The position numbers were made by a program, and so were the translations under genes. Positions 1 through 53,956 of a DNA stretch of 53,956 nucleotides are shown piece after piece. The stretch comes from an uncultured bacterium (GTDB taxonomy: Bacteria; Zixibacteria; MSB-5A5; CAIYYT01): the NCBI GenBank assembly GCA_903930455.1, contig CAIYYT010000099.1, forward strand, positions 1 to 53,956, read 5' to 3'. The notes below the pieces were generated by a model. That model saw only the letters and a list, made by a program, of their open reading frames with translations. It had not been told where the DNA came from and did no database searches. Each line of letters begins with the position of its first letter. The stretch's first letter is position 1.

Positions 1-783
1 ACGGATGTAACTCTGGTCGGCAGCGAACGGTCATTTTTCGAGATCACCAAGTTCTCGATTAACGAATCGGACGGGGTGACTGCCGTATCGGAGGCGATCA
101 AAAAGGAGACGATTGCCATCTTCGGCCTTGACAAGCATATCGAAGTGATCTACAACTTCGTCAACACCGAGACCTTCAAACCGGATAGTGGCGCCTGTCG
201 GCGCTTGCCATTTACGCAGGACGACCACAAAATTATCATGCATCTGTCGAATTTCCGCCCGGTGAAGCGGACTGCCGACGTGGTCGAGATCTTCCGGCTG
301 ATTCACGCGCAGATCAAATCCAAGTTGGTGCTGATTGGCGATGGACCGGATTTGGCTCTGGTCGAACACCTGGCGAAGGAATATCGCATAGATGACGACG
401 TCATGTTTCTCGGCTCGCAGGATTCCGTCGAATCGATTTTGCCTGCTGCCGACCTGTTTCTCCTCCCGTCGCAAACTGAGTCTTTCGGTTTGGCGGCACT
501 GGAGGCGATGTCGTGCGGCGTGCCGGTGGTCGCCAGCCGAACGGGTGGGTTACCTGAAGTTGTGACGCATGGTCTTGACGGATATTTGTATGAAGTTGGC
601 GATATCGCCTCGATGGGCAAGGCAGGGGTCGAGCTGTTGCAGGACAGCGCCAAGTTGGCCCAGATGAAGGTGGCAGCGCGCGATACGGCGGTGAATCGCT
701 TCGCCTCCGATATTCTGGTGAAACAATATGAGGACTACTATCTTTCGGTGATCACGAAGAAAGGAAGCGGCGATGGCGGTTGA
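1..783 (+). CDS. bshA: BshA, N-acetyl-glucosaminyl L-malate synthase (5' partial)
   Basis: First step of bacillithiol synthesis: transfers GlcNAc from UDP-GlcNAc to L-malate in the cytoplasm. The reading frame is open from base 1, so the N-terminal Rossmann half lies outside the window; 260 residues are visible. These begin with the stretch ITKFSINESDGVTAVS, which closely resembles BshA proteins, and continue through a GT-B C-terminal domain. That domain includes the donor-site segment around residues 157-185 (TESFGLAALEAMSCGVP, with the E-x7-E pair of GT4 enzymes). The stop overlaps the start of bshB1 by 11 bp, so the two are translationally coupled and share a pathway. A general GT4 enzyme is possible from this half alone, but the bshB1 partner makes BshA much more likely. 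Confidence 0.88.
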   Translation, partial: TDVTLVGSERSFFEITKFSINESDGVTAVSEAIKKETIAIFGLDKHIEVIYNFVNTETFKPDSGACRRLPFTQDDHKIIMHLSNFRPVKRTADVVEIFRLIHAQIKSKLVLIGDGPDLALVEHLAKEYRIDDDVMFLGSQDSVESILPAADLFLLPSQTESFGLAALEAMSCGVPVVASRTGGLPEVVTHGLDGYLYEVGDIASMGKAGVELLQDSAKLAQMKVAARDTAVNRFASDILVKQYEDYYLSVITKKGSGDGG

Positions 784-1483
784 TTGTCTAGCGATAGCGG
801 CGCACCGAGACGATTTGGAGATTACATCCGGCGGGTTGATTGCCAAACTGGTTGACAGGGGCTATGCGGTAGCCATGCTCGACTTAACTGCCGGCGAGAT
901 GGGTTCCAAAGGCGATGCTGAAACGCGCAACGCGGAAGCGGTGGCCGCAGCGAAGGTTCTTGGTGTGAACATTCGCGACAACCTCGGCTTGCCCGACGCG
1001 CATCTACAGAATGATTTGGCGTCGCGTGCTCTGCTGGCGCAGAAAATCCGCGATTACCGACCACAACTGGTGATTTTGCCGCACTGGGAGCAACGCCATC
1101 CCGATCACCGAGTCTGCTCACAACTGGGCTTCGACGCTTGCTACTTTGCAGGTTTGAAGAAAGCACAGCTCTCCGGAGAGCCGCACCGACCGCGCAAGAT
1201 CATTTACGCATCGTACTACCGCGGCAACGAAATGTCATTTGCCGTTGATGTCACGGCGCAATTCGAACGCAAGATTGAGGCGGTCAAATGCTACCGTTCG
1301 CAGTTCAACGTTGACGATGCCACGAACAAGGTGTTTATTACCGGCGTGGACATTTTCGAGTATATGCGTGTTAGGGACCGTGAGTTGGGGATGCGAATTC
1401 GCGTCGGCTATGCCGAGGGCTACATCCAGAAAGAACTGGTTGCCATCGACGATCCGCTGCAGGTCGGGGGAGTCTCAATTTAG
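773..1483 (+). CDS. bshB1: BshB1, bacillithiol biosynthesis deacetylase
   Basis: Zinc-dependent PIG-L/LmbE-family deacetylase that removes acetyl from GlcNAc-malate, the second step of bacillithiol synthesis. It is 236 residues, normal for the family. The metal-binding motif reads A10-H-R-D-D14 where most relatives have AHPDD: H11 and D14 are kept but Pro is replaced by Arg12. The second motif R108-HPDH is intact. The C-terminal half, with SQF after the catalytic region and ending in VGGVSI, matches BshB1. It overlaps bshA and ends 44 bp before tRNA-Sec. The third enzyme, BshC, is not in the window. Confidence 0.9.
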   Translation: MAVDCLAIAAHRDDLEITSGGLIAKLVDRGYAVAMLDLTAGEMGSKGDAETRNAEAVAAAKVLGVNIRDNLGLPDAHLQNDLASRALLAQKIRDYRPQLVILPHWEQRHPDHRVCSQLGFDACYFAGLKKAQLSGEPHRPRKIIYASYYRGNEMSFAVDVTAQFERKIEAVKCYRSQFNVDDATNKVFITGVDIFEYMRVRDRELGMRIRVGYAEGYIQKELVAIDDPLQVGGVSI

Positions 1484-1527
1484 ATGCCGGCTCGCCCTTT
1501 CACGGACGATTGTTTGTGTCATTATCC

Positions 1528-1621
1528 GGAAGAGGATGGGGCCCGGTGGCTCTCGCGGACTTCAAATCCGTTGGCGGGTGGTTGACATCCGCGGTGGGTT
1601 CGACTCCTACCCCTTCCGCCA
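1528..1621 (+). tRNA. selC: tRNA-Sec (anticodon TCA)
   Basis: A 94-nt selenocysteine tRNA with encoded CCA. The anticodon loop is CTTCAAA with TCA at 1562-1564. The D stem is 6 bp (1538-1543 with 1548-1553) closing a 4-nt loop. The long variable arm has 7 bp (1574-1580 with 1586-1592). The T loop TTCGACT is at 1599-1605, the discriminator G at 1618 and CCA at 1619-1621. These are hallmarks of tRNA-Sec, and selA starts 13 bp downstream. Oddities: the acceptor plus T stems total only 12 bp (7+5 or 8+4) where bacterial tRNA-Sec normally has 8+5, and A1533 faces C1612 in the acceptor stem. Confidence 0.95.
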
Positions 1622-1634
1622 AAATTAGCGAAAT

Positions 1635-3017
1635 ATGACGTCTTCACAACCACTCAGATCAATCCCGTCGGTAGAACAGTTGCTCAGTTCGGGGAGCTTT
1701 GATCAACAAATCGCGGAGTTGTCTCGGCCATTGGTGACCAGAGTTATCCGCGAAACGCTGCAGGTAATTCGGGACAAATCTCAGACCTCCGGAGAAATAC
1801 CTTCCACGGAGCGCATCGGGAAGATGATTGTCGAGCGGCTGCATCTGCTGTCACGTCAGCGCATAACTCCGGTGATCAATGGCACCGGTGTGCTGATTCA
1901 TACCAATCTTGGACGTGCGCCCTTGGGGGCCGAGTTTCTGGAGCAGGTCGCCAAACGAGTCAGTGGCTACTGTACGTTGGAGTTTGATCTGACAACAGGC
2001 AAGAGGGGCAAACGCGGTACTTTTCTGTCATACCTGTTGGCGCAACTGACCGAGGCCGACGCAGCGTTGGCGGTCAACAACAATGCCGCGGCATTGTTTC
2101 TGATCCTGAACACATTCGCCAATCGCAAGGAAGTGATCGTTTCACGTGGCGAGTTGGTACAGATCGGCGGCGGGTTTCGAATACCGGATATCATTCGCCG
2201 CGCCGGCGCCAAACTGGTTGAAGTCGGCACCACCAACCGAACGACTAAGAAGGACTATGAAGAGGCCATCACGAAGAAGACGGCGCTGCTGCTGAAAGTC
2301 CATCAATCAAATTTCCGTCTGCAGGGCTTTGTTGAGGAAGTCACCGCAACCGATATCGCCACGCTGGCCGCCGGTCGAGGACTGATATCGGTGTATGATC
2401 TTGGTTCGGGGGTTTATCACCAGACTGAGAACTATGGCATGGAACCGGAACCGAATATCACCGCCGCCAAGCGTTCAGGAGCTTCAGTGGTGTGTTTTTC
2501 GGGCGACAAATTTCTTGGCAGCGTTCAGGCGGGAATCGTTCTCGGCAGTGCATTGCTTCTGGAGAAATTGCACAAGAACCCGATTTACCGGGTGCTGCGT
2601 CTCGACAAACTGTCAATCGCGATGTTGGAAGAAACGGCTCTTGCCTATCTCAAGAAGGAAGAAACCGAATTGCTCCCGCTTTGGCGTTATATAATGCTCA
2701 CCGTATCTCAACTTCGCCAGCGTGCCGAGACGATTAAGAACTCACTTGCCAACAGCGGACTCGAAATTGAGATTCGCGATACCTTCGCCACTCCCGGAGG
2801 AGGTTCTTTGCCCGGAGGGACGTTAGCGTCGGTTGCTCTGGCTCTTACCCCCAGAAACAAGATCACGGCGTTTGCCAGCCAGTTGCTACAGGCCACGCCG
2901 CCGTTAATCGGCTATATCGATCAGGAACGATTTTTTATCGACTTGCGCACCGTTGATGAAGCCCAGGATGATTTGGTCATCCGCATTCTAACGGAGGCGG
3001 CAACATGTACACCATAG
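1635..3017 (+). CDS. selA: SelA, L-seryl-tRNA(Sec) selenium transferase
   Basis: PLP enzyme that converts seryl-tRNA(Sec) to selenocysteinyl-tRNA(Sec) using selenophosphate. At 460 residues it is the usual bacterial length. The N-terminal tRNA-binding region (roughly 1-70) is followed by the fold-type I PLP domain. The Schiff-base lysine is K292 in the motif SGDKFLG, equivalent to K295 of E. coli. INGTGVLIHTNLGRAP near residues 80-95 is also typical. The gene follows its tRNA substrate by 13 bp and overlaps selB by 13 bp, forming a selC-selA-selB unit. No selD (selenophosphate synthetase) is visible. Confidence 0.97.
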   Translation: MTSSQPLRSIPSVEQLLSSGSFDQQIAELSRPLVTRVIRETLQVIRDKSQTSGEIPSTERIGKMIVERLHLLSRQRITPVINGTGVLIHTNLGRAPLGAEFLEQVAKRVSGYCTLEFDLTTGKRGKRGTFLSYLLAQLTEADAALAVNNNAAALFLILNTFANRKEVIVSRGELVQIGGGFRIPDIIRRAGAKLVEVGTTNRTTKKDYEEAITKKTALLLKVHQSNFRLQGFVEEVTATDIATLAAGRGLISVYDLGSGVYHQTENYGMEPEPNITAAKRSGASVVCFSGDKFLGSVQAGIVLGSALLLEKLHKNPIYRVLRLDKLSIAMLEETALAYLKKEETELLPLWRYIMLTVSQLRQRAETIKNSLANSGLEIEIRDTFATPGGGSLPGGTLASVALALTPRNKITAFASQLLQATPPLIGYIDQERFFIDLRTVDEAQDDLVIRILTEAATCTP

Positions 3018-4870
3018 CGACTGCGGGTCATATAGACCACGGCAAGTCGTCACTGGTCAAAGCCCTGACGGGCACAGACCCCGACCGTCTCCCAGAAGAA
3101 AAGGAACGCGAGATGACGATTGAACTCGGCTTCGCATCGTTCCAGCTTTCTACCGGTGAAGAAGTTGGCATTGTCGATGTGCCGGGGCATGAGCGGTTCA
3201 TCAAGAATATGATTTCGGGAGTCGGCGCACTGGATATGGTGATGTTCGTGGTCGCCGCTGATGACGGCTGGATGCCGCAGTCGGAAGAGCATCTGGCGAT
3301 CTTGCGCTACCTGGGAGTCGAGCGTGGTATGATCGTGTTGACCAAGGTCGATATGGTCGACCCCGACTGGAAGGAAATGGTCAAGAGCGATTTGCGTACA
3401 AAGACCAGCGGGACATTTTTGGATGGATGCGAGATCGTCGAATTCTCAGCCCAAGACTATCGCAATCTGGATGTTGTCAAGGGGACAATTGAGCGAATCC
3501 TGAAGTCGGTCAAGCGGGAAGCACCGAGCGAGTCGGCGCGGCTCTATATCGACCGCGTTTTCACGATAGCGGGCACCGGCACGGTTGTCACCGGCACGCT
3601 GCGCGAGGGAGGATTCACGGTTGGTCAGGAAGTTTTCCATCATCCGTCGATGCAGAAGGCCAAAATCAAGAATCTGGAAAGCTTCTACTCACATCTGGAC
3701 AAGGCGCTACCCGGTGTGCGGCTCGCTGTCGGTTTGCAGTCGCTGGAACGGGGCGCAGTCAAACGCGGTGATTTGCTCTATACATCGCAACAGCTTCAAC
3801 CATCGTCGATACTGGGCATCAAGCTGACTGTTGAACCCAAACAGGCAAACTTCATCAAATACAACCGCGAGATCGTTATTTTGCACGGCACGTCAGAAGT
3901 CGAGGGAAGATTGTTCTTGCCAACTGAGCCGGTTGTTTGCGACGATGGTGGACTGATCGCTGTCATCAGATTGGATGAGCAAGTTATCGTCAAGGCAGGT
4001 GATCGGTTTATACTCCGTTTGCCGACGCCGTCAGTGATGGTTGGCGGTGGTATCGTTATTGATCCGACCTTGGAGATATTCAAGCGTACAGCCGAAAACC
4101 GCTGGGAGTTGCTGAAAGCCGCTTCAACCCTGGATGCGAGGGCTTTGATCGCTTACGTTCTTACGACGAAGATCATCGTAGCAAAATCGGAACTGCTTGC
4201 GCAGTCTTTGTTGCCACAATCGCAGATTGGTGGCTGTGCAGAGCAACTGATAGAGGACGGGACAGTGATCAAGCGCGACCGATACCTCATCCTCAAGAGC
4301 GTTTGGAGCGACGCTTCAGATCAACTCATAAACGCCGTCAGGCAGTTCCATCAGCAGAACCAGCATTTGGCTTCGATGCCGCTGGCAGCATTGACAGGGA
4401 TGGTCGGCATGCCACATCAGCTATTTGATTTTGTGATCGAGGATCTACTGTCTGCCGGGAAGCTGGAGCGCCACGATGCCGGTGTCAAAGTGCGAGAATA
4501 TGCGGCAGGTTTGTCACCAGCGTTAGAAAAGGCCAAGAGCCGTGTTTTGGGTATGCTGTTGGAGAATGCCAATCAGTCGATAAGTCGGGAGGAAATTCTG
4601 GCTGCCGACAAAGACGGAAAAAAGATTTTCGCATATCTGAAGCAGAACAACGAGATAATTGATTTGAACGGCATGGTTTACATAAGAAAGACCTTTGATC
4701 ACTTCACCGCGGAGATCGTGGAATATCTCAAGAAGCGTGGCAAGATGACTGTCGCCGAAGCTCGCGATGTCACCCAAACTTCGCGCAAGTTCATTCTGCC
4801 GATACTCGAAGAACTTGATCGCCTGCGTATTACTAAGCGCGAAGGAGATTCCCGGATGCTATGTGAATGA
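3005..4870 (+). CDS. selB: SelB, selenocysteine-specific elongation factor
   Basis: GTPase that carries Sec-tRNA to ribosomes at UGA codons followed by a SECIS element. Residues 8-16 hold the P loop [10 protein letters not shown]58-VPGHE is the G3 motif, and TKVD near residues 112-115 is G4. Domains II and III follow to about residue 370. The C-terminal ~250 residues have the winged-helix character that binds SECIS RNA. At 621 residues the length is normal. It overlaps selA at its start, and its stop overlaps the next ATG (ATGA), so the amidohydrolase downstream is probably co-translated. No selenoprotein gene with an in-frame UGA was recognised in the window. Confidence 0.97.
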
Positions 4871-6468
4871 CTAGCCTCAAAAAGCTCTTCTACGGCGGCA
4901 GAATATACACGATGGCTGACAGTCCGGCAGTGTGCGATGCCATGATTGTCGACGGTGACCATATCAGTTGGGTTGGTTCGTCCAGCGAGTTGTCATCGGT
5001 GCCATCGGATAGCTTCGAACTCTTTGATCTCGACGGTCAAATCATTCTGCCGGGCTTCATTGACTCGCACACGCATTTGGTTTTCTGGGCGCTATCACGG
5101 CAGCAGATCGATTTGGACGGAGCAACGTCTTATGAAAACGCTCTCAAGATCATTCGTGATTTTGCAGGCAAGCAGCCGAAATCGGACAAGTCATGGTTGG
5201 TCGGCAAGGGCTGGAAAAGAGAACAGTGGCGCAAAATCAGATGGCCTCATAAATCCGAGCTTGATCGCTCAGTCCCGGACAGACCGGTGGCGATTTTCTC
5301 CAAGGACGAACATCTCCTGTGGGTCAATTCCAAGGCACTGGCCATCGCCGGTATCACCGGACAGACTCCTGATCCCGAAGGTGGGGAAATTGGTCGCGAC
5401 ACCGCCGGTGAAACGACCGGCATTCTGCGGGACAACGCTTGTCGTTTGGTTCTAATGCACGCAAAGCCTCCGTCCCTGCGCGAAGCCGAAACGGCTTTGA
5501 AACCGGCTTTCGCCGAAATGTATCGGCAGGGATGTGTCGGTGTCACTTCATTCGACAATATCTACGGTTTTGAGGTGCTGCAATCGTTGGACATTGCTGG
5601 CAAATTGCCGGTCAGAGTCGTCTATCATTTCCCGCACGATCGCTCGACCGAAGACACGGTTTTGCGGATGAAGTCCGGTTTTGGCTCGGAGTTCCTGAGG
5701 ATCGGCGGAATTAAGATATTCGCCGATGGCGCGCTCGGCTCGCAGACGGCGCTGATGTTCAAGCCCTTTGCCGACTCGAAAGACAATATGGGTATCGAGG
5801 CAACTTCCCCTAACGAACTCCGACGTATTGTTGGCAAAGCAACCAAAGCGGGAATGGCGTGCGCTATTCATGCGATCGGTGACCGTGCGAATCGTAACGT
5901 ACTGGACGCTTTCGAAGCAGCGGGCCGGCACGTGTCGTCACGCTTCCGCCATCGCATCGAGCATTGCCAGATCGTGCATCCGCAAGACATTAAGCGATTT
6001 GCCGAACTCAAGATTGTTGCTTCGATGCAGCCCAGCCATGCGGCAGCCGATATTGACCTTATGAAGCGTTATCTTGGTTCACGCCAACGCGACTCGTATC
6101 GGTTTCGGACTTTCGCCAAGCTTGGACTGACTCTGTGCTTTGGTTCGGACGCACCGATCGAGCCACTTAACCCACTACACGGCATATATGCAGCCGTTAC
6201 CGGAAAAGCGGCAGGTGGCAAGACTTGCTTCAACCCTCGGGAGACAATTTCCGTTACACAGGCGGTGAAGGGGTTCACAATTGCGGGCGCAGAAGCGGTT
6301 GGTGATGCTGGACGCCGTGGCAATTTGATCGCCGGCAAGAAGGCGGATTTTATTGTGTTGGATCGCGACATTATGAGGCTCGATGCCGAACAAATCCTCA
6401 AGACGAGTGTGACTGCGACTTATATCAGTGGTGAGTTAAAATATTGCGCGGATGGTTTTCGTGACTAA
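4867..6468 (+). CDS. Amidohydrolase 3 family protein (YtcJ-like)
   Basis: Predicted metal-dependent hydrolase of the amidohydrolase superfamily, YtcJ/AepA-like branch; substrate unknown. Metal and active-site residues are visible in order: H68 and H70 in DSHTH, H335 in the HAIGDR motif, H366 in RIEHCQ, and D428 in FGSDAP. The N- and C-terminal small beta domain ([15 protein letters not shown] and GKKADFIVLDRD) is also present. The length (533 aa) fits the family. No signal peptide is seen, so it is probably cytoplasmic. Its ATG overlaps the selB stop by four bases. This suggests transcription with the selenium genes, but the family has no known link to selenium. Confidence 0.85.
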   Translation: MTSLKKLFYGGRIYTMADSPAVCDAMIVDGDHISWVGSSSELSSVPSDSFELFDLDGQIILPGFIDSHTHLVFWALSRQQIDLDGATSYENALKIIRDFAGKQPKSDKSWLVGKGWKREQWRKIRWPHKSELDRSVPDRPVAIFSKDEHLLWVNSKALAIAGITGQTPDPEGGEIGRDTAGETTGILRDNACRLVLMHAKPPSLREAETALKPAFAEMYRQGCVGVTSFDNIYGFEVLQSLDIAGKLPVRVVYHFPHDRSTEDTVLRMKSGFGSEFLRIGGIKIFADGALGSQTALMFKPFADSKDNMGIEATSPNELRRIVGKATKAGMACAIHAIGDRANRNVLDAFEAAGRHVSSRFRHRIEHCQIVHPQDIKRFAELKIVASMQPSHAAADIDLMKRYLGSRQRDSYRFRTFAKLGLTLCFGSDAPIEPLNPLHGIYAAVTGKAAGGKTCFNPRETISVTQAVKGFTIAGAEAVGDAGRRGNLIAGKKADFIVLDRDIMRLDAEQILKTSVTATYISGELKYCADGFRD

Positions 6469-6489
6469 TTTGGCTGTGGAGTTGACACT

Positions 6490-8748
6490 GTGAAAAACAT
6501 CTGGGCTATATTGATCGCTGCCGCGCTGACAGTAACGGCGTCGGCCCAGACGGTCACCAAGCTTTATGTCCCGGCAGGTGCGGGAGGTGATGCCGGACGT
6601 ATGTCAACTCTAGTTTACGGCATCGAGACCAACCAACTTATCGCGGAACTGCAGCCTTCGCATGATGCCGGGTTGGCGGTTACCAATGCCGACTCGACGG
6701 AAGTCTGGGTCTTCGGCGCCACGAGCACGACCTGTGACATCTATGGCACCGCTACCGATAAATTGATCAGGACTATTGAGATAGAGCGTCAGGTGATTGA
6801 TGCGGCTTTCTCTCCTGACGGCAAGTACTGCTTTGTCATTGGCTCGATCCCGGGGAGCGGGGCAAATGATCTGCTGGTGATCGACCGTGCCACGTATAGC
6901 GTTGCGTTCTCAATTCCTGAAGTAGTCGATCCGGCGGCTCTCGCAGTATCGAGCAACTCACAATCGTTGTACTGCGTCTCGCCGTCACACGGCACGTTGA
7001 CTAGGATCGAGATACCAAGCTTCAAGATCAAAGCAGGCTCATTTGTGGGATTTGAGCCATCCGGAGTAACCATAACGCCTGACAGCCGTTTCCTGTTCGT
7101 TGTCTGCCGGGGTCTGGACGAAGGCAAAAGGGGCGGTTCGCAGATTACGGTCGTCGATACACATACAGATACGCCTTTCTGGGTGCTGGATGTCGGCAAA
7201 GGTTGCTCCTCTGTTGCTATCAGCCCCGACATGAGTCGGATGGCAGTCACTTATGACCTTGCCTACGAGGGAGCCACTAATAACGTCCGGCTCTTTCAAC
7301 TGCTGGCCAACAATGACTCTATTTCCATCTCCCGCGCCGAAACGTTTGCCATGGGGCAGGCGCCTCAGGGGGGTATGATTGTTTCATCAGGACGGTACTG
7401 GATCGGCTGCGATCCGATCGCAGGTGGCGTGCCCATTGTTGATCTTTCGGCTGATACGGCGATTGCATCCTATTCGTTGCTTGGGCACCCTCGCCCTCTA
7501 CGAGTTGCGGCTGTCAGCGTGCGCATAGATGAGTCAATCGCGGCGATTACCAGCGAGATATCTGCCGAAAGCGACTCAAGCAAAATACCAGACTACTACC
7601 TGGATCTCGCCTATCTGCTTAAAACAGCCAATCGCAAGAATGATATGGTGGCGGCCTATCAAAAGGTAGTCGACCAATTTCCGACCAGTTTCGCCGCTAT
7701 CACTTCGGGGCTGCAACTGGCGGACATTTGCTATGGCGACCAGTTGTACAGCCAGACCGCGGACTACAGTTTCAATGCGCTGGATGCTTACCGTCGCTTT
7801 CTGACCGAAGGGACCTCTGATCAACGGTTGCCGCAAAGCAGTTTACTGACGGCGATTGATCGACTGGCGCTTTTCTCCAAGCAGTTCGATAAGGAGTATC
7901 TGAAGAAGCTGGCCGAGTCATATCTAAAACTGACGGCAAAAAGTCCTGAACTAGCCGAGACTTATTTCCGCATGGGCTATCATCTGCGTCGCGCCGACGA
8001 AAGCAAGTTGGCGAATCGGTGTTTCGCGGAAGTCGGGATTCAGCTTGCGGGAATCTCTGACCAAGCTCTTGTACAACCGCTATCGGCGCGTTTGGCGCTT
8101 GCGACCGGCGATGCCAAAGCGTTCTACAAAATCAGAGAGAAGAAAAAGGAACCGACGATTGACGGCAATCTTAACGATTGGATCAAGGACAAGCCATTGC
8201 TGTTCTCCGGGACACTAGGCTTTGTCTATGGGCCGGCGCCGTGGCGCGATGACAGTGATCTCTCCGGCAGCATCTATATCACTCGTTCCGAGACTGATCT
8301 CTATATCGCCGGCGCTATCAAAGACGACAGCCTGATGGCATTTGACGACGTCAACGGTGATATGGTGGCTGTCTTCTTCGACTTCCGCTCAACGTCGGGG
8401 AGCTACTTTACACGTGATTTTGATGCCGGCAGCGGCTGTTTCTCGCTGTATATCATGGCGCCAAACGCCACTAATCCGAGAGTGCGTGTGCAACTCGGCA
8501 TCCAAACCCCTTATGAAATCGCGAGCATTCGCACGGAAACCGGTTACACTTTCGAGATGAAGCTCCCGTTAGCCACGTTTGGCAGTTGGCTGACCAAGGA
8601 AGTGAAGCGTTTCGGGCTGGGTGTGGAGTTGATCGATTTCGACAATCCGGCTGATCTCAAGCTCTCCAAGGCCATCGGTTTCCTGATCCCGTCTGACGGC
8701 GTTGCCGGTCCGCCGCGACCGGAGCTTTATGGCGTGGCGGAGTTTTAG
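6490..8748 (+). CDS. Exported beta-propeller/TPR protein with CBM9-like C-terminal domain
   Basis: Unrecognised exported protein of 752 residues. GTG at 6490 follows a GGAG ribosome site. Residues 1-19 form a clear signal peptide ending in TASA. Residues ~25-345 contain YVTN/WD-like propeller blades, for example FSPDGKYCFVIG, VSSNSQSLYCV and ITPDSRFLFVV. Residues ~365-550 look helical and TPR-like (tetratricopeptide runs such as DMVAAYQKVVDQFPTS). Residues ~553-752 begin EPTIDGNLNDWIKDKP, the signature opening of CBM9-like carbohydrate-binding domains often found at the end of surface proteins. It probably works in the periplasm or at the cell surface; its ligand is unknown. It starts 21 bp after the amidohydrolase. 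Confidence 0.72.
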   Translation: MKNIWAILIAAALTVTASAQTVTKLYVPAGAGGDAGRMSTLVYGIETNQLIAELQPSHDAGLAVTNADSTEVWVFGATSTTCDIYGTATDKLIRTIEIERQVIDAAFSPDGKYCFVIGSIPGSGANDLLVIDRATYSVAFSIPEVVDPAALAVSSNSQSLYCVSPSHGTLTRIEIPSFKIKAGSFVGFEPSGVTITPDSRFLFVVCRGLDEGKRGGSQITVVDTHTDTPFWVLDVGKGCSSVAISPDMSRMAVTYDLAYEGATNNVRLFQLLANNDSISISRAETFAMGQAPQGGMIVSSGRYWIGCDPIAGGVPIVDLSADTAIASYSLLGHPRPLRVAAVSVRIDESIAAITSEISAESDSSKIPDYYLDLAYLLKTANRKNDMVAAYQKVVDQFPTSFAAITSGLQLADICYGDQLYSQTADYSFNALDAYRRFLTEGTSDQRLPQSSLLTAIDRLALFSKQFDKEYLKKLAESYLKLTAKSPELAETYFRMGYHLRRADESKLANRCFAEVGIQLAGISDQALVQPLSARLALATGDAKAFYKIREKKKEPTIDGNLNDWIKDKPLLFSGTLGFVYGPAPWRDDSDLSGSIYITRSETDLYIAGAIKDDSLMAFDDVNGDMVAVFFDFRSTSGSYFTRDFDAGSGCFSLYIMAPNATNPRVRVQLGIQTPYEIASIRTETGYTFEMKLPLATFGSWLTKEVKRFGLGVELIDFDNPADLKLSKAIGFLIPSDGVAGPPRPELYGVAEF

Positions 8749-8861
8749 CTTTTGAGAATCGACGCCTTTTTTTTGATTGACTCGCTTGCCCTGATTGGGC
8801 AGATTAACCTATTCGTCTTGGCAGAAAGACGGTGCCGTAAAAAGGCTGAGAGGTAATCATT

Positions 8862-10157
8862 ATGAATTTACGAAGGGTGCTTATCTGTCTGGCAGTGTGC
8901 TTGATATTGTTTTCGCATATTGCCACAGCCAGAGTCGTGAAAGTGATGACCCTTGATGGTCCAATCGGACCCATCACACTTAAGCATTTTGAGCGGGCGC
9001 TCCATTTGGCGGAGACCGAAGGGGCGGAGGCGCTGGTCGTGCAGTTGAACACGCCGGGGGGCGTGATGGAAACAACGCTGCGCATCACAACCGCCATTAT
9101 GAATGCCAAGGTGCCGGTGATCGTGCATGTCTATCCCTCCGGCGGCAGGGCCGCCTCGGCGGGAGTCTATATTACCTATGCCGCGCATATTGCCGCAATG
9201 GCTTCCTCGACCAACATCGGGTCTGCAACACCGGTCTCGATGGGAGGGGAAAAGATGGACAGTGCGCTAGTCAAGAAGATCGTGAATGACGCCGTCGCCA
9301 ACCTACAGGGAGCCGCGGAGAAGCGGGGGCGCAACCGATATTGGGCGGAGCGTGCGGTGCGAGAAGGTGTTAGCATAACCGCCTCGGAAGCCCTTGATTC
9401 CAATGTCGTCGATTTTATGGCTGAGAACCTGAGTGAGTTGCTGGATAAGGCTGACGGCAGGGTCGTCAAGATGGTTGACGGAGAGGATACGCTACACACG
9501 AAAGACGCCGTAACGGAAAAGGTAGAGAAGACTTTCTCCGAGGCTATCCTCGACGTCATCACCAGCCCTAACATCGTATTTATCCTTTTCTCGCTGGGTA
9601 GCTTGGGCCTCGCAATTGAGTTGTATAATCCCGGCGCGATCTTGCCTGGAATCGTCGGCGGCATTTGCATCATCGTCGCTTTGCTCGGGATGCAGGCACT
9701 ACCGATCAATTATGCCGGATTGGCGCTGATCATACTGGCGATTATCTTGTTCCTGCTGGAGATCAAGGTCACCAGTTACGGCATGCTCACCATCGGCGGA
9801 ATCATCGCCCTGATATTGGGAGGTCTAATGTTAATTGATAGTCCTGAACCGACGTTGCAGGTCAGCAAGAGTATCATCATAACTGTGTCACTGTGCGTGG
9901 CAGTGTTCTTGGTGTTTGCGGTCGGGTTTGTGGTTAAGTCTCGTCGAAAACAGGTGGAAACCGGTTTTGAGGGACTGGTAGGCCAAATTGGCAAGGTAAA
10001 AGAAGCCATCGACGGCGACGGGATGGTTTTCGTGGCGGGTGCGCTTTGGCACGCGATAGCGGAAGAGAAAATCCAAGTCGGCGAGAAGGTTCGCATTCTC
10101 TCAGGCGAGCACACGACTCTGAAAGTGGCAAAACTCAATTCCCACAAGGAGGGATAA
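8862..10157 (+). CDS. nfeD: NfeD family membrane serine protease
   Basis: Long-form NfeD (nodulation-efficiency D), a membrane ClpP-class serine protease thought to process slipin/stomatin partners. It has a signal peptide (residues ~1-23) and a protease domain with the nucleophile S99 in GRAASAGVY. K154 in AEKRGRN is the likely general base, as in the Ser-Lys dyad of archaeal PH1510. About four to five membrane helices span ~235-370, and a soluble OB-fold NfeD domain covers ~375-431. A good ribosome site (GAGAGG) precedes ATG 8862. The gene abuts the slipin gene with no spacer, the conserved nfeD-stomatin pairing. A hydrophobic 'ClpP' family SppA homologue is the only alternative, and the slipin neighbour argues against it. 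Confidence 0.93.
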   Translation: MNLRRVLICLAVCLILFSHIATARVVKVMTLDGPIGPITLKHFERALHLAETEGAEALVVQLNTPGGVMETTLRITTAIMNAKVPVIVHVYPSGGRAASAGVYITYAAHIAAMASSTNIGSATPVSMGGEKMDSALVKKIVNDAVANLQGAAEKRGRNRYWAERAVREGVSITASEALDSNVVDFMAENLSELLDKADGRVVKMVDGEDTLHTKDAVTEKVEKTFSEAILDVITSPNIVFILFSLGSLGLAIELYNPGAILPGIVGGICIIVALLGMQALPINYAGLALIILAIILFLLEIKVTSYGMLTIGGIIALILGGLMLIDSPEPTLQVSKSIIITVSLCVAVFLVFAVGFVVKSRRKQVETGFEGLVGQIGKVKEAIDGDGMVFVAGALWHAIAEEKIQVGEKVRILSGEHTTLKVAKLNSHKEG

Positions 10158-10943
10158 ATGGCTGCAGGAGCAGTACCGCTAATAGTAATCGTATTCTTTG
10201 CGCTGTTCATTCTTATGAATGCCATCCGCATATTGCAGGAATACGAACGCGGGGTGATTTTCCGGCTCGGACGTATGATCGGAGTCAAAGGACCCGGGTT
10301 GATTCTGCTGATTCCGCTCGTCGATCGCATGGTAAAAGTATCACTGCGAACGGTTACGATGGACGTTCCGCCGCAGGATGTCATTACCAAAGACAACGTG
10401 ACGGTCAAAGTTAATGCCGTGATCTACTTCATGGTGATGGAACCGGCGAAGGCGATTATCGCCGTCGAGGACTATTTCTACGCGACTTCGATGATTGCGC
10501 AGACGACGCTTAGATCGGTGTTGGGGCAAGTTGATCTGGATGATCTGCTTTCCAACCGTGAAGAGATTAACCAGCGCCTGCAGAAGATCATTGACGATCA
10601 AACTGAGCCGTGGGGCATCAAGGTTTCGGTGGTAGAGGTCAAGAATGTCGACCTGCCGCAGGAAATGATTCGTGCGATCTCGCAGCAAGCCGAAGCCGAA
10701 CGTACCCGCCGCGCCAAGGTCATTCACGCCACGGGCGAGTTCCAGGCGGCTGCCAAACTGACCGAGGCGGCGAAAGTGATGGAACAATCGCAGTATACGC
10801 TGCAATTGCGCTTCCTGCAGACGCTGACCGAAGTCGCTGCCGAGAAGAATTCGACGCTTATTTTTCCAGTGCCGATCGATCTGCTTACACCTTTCATGAG
10901 GAAGATGCAGCTCGAGTCAGACCAATTTGAGAAAAAAGAGTAA
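10158..10943 (+). CDS. Slipin (stomatin/SPFH family membrane protein)
   Basis: SPFH/band 7 protein of 261 residues, the usual bacterial slipin size. A single membrane anchor occupies residues ~7-24. The SPFH domain follows (residues ~25-200, with [12 protein letters not shown] and GPGLILLIP near the start and [10 protein letters not shown] further on), then an Ala/Glu-rich coiled-coil stretch ([13 protein letters not shown]). It probably forms oligomers at the inner membrane and is the substrate or partner of NfeD. A very strong ribosome site (AAGGAGGG) sits 5-6 bp upstream of ATG 10158, inside the end of nfeD. A hairpin terminator follows 34 bp after the stop. Confidence 0.93.
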
Positions 10944-10977
10944 TTCGGCTGCAATTAAGCCTGCGATATGCATAAAG

Positions 10978-11015
10978 TGCCGTCAGTCTGCCAGGGCAGG
11001 TTGACGGCATTTCTT
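10978..11015 (+). terminator. Rho-independent terminator after nfeD-slipin
   Basis: A strong hairpin: TGCCGTCA (10978-10985) pairs with TGACGGCA (11002-11009), and an inner CTGCC/GGCAG pairing extends the stem. A T-rich run (TTTCTTTAT) follows. It lies 34 bp after the slipin stop and closes the nfeD-slipin unit. Confidence 0.8.
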
Positions 11016-11035
11016 TATCTGGCGTGAGAGGGACT

Positions 11036-11220
11036 GTTGAAAGAGCCCAGACCGTGTCATTGCGAGGAGTGCGGAGAGGTGCTGCAGGGTGTGGAGCACG
11101 ACGAAGCAATCTCGATTTACGCCCTTCCGATGCAGGCGTGCAGATTGCTTCGTCGTCATTGCCCCTCCCCTCTCTCTCCCGCCCTGACTCCTCGCAATGA
11201 CAATTCCGAGGTTTTTCAAC
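11036..11220. repeat. Nested inverted-repeat element
   Basis: A ~185-bp palindromic element between slipin and purN. The outer arms are GTTGAAA (11036-11042) against TTTCAAC (11214-11220). A perfect 15-bp pair GTCATTGCGAGGAGT (11056-11070) / ACTCCTCGCAATGAC (11187-11201) lies inside. An inner perfect 15-bp pair ACGACGAAGCAATCT (11098-11112) / AGATTGCTTCGTCGT (11142-11156) is nested within that. The motif with CATTGCGAGGAG and CGAAGCAATC is a widespread family of intergenic palindromes in bacteria; it resembles a non-autonomous MITE. No coding sequence is credible here. Confidence 0.8.
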
Positions 11221-11273
11221 GGTTCCGAGAGTTGGCGTCAATTCCGCGCTAGTCCGACGGCACGGAATGACTG

Positions 11274-11302
11274 TTGACTGACAACTGCGTTATTCCTACT
11301 TT
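11274..11302 (+). promoter_or_regulatory. Possible sigma-70 promoter for the pur genes
   Basis: TTGACT (11274-11279), a 17-bp spacer and TACTTT (11297-11302), about 70 bp before purN. The -10 match is weak, so this is only a candidate. Confidence 0.35.
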
Positions 11303-11370
11303 GGATCACGTCGAGAGACCTATGCCGGTCATCGACGCGTTTGAGACGGGATGGCTTTGCAAAGGATATC

Positions 11371-11976
11371 ATGGCAGGAAAGCTGCGTATTGCTGTATTT
11401 GCCTCGCACGGCGGTTCGAATCTGCAAGCTTTGATTGACGGCTGCGTTTCGGGACAGATCGCCGGGGAAATAGTGCTCGTGATCAGCAATAACCGCAAGG
11501 CGTACGCTCTGGAACGTGCGCGCATTCATCAAGTCGAGACCCTGGTTATCAGCGACATGGAATTCGATTCCGAAACGGCCTTTGCGCAGGAGCTTCTCAG
11601 TCAGCTTGCGGCGCACAGCATCGGACTGATCTGCCTGGCGGGCTATATGAAGAAGATGCCCATCGACGTGATTCGTGCCTATCGCAACCGTATTCTCAAT
11701 ATTCATCCGGCGTTGTTGCCTAAATTCGGGGGCAAAGGGATGTACGGAATTCACGTGCATGAGGCGGTGCTGGCGGCAGGCGAGAAAGAGACCGGCGTCA
11801 CGATACATGTTGTCGACGAGGTGTACGACAATGGGAGGATATTGGCGCAGCGAAGAGTGCAGGTTAATCCTGATGACACACCAGAGTCGCTGCAGCAGCG
11901 AGTGCTGGAAATCGAACATCAACTGTACCCCGAAACGGTGGCAAAGATCGCGTCGGGGGAACTGCGATTGGAGTGA
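11371..11976 (+). CDS. purN: PurN, phosphoribosylglycinamide formyltransferase
   Basis: Formyl-tetrahydrofolate-dependent GAR transformylase, third step of purine synthesis. ATG 11371 is chosen because AAAGGA lies just upstream and the protein then starts with the expected MAGKLRIAVFASHGGSNLQ; a TTG 30 bp earlier is also open. The length is 201 residues. The catalytic triad of the family is visible: N110 and H112 in LNIHPALLP, and D153 in YDNGRIL. It sits directly before purC and purH. The insertion KGMYGIHVHEAV after the catalytic loop matches the common family form. Confidence 0.95.
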   Translation: MAGKLRIAVFASHGGSNLQALIDGCVSGQIAGEIVLVISNNRKAYALERARIHQVETLVISDMEFDSETAFAQELLSQLAAHSIGLICLAGYMKKMPIDVIRAYRNRILNIHPALLPKFGGKGMYGIHVHEAVLAAGEKETGVTIHVVDEVYDNGRILAQRRVQVNPDDTPESLQQRVLEIEHQLYPETVAKIASGELRLE

Positions 11977-11978
11977 CG

Positions 11979-12875
11979 ATGGATAGTCTTTGGCAGACGA
12001 CGATGCCTGATGTTAAGTTGTTTTCCCGCGGCAAGGTTCGCGATGTTTATGATTTGGATGATCGACTGCTAATCGTCGCGACCGACCGTCTCTCGGCATT
12101 TGACTATGTGCTGCCGGATCCGATTCCGGGCAAAGGCGCGGTGCTGACACGAATGTCGTTGTTCTGGTTCGAGTATCTCAAGGACGTGGTGCGGAATCAT
12201 TTTATCACCGCCGATGTTGATGCCTATCCCGAGAACCTTCATAAGTACCGCGATCAACTTGAAGGGCGCTCAATGGTGGTAAGAAAGGCAGAGCGGATTG
12301 ATATCGAGTGTGTTGTCAGAGGGTACATCGCAGGGTCACTGTGGAGTGACTATGTCAAGTGCCAAAAGTCCGGCAATACGAGAGTCCTCGGATTTACATT
12401 CGACAACAATCTTCAGGAGTCGCAGAAACTTGTTGAGCCGATCTTTACTCCCGCGACCAAGGAAGAAAGCGGGCATGATATCAATATTTCTTTTGAAGAG
12501 ATGACACAGATCACGGGTCTGGAGATTGCTGCAAAACTGCGCTCGGTCTCAAAGGAGCTTTACAAGAGAGCTGCAAACTACTGTGAAAAGCGCGGTATTA
12601 TTCTCGCAGATACCAAATTCGAGTTTGGTCTGTATGAAGGGGACGTTATTCTGATCGACGAAATACTCTCGCCCGATTCTTCCCGCTTTTGGCCGGCGGA
12701 CAAGTACCGCGTAGGTAAGTCGCAAGAGTCATTTGACAAGCAATTCGTGCGCGACTTTCTTTCAAGCTCGGGTTGGAACAAAAACTCGCCGCCACCACAT
12801 CTGCCCGAAAGTGTCATTGCGGGGACGCGGCAGCGTTATGAACTAGCCGAAAAGCTAATCGTGAATAATAGATGA
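11979..12875 (+). CDS. purC: PurC, SAICAR synthetase
   Basis: ATP-dependent phosphoribosylaminoimidazole-succinocarboxamide synthase. The sequence opens with the characteristic KLFSRGKVRDVYDL ATP-grasp-like segment and contains ATDRLSAFDYVLPDPIPGKG and VVRGYIAGSLW. It is 298 residues, the longer (yeast-like) class of PurC, as in many FCB bacteria. ATG 11979 follows a GGAG by 5 bp; a GTG at 11973 overlaps the purN stop and is the alternative. It lies 2 bp after purN and 7 bp before purH. Confidence 0.95.
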   Translation: MDSLWQTTMPDVKLFSRGKVRDVYDLDDRLLIVATDRLSAFDYVLPDPIPGKGAVLTRMSLFWFEYLKDVVRNHFITADVDAYPENLHKYRDQLEGRSMVVRKAERIDIECVVRGYIAGSLWSDYVKCQKSGNTRVLGFTFDNNLQESQKLVEPIFTPATKEESGHDINISFEEMTQITGLEIAAKLRSVSKELYKRAANYCEKRGIILADTKFEFGLYEGDVILIDEILSPDSSRFWPADKYRVGKSQESFDKQFVRDFLSSSGWNKNSPPPHLPESVIAGTRQRYELAEKLIVNNR

Positions 12876-12882
12876 GGAGTCC

Positions 12883-14463
12883 ATGGTTTCCAACGACAAA
12901 AAGACTAACCGAATCAAGCGCGCCCTGATTAGCGTCTCTGACAAGACCGGTATCGTTGAACTTGCCAGATTCCTTGAAGGGGAAGGTGTTGAACTCATTT
13001 CTACCGGCGGAACCAAGCAGGTGCTCAAAGATGCCGGAATTCGTGTGGTGACCGTGTCATCGTTTACCGGTGCGCCGGAGATTCTCGATGGCAGGGTCAA
13101 GACGCTACATCCCAAAATCGCCGCCGGAATTCTGTTTCGACGCGACATCCCCGATCATCAGAAGGAACTTGATGGTCAGGACTACAAGGCGATTGATTTG
13201 GTCGTTGTCAATCTATATCCCTTCGCGCAGACTGTTGCCAAAGGAGGCTCGGAAGAGGAAATTATCGAGAACATTGATATTGGTGGTCCGACACTAATTC
13301 GTGCCGCCGCCAAGAACTTCGAGGGAGTGACTGTGTTGGTGCGGCCATCACAGTATAAGACGTTTACGGAAGAGTTCCAGGCCACCGAAGGGGCGTTGTC
13401 GCCAGTCTCGCGGCGACTCCATGCTGCCGCGGCCTATAAACTGATTTTTGAATACGACCGGGCCATCAGTGAATACTTCCAAGGTAGTAAGTCAACCGGG
13501 GCCGAAGAGGAATTCCCGGCATCCATTTCATTCAACTTGAGTAAGGTCGCTTCGCTGCGCTATGGCGAGAATCCGCATCAATTAGCCGCGCTATATCGCA
13601 ATGCTGCCGGGAAGTCACTCTCTCTGGTTGACTCGGAACAACTTGCCGGCAAAGAGCTGTCCTACAACAATTATGTCGATCTCGATTCGGTGCTTGGCAT
13701 GATCGTCGATTTCGAGCAGCCATTTGCCTGCATTGTCAAGCACACAAATCCCTGCGGGGCCGCTTGCGCTGACAAGCTGGCCGATGCCTACCGCGACGCG
13801 CTTGCTTCTGATCCGATGTCGGCCTACGGTTCGATCATCGGGCTTAATCGCAAGGTCGATATGGAAACCGCGCATTTATTGCATGAAACCGAGTTTGTTG
13901 AATGCATCATTGCTCCGGAGTATGAGGATGCAGCATTGGCGTTGCTGTCGAAAAAGAAGCAACGTCGCCTGCTGCGCTTGCCGCAAATAGGCAGAACCGG
14001 CACGGCCGACCACGTTTTTCGCTCGGTCGCAGGAGGGTTTCTCTATCAGTCGGCGGACAAAAAAGTCGTGCGCGAGGCTGAATTGACGGTTGTCACCAAA
14101 GCTAAGCCGACTGCGACGCAGATAACGTCGCTGCTTTTCGGCTTCCAGTTGGTCAAGCATGTCAAATCGAACGCAATTATCATTATCGACGGCGCCAAAC
14201 TTGTAGGATTTGGGTGTGGTCAGACATCGCGCGTGGATGCCGTGGAGCAAGCGGTTAAAAAGGCGAAAGGTCGCGCGCAAGGCGCGGTGCTGGCTTCGGA
14301 TGCCTTTTTCCCAATGGCGGATGGTGTGGAAGTCGCTGCCGCCGCAGGTGTCAAGGCTATCATCCAGCCGGGAGGCTCGAAACGTGACGAAGATGCTATT
14401 GCGGCGGCGGACAAGGCCGGAATTGCTATGGTTTTCACCGGCGTGCGGCATTTCAAACATTAG
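12883..14463 (+). CDS. purH: PurH, AICAR transformylase/IMP cyclohydrolase
   Basis: Bifunctional enzyme for the last two steps of IMP synthesis. The N-terminal MGS-like cyclohydrolase domain (residues ~8-200) starts [17 protein letters not shown] and has STGGT. The C-terminal transformylase domain (~205-526) contains K286-H287-TNPCG, the catalytic Lys-His pair. The length of 526 residues is normal. AGGAG lies 3 bp before ATG 12883. The three pur genes are co-directional and nearly contiguous, so they probably form one operon. Confidence 0.96.
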
Positions 14464-14487
14464 CCGTCGTAAGTTGCGAAGTATGAA

Positions 14488-15159
14488 ATGACCGGCTATT
14501 ACAAGAAGAATCTTGCCGGAGATCGACTTCGCCGGGCATATGAACTTGCGCCGCCGCGGGTGCAGCAATACTTTGAAGCTGAAATCGCGCACGTTATCGG
14601 CAAGCTTCAAGCGACCGACACGGTATTGGAACTTGGCTGCGGCTTTGGACGTGTGCTGCGGCGCCTGGCACCTTATACCGGCGCAATTATAGGCGTCGAC
14701 ACTTCCGAAGCGAGTCTGCAGGCAGCCAGAGAGTATTGTGAGGGGATGAGCAACGTCCGTCTCTTGAGAATGAACGCAGAAGAACTCGGCTTCGTGGATG
14801 GCTCATTTGACAAGGTGATCTGCATTCAGAACGGAATCTCCGCGTTCCATCTTGACCCCGCTGGTTGGGTGAAAGAGAGCGTTCGGGTTACAAGACCGGG
14901 GGGATTGGTGTTGATATCCACCTACTCTGAGAAGTTCTGGAATCATCGTCTCGAATGGTTTCGCATTCAATCAGAGCATGGACTCGTTGGTGAAATCGAT
15001 TGGGATGCTACACGAGAAGGGGAGATCGTTTGCAAAGACGGCTTCCGTGCAACGACCTACACAGCGGACCGCTTTGCCTCGATTGTATCTGAGTTGGGAC
15101 GACGCTGCACAATCACGGAAGTTGACGAATCCAGTCTGTTCTGTGAGATAACGGCCTGA
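14488..15159 (+). CDS. Class I SAM-dependent methyltransferase
   Basis: A 223-residue methyltransferase of unknown substrate. Motif I is VLELGCGFGRVLRRLA (residues ~47-62), followed by the acidic IIGVDTS (motif II) and the Methyltransf_11-like segment FDKVICIQNGISAFHLDP. It starts 24 bp after purH and runs in the same direction, so it may be read through from the pur genes. Nothing in the sequence points to a specific acceptor; small molecules are typical for this subgroup. Confidence 0.8.
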   Translation: MTGYYKKNLAGDRLRRAYELAPPRVQQYFEAEIAHVIGKLQATDTVLELGCGFGRVLRRLAPYTGAIIGVDTSEASLQAAREYCEGMSNVRLLRMNAEELGFVDGSFDKVICIQNGISAFHLDPAGWVKESVRVTRPGGLVLISTYSEKFWNHRLEWFRIQSEHGLVGEIDWDATREGEIVCKDGFRATTYTADRFASIVSELGRRCTITEVDESSLFCEITA

Positions 15160-15458
15160 CGTGGTTTCTTTCATGTAGGGATCAAACGCACGGTTGGCGC
15201 GCGAACGGTGATTACCTGTCTGGGAACAAATACGTATGTCAATTTAGCTTCGGAAGTCAAGCCTTTTTTCCGCACTCGTTTAATTCTTCACTCAGACCCC
15301 GATTTCTAACAGCGAAAGCGGCACTTTTATTCTTGCCAAATCGTGACAACAGAGCTTTATTTGATTTGTGGAAGTCGGGCGGTTGTGAGCAAGGTCACGG
15401 ATGGCGTAGCAAGCGCAGGTAAGCGATACTGTCAATGGGCACTTAGCTACGGGAATTG
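15160..15458. other. Intergenic region upstream of the smg-like gene
   Basis: About 300 bp with no credible gene on either strand. A short T-run (CTTTTTTCC near 15265) has no convincing hairpin. TTGCCA and TTTATT elements near 15336-15364 could be a weak promoter, but the match is poor. Confidence 0.4.
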
Positions 15459-15923
15459 ATGATGGAAGAAAAGATTCTGGAAATAGTGTTTTATCTGGTA
15501 GAACACGTCCGCAGTCACAACGGACAAATCGGACCGTTTCGCTCTATCTCCAAAGATCTGAAGAGCCGCGGTTTCACCGATTCGGAAATTTCGTCGGCCT
15601 ACGGTTGGTTCCTGGAGGAGTTGCAGAAAGAGGGGGGACGGATTCAGCCGATTGAGAAATCGCCGGTCTCTGTTCGCGTGCTTAGTTCCCAGGAAATGCA
15701 ACACTTTACGCCGGACGCCGCCGGCCTGTTGTTGCAGCTTCTGCGATTCCGATTGGTTACACCCGCGCAGTTCGAGCGGATCGTCGACAAGTCGATGATG
15801 CTGGGGGGGGAAGTAATTGATTTGCCCGTCATGAAAGTTATCGCCGCTCGTTACGTATTCTCCTCAGGCGCCACCGTCGACCTGAACTGGTTCAACGTAG
15901 ACGGCAACGAAGCGATTAACTGA
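15459..15923 (+). CDS. Smg/DUF494 family protein
   Basis: Small protein of 154 residues matching the Smg (DUF494) family, whose biochemical role is not established. The family's features are visible: an N-terminal helical part (EEKILEIVFYLVEHV), a central LRSRGF-like segment (LKSRGFTDSEISSAYGWF), and a C-terminal part with LLLQLLRFRLVTPAQFERIVDKSM. ATG 15459 or 15462 can serve as the start; the ribosome site (GGGAA) is weak. It precedes coaBC by 14 bp. In proteobacteria smg lies near dprA and topA; here it heads a coaBC-udg group. Confidence 0.75.
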   Translation: MMEEKILEIVFYLVEHVRSHNGQIGPFRSISKDLKSRGFTDSEISSAYGWFLEELQKEGGRIQPIEKSPVSVRVLSSQEMQHFTPDAAGLLLQLLRFRLVTPAQFERIVDKSMMLGGEVIDLPVMKVIAARYVFSSGATVDLNWFNVDGNEAIN

Positions 15924-15937
15924 TCGCAGAATTGATC

Positions 15938-17146
15938 ATGCGGCTACAAGACAAGAAGATATTGCTGGGGATTAGTGGCTGTATAGCTGCATACAAGTCC
16001 TGCTTCCTGGTCCGCCTGCTTAAGAAGGAGGGGGCCGACGTCAAGGTCGTGCTTACCCAATCGGCGACCCAGTTTGTCACCAAAACGACTCTCGAGACCC
16101 TATCCAATAATCCCGTGGCGCTCGAAATGTTTCCCGCAGATCGCTTTGTCTCAACCCATCACATCTCGTACGCCGAATGGGCAGACCTGATTGTGCTGGC
16201 ACCGGCGACCGGAAATCTAATTGGCAAAATCGCCAACGGTATCGCCGACGATCTGTTGACGACGATAGTGATGGCTAAACGCTGTCCGGTCATGATTGCG
16301 CCAGCCATGAACACTGAGATGTATTTGAATCCGATTGTTCAGGAAAACATGTCCGTATTGCACGAACTTGGCTACCTGCTTATCTCGCCGGGTTCCGGCG
16401 AACTCGCCTGCGAGACGGTAGGCATAGGGCGGCTTGAGGAACCAGAGATTATCCTGAAGAGGATCATCGCCCATTTTCAGACCAGCCAGAGTCTGGCAGG
16501 ACAGCGCATAGTGGTTACGGCTGGGCCAACACGCGAGAAGATAGATCCGGTCAGGTACATCTCCAATTTCTCTTCGGGCAAGATGGGCTATGCCATTGCC
16601 GCCGAAGCAGCAGCGCGCGGTGCAGAAGTTGTGTTGATTTCGGGACCGACCGCGCTTACAACACCGACCGGTGTGGCGCGCATAAACATTGAGTCGGCGG
16701 AGGAATTGCAGCGGCAAGTGCAGAAGCACGCCGGCAAGAAAGATATCTTGATTATGGCCGCGGCGGTTGCCGACTATAAGTCCGCGAAAGTGTCGAAGAC
16801 CAAGATTCCGCACGGCGCTTTGTCTCAGATTGAGTTGAAGGCAAACCCTGATGTCTTGGCGGAACTGGGCAAATCCAGGTCGCGACCCAAGTACGTTGTT
16901 GGTTTTGCTCTGGAAGTCGGGTCGGACAGCAAGAATGCGGTTCGCAAGCTCAAGGAGAAGAACCTTGACATGATCGTGATGAATGATCCGACGCAACCCG
17001 GCATTGGTTTTGGAGGGGATTACAATCAAGTGACGATCTTCACAACCAAGGGGAAACCGATAGAGCTTGAGACAATGCCCAAACCGGAACTGGCGAAGGT
17101 CATCCTCGATATGATCATCGGTAAGCTGTCGCGAAAGCAAGCATGA
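15938..17146 (+). CDS. coaBC: CoaBC, phosphopantothenoylcysteine synthetase/decarboxylase
   Basis: Bifunctional flavoprotein in coenzyme A synthesis: it joins cysteine to phosphopantothenate (C-terminal CoaB) and decarboxylates the product (N-terminal CoaC). The catalytic histidine H75 (STHHIS) and the PAMNxxM motif (APAMNTEMYLN) are present in CoaC. CoaB begins near residue 185 (GQRIVVTAGPTREKIDPVRY) and contains ISNFSSGKMGYAIA. ATG 15938 is preferred over a TTG 6 bp upstream. The length of 402 residues is standard. Its stop overlaps the following GGlycosylase start by 4 bp. Confidence 0.95.
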   Translation: MRLQDKKILLGISGCIAAYKSCFLVRLLKKEGADVKVVLTQSATQFVTKTTLETLSNNPVALEMFPADRFVSTHHISYAEWADLIVLAPATGNLIGKIANGIADDLLTTIVMAKRCPVMIAPAMNTEMYLNPIVQENMSVLHELGYLLISPGSGELACETVGIGRLEEPEIILKRIIAHFQTSQSLAGQRIVVTAGPTREKIDPVRYISNFSSGKMGYAIAAEAAARGAEVVLISGPTALTTPTGVARINIESAEELQRQVQKHAGKKDILIMAAAVADYKSAKVSKTKIPHGALSQIELKANPDVLAELGKSRSRPKYVVGFALEVGSDSKNAVRKLKEKNLDMIVMNDPTQPGIGFGGDYNQVTIFTTKGKPIELETMPKPELAKVILDMIIGKLSRKQA

Positions 17147-17859
17147 CCACGCGCAAACCGATTGTCGATATTTTCTCTCAGGTAATTGAGCAGCAGCGTG
17201 AGTTGGGACTTGGCGAACTGCGACTTGATCGAGATGCTGTTGCTATACTCCTGCCACCAGAGCCGAGCAAAAAACCAGCGCGCGATTCTGCGGCGCCGAC
17301 TAAAGCACTTACCGACTATTGCGAACAGATCAACAATTGCACAAAGTGCCGACTGCATGAAGGGCGGAACAAGTTTGTCTTCGGAGTCGGTAATCCTGCG
17401 GCTGATGTGATGTTTGTCGGCGAAGGGCCGGGGCATGACGAGGATATAAAGGGGGAGCCATTTGTCGGGCGCGGCGGGCAATTGCTGGATAAAATTTTAG
17501 CCGCAATCAAGTTCGACCGCAAGCAGATTTACATCGCCAACATTGTCAAATGTCGTCCCCCAAACAACCGCGATCCTCAACCGGACGAGATGTCCGAATG
17601 TCTGCCTTATCTTAGGAAGCAGATCGAGATCATCAATCCGCGGTTTATCTGTTGTCTCGGTCGAGTAGCGGTACAGGCGCTGCTCGGAGTAACGACGCCA
17701 CTTGGCAAGATGCGCGGACGCTTTATGGATTTTGAGGGGCGCAAACTGATGGTCACCTATCACCCGGCGGCATTGCTACGTTTTCCACAATACAAGCGCG
17801 ACACCTGGGAAGACGTCCAGATGTTACGCAAGGCATACGACGAATGGATGGCGACGTAA
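17143..17859 (+). CDS. Family 4 uracil-DNA glycosylase with 4Fe-4S cluster
   Basis: Removes uracil from DNA. This is the thermophile-type (family 4) enzyme, 238 residues with an extra ~60-residue N-terminal stretch. The four cluster cysteines are C66-x2-C69 and C137-x15-C153, the exact family spacing. GEGPGHDEDIKGEPFVGRGG is the uracil-binding motif A, and MVTYHPAALLR is motif B. ATG 17143 overlaps the coaBC stop (ATGA). The overlap suggests co-translation, a common genomic neighbourhood but without a known functional tie. Confidence 0.94.
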   Translation: MTTRKPIVDIFSQVIEQQRELGLGELRLDRDAVAILLPPEPSKKPARDSAAPTKALTDYCEQINNCTKCRLHEGRNKFVFGVGNPAADVMFVGEGPGHDEDIKGEPFVGRGGQLLDKILAAIKFDRKQIYIANIVKCRPPNNRDPQPDEMSECLPYLRKQIEIINPRFICCLGRVAVQALLGVTTPLGKMRGRFMDFEGRKLMVTYHPAALLRFPQYKRDTWEDVQMLRKAYDEWMAT

Positions 17860-17861
17860 GT

Positions 17862-17893
17862 TTGTCCACATGTGGATAACTCCGTTTCCACAA
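17862..17893. promoter_or_regulatory. DnaA-box-like cluster upstream of dnaB
   Basis: Directly after the glycosylase stop lies TTGTCCACA (17862-17870), one mismatch from the DnaA box TTATCCACA. A perfect box on the minus strand follows (TGTGGATAA, 17871-17879), then TTTCCACAA (17885-17893), a weaker match. The first two face each other with no spacer. The cluster is about 170 bp before dnaB. It could be a DnaA-controlled promoter region; it is too small to call an origin. Confidence 0.5.
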
Positions 17894-18064
17894 CGGTGAA
17901 TACCTTCGGACTCTTCGTCTTGCCGCTTTGTCCTCACGCACTTAAACACACGTAGAATGTTAATAGGAAGATGAGATAGCGTTAGCAGATGCGGCGAATA
18001 TACATTATCTTTGAACCGGATGGGAACGGAAGCCATCGGGGCCTTACACCAGCAAACACAGAGC

Positions 18065-19459
18065 ATGGACGAGACATTAGCTGACAGGACGCCACCACAG
18101 GATCGACAGGCAGAAGTGTCGCTTCTGGGTGCGCTCTTAATAGACAATTCCTATATTCCCAATGTCTGCACGATCATCAATAGTGAAGACTTCTACGATC
18201 GGCGCCACCGCATAGTGTTCGAGGCCATAGTTGCGCTTTTTGAACAGAACACTCCCGCAGATTTGGTGACTGTTACCGACAAACTGACCACGCTGTCGCA
18301 ACTTGACAATATCGGTGGTCGGGCATACCTGATCGAATTGACCGATGACGTCTATTCCGCCGCCAATTGCGAGCGCTATGCCGAAATCACCAAGGAGAAA
18401 TCGATCCTACGGCGTCTGATGGGTCTGGCGTCCAACATCTACAGCAAGGCGCAGCGGCAAGAGGGGGAGGTCAAAGAACTGCTGAACGAAGTGGAAAGCC
18501 GAATCTTCGAGATATCGTCACGTCGTTCCGACAAGGGATACCAACAGATCAAGGATTTGCTGCCGGCAACATTGAGCAGGATGGAAGAGTTAGAGAAGTT
18601 CAAAGGTCAGGTAACCGGCCTGGCCACGGGACTGACCGATTTGGATATGTTGACCGCCGGTATGCATGGTGGCGAGTTTATTGTGGTTGCCGGACGCCCG
18701 GGTATGGGCAAAACGGCGTTTGCGTTGCGTATTGTCGAAAACGTGGCGGTCGAGCAGGCAAAGCCTGTCGTTATCTTCTCATTGGAAATGTCTTCCGAAC
18801 AGATTGTGCAGCGCATGCTGGCTTCTCGGGCGCGCGTCGACTCTCATCGCCTCCGTACCGGTCGCCTGCGTGATCATGAATGGACGAATCTTAACATTGC
18901 CGCCGGACCACTGGCGGAATCGCCGATCTTCTTGGATGACTCCGCCACAATGACCGTCTGGGACCTTCGCACCAAGGCACGGTTGCTAAAGAGCCAATTT
19001 GATATCGGCTTGGTTGTAGTCGACTATTTGCAACTGATGGATGCCGGTGGACGAATCGAGAATCGTCAGCAGGAGATCTCGCTAATCAGCCGGTCTCTCA
19101 AGGGTCTGTCAAAGGAACTGAATATCCCGGTGATTGCCTGCAGCCAGTTGTCTCGACAGGTCGAAACCCGCGGTGGTGAAAAGCGACCGATTCTGGCCGA
19201 CTTGCGGGAATCGGGCGCTATCGAGCAGGACGCCGACGTTGTAGTGTTTGTCTATCGCCCGTCAGCTTACAAACTGAGCGAAGAGGAGCGCGAACAGTTG
19301 AAAGGCACTGACGAGGAGAAACTTGCGGAGATCATCGTAGCTAAGCAGCGTAATGGTCCGACCGGCACTATCAAGCTGACATTCATCGACGAGTACATCA
19401 GGTTCGAGAACCGTGACACAGTGCGCACGGACTCTGCCTATCCCAACGTGCCCTTCTAA
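18065..19459 (+). CDS. dnaB: DnaB, replicative DNA helicase
   Basis: Hexameric 5'-3' helicase of the replication fork. ATG 18065 is chosen because it gives MDETLADRTPPQDRQAE, matching the usual distance to the PP motif; ATG 18020 and TTG 18011 are open further upstream. The N-terminal domain covers residues ~10-110 and the RecA-like ATPase ~160-460. The Walker A is G210-RPGMGKT217, Walker B is VVVDYLQLM, and the arginine-containing DLRESGAIEQDAD motif is present. Length ~464. There is no intein. DnaA-box-like sites lie upstream and radA follows after 10 bp. Confidence 0.97.
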   Translation: MDETLADRTPPQDRQAEVSLLGALLIDNSYIPNVCTIINSEDFYDRRHRIVFEAIVALFEQNTPADLVTVTDKLTTLSQLDNIGGRAYLIELTDDVYSAANCERYAEITKEKSILRRLMGLASNIYSKAQRQEGEVKELLNEVESRIFEISSRRSDKGYQQIKDLLPATLSRMEELEKFKGQVTGLATGLTDLDMLTAGMHGGEFIVVAGRPGMGKTAFALRIVENVAVEQAKPVVIFSLEMSSEQIVQRMLASRARVDSHRLRTGRLRDHEWTNLNIAAGPLAESPIFLDDSATMTVWDLRTKARLLKSQFDIGLVVVDYLQLMDAGGRIENRQQEISLISRSLKGLSKELNIPVIACSQLSRQVETRGGEKRPILADLRESGAIEQDADVVVFVYRPSAYKLSEEEREQLKGTDEEKLAEIIVAKQRNGPTGTIKLTFIDEYIRFENRDTVRTDSAYPNVPF

Positions 19460-19469
19460 TGGCGCCGCA

Positions 19470-20837
19470 ATGAACACGAAGTCAAACGACAAGACCATAT
19501 ATGTCTGCTCTGCCTGTGGTAGAGGTTTCTCTCGCTGGATAGGCAAATGTCCCGATTGTGGCGAGTGGAATACTATTATCGAAGAGAAGGTGACGGCCGC
19601 AAGGCCCAAAAAACGTAGTGTTGTCCCCGAGACTGACGCCACTCCCATAACCCTATGTCATTCACGGCAGCAGCCGATGATCCAATGCGGCATAGATGAA
19701 TTTGATTTACTGCTCGGCGGTGGTCTGGTCCCTGATTCGTCCATTCTCATCGGGGGCGAACCGGGAATCGGCAAATCGACACTGATGCTACAGGTAGCAG
19801 GCGGGCTGGCGAATCAGAACCTGAGTGCGCTCTATTGCACCGGCGAGGAATCGACACAACAGGTTGGCATGCGTGGTGCACGGATCGGCATCCACAGTGA
19901 GCTTCTGCAGATTGCCGCTGTGCGCGAACTACCGCAAATCTATGCTCTGATTAATCGAATCAAGCCGGCAGTCGTGGTCATCGATTCGGCGCAGACCCTG
20001 TATGATCCCGAGCTGGAATCCGCTCCCGGTACTGTCAGCCAAATACGCTCCACGGCAGCCGAACTGGTCGACTTCTGCAAACGTGGCGATATGCTACTGG
20101 TGCTGATCGGCCACATTACCAAAGATGGCGCAATAGCCGGACCGAAGATTCTTGAGCATCTCGTCGATGTGGTGCTGTACTTTGAAGGTGAGAGCCACAA
20201 TTGGTTCAGGTTGCTGCGCGTCAAGAAGAACCGATTTGGGCCGGCATCGGAGATCGGCATTTTTCAGATCGGCGAAGAAGGATTGTTTGCGGTCGGCAAT
20301 CCGTCCGAGTTGTTTCTGAACGAATATCCCGAAGACATCCCCGGTCGTGCCGTTGTCACCGCTGTCGAAGGGCAGCGTCCACTCCTGTTGGAGATACAGG
20401 CGCTGGCAACTCAAACCAACTTCGGTTTCCCACAGCGCGTGTCATCCGGCTATGACTCCCGTCGGTTAGCCTTGATGCTCGCGATCCTGGAGAAGCGGCA
20501 GCGGATACAGTTCGGCCAGCGCGATGTGTTCGTCAATCTGGCGGGGGGACTCAAAATTGATGATCCGGCGCTTGACTTAGGATTGGTTGCAGCTCTGATA
20601 TCATCCGTTGAAGATATTCCGGTGCAGCCGCAGACAGTACTGATTGGTGAAGTCGGTCTGTCGGGCGAAGTTCGCGCCGTGCCTTTTGCTGAACGTCGCA
20701 TAGCCGAGGCTGCAAAGCTCGGATTTCAGAAAGTAATCCTGCCAAAGAAGAACCTGAGAGGATTGAAGCCTCGAAACGACATCGCGCTGGTAGGCGTAGA
20801 GAAACTTCAGGAGCTTCCCAAAGCCGCATTAATGTGA
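19470..20837 (+). CDS. radA: RadA/Sms DNA repair protein
   Basis: DnaB-like helicase that helps branch migration in recombination. ATG 19470 gives a C4 zinc finger at C13-x2-C16...C27-x2-C30. Then come the ATPase with Walker A G96-EPGIGKST104 and the RadA-specific K253-NRFG motif. A Lon-like protease-fold domain (from ~residue 350, with DVFVNLAGGLKI) ends the protein. At 455 residues the length is typical. It lies 10 bp after dnaB, so the two replication/recombination ATPases are co-transcribed. A convergent lipoprotein gene follows. Confidence 0.95.
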   Translation: MNTKSNDKTIYVCSACGRGFSRWIGKCPDCGEWNTIIEEKVTAARPKKRSVVPETDATPITLCHSRQQPMIQCGIDEFDLLLGGGLVPDSSILIGGEPGIGKSTLMLQVAGGLANQNLSALYCTGEESTQQVGMRGARIGIHSELLQIAAVRELPQIYALINRIKPAVVVIDSAQTLYDPELESAPGTVSQIRSTAAELVDFCKRGDMLLVLIGHITKDGAIAGPKILEHLVDVVLYFEGESHNWFRLLRVKKNRFGPASEIGIFQIGEEGLFAVGNPSELFLNEYPEDIPGRAVVTAVEGQRPLLLEIQALATQTNFGFPQRVSSGYDSRRLALMLAILEKRQRIQFGQRDVFVNLAGGLKIDDPALDLGLVAALISSVEDIPVQPQTVLIGEVGLSGEVRAVPFAERRIAEAAKLGFQKVILPKKNLRGLKPRNDIALVGVEKLQELPKAALM

Positions 20838-20928
20838 GGCAGACTCTCTCGGGGCCAGAAGAACTACCGAGTGCTTCGACAGACACCCGCTTCTTGGGGC
20901 GACTAGGCGTAGTTACTGGATTCGCGCT

Positions 20929-21897
20929 CTATTCGGTAATGCGATACGAGATCGCCCAGATGAAATTGCCGAAGGTATTGACATTCGCATCACGCAACGC
21001 CGCCGGGTGAAATGCCTCGATCACGATCTGGCTGCAGGCTCCAGCCTCCCCCGCTGAACTCTCAGCCATGTCGCTATAGCTGAAATGTCCGTCGCCGAGG
21101 TCCTCCATCGCGAAGTGCTCCATCACCCCATTTATCTCGTAATGGACGTAGATGTCTTCCGGAACGAGAGCGTCATCAGCAGGGTTGGCATAGACGTCGA
21201 TCGTCACCGGCTCGCTGCGGCTGATACGTGGAATCTGCTGCGCCGGCAGATAGGCGGACTTGACCTTGGGACGCGAGACCAACCTCTGGTCGGCCCATTC
21301 AAGGACAACCGAATCGAGAACTGGAGATGCGGCGTTCTTCGTGGAACGCTGCCACTGACCACCAATGGCATACAACGACCAGCCGCGATAGGCAGCGTCA
21401 TCCGAACTGAATTTCACCATCATGGCAGGCAGGTTCTCGAAGTACGTTACGTCCTTGATTGTAACAGACTTCGTAACGGCGTCAATGATGTGATACCGGC
21501 ACACCAATGAATCCATTATAGTCGCATTTCTGACATGCGCTCTCCTGCTTGCGTCAACCTGAATCTCCGCACAGGGATTGTCTTGGTTGAGATCATCCGC
21601 GAGGCAGGAATCGGTAGCTGACGGGATCGTACGCTTGTGTGATACGATTTCCACCCAGTAATCCTGCGGTGTGATCGATTCGGCACCCAAGGCTGCCGGG
21701 GCTGTCTGCAAGGCCCGATTGGTGACATCGAGCCAGATTTGGGGGTAGATCGACGTAGCCACCGCGTCACGGGTCAGCAACTGAGTTATCTGATATAGAT
21801 CGGTCAACTGGTAGTCCGATGTCTTGTCGCTGCAGCCGGCCCAAAGCGCTACCACGACCAAGACGGTTATGACAAGTATCTTTCTTCCAAACGGCAT
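20929..21897 (-). CDS. Hypothetical lipoprotein
   Basis: Not recognised. 322 residues from ATG 21897, preceded by AGAGG (GTG 21903 is also possible). A lysine-arginine start, a hydrophobic stretch and WAGC with C22 form a likely lipobox, so the protein is probably lipid-anchored. The middle region contains two cysteine pairs. The C-terminal half has a beta-rich, Ig-like feel (EPVTIDVYANPADDALVPEDIYVHYEING). It is convergent with radA and lies 56 bp upstream of nothing but the uvrB end. Its role is unknown. Confidence 0.6.
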   Translation of the reverse strand: MPFGRKILVITVLVVVALWAGCSDKTSDYQLTDLYQITQLLTRDAVATSIYPQIWLDVTNRALQTAPAALGAESITPQDYWVEIVSHKRTIPSATDSCLADDLNQDNPCAEIQVDASRRAHVRNATIMDSLVCRYHIIDAVTKSVTIKDVTYFENLPAMMVKFSSDDAAYRGWSLYAIGGQWQRSTKNAASPVLDSVVLEWADQRLVSRPKVKSAYLPAQQIPRISRSEPVTIDVYANPADDALVPEDIYVHYEINGVMEHFAMEDLGDGHFSYSDMAESSAGEAGACSQIVIEAFHPAALRDANVNTFGNFIWAISYRITE

Positions 21898-21953
21898 GTT
21901 CACACCTCTTGTTTTATCATTAAGACGGCCGATTGGCCGTTTTGTTCAATCGC

Positions 21954-23954
21954 CTATCTTTTTGCTTTCTTGCGTTTGACGCCTTCTTTGAGTCCCTCGA
22001 TTCGATCTCGCAACTCGGCGGCGCGCTCAAACTCCAACTCTCTGGCGGCCGCCTCCATCTGCTGGATCAGAAACGCAGTCTTGTCCTCGACAGTCATTTC
22101 CTCGAAAAAATCCGGCAGCAACATCTCTTGGTTCTCTGCAGTTTTGCTGTCGGCAAAGCGGGTTGCCTGGAGAATCTCCTCTCGCGTCTTGTAAATGGTC
22201 TCCGGTATGATATCGTGTTCCCGGTTGTAATCAACTTGAATCTGGCGACGACGATTGGTTTCGGCAATCATTTTCTTCATTGAGTTGGTGATGGTGTCAG
22301 CGTACATGATCACTCCACCGTCAACGTTGCGCGCCGCGCGGCCGGCTGTTTGCATCAGGGAGCGCTCCGAGCGCAAGAATCCTTCCTTGTCGGCGTCCAG
22401 AATGGCAACCAGTGACACCTCCGGCAAATCAAGTCCTTCGCGGAGCAAGTTGATACCAACCAATACATCAAATTCCGCCAGGCGCAGATCGCGCAGGATC
22501 TCTGTCCGCTCAATTGTGTCGATCTCCGAATGCAGATACCGTACCCTAATGCTCAGGCGCGCCAGATAGTCTGCCAAGTCCTCGGCCATCCGCTTGGTGA
22601 GTGTCGTGACCAGAACTCGCTGTCCGGAAGCCGCGCACTTGCGAATCTCCTTGATCAGGTCGTCGATTTGTCCTTCGACAGGTTTGATCGTGATCGTGGG
22701 ATCGACCAATCCAGTCGGTCGGATAATCTGCTCCACCACCACGCCGCCGGAATTCTCCAACTCCAGATCACCCGGAGTTGCCGAGCAATAGATCGTTTGC
22801 GGAATCAACTGGACGAATTCATTATAGACCAACGGTCGGTTATCAAGCGCTGACGGAAGCCGGAAGCCATGTGCGACCAATACTTCCTTGCGAGAGCGAT
22901 CGCCCGCATACATCCCCTTGATCTGGGGGATGGTCTGGTGCGATTCATCAATAATCAGCAGAAAATCGGACGGAAAGAAGTCAATCAGCGTGTAGGGTCG
23001 CTCACCCGGCGCCCGACCGGAAAACCAGCGTGAGTAATTCTCGATGCCGGTGCAGTATCCGATTTCGCGCAGCATTTCCAGATCATACAGCGTGCGCGAT
23101 TCCAGTCGTTGAGCTTCCAGCAGCTTGTCATGAGCGCGGAACTCCGCTAGTTGCAGCCGGAGTTCTTCCTGTATGCCAGCGACGGCCCGTTGAACCGTGT
23201 CCGAACCGGTAACAAAATGTCGTGCCGGATAGATCGCGATTCTTTCGAGTTCAGATTGGACCTCACCGGTGAGCGGGTTGAACGTGCGGATGCGGTCAAT
23301 CGCATCACCGAACATCTCAATGCGCACGCCGTTGACCTCGTAGGCCGGAAATATCTCGATCGTGTCCCCGCGCACGCGGAAGTGCCCACGCGAAAAATCG
23401 ATATCGTTGCGAGTATACTGAATGTCAATCAACCGTCGCAGAATGCTATTGCGTTCGGCCTCCTCGCCGGTTTTCAGCAGCAGCAACATGTTTTTGTATT
23501 CGGTCGGCGAGCCGATGCCGTAGATGCACGAAACGGAGGCAATGATGACCACATCACTGCGTTCAAGCAACGAACTGGTAGCGCGCAGCCGCAATCGATC
23601 TATATTCTCGTTGATTGACGTGTCTTTCTCGATGTAGGTGTCGGTCGCCGGCATATAGGCTTCCGGCTGATAGTAGTCGTAGTAGCTTATAAAGAATTCG
23701 ACGGCGTTGTCGGGGAAATACGCCTGGAACTCACCATACAGTTGGGCCGCCAGTGTCTTGTTGTGCGAGATGATAAGGGTCGGTTTGCCGATGTTCTTGA
23801 TGACATTGGCCATCGTAAACGTCTTGCCCGAACCGGTCACCCCCAACAGAGTCTGATATTTCTCTCCGGCCAGCACCCCTTGTGTCAGTTTGGCTATGGC
23901 CTGTGGTTGGTCGCCACGCGGCTGGTATTTGGAGACTAGCTTAAAATCTGCCAC
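21954..23954 (-). CDS. uvrB: UvrB, excinuclease ABC subunit B
   Basis: Damage-verifying helicase of nucleotide excision repair. GTG 23954 gives [20 protein letters not shown] at the start, matching UvrB N-termini; a TTG at 23972 would add six residues. Walker A is G38-VTGSGKT45, and the beta-hairpin [12 protein letters not shown] is present. The helicase motifs continue to [13 protein letters not shown] motif near residues 625-660 ([20 protein letters not shown]) binds UvrC. The length of 666 is normal. It is divergent from rplU across a 196-bp spacer. Confidence 0.97.
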
Positions 23955-24078
23955 GACTACAATGTACCACAAAAGGAAGTTACGTCAATCGCTGTCACAG
24001 ACGTTTTTTGGGAACTTCTTGGGCCGCGTATGTTTAAGACTGATAGACTGTTAAGCATCGGTGTACGTCAGATTCTGC

Positions 24079-24106
24079 TTGACAATGGCTGTCTTTCCAC
24101 TATTTT
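24079..24106 (+). promoter_or_regulatory. Probable promoter for rplU-bamA
   Basis: TTGACA (24079-24084) with a 16-bp spacer and TATTTT (24101-24106), 45 bp before the rplU start. The ribosome site GAAGGGAG then precedes ATG 24151. Confidence 0.55.
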
Positions 24107-24150
24107 GGGAAGTTTATTTCTCGTTTTCTTATGAAGGGAGTAACAGTCTT

Positions 24151-24459
24151 ATGTATGCAATCGTTGAGACAGCCGGCCTGCAGTTCCGGGTGGAGGAAGG
24201 TGACATACTCAAGGTGCCAATGTTGGTTGGCCAACCGGGTGGCAGTCACGAATTCGATAGAGTTCTGATGATCGGCGGCGACGAAAACCGCATTGGCAAG
24301 CCGGTCGTTGAGGGTGCGAGAGTTCAGGCAACAATACTGAGCCACGGCAAGAGCGAAAAGGTGATCATTTTCAAGAAGAAAAAGCGTACCGACTACTATT
24401 TGAAGCGCGGTCATCGTCAGGACGTCACGGAGCTGAAGATCGAAAAAATTATCATCTGA
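24151..24459 (+). CDS. rplU: Ribosomal protein L21
   Basis: 50S ribosomal protein L21, 102 residues, from ATG 24151 after a strong GAAGGGAG. It begins MYAIVETAGLQFRVEEGD and ends with the L21 signature KKKKRTDYYLKRGHRQ. Unusually, no rpmA (L27) gene follows: bamA starts 14 bp downstream. Confidence 0.96.
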   Translation: MYAIVETAGLQFRVEEGDILKVPMLVGQPGGSHEFDRVLMIGGDENRIGKPVVEGARVQATILSHGKSEKVIIFKKKKRTDYYLKRGHRQDVTELKIEKIII

Positions 24460-24472
24460 AGGATACAGACGG

Positions 24473-26791
24473 ATGTTTGGAACTAAGGCAGCGCAGTTAC
24501 TACTACTCACGTTGCTTGTACTAGCGACGGCCTCCGAGGTGCGGTCTCAAGCATATCAGATTACAACGGTCGAGGTCGAAGGCAACAGGACAGTCGAGAC
24601 CTCACTGATCCTATCGGTGTCGGGCCTGCAGCCGGGGTCTACCTTGTCGTCGACTGCGGCGCAGCAAGCAATCCGCCAGATTTACGCGCTGGGGCTGTTT
24701 GCCGATGTCGCAATCGATGGTGAGCTTGCGGGTGGAGGCATACGCCTCAGGATTGTCGTCAAAGAGCATCCGAAGATCAAGACCTTCAAGATTGAGGGAA
24801 ACAAGCATATCAAGAACGACGAGATTAAGCCGAAGTTAGTCGTTTTCGAGAATCAGCCTGCAGGGCCATACCGGATTTCTGCCAGTTGCGAAGGGATCAA
24901 GAGTCTCTACCGCAAAGAGGGCTACTATCTCGCCGAGGTGAAGCCTGAAATAAAGACGCTCGACTCCGGTGACGTGGCTCTGACTCTCAAGATCAAAGAA
25001 AATGAGAAAGTCAAAATCCGTGACATTCGCTTCGCTGGAAACTCCGTTTTCAAGGATGACAAGCTGCGCGGCGAAATGAAAAGCAAGCCGGACGGATTCT
25101 TGCGCTCAGGTTCCTTCAAACAAGACCAATTCGACGAAGACAAAGACAAGATAATTCAGTTCTACAATAAGAAGGGCTACATCGATGCGGCGGTGACCGG
25201 GGACAGCATCACCGTTAATCCCGACGGCAAGGGAATGCTCGTACAGATCTTTCTCACCGAAGGAAATCGATACTACTTCGGCGATGTAAGTTTCGTCGGC
25301 AACGAGAAGTTCACGGCGGATGCTTTGAGAAAGCAGTTGAAGTTCAAGAACGGAGATATCTACAATTCGGAGAAATTCGATGAATCGGTAACCAATCTCT
25401 ATACCGCCTATCAGGATGAGGGTTATATCCATGCGCGCATCATTGACAACCCTCAGACCGTTGACTCTGTGCGGCAGATTAGTTTCGAGGTTTCCGAAGG
25501 AATGCCGTCGCACATAAACAAGGTACTGATTGAAGGGAACACCAAAACCAAAGAGAAAGTTATTCGACGCGAACTGTTTTCTCGACCGGGAGACATCTTC
25601 CAACGGTCGGTGTTGATGCGATCGATGCGCAATGTGATGGTGCTGAACTACTTCAATCCTGAGAAAACGACTCCCGACATCAAGAACCTGCCTAACGGTG
25701 ACATTGATCTGCAAGTCAAGGTCGAGGAAAAACCAACCGGCCAAGTGCAGGCAGGCGCCGGCTACTCGGCGACAGACAAGCTGGTGGGCACACTGGGACT
25801 CGGCATTCCCAATTTCCGAGGGAACGGCCAGAGTGTCAATCTTGACTGGGCATTCGGCAGCAGCAAGACATCGGTTTCGCTGTCGTTTACGGAACCCTGG
25901 ATGTTCGACAGACCGACTTCCATGGGATTTGATCTCTTTAACATTACTCGCGTGCTTACTTACTCCGATGAGCAGTTTAGCGAGGAGAGTCGCGGTACCG
26001 GAGTGAATGTCGGAAGAAGGCTAAGTTGGCCGGATGACTACTTCCGAATCTCTGCTCGCTATACTCTCGAGAAGATTCGCTACTATGATTTTAACACTGT
26101 CTATCGTACTCGCTATGCGGGCGATGCCACCAGTTTGCTGGCGTACGAAAATCAGTGGCAAACCACATCGGTGGTCGGTGTCACGATTACGCGCGATTCA
26201 CGCGATCTCTCGCAATTTGCCACTTCGGGCGCGCTGGTCACACTCAATTCCGAGTACTCTGGTGGTCCGCTCGGCGGCGACTGGTTGTATCACAAGCATG
26301 TTTTCGATGCGGCAAAGTACACTCGCATCTGGTGGAAACTGGTCTTAGCAACGAAAGCCCGAGTCGGAGTCGTTGACTCACCCGATGGTGACACGAAGAT
26401 ACCCTATACTGAACGATTTGCCCCCGGTGGCACTTCCACTGATGGGATGATCCGGGGTTATGACGAATATACTGTTGGTCCCCGAAGCTCCAGCGGAGCG
26501 TATTTGCGCGGAAGATCGGAGTTGGTCTACAACGTTGAATTGCAGGCGCCGATTGTACCGCAGCAAATTTATGCTCTCGTCTTCGCGGACGCCGGAAACT
26601 CGTGGCTGTCCGGCCGCCAGATCAGACCTTTTGACTTGGACAAGTATGACGGGCTGAAGAAATCAGTTGGCGCCGGCGCCCGAATAAATATCCCGGGCGT
26701 AGGTATGATCGGCCTTGACATCGGTTACGGGTACAATCGCTCGGATGGGGCGCAATGGAAACCGCATTTTCAATTTGGAGCCACTTTTTAG
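24473..26791 (+). CDS. bamA: BamA, outer membrane protein assembly factor
   Basis: Core of the BAM complex that inserts beta-barrel proteins in the outer membrane. It is 772 residues. A signal peptide (1-25, ending EVRSQ) is followed by five POTRA domains (~27-420; repeats such as IKTFKIEGNKHIKNDEI and KVKIRDIRFAGNSVFKDD). The 16-strand barrel covers ~430-772. The barrel contains MIRGYDEYTVGPR (the VRGF/Y-type loop-6 motif) and ends on a terminal aromatic F (GATF). GAAGGA precedes ATG 24473. It lies between rplU and the Skp-like chaperone, forming an envelope-assembly cluster with lpxD. Confidence 0.95.
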   Translation: MFGTKAAQLLLLTLLVLATASEVRSQAYQITTVEVEGNRTVETSLILSVSGLQPGSTLSSTAAQQAIRQIYALGLFADVAIDGELAGGGIRLRIVVKEHPKIKTFKIEGNKHIKNDEIKPKLVVFENQPAGPYRISASCEGIKSLYRKEGYYLAEVKPEIKTLDSGDVALTLKIKENEKVKIRDIRFAGNSVFKDDKLRGEMKSKPDGFLRSGSFKQDQFDEDKDKIIQFYNKKGYIDAAVTGDSITVNPDGKGMLVQIFLTEGNRYYFGDVSFVGNEKFTADALRKQLKFKNGDIYNSEKFDESVTNLYTAYQDEGYIHARIIDNPQTVDSVRQISFEVSEGMPSHINKVLIEGNTKTKEKVIRRELFSRPGDIFQRSVLMRSMRNVMVLNYFNPEKTTPDIKNLPNGDIDLQVKVEEKPTGQVQAGAGYSATDKLVGTLGLGIPNFRGNGQSVNLDWAFGSSKTSVSLSFTEPWMFDRPTSMGFDLFNITRVLTYSDEQFSEESRGTGVNVGRRLSWPDDYFRISARYTLEKIRYYDFNTVYRTRYAGDATSLLAYENQWQTTSVVGVTITRDSRDLSQFATSGALVTLNSEYSGGPLGGDWLYHKHVFDAAKYTRIWWKLVLATKARVGVVDSPDGDTKIPYTERFAPGGTSTDGMIRGYDEYTVGPRSSSGAYLRGRSELVYNVELQAPIVPQQIYALVFADAGNSWLSGRQIRPFDLDKYDGLKKSVGAGARINIPGVGMIGLDIGYGYNRSDGAQWKPHFQFGATF

Positions 26792-26816
26792 TCCAAAATA
26801 GCAACGGAGGAACCCA

Positions 26817-27347
26817 ATGGATTATTGTTTCAGGAAGAGCTTGCTGATTGCCTTGCTGGCAGTTCTTGCGCTGCCCTATGCCGCGAAAGCGCAGGAAAAA
26901 ATCGTGTATATCGACTCCTATCGCATTCGGCTCGAATACAAAGAGTTCCAGGACGCACAAGCGCAGTTCAACAAGGAAGTTGAGCAATGGAACGCCGAGG
27001 TGGAAAAGGGTCAGAAAGAGGTCGAGGCAATGGAGGCCGATCTGAGCAAACAGACACTGATCCTTTCTGATGCGAAGAAGAAGGAAAAAGAGGCTGAGAT
27101 TCAGCAGAAGAAGGATGTCTGGCAGAAGATGGCTAATGACATCTTCGGACCAGATGGTCGTGCTGAGAAGCGAAACGCTGAATTGACCAAACCGTTGCTG
27201 GACAAGATCAACGCGGTGCTTGAAAAAATCGCCATTGCGGAAGGTTACGCTCTCGTCTTGGATACCGTGAATGGCAATATCGCCTATGGCAAGAAAGATC
27301 TCGATATCACCGAGAAGGTTCTGGAAGAACTCGAAAAAACACAGTAA
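26817..27347 (+). CDS. OmpH/Skp family periplasmic chaperone
   Basis: Skp-like chaperone that holds unfolded outer-membrane proteins before BAM. 176 residues: signal peptide 1-24 (ending AAKAQ), a short beta segment (EKIVYIDSYRI), a long charged coiled coil (~40-120, rich in K/E/Q), and a C-terminal return strand region (GYALVLDTVNGNIAYGKKDLDITEKVL). GGAGGA precedes ATG 26817. Its position between bamA and lpxD is the classic arrangement. Confidence 0.9.
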   Translation: MDYCFRKSLLIALLAVLALPYAAKAQEKIVYIDSYRIRLEYKEFQDAQAQFNKEVEQWNAEVEKGQKEVEAMEADLSKQTLILSDAKKKEKEAEIQQKKDVWQKMANDIFGPDGRAEKRNAELTKPLLDKINAVLEKIAIAEGYALVLDTVNGNIAYGKKDLDITEKVLEELEKTQ

Positions 27348-27350
27348 CGC

Positions 27351-28388
27351 ATGAAGCTTTCTGAGATCGCCGAGAGAACCGGGGCGACCCTGATTGGCGA
27401 CGGCAGTGCCGAAATCCTCAGGGTCAGCACTGTTGAGCAGGCCGGAACAGGGGACCTGACCTTTGTCGCCAATCCCCGCTACAACCATTTTCTTGAATCC
27501 ACGCAAGCTACAGCGGTAGTCCTAAGCAAGGCTATTGAGACATCGCGCTTAAACCTGCTGGTTCATCCCGACCCTTACTACGCCTTCAGCGTAGCCCTTA
27601 CGCTCTTCTACCCGAAACCCGGCAGTCATCTCAAGTCCGGAATTGCCGCCAACGCCGTTGTCGCGCCGACTGCTACCATTGGCGCGAATGTCCATGTGGG
27701 CAATTTCGTGGAGATTGGCGAGGGCGCTGTCATCGGCGACGGCACAAAGATCATGAAGGGCTGTACCATCGGTGCGGGGGTCAAGATTGGCAGGGATTGT
27801 CTGCTCCATCCCAACGTTACGGTCTATGACGGTTGTCTTTTCGGTAATCATGTCGCCATTCATTCCGGCACGGTGATCGGATCGGATGGATTTGGTTATG
27901 CTATTCATGACGGTATTCATCACAAGATATTGCAGGTTGGAATAGTCCGAATCGAGGACAATGTCGAGATCGGCTCCAACTGTTCGATTGATCGTGCGGC
28001 TCTCAACGAGACGGTGATCGGCGAAGGCACCAAGATTGACAACCTCGTGCAAATCGCTCACAATGTAAAGATTGGCAAGCGCTGCATCATTGTTGCGCAG
28101 GTCGGTATCTCGGGCTCGACCGTCCTTGGTGAGTATGTTACACTTGCCGGGCAGGTGGGCGTCGTTGGACACATCGAGATTGGTGATCGGGCGATAGTCA
28201 TTGCACAGGCAGGTGTGCCGAAGTCGCTGGAAGGTGGCAAGATTTATGCCGGTTCGCCGGCGCGGGAATTCATGGAATTCAAGAAAACCGAAGCGCAGAT
28301 TCACCGCTTACCGCAACGACTGGAACAACTTAAGAAGCTGGAAGCGGAAATTGCAGATATTAGAACAAAACTGGAGACAACGGACTAG
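27351..28388 (+). CDS. lpxD: LpxD, UDP-3-O-acylglucosamine N-acyltransferase
   Basis: Third step of lipid A synthesis, adding an acyl chain to UDP-3-O-acyl-glucosamine. The N-terminal uridine-binding domain (1-~95) is followed by a left-handed beta-helix of hexapeptide repeats (~100-300). The catalytic histidine is H237 in [11 protein letters not shown]-terminal helix ends in ETTD. It is 345 residues and starts 4 bp after the Skp-like gene. Its presence shows that the cell probably makes an LPS-type outer membrane. lpxC, fabZ and lpxA, often next, are absent here. Confidence 0.95.
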
Positions 28389-28474
28389 GCTGATTGCCTA
28401 AGGGAGCGCCATGCCTGGGCGTCGTGTGCGGGTTAGCAGCCACCTGACACACTGCCCCAAAGCAACTAACTTGC

Positions 28475-28502
28475 TTGACATCGCGGCGCTTTTGCGTATA
28501 AT
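28475..28502 (+). promoter_or_regulatory. Consensus sigma-70 promoter
   Basis: Both hexamers are perfect: TTGACA (28475-28480), a 16-bp spacer, and TATAAT (28497-28502). It lies 34 bp before the small Cys-rich gene and is the strongest promoter match in the window. Confidence 0.8.
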
Positions 28503-28535
28503 AAAGGTCAATGTTTTTCTTAGGAGTTCTGGGAA

Positions 28536-28727
28536 ATGGCAAAAAGACAATCGTTCGCTGATAAGGCCAACAAGAAGGCGCATCTGAAGATTTGTCCGAT
28601 CTGTAATTCCGCAATTGACTGTGTACGGATGGTTGATCCGGCGTACTCCAGCGACAAGAAATCGTGGAAGTTCAAGGACAAGATCGTGGAAATCTGCAAA
28701 TGCAACGAAAAAGCGATCTTAGGATAG
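28536..28727 (+). CDS. Small Cys-rich (zinc-ribbon-like) protein
   Basis: A 63-residue protein that I do not recognise. It is basic, with C20-x2-C23 (CPIC), C29, and a C54-x-C56 pair near the end (CKC), a pattern that could bind zinc. A good ribosome site (AGGAG) and a perfect promoter upstream support real, probably high, expression. Its size, charge and promoter are reminiscent of a ribosome- or RNA-associated zinc-ribbon protein, but this is only inference. Confidence 0.6.
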   Translation: MAKRQSFADKANKKAHLKICPICNSAIDCVRMVDPAYSSDKKSWKFKDKIVEICKCNEKAILG

Positions 28728-28785
28728 ATTCGGTTTAGCGGGCATTCATCAAAAGCACGTTCGGTTTGGGTTCGATTCCCCGACC

Positions 28786-31383
28786 TTGACTAATGTCGTA
28801 TCTGGCAGGAACTTGAAATCGTTGCTGGAAACAGAGTTTTTTCCATTTGTCATCAGGCCGGCGCGTTATATCGGTAACGAGTTGGGTTCCATCCATAAAT
28901 CCAATCCGAATGTCACTGCGGTTGCGCTTGCCTTCTGTGATGTCTATGACGTGGGCATGTCCTTTCCGGGCTTGTTTAGCATCTACCGGTCAGTCAACGC
29001 CAACGAAAACGCCGTTTGCGAACGCGCTTTCGCACCGGATTCTGACGCCGAGAAGCTACTGCGAGACCGACAACTAAGACTCTTCTCACTGGAAACATAC
29101 AAACCCCTGAATGAGTTTGACCTGCTGTTGGCGCTTGTGCCCGGTGAATTGTGTCTGACGAATTTACTGACTATTCTTGATTTGGGGGGAATCGGAATTC
29201 GAAGCATTGACCGCAGCCAGACATGCCCTCTCGTTGGTGCAGTAGTGCCTCCGTGCTTCAATCCGGAACCAATCGCCGATTTTGTGGATTTCGTGATTTT
29301 CAGTGCACCCGAAGCGATTCTTGATAGTGTAATCAAGCTACTGTCCGAACGGCAGACTTCGTCTCGGTCGGAACTACCAAGAAAGCTCTCACAAATCGCC
29401 GGTATCTATGTTCCGGCACTCTATCAGCCCGAATATGAAGGCGAAACTCTTGTGCGGATGACCGGAATTATGCCGGCAGTGCCCGTGAGGTCGGGAGGCT
29501 CAAACATTGCCCCGTATGAAGGTAAAGCACTGGCCATTCCGATTGTTCCGTTTGAGGAAATCGCTCACGAACACCTGCCGGTCGAACTTGCGTTTGGGGC
29601 TGGACACAATTGTCGCGTCTGCCCGGCATTAGGTTCACATGACGGGCGTGAGGCCGATCCCGTATTTTTGGCAAATTCGATATTGGAGGGTTTGAACCAG
29701 ACAGGCTTCGACGAGTTGACCTTGATGGCAAACTGGTCTGCGGATTATCGACATTTCGACCGTTTGCTGGAGGCTCTTGCTGACCGTTTGCGCGGCAGAC
29801 AAATCAGAGTCAACTTGCCGCTGCTGCGTCCAAGCCTGCGAACGTTTGATTCAATTCGCAAACTCTCGTCGGCATGCGGGAAGCAGTCGCTTTCCTTTCT
29901 GTTGGAGGCAGGGAGCGACCGTTTGCGCGAGACGATGGGTCGGTACTTCTCCATTGATGAGTTTTATCGGGTTGTGGCGAACTCGCTGGCGGCGGGATGG
30001 CATTCACTGAAACTCCATTTTGTGCTCGGTTTGCCGACTGAGACTCGGGCTGATGTCGACGCAATCATTGATATCGTGAGAAACTGCGTGGAGATTGGTC
30101 AGGAGTATGGTGACAAGGCGATATTCCATGTTGCGCTGGCGCCATACATACCGAGGTCGCGGACACGTTGGCAGTGGGAACGCCAGATCTCTGTGGATGA
30201 CTATCTCTCAAGTGTCGACTACGTACGGCGGCAGCTCAGGAGCAAGAACGCTCAGGTCACCCACCGCCATGCCGAGCCGGCCTATCTTGAGGGTGCTCTG
30301 GCCCGAGGAGATCGCCGCGTTGGCACAGCCATCATGCGCGCCTATGAGCTAGGATGCCGCTTTGACAATTCCAGCGAACAATTCGATTTCAGCCGCTGGC
30401 AATCGGCGTTTGCCGACGTGGGCTTGAATCTCGAAACGTGGCTTCGCCAGCGCGCTTTTGAAGAAGTCTTGCCTTGGGATCACCTGTACAAGGGCACTAC
30501 TAAGGACCAACTTGCTCGCGACTGTCAGGAGGCGTGTCGCATCGACGCGCTCGCCAAGACCGGTTCCGGCAGTTTCAAGCTTGGCGAAATTTTTCTACTC
30601 AAACCGGAGCTTGCCGAACAGATTCTGGTCCCGACTTCAGCGCCGTCGGCTGAATTCGGCAGGAAGCCGAAACGCAAAGCCGAAGCCGTCGACATGGTTG
30701 TGCCACGCAGCCGGGTGCGGTTGCTTTGGTCCAAGGAAGAATCGGTGCGTTTTGTCGGTCACCTTGCTACAATGCGTGTTTTTGAACGCGCTATCCGACG
30801 CGCCGAGCTGCCAGTGGGATATACCCAAGGATTTCATCCTCGCCAAAAACTTGCTTTCGGGCCACCATTGACGCTTGGATATATGTCGCGCACTGAGTAT
30901 CTTGACATCCAGTTGGAGACGCCGTTTCAGCAGGAGATGATTTCGAAGTTGAACCGAGCACTGCCGTCAGGATATCAGATCAGTCAGGGACGACCAATTC
31001 TCGGCAAAGCCACCTCACTTTCCAGTCTGATCAATACCGCCTGTTATGAAGTGATGTTGCCTGATGTCGGAATAGTCAGGCAAGAGGCTGTGGACGAGCT
31101 ATTGTCGAGGGAGACGATCATGATCCGCCGAATCAGGGGGGAAGAGACCAGAGAAGTCGATATCAGAAAATCTGTTACAAATCTCGAACTTCGTTTGTCG
31201 AACAGCATAAATATCTTATATATGGAACTAACGATGGGCAATCTGGGGTTCGTCAAACCCGAAGAGGTACTGGGACAGGGCTTCTTGTTGCCCGAAAGAA
31301 TCGTGTTGCCGCTGAGAGTCTGTCGTACCGAATTGCTGATTCTCATCAATGGTAAGCGCTTGACGCCGTTTGAGGTAGACTGA
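28786..31383 (+). CDS. Radical-SAM-like/DUF2344 fusion protein with degenerate cluster motif
   Basis: An 865-residue fusion resembling the TIGR03960-family (radical SAM, N-terminal B12-binding-like region) joined to a DUF2344 (TIGR03936) domain. Residues ~15-40 (RPARYIGNELGSIHK) are the family's usual opening. The cluster motif region reads G271-A-G-H-N-C276-R-V-C279: the second and third cysteines of CxxxCxxC are present but the first is Ala272. Later parts of a TIM-barrel-like domain are recognisable (SLKLHFVLGLPTETRADVD). DUF2344 begins near residue 640 (RVRLLWSKEESVRFVGH). The start is taken as TTG 28786; no good ribosome site or ATG is near. Its stop overlaps rsmB. Confidence 0.78.
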   Translation: MTNVVSGRNLKSLLETEFFPFVIRPARYIGNELGSIHKSNPNVTAVALAFCDVYDVGMSFPGLFSIYRSVNANENAVCERAFAPDSDAEKLLRDRQLRLFSLETYKPLNEFDLLLALVPGELCLTNLLTILDLGGIGIRSIDRSQTCPLVGAVVPPCFNPEPIADFVDFVIFSAPEAILDSVIKLLSERQTSSRSELPRKLSQIAGIYVPALYQPEYEGETLVRMTGIMPAVPVRSGGSNIAPYEGKALAIPIVPFEEIAHEHLPVELAFGAGHNCRVCPALGSHDGREADPVFLANSILEGLNQTGFDELTLMANWSADYRHFDRLLEALADRLRGRQIRVNLPLLRPSLRTFDSIRKLSSACGKQSLSFLLEAGSDRLRETMGRYFSIDEFYRVVANSLAAGWHSLKLHFVLGLPTETRADVDAIIDIVRNCVEIGQEYGDKAIFHVALAPYIPRSRTRWQWERQISVDDYLSSVDYVRRQLRSKNAQVTHRHAEPAYLEGALARGDRRVGTAIMRAYELGCRFDNSSEQFDFSRWQSAFADVGLNLETWLRQRAFEEVLPWDHLYKGTTKDQLARDCQEACRIDALAKTGSGSFKLGEIFLLKPELAEQILVPTSAPSAEFGRKPKRKAEAVDMVVPRSRVRLLWSKEESVRFVGHLATMRVFERAIRRAELPVGYTQGFHPRQKLAFGPPLTLGYMSRTEYLDIQLETPFQQEMISKLNRALPSGYQISQGRPILGKATSLSSLINTACYEVMLPDVGIVRQEAVDELLSRETIMIRRIRGEETREVDIRKSVTNLELRLSNSINILYMELTMGNLGFVKPEEVLGQGFLLPERIVLPLRVCRTELLILINGKRLTPFEVD

Positions 31384-32747
31384 TGTCCGATCAGCAACAG
31401 CAGCCACAGTATCCGCAATCGCCGACCAGCCCCCGCGAAGAGGCCTATCGTGTATTGATGATGGCAAAGCGGGATCCTGATTTATTTCAGGATGAGTTCG
31501 GTCTATTGAAGCAGATCAATTTCCGGGGACGATTTGATCTGAATTTGGCGATCTATCTGGTATCCGGTACAATCAAGCTGCAGAAGCGACTTGATCTGAT
31601 TCTATCCAAGTATTTGCGCAAAAAACTGACCTCCCATTCCGATTCCCTGATCACAATTCTGCGTGTCGGCTGTTTCCAACTGTTGCCGGAGTGCAACATT
31701 CCGCACTATGCGGCTGTGAATGAGACGGTCAATTTGGCCAAGAAATATACCCCTGGCGCCGAATCGATGGTTAATGCCGTTCTGAAGAACATTGCACAGA
31801 ATATTGCCACGTTGACCTTTGACGAACTACGCGCTGATATGCTCAACTACCTGACGCAGTACTACTCCTATCCCATATGGTTCGTGAAGGAGTTGATGAC
31901 TTACTATCCTGAGCCGGTTGTCGAGAAGTTCCTGCGCAACGGTAACGATCCGCAACCGCTGCAAATGCGCCTAGTAGATGATGCTGAATTGATTAAACAG
32001 TACCTCGCGAAGTTGCAGAAGATGAATGTTCGATTCAAACAGGGGAAGTTCCTAAAGAACTTCATCCATATCATTTCCGACTCCAATCCGACACAGCTTC
32101 CGGGATTCGAATCCGGCAAGTTCATCTTCCAGAATGAAGCTTCAGGGCTGGTTGTGGAACTACTCAATCCCTTGCCCAATGATACCGTTCTTGACCTTTG
32201 TGCCGCGCCGGGAGGCAAAACTACTGATATTGCCGCGCGAGTCGGCTCTGCAAGCAAAGTCACCGCCGTCGATATCTCCGACTTGCGTTTGAATCTTCTG
32301 CGTGACAATCTCAAACGGTTGTCTATCGACAATGTGCTGACCGTGATCGGAGATGGCATCAAGTTTGCCTCGGGTGAGTATAACAAGATTCTGGTAGATG
32401 CTCCCTGCTCGGGTACCGGCGTTTTTCGAAAGTACCCGGAAGGCCGTTGGATTACGACCCCCGAGGATGTCGGGCGTTTTGCCGTGATGCAATACAGTCT
32501 TGTAAACAATGCCGCGCGACTTCTCTCGGCTGGAGGCGACCTCGTATATTCAACGTGCTCAGTGCTCCATGCCGAAAACGAATTCGTCATTGAGAGGTTC
32601 CTCAACGAGCATCCTGATTTTGAGTTGGTCCTGCCCGACTGGTTCCAGCACAAAGATGTGGTGGGTGAAGACAAGTTTCTACGCACTTTCCCCGGGCTCA
32701 AATACTTCGACAACCTCTTTGCCGCCTGCCTCAGGCGGAAACAGTAA
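31383..32747 (+). CDS. rsmB: RsmB, 16S rRNA m5C967 methyltransferase
   Basis: Methylates C967 of 16S rRNA. The N-terminal NusB-like RNA-binding domain covers ~15-150 (HYAAVNETVNLAKKY is typical), and the SAM-dependent methyltransferase domain ~220-450. Visible motifs are LCAAPGGKT (SAM binding), D339-APCSGTG with C342, and S390-TCS with C392 as the catalytic nucleophile. The length of 454 is normal. A Gln/Pro-rich N-terminal tail (SDQQQQPQYPQSPTSP) is extra. The ATG overlaps the stop of the preceding gene (TGATG). Confidence 0.95.
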   Translation: MSDQQQQPQYPQSPTSPREEAYRVLMMAKRDPDLFQDEFGLLKQINFRGRFDLNLAIYLVSGTIKLQKRLDLILSKYLRKKLTSHSDSLITILRVGCFQLLPECNIPHYAAVNETVNLAKKYTPGAESMVNAVLKNIAQNIATLTFDELRADMLNYLTQYYSYPIWFVKELMTYYPEPVVEKFLRNGNDPQPLQMRLVDDAELIKQYLAKLQKMNVRFKQGKFLKNFIHIISDSNPTQLPGFESGKFIFQNEASGLVVELLNPLPNDTVLDLCAAPGGKTTDIAARVGSASKVTAVDISDLRLNLLRDNLKRLSIDNVLTVIGDGIKFASGEYNKILVDAPCSGTGVFRKYPEGRWITTPEDVGRFAVMQYSLVNNAARLLSAGGDLVYSTCSVLHAENEFVIERFLNEHPDFELVLPDWFQHKDVVGEDKFLRTFPGLKYFDNLFAACLRRKQ

Positions 32748-32763
32748 TAATCCACGCAGACAG

Positions 32764-33510
32764 ATGTCACCTCTCATTGAGAGATACTGGAGACCGCTTC
32801 TAACCTATATCATCATCCCTCTGGTCGTCTTCTGGATTCTCTTTCTCGCGGTTGATCTGATGGTGATGCCAATCATCACGCGACACGGCGAGGAGTTTCC
32901 GCTGCCCCAAGTGGTCGGCAAATCGGAATCAGAGGCGCAGGAGATTCTCAAACAGCATGACCTGAGTTTACAAGTAGCCGGACGCGAGTTTTCTGCAAAC
33001 AGGCCCGAAGGGGTAATCTTGAGTCAGCTTCCGGAAGCCGGTATGCCGGTGAAATCGGGGCGCAGCATCAAGGTTATCATCTCCGCAGGTGTACGTGTCT
33101 CTGAAGTTCCTGATGTTGTCGGGTTGCCTTTGCAGCAGGCGATCCTGACTTTGCAAAAGACCGGCTTTGCCGTCGGTGACATTTATTACACCCGCGCTGA
33201 TACCTTGCCGCCAGATGCTGTTGTCGAGACGATCCCGACCCGAGGTACACCGCTGCCGCTCAACAGCAAGGTTTCGCTTGCGGTCAGCCAAACCGGAGAG
33301 GGAGGCTCAATTCCTATGCCTCAATTGATCGGTATGCCGTTGGAACGCGCGCGCGCGATTCTGGACAGTCTGAATCTGGGAATCTCCGAAATCACAAGGG
33401 TCAAAGACACCCTCTATCTACCGCAAACAGTACTCGATCAAATCCCAACGCGCAATGCTCCCTTGATGAAAGGCGATATGGTGCGTCTAACGGTTTCGAA
33501 GACGGATTGA
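32764..33510 (+). CDS. PASTA-domain membrane protein without kinase
   Basis: A 248-residue protein with one membrane helix (residues ~12-33) and three PASTA domains outside (~45-110, ~112-178 and ~180-247; each opens with a V-P-D/L-V-G-like segment, for example EVPDVVGLPLQQAI). PASTA domains bind peptidoglycan fragments and usually sit on the Ser/Thr kinase PrkC or on penicillin-binding proteins; here no kinase or transpeptidase is attached. ATG 32764 is 16 bp after the rsmB stop. It lies between rsmB and rpe, the position PrkC has in Firmicutes. It is probably a cell-wall sensor or scaffold, but its role is unknown. Confidence 0.85.
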   Translation: MSPLIERYWRPLLTYIIIPLVVFWILFLAVDLMVMPIITRHGEEFPLPQVVGKSESEAQEILKQHDLSLQVAGREFSANRPEGVILSQLPEAGMPVKSGRSIKVIISAGVRVSEVPDVVGLPLQQAILTLQKTGFAVGDIYYTRADTLPPDAVVETIPTRGTPLPLNSKVSLAVSQTGEGGSIPMPQLIGMPLERARAILDSLNLGISEITRVKDTLYLPQTVLDQIPTRNAPLMKGDMVRLTVSKTD

Positions 33511-33512
33511 CT

Positions 33513-34160
33513 ATGACGATTGTAGCTGCATCATTGTTGTCGGCCGATTTTATGCATCTGGAGACGCAGGTCCGGATGCTTGAGCAGGCCGGTGTCGATT
33601 GGCTGCACGTTGATGTTATGGACGGGCATTTTGTGCCTAATCTCACAATCGGGCCGTTTATTATCGAACAGATAAGACGCATCACTGACTTGCCGCTTGA
33701 TGTACATCTCATGATTGCCAATCCGGAAAAGTACATTAACACTTATGTACAGACCGGTGCTGATTGGCTGACTGTTCATGGAGAAGTCATCAAGAATGAT
33801 CCGACGCTTTTGCGAAAAATCCGTGCGCAGGGCGTCAAAGCCGGATTGTCATTAAATCCGGATGCTGACGTAGGAGATTACTCGGGGTTGTTTGAAGATA
33901 TTGATCAATTCCTGATCATGTCGGTTTTTGCCGGTTTTGGAGGGCAAGCGTTTATTCCATCGGTTCTGGACAAGGCCCGTACAGCGGCTGTCTGGCGAAA
34001 AGAGCGCGGCCTCCAGTTTTTTATCTCGATAGACGGCGGCATCAACCTCGACACGGCTCCGCTGGCTTGCCAAGCCGGCGTCGACATGCTTGTTTCTGGC
34101 AGTGCCCTCTTTAGGAGCGCTGATCCCCGCGATTTCGTAACGCGCCTTAAGAAGATGTAG
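33513..34160 (+). CDS. rpe: Ribulose-phosphate 3-epimerase
   Basis: Interconverts ribulose 5-phosphate and xylulose 5-phosphate in the pentose phosphate pathway. A TIM barrel of 215 residues with HVDVMDGHFVPNLTIGP near residue 33, DVHLMI, and the phosphate-binding DGGI and SGSALF near the end. ATG 33513 lies 2 bp after the PASTA stop; a TTG 6 bp earlier is also open. AFIPSVLDK replaces the more common FIPxxLxK wording but keeps the barrel segment. Confidence 0.94.
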   Translation: MTIVAASLLSADFMHLETQVRMLEQAGVDWLHVDVMDGHFVPNLTIGPFIIEQIRRITDLPLDVHLMIANPEKYINTYVQTGADWLTVHGEVIKNDPTLLRKIRAQGVKAGLSLNPDADVGDYSGLFEDIDQFLIMSVFAGFGGQAFIPSVLDKARTAAVWRKERGLQFFISIDGGINLDTAPLACQAGVDMLVSGSALFRSADPRDFVTRLKKM

Positions 34161-34256
34161 ATTGTGGCTGAATGTGGCTGCAACCACTGTACACAAAATA
34201 TCAGATCGTGCCGACAGCGGTCTCTGGCCAACGCTACCACACCAGGAAGTTATTGC

Positions 34257-34284
34257 TTGAGAAATCAGTTTATAAGCATATAAT
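34257..34284 (+). promoter_or_regulatory. Probable promoter for the GlpX-like gene
   Basis: TTGAGA (34257-34262), a 16-bp spacer and a perfect TATAAT (34279-34284), about 68 bp before the ATG. Confidence 0.65.
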
Positions 34285-34351
34285 GCGGACCAGATGGCGA
34301 AGGAAAATCACCGGTTGAATTGGATATTTGACTGAAACAGGAAGGTGCGCG

Positions 34352-36025
34352 ATGTCGAATACTCTGCGTGCAAACATAGCGGATCAACGGCTTTCCTATC
34401 ATGGAAAGCAGAAGGAACTAACATTTGATAGGGACCGCATTCTGGAGTACAACCACCGACACCACGCGGTATTAGGAAACTATGATCTCCAATTGGAGTC
34501 TTGCCAGATTCAGACTTTGTGCGATCGCATTAACAGCAAATCGAATCTGGGCGCACTGCGGAATCGCAAAGTCCGGCAATCGGTCGTGCTGTCAGCCGCT
34601 CTCTCGGCCGTAGCCGTGGGCCTGCATGGCCTGGGCAGTCTTAATGATGTCCCGAAAGACAAGCGGACGACTGATGTTTCCAATAACCTCAAACGCGCTA
34701 ATGACCGGACGGCAGCGCAGATCATGGCTGAAGTGCTGCAGACAACTACCGACACTCTGCTCGTTGGCGAGGAAGTGTTGATCGAGTCGCGCATCACTGA
34801 AGGTGTCCGCATCAAGCCGGGTTTGGAAGCGGGTGGCAATCCGACAATTGCGGTCGGAGCTGCTTTTGGCAAGGAGGAACACCGCGCTCTTTATGGCCTA
34901 CGCACCCCCAAGAGCGTGACCTTGCTTTCAATGGGCAATGATGTTATCGACGGCACCGGAAAATCAATCAAAGGCACGCATTCGAGTTTAACGGCACTCT
35001 TTTTGACTGAGGCCAACATCAAACGCCATCTGCCCGACATCTATGTACAGCGCTGGCTTTCGGGTGTAGCTTTCGAGGAGTTCAATCCGGGAGAGACAAG
35101 TGTTACCGAGGCCGCGGAAATCATTTCGTATGCCTACGGTTTGTCGGGAGTCGATAAACTCAGCGCCTATTTTCTTGATCGACCGCGACATTATCCCGCG
35201 ATGGATGCACTGAACAAAGCAGGTATTTTTACCCCCTTCGACAAAGACGGCGATCTGCTGCCGGCGGTGGTTTTGGGATTGGAAGGTCTGAAGTTTCCTG
35301 ATGGTCGTGGACTACATTCCATGATCGGCGAAATCGGCGGTTCTGCCGAGTGGGCGGTTGGTGTTCTGCCGCTGGTTTGGCGCGGCGGACAGGCTATCGG
35401 CATGCTGACGAGTCAGTCTTCGCTGACTCGCAAAGACCTCAGCCCCGAGGATCTCTGGAACGAGCGCTTCCACTTTACTGAAGAAGAATTCATGATGATT
35501 ACGGATGCCCGTTTCGAGCGCAAGTCATATTTCACCATTTACGACATTATCGACAATCCTTTCGCCGGCGGCATTAGCGCCTTTGGAGCCATCACCGACA
35601 ACTACTTCGTTCCATTTATGGATGGGGTTAAAGGGGATGCGGAGAAGAACAAGATAAGCGTCAATGTGCTGGCTGTTAACTCGCTCGGAATGGTGGAATG
35701 CTGGCAGATGATCTTCAATTGCAGGCAGAGTCTCGATCATACGTTGCAGTTGATGATTTCGCCGAAAGAAGAGCTCGAAAATCTGACAGAGGAAAATCTG
35801 GAAAAGGCCATAGGCGGAATGCTGCAGGACGCTAATCTCAGAAGACGATTCCAAATCTTCTTCAACAATGAGTATTATCCTGTTCTGATTCCGGTGCGGG
35901 ACAAGATGATTTTGCTGCGTAAGGCAATTCAGGGCTTGATCGAGCGCGGCGCCTTTAACGAGAGAGACCGCGAAATAATCCAGGTCACCGAGCGACTTGC
36001 GAGCGAATGGTTTGTAAATTCGTAG
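34352..36025 (+). CDS. Divergent, enlarged GlpX-like phosphatase
   Basis: A 557-residue protein from ATG 34352 (AGGAAGG upstream). Its core resembles class II fructose-1,6-bisphosphatase (GlpX), although it is much longer than the usual ~320-340. Matching features in order: an N-terminal acidic GEE (E140/E141), D197-VID200-GT202 corresponding to the DPxEGT metal motif of GlpX, D276-RPRH corresponding to the DKPRH/DRPRH motif, D299-GD301, and GGSAE333 corresponding to GGAPEG. About 80 extra residues precede and ~110 follow the core. It is probably a sugar-phosphate phosphatase (FBPase or SBPase) near rpe, but the assignment rests on motif comparison by eye. Inositol-monophosphatase-like folds are the alternative. 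Confidence 0.6.
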   Translation: MSNTLRANIADQRLSYHGKQKELTFDRDRILEYNHRHHAVLGNYDLQLESCQIQTLCDRINSKSNLGALRNRKVRQSVVLSAALSAVAVGLHGLGSLNDVPKDKRTTDVSNNLKRANDRTAAQIMAEVLQTTTDTLLVGEEVLIESRITEGVRIKPGLEAGGNPTIAVGAAFGKEEHRALYGLRTPKSVTLLSMGNDVIDGTGKSIKGTHSSLTALFLTEANIKRHLPDIYVQRWLSGVAFEEFNPGETSVTEAAEIISYAYGLSGVDKLSAYFLDRPRHYPAMDALNKAGIFTPFDKDGDLLPAVVLGLEGLKFPDGRGLHSMIGEIGGSAEWAVGVLPLVWRGGQAIGMLTSQSSLTRKDLSPEDLWNERFHFTEEEFMMITDARFERKSYFTIYDIIDNPFAGGISAFGAITDNYFVPFMDGVKGDAEKNKISVNVLAVNSLGMVECWQMIFNCRQSLDHTLQLMISPKEELENLTEENLEKAIGGMLQDANLRRRFQIFFNNEYYPVLIPVRDKMILLRKAIQGLIERGAFNERDREIIQVTERLASEWFVNS

Positions 36026-36148
36026 CGGTATCGAGCTTACGATAGCCCTCACTGCCTTATTCCTTTGCGGATTCCTCCATGGACCGCGTGTATTGAGCCG
36101 TGTAGGTCGGAACCGTTGCGGTTTCGACATTTCTCTACGAGGAATTCG

Positions 36149-37237
36149 GTGAAGATACTGACCGTAGTGGGGGCTCGTCCCCAGTTTATTAAGGCAGCCG
36201 CAGTCAGCAGGGAATTGCGGGGAAGCCATACTGAAATTCTGGTTCATACCGGTCAGCATTATGACTTCCTGATGTCCGAGGTCTTTTTTCGCGAGTTGGA
36301 GGTTCCCACCCCGGACTATGACCTTGAGGTCGGCTCCGGTAGTCATGCGATTCAGAGCGGACGGATGATGATCCGACTTGAGCAGGTCGTAATCAAAGAG
36401 CGACCTGACCGGATGCTTGTGTACGGTGATACCAACTCCACTCTGGCTGGTGCTTTGGTCGGCTCAAAGCTGCAGATTCCGGTAACCCACGTTGAGGCAG
36501 GATTAAGAAGTTTCAACAAGTCAATGCCGGAGGAAATCAATCGGATACTGACTGACCATGTTTGCGACTTGCTGTTCACGCCTACTGATGCGGCAAGTCG
36601 GAACCTCGCCGGAGAAGGGATTAATCAGGGAGTATATCAGGTCGGTGACGTGATGTACGACGCGCTGCTGCAGCATATAATGATTGCGGAGAAGAAGTCA
36701 TCCATCCTCGATCGACTCAAGCTGCGGCCTAGAGATTATGTTTTGGCCACGATCCATCGGGCAGCCAATACTGATGACAGAGTGCGGCTCGAAGCGATCA
36801 TGCAGGCTATTGCGTGCTCCGAGGTGAGTGTGATCCTGCTTCTCCATCCAAGAACGCGCGACCGACTAAAAGAATTCGGTCTTGAGAAGACGATGCAAGG
36901 CGTTGGTAATGTCCGGGTCATTGAACCCGTTGGGTATTTGGACATGCTGGTTCTGGAAAAAAACGCGAGAGCAATTCTGACCGACTCAGGCGGAGTACAA
37001 AAGGAGGCCTATCTGTTCAATGTCCCCTGTATTACGGTACGAAAGGAAACGGAATGGATGGAAACAGTTGAGGCTGGTTGGAATACTCTGGTCGGTGAAT
37101 CGTTGAGCCTGATTCCAGAGTTGATTCAGAATACTCAGTCTGAACCCCAGAGTCATCCGGATTTTTACGGGGATGGAACTGCAGCAAAGCGGATTGCACA
37201 GACGCTGGAGTTACATCGAGACAGAGTCTCAGAGTGA
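36149..37237 (+). CDS. wecB: UDP-N-acetylglucosamine 2-epimerase (non-hydrolysing)
   Basis: Converts UDP-GlcNAc to UDP-ManNAc for surface polysaccharide synthesis. 362 residues from GTG 36149, with AGGA about 6-8 bp upstream. It has KILTVVGARPQFIKAAAV at the N-terminus, VYGDTNSTLAGAL, and HVEAGLRSFNKSMPEEINR with the catalytic acids. It also has DSGGVQKEAY, which binds the UDP. Its stop overlaps the start of the following glycosyltransferase by 4 bp (GTGA). Confidence 0.94.
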   Translation: MKILTVVGARPQFIKAAAVSRELRGSHTEILVHTGQHYDFLMSEVFFRELEVPTPDYDLEVGSGSHAIQSGRMMIRLEQVVIKERPDRMLVYGDTNSTLAGALVGSKLQIPVTHVEAGLRSFNKSMPEEINRILTDHVCDLLFTPTDAASRNLAGEGINQGVYQVGDVMYDALLQHIMIAEKKSSILDRLKLRPRDYVLATIHRAANTDDRVRLEAIMQAIACSEVSVILLLHPRTRDRLKEFGLEKTMQGVGNVRVIEPVGYLDMLVLEKNARAILTDSGGVQKEAYLFNVPCITVRKETEWMETVEAGWNTLVGESLSLIPELIQNTQSEPQSHPDFYGDGTAAKRIAQTLELHRDRVSE

Positions 37238-38475
37238 ACATCCTGCTTATCAACCACTATGCAGGTTCGCCTGCGTACGGTATGGAATTCCGCCCCTACT
37301 ATCTGGCCAGAGAATGGCTGAAGAGAAATCACCAGGTGACTATTGTTGCGGCATCGTTCTCGCATTTGCGGAACAAAGCTCCGCAAATGGCGGGAACTGT
37401 CACAGACGAGATCATTGACGGAATCCGGTACCTCTGGATTAAGACACCCACTTACGAAAGCAACAGCGTGGGTCGCGCTCTCAATATGCTCGCTTTTACC
37501 TCCAGACTGTATCTTCTACGCTTGAAGCTGGCATCAGCGATTCGACCTGATGTCGTGATCTCTTCATCCACCTATCCGCTCGACATCTATCCGGCGCGGG
37601 CTATCGCGAAGAAATCGGGGGCCAAGCTGGTTTTTGAGGTGCATGACCTGTGGCCTCTCTCTCCAATAGAATTGGGAGGGATGTCGAGATACCATCCCTT
37701 CGTTTTCGTGATGCAGGCGGCAGAGAATTATGCATATCGGCATGCGGACAAAGTGGTTTCAATGCTGCCAAAGGCCGAAGACCACATGCGTTGTCACGGA
37801 ATGGCGCAGGGGAAATTTGTTTACATCCCCAACGGCATTGATGTTGCCGAATGGGAGTGCGAGAAGACAGCTCTATCCGTGGTCCACGCAGAAGTATTAA
37901 CGCAGTTGAAAGGTGAGGGAAAATTCATCGTTGGTTATGCCGGCGCCCATGGACTGGCAAACGCCCTTGGGACAGTGGTTGATGCGGCATCACTGTTGTC
38001 GGGAGATCCGGTGGATTTCGTGCTTGTAGGGCAGGGTCCGGAAAAGGACGCCTTGATGAAGAAGACTGCTCAACTGGGTTTGCGCAATGTTCACTTTCTG
38101 CCGTCCATATCCAGGGGAGCCATCCCCGCGCTTCTGCGTGCTATGGACGCTCTCTATATCGGTTTGCAGAAACAGCCGCTATTTCGTTTTGGAGTGAGCC
38201 CAAACAAGCTGATTGATTATATGATGGCGGGAGTTCCTGTCATTCAAGCCATTGCCGCCGGGAACGACCTGGTATCGGAGAGTGGTTGCGGCCTAACCAT
38301 TCCGCCGGAAGATCCGCAAGCGCTGGTTGATGCCGTAAGGGAGATGATGAAGAAGACTCCGGCAGAGAGAGGAGCAATGGGGATGATGGGGAAAGCCTAT
38401 GTTCTCTCTCATCAATCGTATGAGGTTCTGGCAGCGACATTTGAAAGAGCAATCACCGAGTGCCATGGCAAATAG
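37234..38475 (+). CDS. WbuB-like GT4 glycosyltransferase
   Basis: Family 4 glycosyltransferase of 413 residues, GT-B fold. The N-terminal domain opens with NILLINHYAGSP and has FEVHDLWPLSP; the donor domain contains YAGAHGLANALG and a C-terminal KLIDYMMAGVPVIQAIAAG. The WbuB group transfers (acetamido)sugars onto polyprenyl-linked glycans, fitting a role beside the UDP-GlcNAc epimerase in making a ManNAc/FucNAc-type surface glycan. GTG 37234 overlaps the epimerase stop. The acceptor is unknown. Confidence 0.85.
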   Translation: MNILLINHYAGSPAYGMEFRPYYLAREWLKRNHQVTIVAASFSHLRNKAPQMAGTVTDEIIDGIRYLWIKTPTYESNSVGRALNMLAFTSRLYLLRLKLASAIRPDVVISSSTYPLDIYPARAIAKKSGAKLVFEVHDLWPLSPIELGGMSRYHPFVFVMQAAENYAYRHADKVVSMLPKAEDHMRCHGMAQGKFVYIPNGIDVAEWECEKTALSVVHAEVLTQLKGEGKFIVGYAGAHGLANALGTVVDAASLLSGDPVDFVLVGQGPEKDALMKKTAQLGLRNVHFLPSISRGAIPALLRAMDALYIGLQKQPLFRFGVSPNKLIDYMMAGVPVIQAIAAGNDLVSESGCGLTIPPEDPQALVDAVREMMKKTPAERGAMGMMGKAYVLSHQSYEVLAATFERAITECHGK

Positions 38476-38823
38476 TGACTTGGCGTTGTTATCTTCCTGG
38501 TTTCCGGCGCTGCATGTAACCTACGGCATAGCCTCGTGGGTGGCGCTTTTTAGTCAAATCCCGGCTCATCGTGCGAAAGTCCGAGACACTGATCCTTCTT
38601 CCTGAATCCATTGAACTCCCATTCCATGTTGCAGTCTCCCAGACAGCGCGGAGGCAGTTCTTCTATATGATTTGCCGCCAAAGTGGACATCAAATCGATG
38701 AATAGGAAGATTTCAGTTGACAAGCAGCCTAATGTGCTTAAATTGAAATAGGGTCTTAAATCATACGTTTTGCTTCTTCTGAGCACCGATGGTAGTGCTC
38801 CCGTTAGTGCAAACAGGAGTGTC
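38476..38823. other. Intergenic region before the dockerin-bearing gene
   Basis: About 350 bp. It holds a probable promoter at 38717-38744. A 46-codon open frame from 38464 has no homology that I recognise and overlaps the glycosyltransferase end; I see no gene. Confidence 0.5.
38717..38744 (+). promoter_or_regulatory. Probable promoter for the beta-helix gene
   Basis: TTGACA (38717-38722), a 16-bp spacer and TAAATT (38739-38744), 80 bp upstream of ATG 38824. Confidence 0.55.
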
Positions 38824-41800
38824 ATGGTAGTTTTACGTCATCATACTAAAAGGATGGTTGTAATGAGATTTTCTCTAATGCTTGCTTCGATCGCGGTTGC
38901 GATGTTCTCTTTCGTAGCACAGCCCGCGTTTGCTGACCCAGGTCTTCAAACCACTGGAGTGATGCACTTCATGGATTCCGACTGGGATACGATTGGTGCA
39001 TGCTATGTCGCCGGAAGTGACTCGGCCTACCTTGAGCTGAAAGACGAAGACGCAGATTCGCACGTCCTACTGCGTGACAGCGTCTTGGTTCTCCTCAAGA
39101 GCGAATTCGGGGATGGCGAAGTGATCTATCTGCGCGAAACCGGTTTGAGCACCGGTGTCTTTCACGCTGCCATAGCCTTTGATTTACAGGCCAACAAGTT
39201 TATGAGTTGGTTGAAGCAGAAATATCCCGATGGCCTCGGCTCCGGTAAAGAGGCAGACAAGCTGATGGCCAGTGAGTTGGCTGTCTGGCAAAACAGCGCC
39301 AAAAAGCAGGCACTGGCCACGAACGACGGAAAGCTGCAGGTCGCTGCCGGCAATCTCCTGACGGCTATATATCTCGATCCCCTGAACGACTGGGGGGTGC
39401 AGGAAACAATAACAAAGCAGACTATTTACGGAGGCTGGGAGGGTTACGTATCCGGAGTCTGGAAGGCCTCCGGCAATCCGTACATTGTGGTTGGGGACTT
39501 GACTATCGGTCAAGGTTACAGCCTGACCATGGAAGCCGGAGTTCAGGTCAGATTTATGCACGATGTCTCTTTGCAGGTCAACGGTGGCGCATCACTGATC
39601 ATCAGAGGGAGCGAGACTGACAGTGTGCATCTCACTAGTTTCAAAGACGTTCCTGCAGATTCGGTTTTCTGGACGGGAATATACATTGCCTCCGGCTACT
39701 CTGATCAACACGGTCGACTAAGCATCAACCATGCCGTCATCTCAAAGGCCTCACAGGCAATCTCCTGCAACAGTTACGACACTCTGGAGTTACTGAGCAG
39801 CCACATCACACAATGCGGTAGTGACGACTGGTATGGTAATCCTGCATTATATTGCAGCGGACCTATCCGCCTGATTGGCTGCCTCGTTGACAACTGTAGT
39901 AAGGACGGAATCGACATCAGCGGCCCCTACGCGGAAATCCGCGGCACAACCGTATCCGGAAACGCCGGCACAGGGATTAGCATCTCGCGCAGCAATGTGG
40001 CTTTTGAAGATGTAACTGTCACCGACAATACCTATGGCGGTATAATCGTCTACAACTACTATAGCTCATCATATGTCGATTTCAGGATATACCACAGTCA
40101 GTTGCATGACAATGGCGATTTCGATCTGTCGAACAATAGCAGGGAAGAAGTGGATGCCAGATTCAACCGGTGGGGAGCCGCCACCACGGCGGATATCAAC
40201 GCGGGAGGCAACCCAAAGAACCTGGCCAAGATCTGGGATCACTTTGACGACTCGTACTATGGTTATGTCAGGTATGGCGGTTGTGATGGTTGTCCTGTTC
40301 CCGGGTCCGACGGGAAACTGGCATTCGCCAACACTTACGGGGACACGATCGGGCAATACTATCCGCCGGGGACAGACTCCATCTATCTCGTATTGACGGA
40401 CTTAGATCTGAACGCGAACCCGTTCCAACTGGACCACATTGACATATCCTTAAGCAGCCGCTCTGGCGACGAGGAGACTGTGAGTCTCCGAGAAACCGAT
40501 GTTAATACAGGGGTCTTTCGTTGCGCGATACCGGTTGACCTTCAAGCGCCTATATTTCTCAATTGGGTCACGCAGAAGTATCCCGGTGGCTTCGATTCAA
40601 TGTCACCTGACGAGGTCAATGCCTTGATTCGCGATGAACTCAATCAATGGACTACTCAGACCAAGAAGGCGAGGATAGCACCAGGCGACGGCCAGCTTCA
40701 GATCGCTCCCGGAGATCAGATTACGGCTATCTATTATGATGCCCTGAACGAATGGGGCAGTCCGGCTACGATAACGGCTACTGCCATCTATGGTGGCTGG
40801 TCGGGATTTGTGAGCGGGGTCTGGACGAAAGAGAACAATCCATACATAGTCGTCGGAGATATCACCGTCGGTAGTGGTTACAGCCTTACGATGCAACCGG
40901 GAGTTCAGGTCCGGTTCGAGCGCAATGCGTCTTTGATCGTACAGTACGGCGGTAAGTTGCGCGTGCGCGGGACTGAAGGCGATAGTGTGTACCTGACTTC
41001 CGACGAGTTGTTTCCATCTGATTCCGAATTCTGGGGTGGCGTCCGTTCATCAGGCTATTACCCTGAAGGGACAGAACTTGAGATTAGCTACGCCGTTATC
41101 GCAAATGCAGTCGCCGGCATTACTCACGATGGCGACGATATGTTGAATCTCTCTCACAGCCATATCACGAACTGCGGAAGGCGTCAGGACTATTACTCGT
41201 CTCAGGCAGTTTATACCAACGGGCCGTTCGCCATCAGTGACTGCTTGATAGACAGCAGCCGAGGAATTGGCCTCATTCTTGCTCACAGTGGGAAGATCAG
41301 CGGCACGGAGGTCTCCGGAGGTGGCGACTGGGGCATTAGAGTCGGCAGCCCCGGAATTGAAATCGAAAGGTCAAAAGTGATCAACAACTACCTCGAAGGG
41401 ATCGTGTGTTACTCGTCAGATCCCGGCAACCCTCTCGTTGTTCATCACAGTCACCTCTATGGCAACGGTGGCTATGATTTTGCCAATTACGGTCAGTCTG
41501 ATATCGATGCCAAATACAATTGGTGGGGCGAGACCACTACACAGGAAATGAAAAATGGTGACAATCCTAAGAATATAGCCAAGATCTATGACCGTTTTGA
41601 TTACTGGTATAACGGAATTGTTAAATATGGCGGCTGGATGAATTTCCCGTATGTAAGTGGCGATGCCGATGGCAGTGGAGACATCAATATAGCAGACGTC
41701 GTCTGGCTCATCGGTTATCTGTTTTCCGCCGGTCCAGCGCCAGCACCTGTCGGGGCCGGAGACACGAACTGCGACGGCAGAGTCAACATCGCCGACGTTG

Positions 41801-41859
41801 TTTGTTTGATCAACTATGTCTTTGGAGGCGGCCAAATGCCGGGGGTGAACTGCGAATAG
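38824..41859 (+). CDS. Secreted beta-helix protein with internal duplication and dockerin-like end
   Basis: An exported protein of 1011 residues; I do not know its substrate. ATG 38824 follows AGGAG, and ATG 38863 (AAGGA upstream, signal peptide ending PAFA) is an equally good start. Two long tandem halves (residues ~45-495 and ~497-944) share order and sequence: a beta-sandwich-like opening with LRETGLSTGVF / LRETDVNTGVF, a segment with Q(K)YP, IYGGWEGYVSGVW / IYGGWSGFVSGVW, then a right-handed beta-helix with NPYIVVGD. The last ~65 residues (from G946-DADGSGD) form two Ca-binding dockerin-type repeats (INIADVV...VNIADVV). The cells may display it on the surface or attach it to a scaffold. 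Confidence 0.75.
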   Translation: MVVLRHHTKRMVVMRFSLMLASIAVAMFSFVAQPAFADPGLQTTGVMHFMDSDWDTIGACYVAGSDSAYLELKDEDADSHVLLRDSVLVLLKSEFGDGEVIYLRETGLSTGVFHAAIAFDLQANKFMSWLKQKYPDGLGSGKEADKLMASELAVWQNSAKKQALATNDGKLQVAAGNLLTAIYLDPLNDWGVQETITKQTIYGGWEGYVSGVWKASGNPYIVVGDLTIGQGYSLTMEAGVQVRFMHDVSLQVNGGASLIIRGSETDSVHLTSFKDVPADSVFWTGIYIASGYSDQHGRLSINHAVISKASQAISCNSYDTLELLSSHITQCGSDDWYGNPALYCSGPIRLIGCLVDNCSKDGIDISGPYAEIRGTTVSGNAGTGISISRSNVAFEDVTVTDNTYGGIIVYNYYSSSYVDFRIYHSQLHDNGDFDLSNNSREEVDARFNRWGAATTADINAGGNPKNLAKIWDHFDDSYYGYVRYGGCDGCPVPGSDGKLAFANTYGDTIGQYYPPGTDSIYLVLTDLDLNANPFQLDHIDISLSSRSGDEETVSLRETDVNTGVFRCAIPVDLQAPIFLNWVTQKYPGGFDSMSPDEVNALIRDELNQWTTQTKKARIAPGDGQLQIAPGDQITAIYYDALNEWGSPATITATAIYGGWSGFVSGVWTKENNPYIVVGDITVGSGYSLTMQPGVQVRFERNASLIVQYGGKLRVRGTEGDSVYLTSDELFPSDSEFWGGVRSSGYYPEGTELEISYAVIANAVAGITHDGDDMLNLSHSHITNCGRRQDYYSSQAVYTNGPFAISDCLIDSSRGIGLILAHSGKISGTEVSGGGDWGIRVGSPGIEIERSKVINNYLEGIVCYSSDPGNPLVVHHSHLYGNGGYDFANYGQSDIDAKYNWWGETTTQEMKNGDNPKNIAKIYDRFDYWYNGIVKYGGWMNFPYVSGDADGSGDINIADVVWLIGYLFSAGPAPAPVGAGDTNCDGRVNIADVVCLINYVFGGGQMPGVNCE

Positions 41860-42206
41860 AACGGTATTGACACGCAAGTGATCAGAGTAGGCCCGCCCTT
41901 GCGGGTGTGGTACCGATGTAAGAGCTGATTATGCAAACAGGGTGATACCCGCCTCCGTTTTTTGCTTTACATGCCGACCATCGTGGCCATCACCTTCAAC
42001 CCCAGCTACCATTACCAACGCCATTTGGGCAATCACAAACCCAAAATGGTAGCCCTGATGGCTTGCATAAAGAAACTGTTGCTGATGGCTCAGGCCATTC
42101 TGATCTCTCAGCAACCCTTCAATCCCAACAGAAAACCATTGACATGAAGGGCGGTATCTGCTCAACTATTGCCGGTGAGGGGAAAGTCAAACTAGATTGT
42201 CAGTGG
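41860..42206. other. Intergenic stretch with IS110 remnant
   Basis: About 350 bp between the dockerin-bearing gene and the minus-strand kinase end. It contains the IS110 transposase remnant (41944-42147) and the start of a 7-bp tandem repeat at 42201. Nothing else is recognisable. Confidence 0.6.
41944..42147 (+). pseudogene. IS110-family transposase remnant (C-terminal end)
   Basis: An open frame resembling the C-terminal domain of IS110/IS116 transposases: L-Y-M-P-T-I-V-A-I, N-P-S-Y, then KPKMVALMACIKKLLL. It lacks the N-terminal RuvC-like catalytic part and an intact start, so it is a degenerate fragment about 60 residues long. It shows a past insertion between the dockerin-bearing gene and the kinase. 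Confidence 0.7.
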
Positions 42207-42221
42207 TCAGTGGTCAGTGGT
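42201..42221. repeat. Three 7-bp tandem repeats (CAGTGGT)
   Basis: CAGTGGT is repeated at 42201, 42208 and 42215. On the minus strand this supplies the last codons and the stop (TGA, 42207-42209) of the receiver-kinase gene, so the C-terminal residues TTDH derive from the repeat. Confidence 0.75.
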
Positions 42222-43409
42222 CTGGACGACGCTTTCGCTTGGTCTTGAAGGAGCATGATCAGCATCGCTACCCCGGACACTGGGAAATAACGCATCGACC
42301 TTGGTGCCGACGCCTGGTTCGCTCTGGATGAGGATGTCGCCTTCGGCGTCCAGTAGGATGCGGCGCACCGTGGGCAACCCCAGACCTGTTCCACGTCCCG
42401 GTGGCTTGGTGGTGAAATAGGGTTCGAAAACCTGACTCAGAGTCTGCTCATCCATCCCCTCACCTTCATCGGTGATCTTAAGCCGGCAAAATTGCCCCTG
42501 CAAGGAGGAATGTCCGGGAGGTAACGAAAGCCGGTCACCAGCAACTTCGGTGATTGAGATAGTAATCGTTCCTTGTCCGTGCATGGCATCGGATGCGTTG
42601 ATGCACAAGTTCATGATAACCTGGAAGACCTGCGTCGCGTCGACAGGCACAAACATGGGAACGTCAGGTCTGTTCCATAGGGTTTTCACTGTGCTAGGCA
42701 ACAAAGCCGCGAGCAATTCCAAAGCGTCATCTACCATGACGCGGAAATCGGCACCCTTGGTTTTGGCGTCGACTGGTTTGCCAAGATCACGAATTCGCTG
42801 GACCAGCTTCTTCGCATGCATGATTGCATCGATGGATTTTTGCAGGTGTAGCCTGGCGGCATCGTTTCCGCCGACTTTGTGGCTGGCAAGTTCCACATGA
42901 CCGGAAATACTCTGCAGGATGTTATTCAGATCGTGGGCGACACCACTGGCCAGAAGCCCGGCCATCTCAGTACGTTGGGCCTGCGCCAACTGGCGTTCAT
43001 AAGCGATATTCTGCATAAGGATTCGATCCTGGTATGACTTGATTCGCAGGGCGTTTCGCAGTCTACTCAGCAACTCCTGGGGATTGGCTGGCTTGTTTAC
43101 GAAGTCCATCACTCCCATCGATAAGGCGGTTTCCCTGGCTTGGGAATCATTAAGTCCGGTGAGCATAAGCACGGGAGTATTCTCGGTGGCGGGATCCGAT
43201 TTCAGTCGATTGACCAGTTCGATCCCGTCCATCTGGGGCATGCGCAAATCGGTCACGATAACATCTACTCCGCCCTGGGCGATTCGCTGCAGCGCCTCCT
43301 TTGCCGATGAAAACGCCTCCGTGCGGCATTCGAGACCGCTGTTGCGAACCATCCGTCGCAGCCCGTCCAGAACGCTGGGTTCATCATCAACAAAGACAAT
43401 CGCCTGCAT
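42207..43409 (-). CDS. Receiver-histidine kinase hybrid
   Basis: Two-component signalling protein of 400 residues. ATG 43409 has GGAAGG 7 bp upstream. The N-terminal receiver domain (1-~125) has D8/D9 and the phosphoacceptor D54 (VTDLRMPQMDG), T84 and K106. A linker (~126-145) leads to the HisKA domain with H159 in GVAHDLNNIL, then an HATPase_c with N-box ending MNLCINASDAMHG, DEGEGM and GTGLGLPTVRR. No membrane segment is visible, so it is cytoplasmic and takes its input through the receiver. The end is formed by a short repeat. No partner effector gene is adjacent. Confidence 0.85.
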   Translation of the reverse strand: MQAIVFVDDEPSVLDGLRRMVRNSGLECRTEAFSSAKEALQRIAQGGVDVIVTDLRMPQMDGIELVNRLKSDPATENTPVLMLTGLNDSQARETALSMGVMDFVNKPANPQELLSRLRNALRIKSYQDRILMQNIAYERQLAQAQRTEMAGLLASGVAHDLNNILQSISGHVELASHKVGGNDAARLHLQKSIDAIMHAKKLVQRIRDLGKPVDAKTKGADFRVMVDDALELLAALLPSTVKTLWNRPDVPMFVPVDATQVFQVIMNLCINASDAMHGQGTITISITEVAGDRLSLPPGHSSLQGQFCRLKITDEGEGMDEQTLSQVFEPYFTTKPPGRGTGLGLPTVRRILLDAEGDILIQSEPGVGTKVDALFPSVRGSDADHAPSRPSESVVQTTDH

Positions 43410-44038
43410 TGTAGTCCTTCCTGGCTTCCGCACTCTGCATCGCTGTTCGCGACAGGTTGGTTGTCAAACCGCAGACCGTCTGCAGGGTGGCGCCTTGGAG
43501 CCATTGTCGCTCCCTACGTTAATCAATCGGCTCAAGTCGAGTATTTCTCCAGCGTGAGAAGAAATGAACATAGGGAGACGGATATGCGTGATTATCCCTG
43601 GAAGATGGGCCAGGTTCTCGAAATGAAGGTACGGTAGCGGTGGGAGGATTTGGGCCTACGACCTCCGCATGACGAGCCTGTTCTAACGCCAAACCCACAG
43701 ACAACACCGGACAATAGACACTAATAACAGCAACGACTTGTGCTGACTGCAATTGTCCGGTGTTGTCCCGTTCTGTGCCGTGCTGAGGCATGCTTTATTG
43801 GACAGGTGTCTCGTGGCCGCCAGTCGTCTACGTTTGGCGGCTAAGGCGCGGCAGGCTGAGACAACTTCCGCGCGCAGAAACCGGAAGAGCCTCGACCGTG
43901 TATCTACGAAGCCACGAGGCTGACCGAATCGAAGCCGATCCGGTCTTTTTCCTTTGTGTTCGCGGGAGACCGATCATAGATTGCGCAAATGGAAGAGGCA
44001 AGAAGTTGTAGTTCAGACTCGAAGTGAGAAGAACAGGG
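43410..44038. other. Intergenic region between divergent kinase genes
   Basis: About 630 bp. It contains a 16-bp inverted repeat (43700-43715 / 43752-43767). Beside it, on the minus strand, is a sequence like the 3' half of a tRNA (43633-43690). No credible protein-coding gene was seen; the open frame at 43790-44011 has no family features. Confidence 0.5.
43700..43767. repeat. 16-bp inverted repeat (hairpin)
   Basis: GACAACACCGGACAAT (43700-43715) is perfectly complementary to ATTGTCCGGTGTTGTC (43752-43767), separated by 36 bp. No T-run follows either side, so it is not a standard terminator; it could be an operator or the remnant of a mobile element. Confidence 0.7.
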
Positions 44039-45181
44039 ATGTCGGAACCATGGGGGTTCCGATCCGCAAAACTGACCTTTGAGCGACCCCTCGCAAAATG
44101 GTTTGTCTTTGTCATTGCCTGGACGCTAGTCGGAGCTTTTTTCGCCACACGCTGGTACTTCATCTACAAAGGCACGTCAACGCCGATGTCCTGGATGGAG
44201 TCCCTGACCCTGGGATTGATCGAGTGGTATCTGTGGGCGTTGATCAGTCTTGTTGTTTTTCGACTCTGTCGGCGATTTCCGCTCGACAGCGCCGGTTGGC
44301 GGCAGGCCTTGCCCATACTGGCGGTTGCCGCTGTAATCATCGTGCCGCTTCAGATCACAGCCTACACGAGCATTCATGTCCCGGTAGATGCGTACTTCAT
44401 GAGTAACCAGCCATCCCCAGTTCAGCGCAGTCTCTGGTCCACATGTGTTGTCATGCTGAAATCGAAATTTCACGTCGGCGTCCTTACTTTTGGCCTCATG
44501 GCCATCGCCTCCTACGCTTTTCTGCTATATCGCAAATACCGGGAGGAAGAGCTGCGAGCGTCGGAGTTGAAAACGCAGCTTGTCAATGCGCAACTTAACA
44601 CGCTGAGAACACAATTGCATCCCCATTTCCTTTTCAACTCGCTGAATGCAGTGTCGACGTTGATGCAGGAGGATGTCGAAGCTGCTGACCGTATGCTGAT
44701 GCGCCTTTCCGATCTGTTGCGTCTGAGTCTTCACGGCGTCGGAAAGCAGAAAGTGCCGCTGCGAGAGGAACTCGAGTTTGTTCAACGCTATCTGGATGTC
44801 GAGAGAGTACGGTTCTCCGATCGATTGCATACGTCTCTGCAAATTGACCCGGCGACTACGGACGCCGCCGTGCCGTACCTGCTATTGCAGCCATTGGTCG
44901 AAAATGCCATCCGTCACGGCATATCCCCGAAACCCGGCAGTGGCACTGTCACCGTATCATCTCAGCGTGTCGGAGAGCGGCTGCTACTGCAAGTTGTCGA
45001 CGACGGCATCGGTTTGCAGACGCAGAAGGACAGAACAGGCGAGTCAGGGGTCGGGCTTGCGAATACTCGCGAGCGCCTACAAATGCTATATGGTGATAAC
45101 TGCTGTTTCTCGCTGAGCGATACGGGAGATGGAGTCACCGTGAGGATCGAAATTCCCTTTGAGGTTTCAACATCTTCATGA
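44039..45181 (+). CDS. LytS/YehU-type sensor histidine kinase
   Basis: Membrane sensor kinase of 380 residues from ATG 44039 (a GTG 15 bp upstream is open). Four membrane helices lie within ~22-170, then a His_kinase domain (PF06580-like) with H194-P-H196-FLFNSLNAV; H196 is the likely phosphorylation site. An HATPase_c with ENAIRHGISP and DDGIGL follows, ending GVGLANTRERL. It is followed 32 bp later by the LytTR response regulator, forming a complete two-component pair. The signal is unknown. Confidence 0.88.
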   Translation: MSEPWGFRSAKLTFERPLAKWFVFVIAWTLVGAFFATRWYFIYKGTSTPMSWMESLTLGLIEWYLWALISLVVFRLCRRFPLDSAGWRQALPILAVAAVIIVPLQITAYTSIHVPVDAYFMSNQPSPVQRSLWSTCVVMLKSKFHVGVLTFGLMAIASYAFLLYRKYREEELRASELKTQLVNAQLNTLRTQLHPHFLFNSLNAVSTLMQEDVEAADRMLMRLSDLLRLSLHGVGKQKVPLREELEFVQRYLDVERVRFSDRLHTSLQIDPATTDAAVPYLLLQPLVENAIRHGISPKPGSGTVTVSSQRVGERLLLQVVDDGIGLQTQKDRTGESGVGLANTRERLQMLYGDNCCFSLSDTGDGVTVRIEIPFEVSTSS

Positions 45182-45213
45182 ACCGCATTCGCGCCCGCCG
45201 CGGAGGATGAATT

Positions 45214-45957
45214 ATGCGCGTCCTTATAGTTGACGATGAACCGTTGGCCAGAAAACGCATCCGTTCGCTGCTCCAGGGAGCGGAAGATATCGAAATTCTG
45301 GAGGAATGCCGTGATGGTGAAGAAGCCGTTCGAGCAATCACTCGCGAAAGACCAGACCTCGTCTTTCTCGACGTCCAAATGCCCGGAATAGATGGATTTG
45401 GGGTACTGGCCAGAATCGACCCGTGGCAACTGCCGGTCGTGATTTTCGTGACAGCTTACGATCAATATGCAATCAAGGCCTTCGAGGTTCACGCTCTCGA
45501 CTACCTGCTCAAGCCATTTGACAGAGAGCGGTTCCAGATGGCATTGACACGAGCCAGAGCTCATCTGCTGAAAGCCGACGTGGCCGCCAGGCAGCTTTTG
45601 TCCATGCTTGAATCGCTGAAAAAGCCACCTGTTGAGGACAAGCGAATCCTCATCAAGTCAGGCGGCAAGGCATACTTCCTCTCGACGGCTGATATCGACT
45701 GGATCGAGTCTGCCGGCAACTATGTCACAATCCACACGGGGAGCGATCGTCATCTTCTGCGGGAGACCATGAAAGGGATGGAGCGGCGTCTCGATCCTCG
45801 GGTTTTCAAGCGCATTCATCGTCACGTCATTGTCAACGCCAACCGAATCAAAGAACTCAGAACCTGGTTTCAGAAAGACTACAAATTGACCCTCCGCGAT
45901 GGCACCACGCTGATGGTCAGTCGCCGCTATCGACATAACCTCGACGGAGCGCTCTGA
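45214..45957 (+). CDS. LytTR-family response regulator
   Basis: DNA-binding response regulator of 247 residues. The receiver domain (1-~120) has D7/D8, phosphoacceptor D53 (FLDVQMPGIDG) and K103-like P (DYLLKPFD). The LytTR DNA-binding domain is ~145-245 (ILIKSGGKAYFLSTADIDWIE, NYVTIHTG, FKRIHRHVIVN). It lies immediately after its sensor kinase. Typical regulons are exported proteins; the next gene, a dockerin-bearing beta-helix protein, is a plausible target by position only. Confidence 0.88.
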   Translation: MRVLIVDDEPLARKRIRSLLQGAEDIEILEECRDGEEAVRAITRERPDLVFLDVQMPGIDGFGVLARIDPWQLPVVIFVTAYDQYAIKAFEVHALDYLLKPFDRERFQMALTRARAHLLKADVAARQLLSMLESLKKPPVEDKRILIKSGGKAYFLSTADIDWIESAGNYVTIHTGSDRHLLRETMKGMERRLDPRVFKRIHRHVIVNANRIKELRTWFQKDYKLTLRDGTTLMVSRRYRHNLDGAL

Positions 45958-46316
45958 GCGTCGCCTGACCGCCTGTCACAGAAACTCCGCCTATTATCAC
46001 ATCCATAAGCCCATCGTCACATACGGCTGTTGGGATTGGACAAGTCGCCCTATCATATGTGCGAAGATCGCATTTGCGGAGGTTGTGACTGCACGATCTG
46101 CCAGAATTGGCCGTTGTCGGACCGGTGTTCTTAGGTGTTTTCGACGGTACAGATCGGCCGTTTAGCATCCAGCCGGAGACATCTCATCAACTGCTTGATC
46201 TTTGCAGCACTTTCGAAACCGCTCAGGCATGCTTCCGACCCGATGCGAGTAATATGCTTGTCGAAGTTGATGATGACAGTACCGCGAGATAGTCAAAAAT
46301 AACCATGGAGAAACCA
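45958..46316. other. Intergenic region
   Basis: About 360 bp. No promoter hexamers of note and no gene with recognisable features; a short open frame (46107-46292) lacks any family signature. Confidence 0.4.
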
Positions 46317-47963
46317 ATGAACTCTCGGGAGCAAATTGCCGCCGTCGTAATGATACTGGTCCTAAACTGCATGGCGAAGGCTACGGTTGTCGACGTACCA
46401 TCCGACCAACCTACTATCAAAGCAGCTATCAGTGCAGCGGCTGATGGGGATACGGTTCTTGTTGCCGATGGCATGTACTTAGAGAACGTCCAGATTCGCA
46501 CGAAGAAGATAGTTCTCGCCAGTCAATTCATTTTGGACGGAAGCACCGATCACATACTGAACACGATCATCAACGGATCCGCCCCGTCATCCTCCGATAC
46601 GGGCAGTTGCATCATCATAGCGGGGAGCGCGGCGTCACAATCGGTGGTTCGCGGGTTCACAATCACCGGCGGTACCGGCACACGTTGGCTGGACATTTCT
46701 GACAGCCATATCTACCGTGAGGGGGGTGGAATCCTCATCGAGGCTGAGAACGTCAAAGTATATGACAACATCATCGCTAACAATGCGGCGACAGATGTGT
46801 CCGGCTCGTCGAGTGCGGGTGGTGGCGGCATTCGCTGCGGTTTTGGGTCGGCAGAGTTCATCCACAACGTAATCGCATACAATCAAGGACGCTATGGTTC
46901 AGGGCTGGTTGCGTTTCATTCGCCGGTTGTTATCAAGAACAACGTCGTGTTCGCCAATACAGGCAGTCAGACATACGGTGGCGCCGGCCTCTGGATCTGG
47001 GGAGGCGAGTTTCTGAGCACAATAGTCAACAACACGATCGCCAACAACACGACCACTAATAACGGCGGTGGGATTTCCGTTCGCGATCACACAGTAGCCC
47101 TCGTCAACAACATCGTCTATGGTAACACGGCGACCTCCGGTTCCCAGATTTATGGAGGATCAGGCGCAACCATCAACGCGAGTTGCTGCGATGTCCAAGG
47201 AGGGTACTCCGGCACGGGCAACATGGATCAACCTCCGTCATTCGCCGCACCCAATTTCCTGCTCTCAGACGCGTCGCCGTGCGTTGACGCAGGCAATCCG
47301 GAGACAGCGTACAACGACCCCGAAGATTTGGGCAATCCGGGCTTCGCAAAAGCTCCCGCGAAAGGCGCTGTTCGTAACGACATGGGCTGCTACGGTGGAC
47401 CGCTGGCGATCGACTTTCCATTGTCCACAGCACCTTCAATCAGCGTCATCAACAACCCGGTGCAATTCGACTCTATTGGTGTTGGAGGGAAGGACACGAC
47501 GGTCATTCGATTGGCCAAGGCAGGTTATGGCAATGTCACTATCGACAGCGTCCGCTTTCTGAATCATCCGCCAACCGCACTTTCGGCAATCACGCCACTG
47601 CCGCATTTATGGGGGCTGGGGCGCAGCGATTCCGTCCTGATCTCGTGGCAATCGCAGTCTGAAGAAAAGATGATCGATACCGCGCTTGTATACCATAATG
47701 ATCAGTCGGTGGGCAATCCGATAATCGTGGAACTGCGTGGCAAATCATGCTGTAAATCATGCGGCGACGCCAGCGGCGATCAAACCGTGGACATCTCCGA
47801 TGTAGTATACTTGATCGCCTACATTTTCTCCGGTGGTTCGGCACCGTCGCCATTGCTCGCTGGTGATGCCAACTGTGACAGCATAGTCGATATCTCGGAT
47901 GTAGTGTATTTGATCGCCTACATCTTCTCCGGCGGACTGGCGCCGTGTGCCATGTGTAAGTAG
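46317..47963 (+). CDS. Secreted beta-helix protein with dockerin-like end
   Basis: Exported protein of 548 residues; ATG 46317 has GGAG 6 bp upstream. The signal peptide covers ~1-22 (ending CMAKA). Residues ~28-370 form a right-handed parallel beta-helix resembling pectate-lyase/polysaccharide-binding proteins (DVPSDQPTIKAAISAAADGDTV at the opening; repeats such as NNTIANNTT). A short beta-rich linker covers ~380-480, then C482-GDASGD opens a dockerin-type pair with two almost identical Ca-binding loops (VDISDVVYLIAYIFSGG twice). No catalytic motif is obvious, so binding or structural roles are as likely as lyase activity. Confidence 0.78.
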   Translation: MNSREQIAAVVMILVLNCMAKATVVDVPSDQPTIKAAISAAADGDTVLVADGMYLENVQIRTKKIVLASQFILDGSTDHILNTIINGSAPSSSDTGSCIIIAGSAASQSVVRGFTITGGTGTRWLDISDSHIYREGGGILIEAENVKVYDNIIANNAATDVSGSSSAGGGGIRCGFGSAEFIHNVIAYNQGRYGSGLVAFHSPVVIKNNVVFANTGSQTYGGAGLWIWGGEFLSTIVNNTIANNTTTNNGGGISVRDHTVALVNNIVYGNTATSGSQIYGGSGATINASCCDVQGGYSGTGNMDQPPSFAAPNFLLSDASPCVDAGNPETAYNDPEDLGNPGFAKAPAKGAVRNDMGCYGGPLAIDFPLSTAPSISVINNPVQFDSIGVGGKDTTVIRLAKAGYGNVTIDSVRFLNHPPTALSAITPLPHLWGLGRSDSVLISWQSQSEEKMIDTALVYHNDQSVGNPIIVELRGKSCCKSCGDASGDQTVDISDVVYLIAYIFSGGSAPSPLLAGDANCDSIVDISDVVYLIAYIFSGGLAPCAMCK

Positions 47964-48680
47964 AGTGGTATAGCGGGGCAGGCGAAAAAGATCGCCGTGC
48001 GCGAATTCAAAATGTGGGGGAATAAGAAAATGCCGAAGACGGGATTCTCTTGGCCATATTTTCGTAACTTGACGACTCATAATGGGTTGTGTCTCAACCG
48101 CTTATAATCCAAGCAGTTGGGGGGGGGATTGTGGTTTGATCTCCTTTGATCGAGTTTGATGTTTTTTGACGGTGGGTGGTCACAAAATGGTCATAGATTC
48201 CCACTCTGCCTTGTCGGGCACTTTTCAATGATGGTAGGTCGATCACATAAACTCAATGACAGTAAACAATGATTAAGATTATGCGGATTTTCATTCAAAC
48301 GAAGGGCTTCTCCACGCTTTGGCTTTGAGTTGCATATCGAGCACAGGAGTGGCACTGACGACTGACGTCGTTCCGATTCCTTGGCTGGCCCGATCCAGTT
48401 CGAAGAGGTCAGCCAAGTGCCCCAACTAACCATCGACCTTTTCGGGGGAAGGTCTTAGCTCTGCCCTTTCTCCTTGTCCACTAGATCGGGGGAGGTCCAG
48501 TTTTTGTTGTCGCCTCAGCGGGAAAATCCGCTACGCTGACGACAAATGTGGTTGCCGCCACCACATCTCGTGACTATAATTGGCATCCAATGTGCACCAA
48601 TGCCATTTGCCGCTGCCTCAGTCTGGCTGTGAGCAGCAGGGCGAAAGGTCAATAGTTAAGTATTCTGGAGGTTGTCCCAA
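47964..48680. other. Intergenic region with repeat copy 1
   Basis: About 715 bp between the dockerin gene and the propeller-amidohydrolase. It contains the first 349-bp direct repeat (48027-48375), then an imperfect 11-bp hairpin (48381-48391 / 48408-48418). No intact gene is seen. Confidence 0.6.
48027..48375. repeat. Long direct repeat, copy 1
   Basis: A 349-bp sequence repeated at 53304-53651, by eye around 85% identical with mostly transition differences. It contains TTTGAT at 48135, 48145 and 48155 and TTTGAC at 48165, exactly 10 bp apart. It lies 64 bp after the stop of the dockerin gene. No protein frame is maintained between copies. Confidence 0.85.
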
Positions 48681-51600
48681 ATGATCAGATTGAGAGGATT
48701 CGCAACAGTTCTTGCGGCGTGCAGCCTGGTTCTGTTCCTGTTCGCAAGTGCCGACTGTGATGTGTTGGGAAGCACGACGAAGGATTCATCAGGAAGCAAG
48801 TGGGACGTCAGCATTCCTCATGTCCCAAGCGACACAATCGAATTCGAAGCCACCGAAGGAACGTGGATAACGGTAGACGTTTCCCCTGATGGCAAAGAAA
48901 TCGTCTTCGATATTCTGGGGGACGTCTACAAGATGCCGATCTCGGGTGGCGATGCCACTTTGCTATCTGGAGGACTCCCGTATGAGGTCCAGCCACGTTT
49001 CAGCCCCGACGGCAAGAAAATACTCTTCACCAGTGACCGTGGTGGTGGCGATAACATCTGGATGATGAATGCTGACGGAAGCGACAGAGTTCAGCTCACC
49101 AAGGAGGATTATCGCCTTCTCAACAATCCCAGTTGGCATCCAAGTGGCCAGTATTTCGTCGCCAAAAAGCACTTCACGAGTCAGCGCAGCATGGGGGCCG
49201 GTGAGATGTGGATGTACCGGGTCCCTGAATCCGGCTCGGGCGTTCAACTGACCAAGAAGAAGAATGAACAGCAGGATGCAAATGAGCCGATCTTTTCGCC
49301 GGACGGCAAGTACCTGTACTGGTCGGAAGACATGTCTGGGGGGAACTACTTTGAATACAACAAAGACCCCAACGGCACTATCTATGTCATTCGTCGACTC
49401 GATTTGCAGACCAATGAAATCCGCAACGTCATCGAGATTAACGGCGGCGCTTGCAGGCCGCAGATCAGCCCGGATGGGAAGACCATGGCATTTGTGCGAC
49501 GCGTGCGGGGGAAATCGGTGCTGGCGCTGTGCAATCTCGAAAACAGTAGCGTTCGACATTTGTGGAATGGTTTGGACGAGGATCAGCAGGAAACATGGTC
49601 GCTGTTTGGCGTCTATCCGGGGTTCGACTGGATGCCTGATGGCAAGAGCATTGTGATTTGGGCAAAAGGCGAAATCTGGCGGGTGGACGTGGCAACGGGT
49701 GCGCCAACGCAAATTCCATTCAAGGCACACGTCAAGCAGATAGTTGCGCAGGCGATACGATTTCCTCAGAACGTGGGGGATTCCAAGTTCCCAGTGAAGG
49801 TGATTCGTTGGCCACAGACAACGTCTGACGGTCGCGAAGTGATCTTCCAGAGTCTGGGTTACCTCTACAAAAAGTCGCTTCCTTCTGGTCCGGCGGTTCG
49901 ATTGACGCGACAAACGGATTACTTCGAATTTGCTCCGGCGCTATCTTCGAACGGCAAGGAGATTGTATATGTAACTTGGAGCGACACCAGCGGCGGCACT
50001 ATTCGTATTGTGGGAGTTGATGGACGCAATGAGCGGACGGTGGTTTCACGACCGGGACATTATGTGTCAGCCCATTTTTCTCCCGATGGCAGTCTGGTGG
50101 TATTCCAACGCGGTACTGGCGATGGTTTCCGAGGCCGGTTGTGGCAGGAAGAACCGGGGATTTACGTTGTTTCCAGCGATGGCAAAACGGCTCCGCGATT
50201 TCTTACTCGCGAGGGAGATACTCCCCGCTTCTCGCTCGAGGGCAAGCGGATCTATCTTGTTTCTCGCGAAGGCGAAAAAGATGCTCTGATCAGTGTCGAT
50301 CTGCTTGGCTCCGACCGCCGCGTGCAGGCAGTCTCTGAGCATGCAGGTGATTTTGTTCTCTCTCCAGACGAAAGCTGGCTTGCTTTCGAAGAACTCTGGC
50401 AGGCCTACGTTGTGCCATTTCCCAAGGTTAGCACGCCGTTGGAAATCGGTCCCGAGATGAAGAACCTACCGGTGAAAAGGCTATCAACCGATGCCGGAAC
50501 GTATCTTAACTGGTCAGCGGATAGCAAGAGAGTGTCGTGGAGTACGGGACCGGAGTACTTTACAGCAGACATGACAGCGCTGTTAGCTGCTGACGCGGTG
50601 AAGGATTCTTCGAAGGTCTATAAGGCGGTTGCAGTCGATCTCGGGTGGCAAGAGAAAGCAGATATCCCGAGTACTGATCTTTACTTCGTTGGTGCAAGAG
50701 TACTACCGATGAATGATCTCTCGATCATTCCGGATGGTGTCGTGCATGTCAAAGGAAATCGAATCGTCGAAGTCGGCGAACGCGGCAAGGTTGCTATTCC
50801 AACCGGCGCCAAGGTAATTGACGTCGCTGGGAAGACGTTGATGCCCGGCTTGGTTGACGTCCATGCTCATCCGGGAAGCAGCAATCAGTCTATTTATTCG
50901 CAGCAAGTTTGGTCATTTCAGGCGAATCTGGCTTTCGGGGTCACAACCATGCATGACCCGAGCAACAATTCGCAGATGATCTTTGCGGCGGCCGAAATGC
51001 AGAAGCAGGGGACACTGATTTCACCGCGCATTTTCAGTACCGGTACGATCTTGTATGGCGCCGAGGGGGATTTCAAGACTGTCATCAACAAATATGAAGA
51101 TGCTGTCAGCGCGGTCAAAAGAACCGCCGCATGGGGTGCAATCTCAGTCAAGAGCTACAATCAGCCACGTCGAGAGCAGCGGCAAATGGTTATCAAGGCT
51201 GCACGTGAACTGGGAATAATGGTCGTTCCGGAAGGTGGCTCCACACTCAACAATATGATCACCATGCTCCTTGATGGCCATACGACGCTTGAACACCCCA
51301 TACCGGTAGCGCCTCTTTATGATCCGGAATTGCGATTGCTAAGTCGCTTTGGATCAGGATATACGCCGACCCTGATTGTCGGGTATGGCGGCCTCTGGGG
51401 CGAGAACTACTGGTACCAACACAGTAATGTATGGGAAAATCAGAGATTAGCGAAATTCGTGCCGCGTTGGGTGATTGATCCGCGATCAATTCGGCGGACA
51501 ATGGCGCCTGATTCTGAGTATCATCATTTTGCTCTCTCCAAAACGGCAACCGATGTTTTGCATCGCGGTGGCAATGTGGAGCTTGGTGCACACGGACAAC

Positions 51601-51947
51601 TTCAAGGTCTGGGCGCTCACTGGGAGTTGTGGATGCTACAGCAGGGGGGAATGACAAATCATGAAGCGTTGCGATGCGCTACCTGGATGGGCGCGAGAGC
51701 AATTGGTCTCGATAAGGAGCTAGGTAGTATTCAACCCGGTTTGCTGGCCGATATCATTGTCATCGACGGTGACCCACTCAATGATATCAGACAGTCAGAG
51801 AATGTGCTCTACGTGATGATCAATGGCCGTTTGTACGACGCGCGAACATTAGAGCAACTTGAACCAGAACGAAAGCCGCTCGGTAAGGGACCAAACCTCG
51901 AAGGAGTTCTGGGATCTGACGTGAGTACCGACTGTCTAGGGTTTTGA
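48681..51947 (+). CDS. Exported TolB-like propeller/amidohydrolase fusion
   Basis: A 1088-residue exported hydrolase. GGAGG lies 9 bp before ATG 48681; residues 1-28 form a signal peptide ending SADC (C28 could also be a lipid anchor). Residues ~50-625 are a TolB/WD-like beta-propeller with repeats such as FSPDGKKILFTSDRGG. The amidohydrolase domain starts near 665: H728-A-H730 (VDVHAHPGS), a lysine in SVKSYNQ (K-Y), HTTLEHP with conserved His, and GAHGQ, then GSIQPGLLADIIVIDGDP. Enzymes of this type include exported dipeptidase/imidazolonepropionase-like hydrolases; the actual substrate is unknown, and peptides are suggested by the transporter that follows. Confidence 0.85.
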   Translation: MIRLRGFATVLAACSLVLFLFASADCDVLGSTTKDSSGSKWDVSIPHVPSDTIEFEATEGTWITVDVSPDGKEIVFDILGDVYKMPISGGDATLLSGGLPYEVQPRFSPDGKKILFTSDRGGGDNIWMMNADGSDRVQLTKEDYRLLNNPSWHPSGQYFVAKKHFTSQRSMGAGEMWMYRVPESGSGVQLTKKKNEQQDANEPIFSPDGKYLYWSEDMSGGNYFEYNKDPNGTIYVIRRLDLQTNEIRNVIEINGGACRPQISPDGKTMAFVRRVRGKSVLALCNLENSSVRHLWNGLDEDQQETWSLFGVYPGFDWMPDGKSIVIWAKGEIWRVDVATGAPTQIPFKAHVKQIVAQAIRFPQNVGDSKFPVKVIRWPQTTSDGREVIFQSLGYLYKKSLPSGPAVRLTRQTDYFEFAPALSSNGKEIVYVTWSDTSGGTIRIVGVDGRNERTVVSRPGHYVSAHFSPDGSLVVFQRGTGDGFRGRLWQEEPGIYVVSSDGKTAPRFLTREGDTPRFSLEGKRIYLVSREGEKDALISVDLLGSDRRVQAVSEHAGDFVLSPDESWLAFEELWQAYVVPFPKVSTPLEIGPEMKNLPVKRLSTDAGTYLNWSADSKRVSWSTGPEYFTADMTALLAADAVKDSSKVYKAVAVDLGWQEKADIPSTDLYFVGARVLPMNDLSIIPDGVVHVKGNRIVEVGERGKVAIPTGAKVIDVAGKTLMPGLVDVHAHPGSSNQSIYSQQVWSFQANLAFGVTTMHDPSNNSQMIFAAAEMQKQGTLISPRIFSTGTILYGAEGDFKTVINKYEDAVSAVKRTAAWGAISVKSYNQPRREQRQMVIKAARELGIMVVPEGGSTLNNMITMLLDGHTTLEHPIPVAPLYDPELRLLSRFGSGYTPTLIVGYGGLWGENYWYQHSNVWENQRLAKFVPRWVIDPRSIRRTMAPDSEYHHFALSKTATDVLHRGGNVELGAHGQLQGLGAHWELWMLQQGGMTNHEALRCATWMGARAIGLDKELGSIQPGLLADIIVIDGDPLNDIRQSENVLYVMINGRLYDARTLEQLEPERKPLGKGPNLEGVLGSDVSTDCLGF

Positions 51948-51993
51948 AATTGCGCGCTTTGTGGGACGCTTACGATAGAGAAGAGGGGTGTCT

Positions 51994-53271
51994 GTGACAT
52001 CTGACATCAATAGACATCCGAAAGGATTCTGGTTCGTCTTCTGGGGCGAACTGGCTGAACGTGCCAGCTTCTATGGGATGAAAGCACTCCTCGTGCTTTA
52101 CATGATCGACAAGCTCGGTTACAGCGACGCCAACAGTTCCACCGTTGCCTCGTTCTTCACGGCCGCCTGCTATCTGCTGCCGATCGCCGGTGGCTATATC
52201 GCCGATCGCTGGTTGGGGAAGTTTCGCACGATCATCTACTTCGCAATTCCCTACATCATGGGGCACATCATCCTTGGCACATTCACTTCGGAAGTCGGCC
52301 TCTATATTGCGCTGGCCTTGCTGGCGGGGGGCTCTGGTTCAATCAAACCCAATATCAGCACACTGATGGGACGGATGTACGAGGAACAGGGCAAGAGCCA
52401 TCTCTTGTCGCAGGCATTCTCCTGGTTCTACATGGCAATCAATATCGGCGCCGCGTCAACGATGACATCGTTGCCGTTCATCAGAGACCGGTATGGTTAC
52501 AGCATGGCTTTCATGGCCCCTACGATCATGATGGCCGTGTCTCTTGGCATTTTCTATCTGGGTAAGAAACACTATCCCAAAGAGGATGTCCGTCAGCTTG
52601 CGAGTGTTGTGAAGATCCCGCAGCAGCGGCATGAACAGCGAGCGGCGCTCGTACGTTTGTCGGGACTCTTCCTACTCATCGTGTTCTTCTGGTCGATTTT
52701 CGATCAGTCTTATTCGACCTGGACTCTGTTTGCTCGTGATTATCTTGTACTCGATACCTGGATAGGGAGAATTCCTCCGGATGCGATTCAGGGGCTCAAT
52801 CCGATTCTCATAGTAGTCATGTCGCCGTTTTTTGCATGGCTCTGGATGAAGACCGACCGAAGCACGGTTCGGCCACTTTCCACACCGAGGAAGATGCTCC
52901 TTGGGTTCGTCATGGTTCTGCTTTGCATGGTACTGATGACAGTGGCCGGATATCTGGCTGCCAGCTCCAAAGTGTCAATTTTGTGGGAGGTGGGCGCCTA
53001 TGTTCTGATTACGGCAGCAGAGCTTTGCATCTCAGCAATCGGTTTGCAACTGGCTTTCGAGGAAGCGCCGGAGCACATGAAATCAATGATAACCGGTGTC
53101 TGGTTGTGCACCGTGTTTCTTGGCGACATCCTCGCCGGTCTATTTTCGCGGCTCTACACACAGACAACACCCGGCAATTTCTTCGGCATGATGACGGTGA
53201 TGATTGCGTTGGTGACAATCGCCTTCTACCAAGTCGGCAAGCGGTTTGATCGCAAGGGTGCTGGTCAATAA
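51994..53271 (+). CDS. POT/PTR-family peptide transporter
   Basis: Proton-coupled oligopeptide transporter of the major facilitator superfamily, about 425 residues with ~12-13 membrane helices. GTG 51994 has GAGGGG 5 bp upstream; a GTG at 51988 is the alternative. It shows the POT signatures: GELAERASFYGMKALL near the N-terminus (the ExxER-type motif of helix 1) and GGYIADRWLGKF. Its helix-10-like EEAPEHMKS resembles the conserved helix segment of PTR2. It is probably an inner-membrane importer of di- and tripeptides or related compounds. It lies 46 bp after the amidohydrolase and is likely co-transcribed. Confidence 0.9.
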   Translation: MTSDINRHPKGFWFVFWGELAERASFYGMKALLVLYMIDKLGYSDANSSTVASFFTAACYLLPIAGGYIADRWLGKFRTIIYFAIPYIMGHIILGTFTSEVGLYIALALLAGGSGSIKPNISTLMGRMYEEQGKSHLLSQAFSWFYMAINIGAASTMTSLPFIRDRYGYSMAFMAPTIMMAVSLGIFYLGKKHYPKEDVRQLASVVKIPQQRHEQRAALVRLSGLFLLIVFFWSIFDQSYSTWTLFARDYLVLDTWIGRIPPDAIQGLNPILIVVMSPFFAWLWMKTDRSTVRPLSTPRKMLLGFVMVLLCMVLMTVAGYLAASSKVSILWEVGAYVLITAAELCISAIGLQLAFEEAPEHMKSMITGVWLCTVFLGDILAGLFSRLYTQTTPGNFFGMMTVMIALVTIAFYQVGKRFDRKGAGQ

Positions 53272-53640
53272 TTGGGAATATGCTGCGAGGATAACCGAAG
53301 ATAAAAAATGCCGAAGGGGGGATTCTCTTAGCCATGTTTTTGTAACTTGATGACTCGTGATGGGTTATGTCTGAACCGCTTATGATTCAAGCAATTGGGA
53401 GTTGATTGTGGTTTGATCTCTTTTGATCGAGTTTGATGCTTTTTGACGGTGGATGGTCACAGAATGGTCACAAATTCTCACTGTGCATTGTCGAGTACTC
53501 CTCAATGATGATAGGTCGATCACATAAATTCAGTGGCAGTAACCAACGATTAAGATTATGCGGATTCCCATTCAAAGCAAGGGCTTTTCGGCACTTTCGT
53601 TTTGAGTTGCGTATCGAGCACACGAATGGCACTGACGACT
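53272..53640. other. Intergenic region with repeat copy 2
   Basis: About 370 bp between the transporter and the transposase remnant. Nearly all of it is the second copy of the long direct repeat; no gene is seen. Confidence 0.6.
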
Positions 53641-53651
53641 GACGTCATTCC
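53304..53651. repeat. Long direct repeat, copy 2
   Basis: Counterpart of 48027-48375, in the same orientation, 32 bp after the transporter stop. The phased TTTGAT units are kept at 53412, 53422 and 53432 with TTTGAC at 53442. It ends where the IS3-type remnant begins. Confidence 0.85.
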
Positions 53652-53956
53652 TGATTGCCAGCCCGGGCTTCACGGTACTCACGGCAGGGATAAGTTTGTT
53701 CAGCCGACCCAGCGGGTTCATGAACTGTGGCAGACCGACTTCACCTACCTGAAGATTGTCCATTGGGGCTGGTACTTTCTGTCGACCGTGTTGGATGACT
53801 ACTCCCGCTATATCCTCTCCTGGCGGCTTTGTACAGGGATGGCGGCCAGCGATGTCAAGGAGACCATTGAAGAAGCGATAGCGGTCTCGGGAGTTGCCGA
53901 TGCCAGGGTCGTCACACGACCACGCTTGTTGTCGGATAACGGCCCCTGCTATGTAT
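53651..53956 (+). pseudogene. IS3-family transposase (OrfB integrase) remnant
   Basis: Part of an rve-type integrase: LWQTDFTYLKI, LDDYSRYILSW and RLLSDNGPCY are characteristic of IS3-group OrfB. The first part (IASPGFTVLTA, frame at 53654-53686) is in a different frame from the rest, showing a one-base deletion near 53690. The N-terminal domain is missing: it breaks off at the end of the long repeat. The window ends before its own end, so a full element to the right cannot be excluded. Confidence 0.8.

Follow-up and report, generated by a model that had tools for sequence, protein, structure and literature searches.

Direct repeats around an amidohydrolase-transporter gene pair in an uncultured Zixibacteria bacterium: probable distal attachment ends of tRNA-Leu-targeted integrative elements

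The kind of arrangement reported here is already known. For the CIMEs, a route of integration, followed by decay and then by accretion, has been described in a review (PMC5704250), and 15 of the ssrA-specific islands of Dehalococcoides, which lack integration modules, have been proposed to be cis-mobilizable (PMC3146451). The locus analysed in this work resembles the CIMEs and the ICESt1-related elements of Streptococcus thermophilus (PMC5704250) in that direct att repeats of a tRNA 3' end enclose cargo genes but no integration genes; moreover, CIMEs adjoin an element that targets the same site (PMC5704250), and our unit appears to be placed likewise. It differs from them in that the integrase-side arm is missing, the host belongs to an uncultured Zixibacteria lineage, and no conjugation genes were seen in the small assembled part of the neighbouring element. 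Like the Dehalococcoides islands (PMC3146451), the elements described below are stacked between repeats derived from the 3' end of a structural RNA, but those islands use a serine recombinase, the tmRNA gene and a 20-bp repeat, whereas ours involve a tyrosine integrase, tRNA-Leu or tRNA-Ser, and a conserved end of about 175 nt (347 nt in the genome studied here). With classical tRNA-targeted tyrosine-integrase islands they share an integrase beside the tRNA 3' end, a displaced copy of that end at the far boundary and arm-type repeats on both sides; unlike such islands, the unit examined here has no integrase of its own. A full-text literature search returned no description of tRNA-targeted elements in Zixibacteria.

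The window, i.e., the whole stretch of 53,956 nt that was analysed, is the complete contig C99 of a metagenome-assembled genome of 266 contigs (G000, 3.77 Mb), and its end falls inside an insertion sequence; all its features given below are on the + strand. The initial annotation had reported near-identical direct repeats of about 350 bp bracketing exactly two genes, and both observations were confirmed: the copies lie at 48027–48374 and 53305–53651 with a spacing of about 5277, they are 86% identical, and the only two long genes between them, both intact, occupy 48672–51947 and 51988–53271. The differences between the copies are mostly transitions, as had been noted, with 300 matches, 40 transitions, 16 transversions and one 1-nt gap in the alignment (K2P 0.18). 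The view of the repeats as ageing non-coding DNA held in part, since copy 1 has stop codons in all frames; however, the repeats are not featureless, and a structured attachment region could be recognised in them, as shown below. A whole-genome search of G000 found full copies only in the window, so that the wide occurrence at unrelated loci, which would have spoken against a link with the gene pair, was not seen. Besides the two copies there was a single 27-nt chance match, on C90, inside a gene of the LysE family; an origin of the repeat from a LysE pseudogene was considered and rejected, as the LysE-type coding frame around this match is intact and the match has no extension. The repeat was absent from the other genus and family members searched and from the phages and plasmids searched, and an Rfam search matched nothing even at E 1.

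At its start, each copy carries, in reverse complement, the 3' end of the tRNA-Leu(CAG) of G000 itself, so that both have a displaced tRNA 3' end at the boundary. In copy 1 this core, AAAATGCCGAAGACGGGATT, is at 48027–48046 and has two mismatches to the tRNA-Leu of G000, while in copy 2 the core, AAAAATGCCGAAGGGGGGATT, is at 53304–53324, its 21 nt being identical to the tRNA gene on contig C92. Zero-mismatch matches to AATCCCNNCTTCGGCA in G000 were restricted to both copies, the C92 tRNA-Leu and one coding coincidence in the LysE gene. About 105 nt in from the core there are TTTGAY repeats with a 10-bp phase, followed by a GTCACA-N5-GTCACA pair. The phased TTTGAT/TTTTGAC repeats, putative arm-type sites, are at 48135–48170 in copy 1 and at 53412–53447 in copy 2; the putative integrase arm pairs are at 48177–48195 (TGGTCACAAAATGGTCATA, with the second half decayed) and at 53454–53472 (TGGTCACAGAATGGTCACA), respectively. 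The two cores are on the same strand, which gives a direct orientation of the putative att sites.

To extend the comparison, we searched 133 genomes of the class with a single query sequence, so that more ends may exist. Only two other genomes, G024 and G124, gave weak matches to the opening 170 nt or so of the repeat; together they hold five further ends with the same core-plus-arms layout. When aligned, the ends start with a reverse-complement tRNA 3' end, continue with about 85–105 variable nt and then with TTTGAY motifs repeated every 10 bp or so, and reach a GTCACA-type pair with an 11-bp period; an integrative element that targets a tRNA gene would be expected to have a distal attachment site of this layout. 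The tRNA type varies by locus, being Leu in the window copies and on G024:C4, Ser on G024:C16 and another one in G124. On G024:C4, a tyrosine integrase follows a tRNA-Leu(CAG), and a 24-bp displaced core opens a repeat-like end at a distance of 24.9 kb; similarly, on G024:C16 a related integrase follows a tRNA-Ser(GGA), and the same kind of end is opened by a 22-bp displaced core about 75 kb away. Two of the five ends hence close complete integrase elements, and this is why the window repeats are read as distal attachment ends.

The integrase expected for such elements has a candidate in the same genome. Contig C92 carries an intact tRNA-Leu(CAG) (4034–4119) whose 3' end is followed directly by a tyrosine integrase (2846–3946; PF00589, E 2e-37) and by an HTH_17 excisionase-like ORF; this integrase and that of G024:C4 share 42% identity. 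C92 and genome G001 are collinear upstream of the tRNA (83–90%), and the similarity ends 2 nt past the tRNA 3' end. A repeat pair of the form G[T/A/G]CAC[A/T]-N5 stands in the interval from integrase to tRNA at each of the four integrase ends examined (G000:C92, G024:C4, G024:C16 and G003:C314), and it also occurs in the distal ends, where the pair of copy 1 is one base off the pattern; the background of this relaxed pattern in the DNA examined was about 0.0035 per 200 nt. C99 ends in an insertion sequence and C92 begins inside an element; the tRNA and integrase are seen on one molecule with the distal ends in the relative G024. We infer that C99 and C92 are linked, because the core is unique. 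The left flank of the window, where a dockerin-type gene (46305–47963) lies outside the proposed array, has no synteny with the tRNA-Leu flank in G001 or G002; a short resemblance to G001 at the junction (10/14, reached by 0.25% of the null when multiple testing is ignored, and equally 10/14 for G002) is only suggestive as support.

On these grounds, the repeats are very probably the distal attachment ends of elements that use tRNA-Leu(CAG) and a tyrosine integrase, with 48027–53304 as an integrase-less unit of a tandem array. Copy 1, with its core, arm-like region and conserved tail of 180 nt, would be the outer end, and copy 2 the inner end, belonging to the next element. Since both copies point in one direction, what comes after the amidohydrolase-POT unit would be the end that opens another element and not the tRNA. 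The proposed order is flank, core and arms, the amidohydrolase and POT genes, core and arms, and a next element damaged by an insertion sequence and a deletion, up to the integrase and the tRNA-Leu. The 5.28-kb unit holds only its two genes, with no integration or transfer genes inside and no integrase homology by tblastn; to the left of copy 2 there is no integrase-side arm, and the stop codon of the POT gene is only 32 nt before the core. The most likely sequence of events would start with the integration of an element carrying the pair at the tRNA-Leu 3' end; its integrase end would then have been lost, a related element would have inserted between this unit and the tRNA (accretion, CIME-like), and an insertion sequence and a deletion would later have damaged the inner element beside copy 2. 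The imperfect core and decayed arm pair of copy 1 would fit the outermost and oldest position. The divergence between the copies exceeds that between G000 and G001 in conserved genes (7%), suggesting either an old event or ends that were already different when they were stacked. In principle, the unit might leave as a circle of about 5.28 kb if an integrase recombined the two cores, or it might in this way be mobilised along with its neighbour. The earlier idea of a cassette arriving or leaving as a unit via its repeats fits well with this reading, but the route implied is site-specific integration with tandem accretion, and not generic homologous exchange or an IS composite, because the repeats would be tRNA-Leu attachment ends of integrase-driven elements.

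A second array was found in G124. On contig C20, three ends at 33231, 25164 and 14877, 85–89% alike and in one orientation, bound two units of 8.1 and 10.3 kb in which integrase homology is absent; the cargo of the 8.1-kb unit consists of a MacB-type transporter and sigma-54 two-component genes. Between arrays or elements of different genomes the ends are only 51–60% alike. The ends are thus more alike within arrays than between them, as though a single element lineage had supplied each array.

Coming to the cargo, the gene at 48672–51947 encodes a propeller-amidohydrolase of 1091 aa (PD40 propeller and amidohydrolase domain), whose N terminus, judged by eye, resembles a signal peptide; by sequence, its amidohydrolase domain is nearest to dipeptidases of the superfamily and their relatives (2qs8, Xaa-Pro dipeptidase; 3feq and 3n2c, prolidase; 3mtw, carboxypeptidase). 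The gene at 51988–53271 encodes a POT/PTR2-family protein of 427 aa, which scores above the NCBIfam cut-off for oligopeptide:H+ symporters. Its relatives point to Zixibacteria. From these protein families, the pair probably serves the uptake and cleavage of short, perhaps proline-containing peptides. The amidohydrolase is present in 6 of 57 relatives, all six also having a POT gene, which occurs in 14 of the 57 (Fisher 8e-5, uncorrected for kinship); all four other family members have neither gene. The two genes sit next to each other in G018, and G022 has a prolyl oligopeptidase gene in between; judging from this co-occurrence, they are a conserved pair. The absence of repeats around the pair in relatives had been regarded as an argument against a role of the repeats, if seen at the same locus; G018 and G022 do carry the pair without flanking repeats, but at other loci, which tells us that the pair is older than the arrangement in the window and nothing more. 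The codon usage of both genes, which the initial annotation had suggested comparing with the neighbours, was no help in showing transfer, since both look native (relative CAI of 0.70 and 0.72, against 0.61–0.76 in neighbouring genes; GC 0.53). Their trees place different relatives closest, with weak support at the amidohydrolase node, and so give no direction of transfer.

Other explanations of the locus were considered. Having just two direct copies, with arms long enough for homologous recombination and no integrase in the unit, one could think of a generic tandem duplication, or of a Campbell-type homologous integration of a circle via 347 bp of non-coding homology, the tRNA-like start being incidental. 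Yet both copies are homologous from the tRNA-derived core onwards, and the five ends in relatives repeat the layout, two of them at complete integrase elements; as an origin of the ends this explanation is already largely refuted and we consider it very unlikely, although RecA-type exchange could act on the repeats now. The initial annotation was right that copy 2 runs into an IS3-type remnant: it directly abuts a 5'-truncated OrfB (rve) fragment at 53651–53956, which runs off the contig end and has an intact relative at C235 passing the NCBIfam IS3 cut-off. This contact is what a composite transposon, or an IS-mediated transposition of the gene pair, could invoke. However, the insertion sequence is on one side only and truncated, the junction resembles a deletion into it, and no repeat accompanies the intact C235 copy or the IS end on contig C2, making transposition of this kind extremely improbable. 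Over its last 141 nt, C99 matches the end of C2 exactly, as would happen if the assembly broke within a repeated insertion sequence; C2 was discarded as the continuation of C99, as this shared end is all that joins them and the linkage is ambiguous, and the stretch of C2 that was read contains no tRNA or integrase. Hardly credible, too, is a dispersed MITE-like intergenic repeat or a decayed gene fragment copied twice: the repeats are indeed intergenic and AT-rich, copy 1 has no coding frame and there is the 27-nt match in the LysE gene, but this lies in coding sequence without extension, and the genome of 3.77 Mb has no more than these two copies, each with an edge derived from a tRNA.

The absence of an integrase might also be the native state rather than the result of decay: as in an integron, a trans-acting integrase would insert circles of one core and one arm set at a tRNA or at a core. 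In none of the three bounded units (one in the window, two in G124) is there integrase homology, and each begins with a complete end; the window unit and the first G124 unit hold coherent gene sets. On the other hand, the ends were found by a distal-end search, so that the retention of distal ends is ascertained; loss of internal integrases is ordinary in old tandem arrays (PMC5704250, PMC3146451), and the complete elements of the family have their integrase at the tRNA side. An integron-like origin of these units is thus unlikely, and it would be a rather unlikely generalisation that Zixibacteria tRNA genes anchor integron-like arrays, in which a single tyrosine integrase at the tRNA side shuffles native cassettes, such as the window unit and the two of G124, in trans.

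If the repeats are attachment ends of tRNA-Leu-targeted elements, what had been an unexplained repeat can be described as a defined attachment end, for which an integrase, a core and an arm motif (the TGGTCACA pair) are predicted. The combination of a tRNA 3' end, a TTTGAY array and GTCACA-N5-GTCACA would provide a search handle for the mobile gene pool of Zixibacteria. Finally, the presence of peptide-scavenging genes and of a MacB-type transporter operon as cargo suggests that, in these bacteria, metabolic genes move as small integrase-less units.

Judging from the comparison with the same-genus genome G001, the array in the window, whose attachment ends (48027-48374 and 53305-53651) enclose the amidohydrolase and POT genes, is flanked by a variable region at 32246-48026: a collinear match to G001 is absent over these ~16 kb, and parts of 20.9-32.2 kb match G001 at 93%. 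Within this left flank, 41970-42168 is single copy in the window's own genome (G000) and 90% identical to G001:C146:5430-5634, 1.2 kb from the tRNA-Leu of G001; three further places in G001 resemble it. The DNA coding for a dockerin-like C-terminal tail (47760-47975) has nearly 40 diverged relatives throughout the G000 genome (70-83%), and many also occur in the relatives G001-G004. The contig's backbone part carries a selenocysteine locus (1527-4867), in which tRNA-Sec adjoins selA-like and selB-like genes, their likeness being judged by eye.

Just upstream of the amidohydrolase-peptidase-POT operon of G022:C3 lies a CRISPR array (L065:12119-13219; 17 repeat copies detected), beside a tRNA-Asn gene. 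On G024:C16 (L108/L111, ~272 kb), an ORF recognised by eye as a REP-associated-type transposase is located immediately outside the 75-kb tRNA-Ser element, on its distal side. Three tRNA-type attachment ends stand in tandem on G124:C20 (L110, L115), at 33231, 25164 and 14877; they bound two cargo units, both without integrase, one of which contains a MacB-type transporter and two-component operon.

On G000:C92, the interior of the tRNA-Leu element (1-2100, L149), beside the integrase and the excisionase-like ORF, shows coding strands strikingly rich in A and C, and its ORFs are short and unfamiliar. The cargo of this stretch is probably phage- or plasmid-like.
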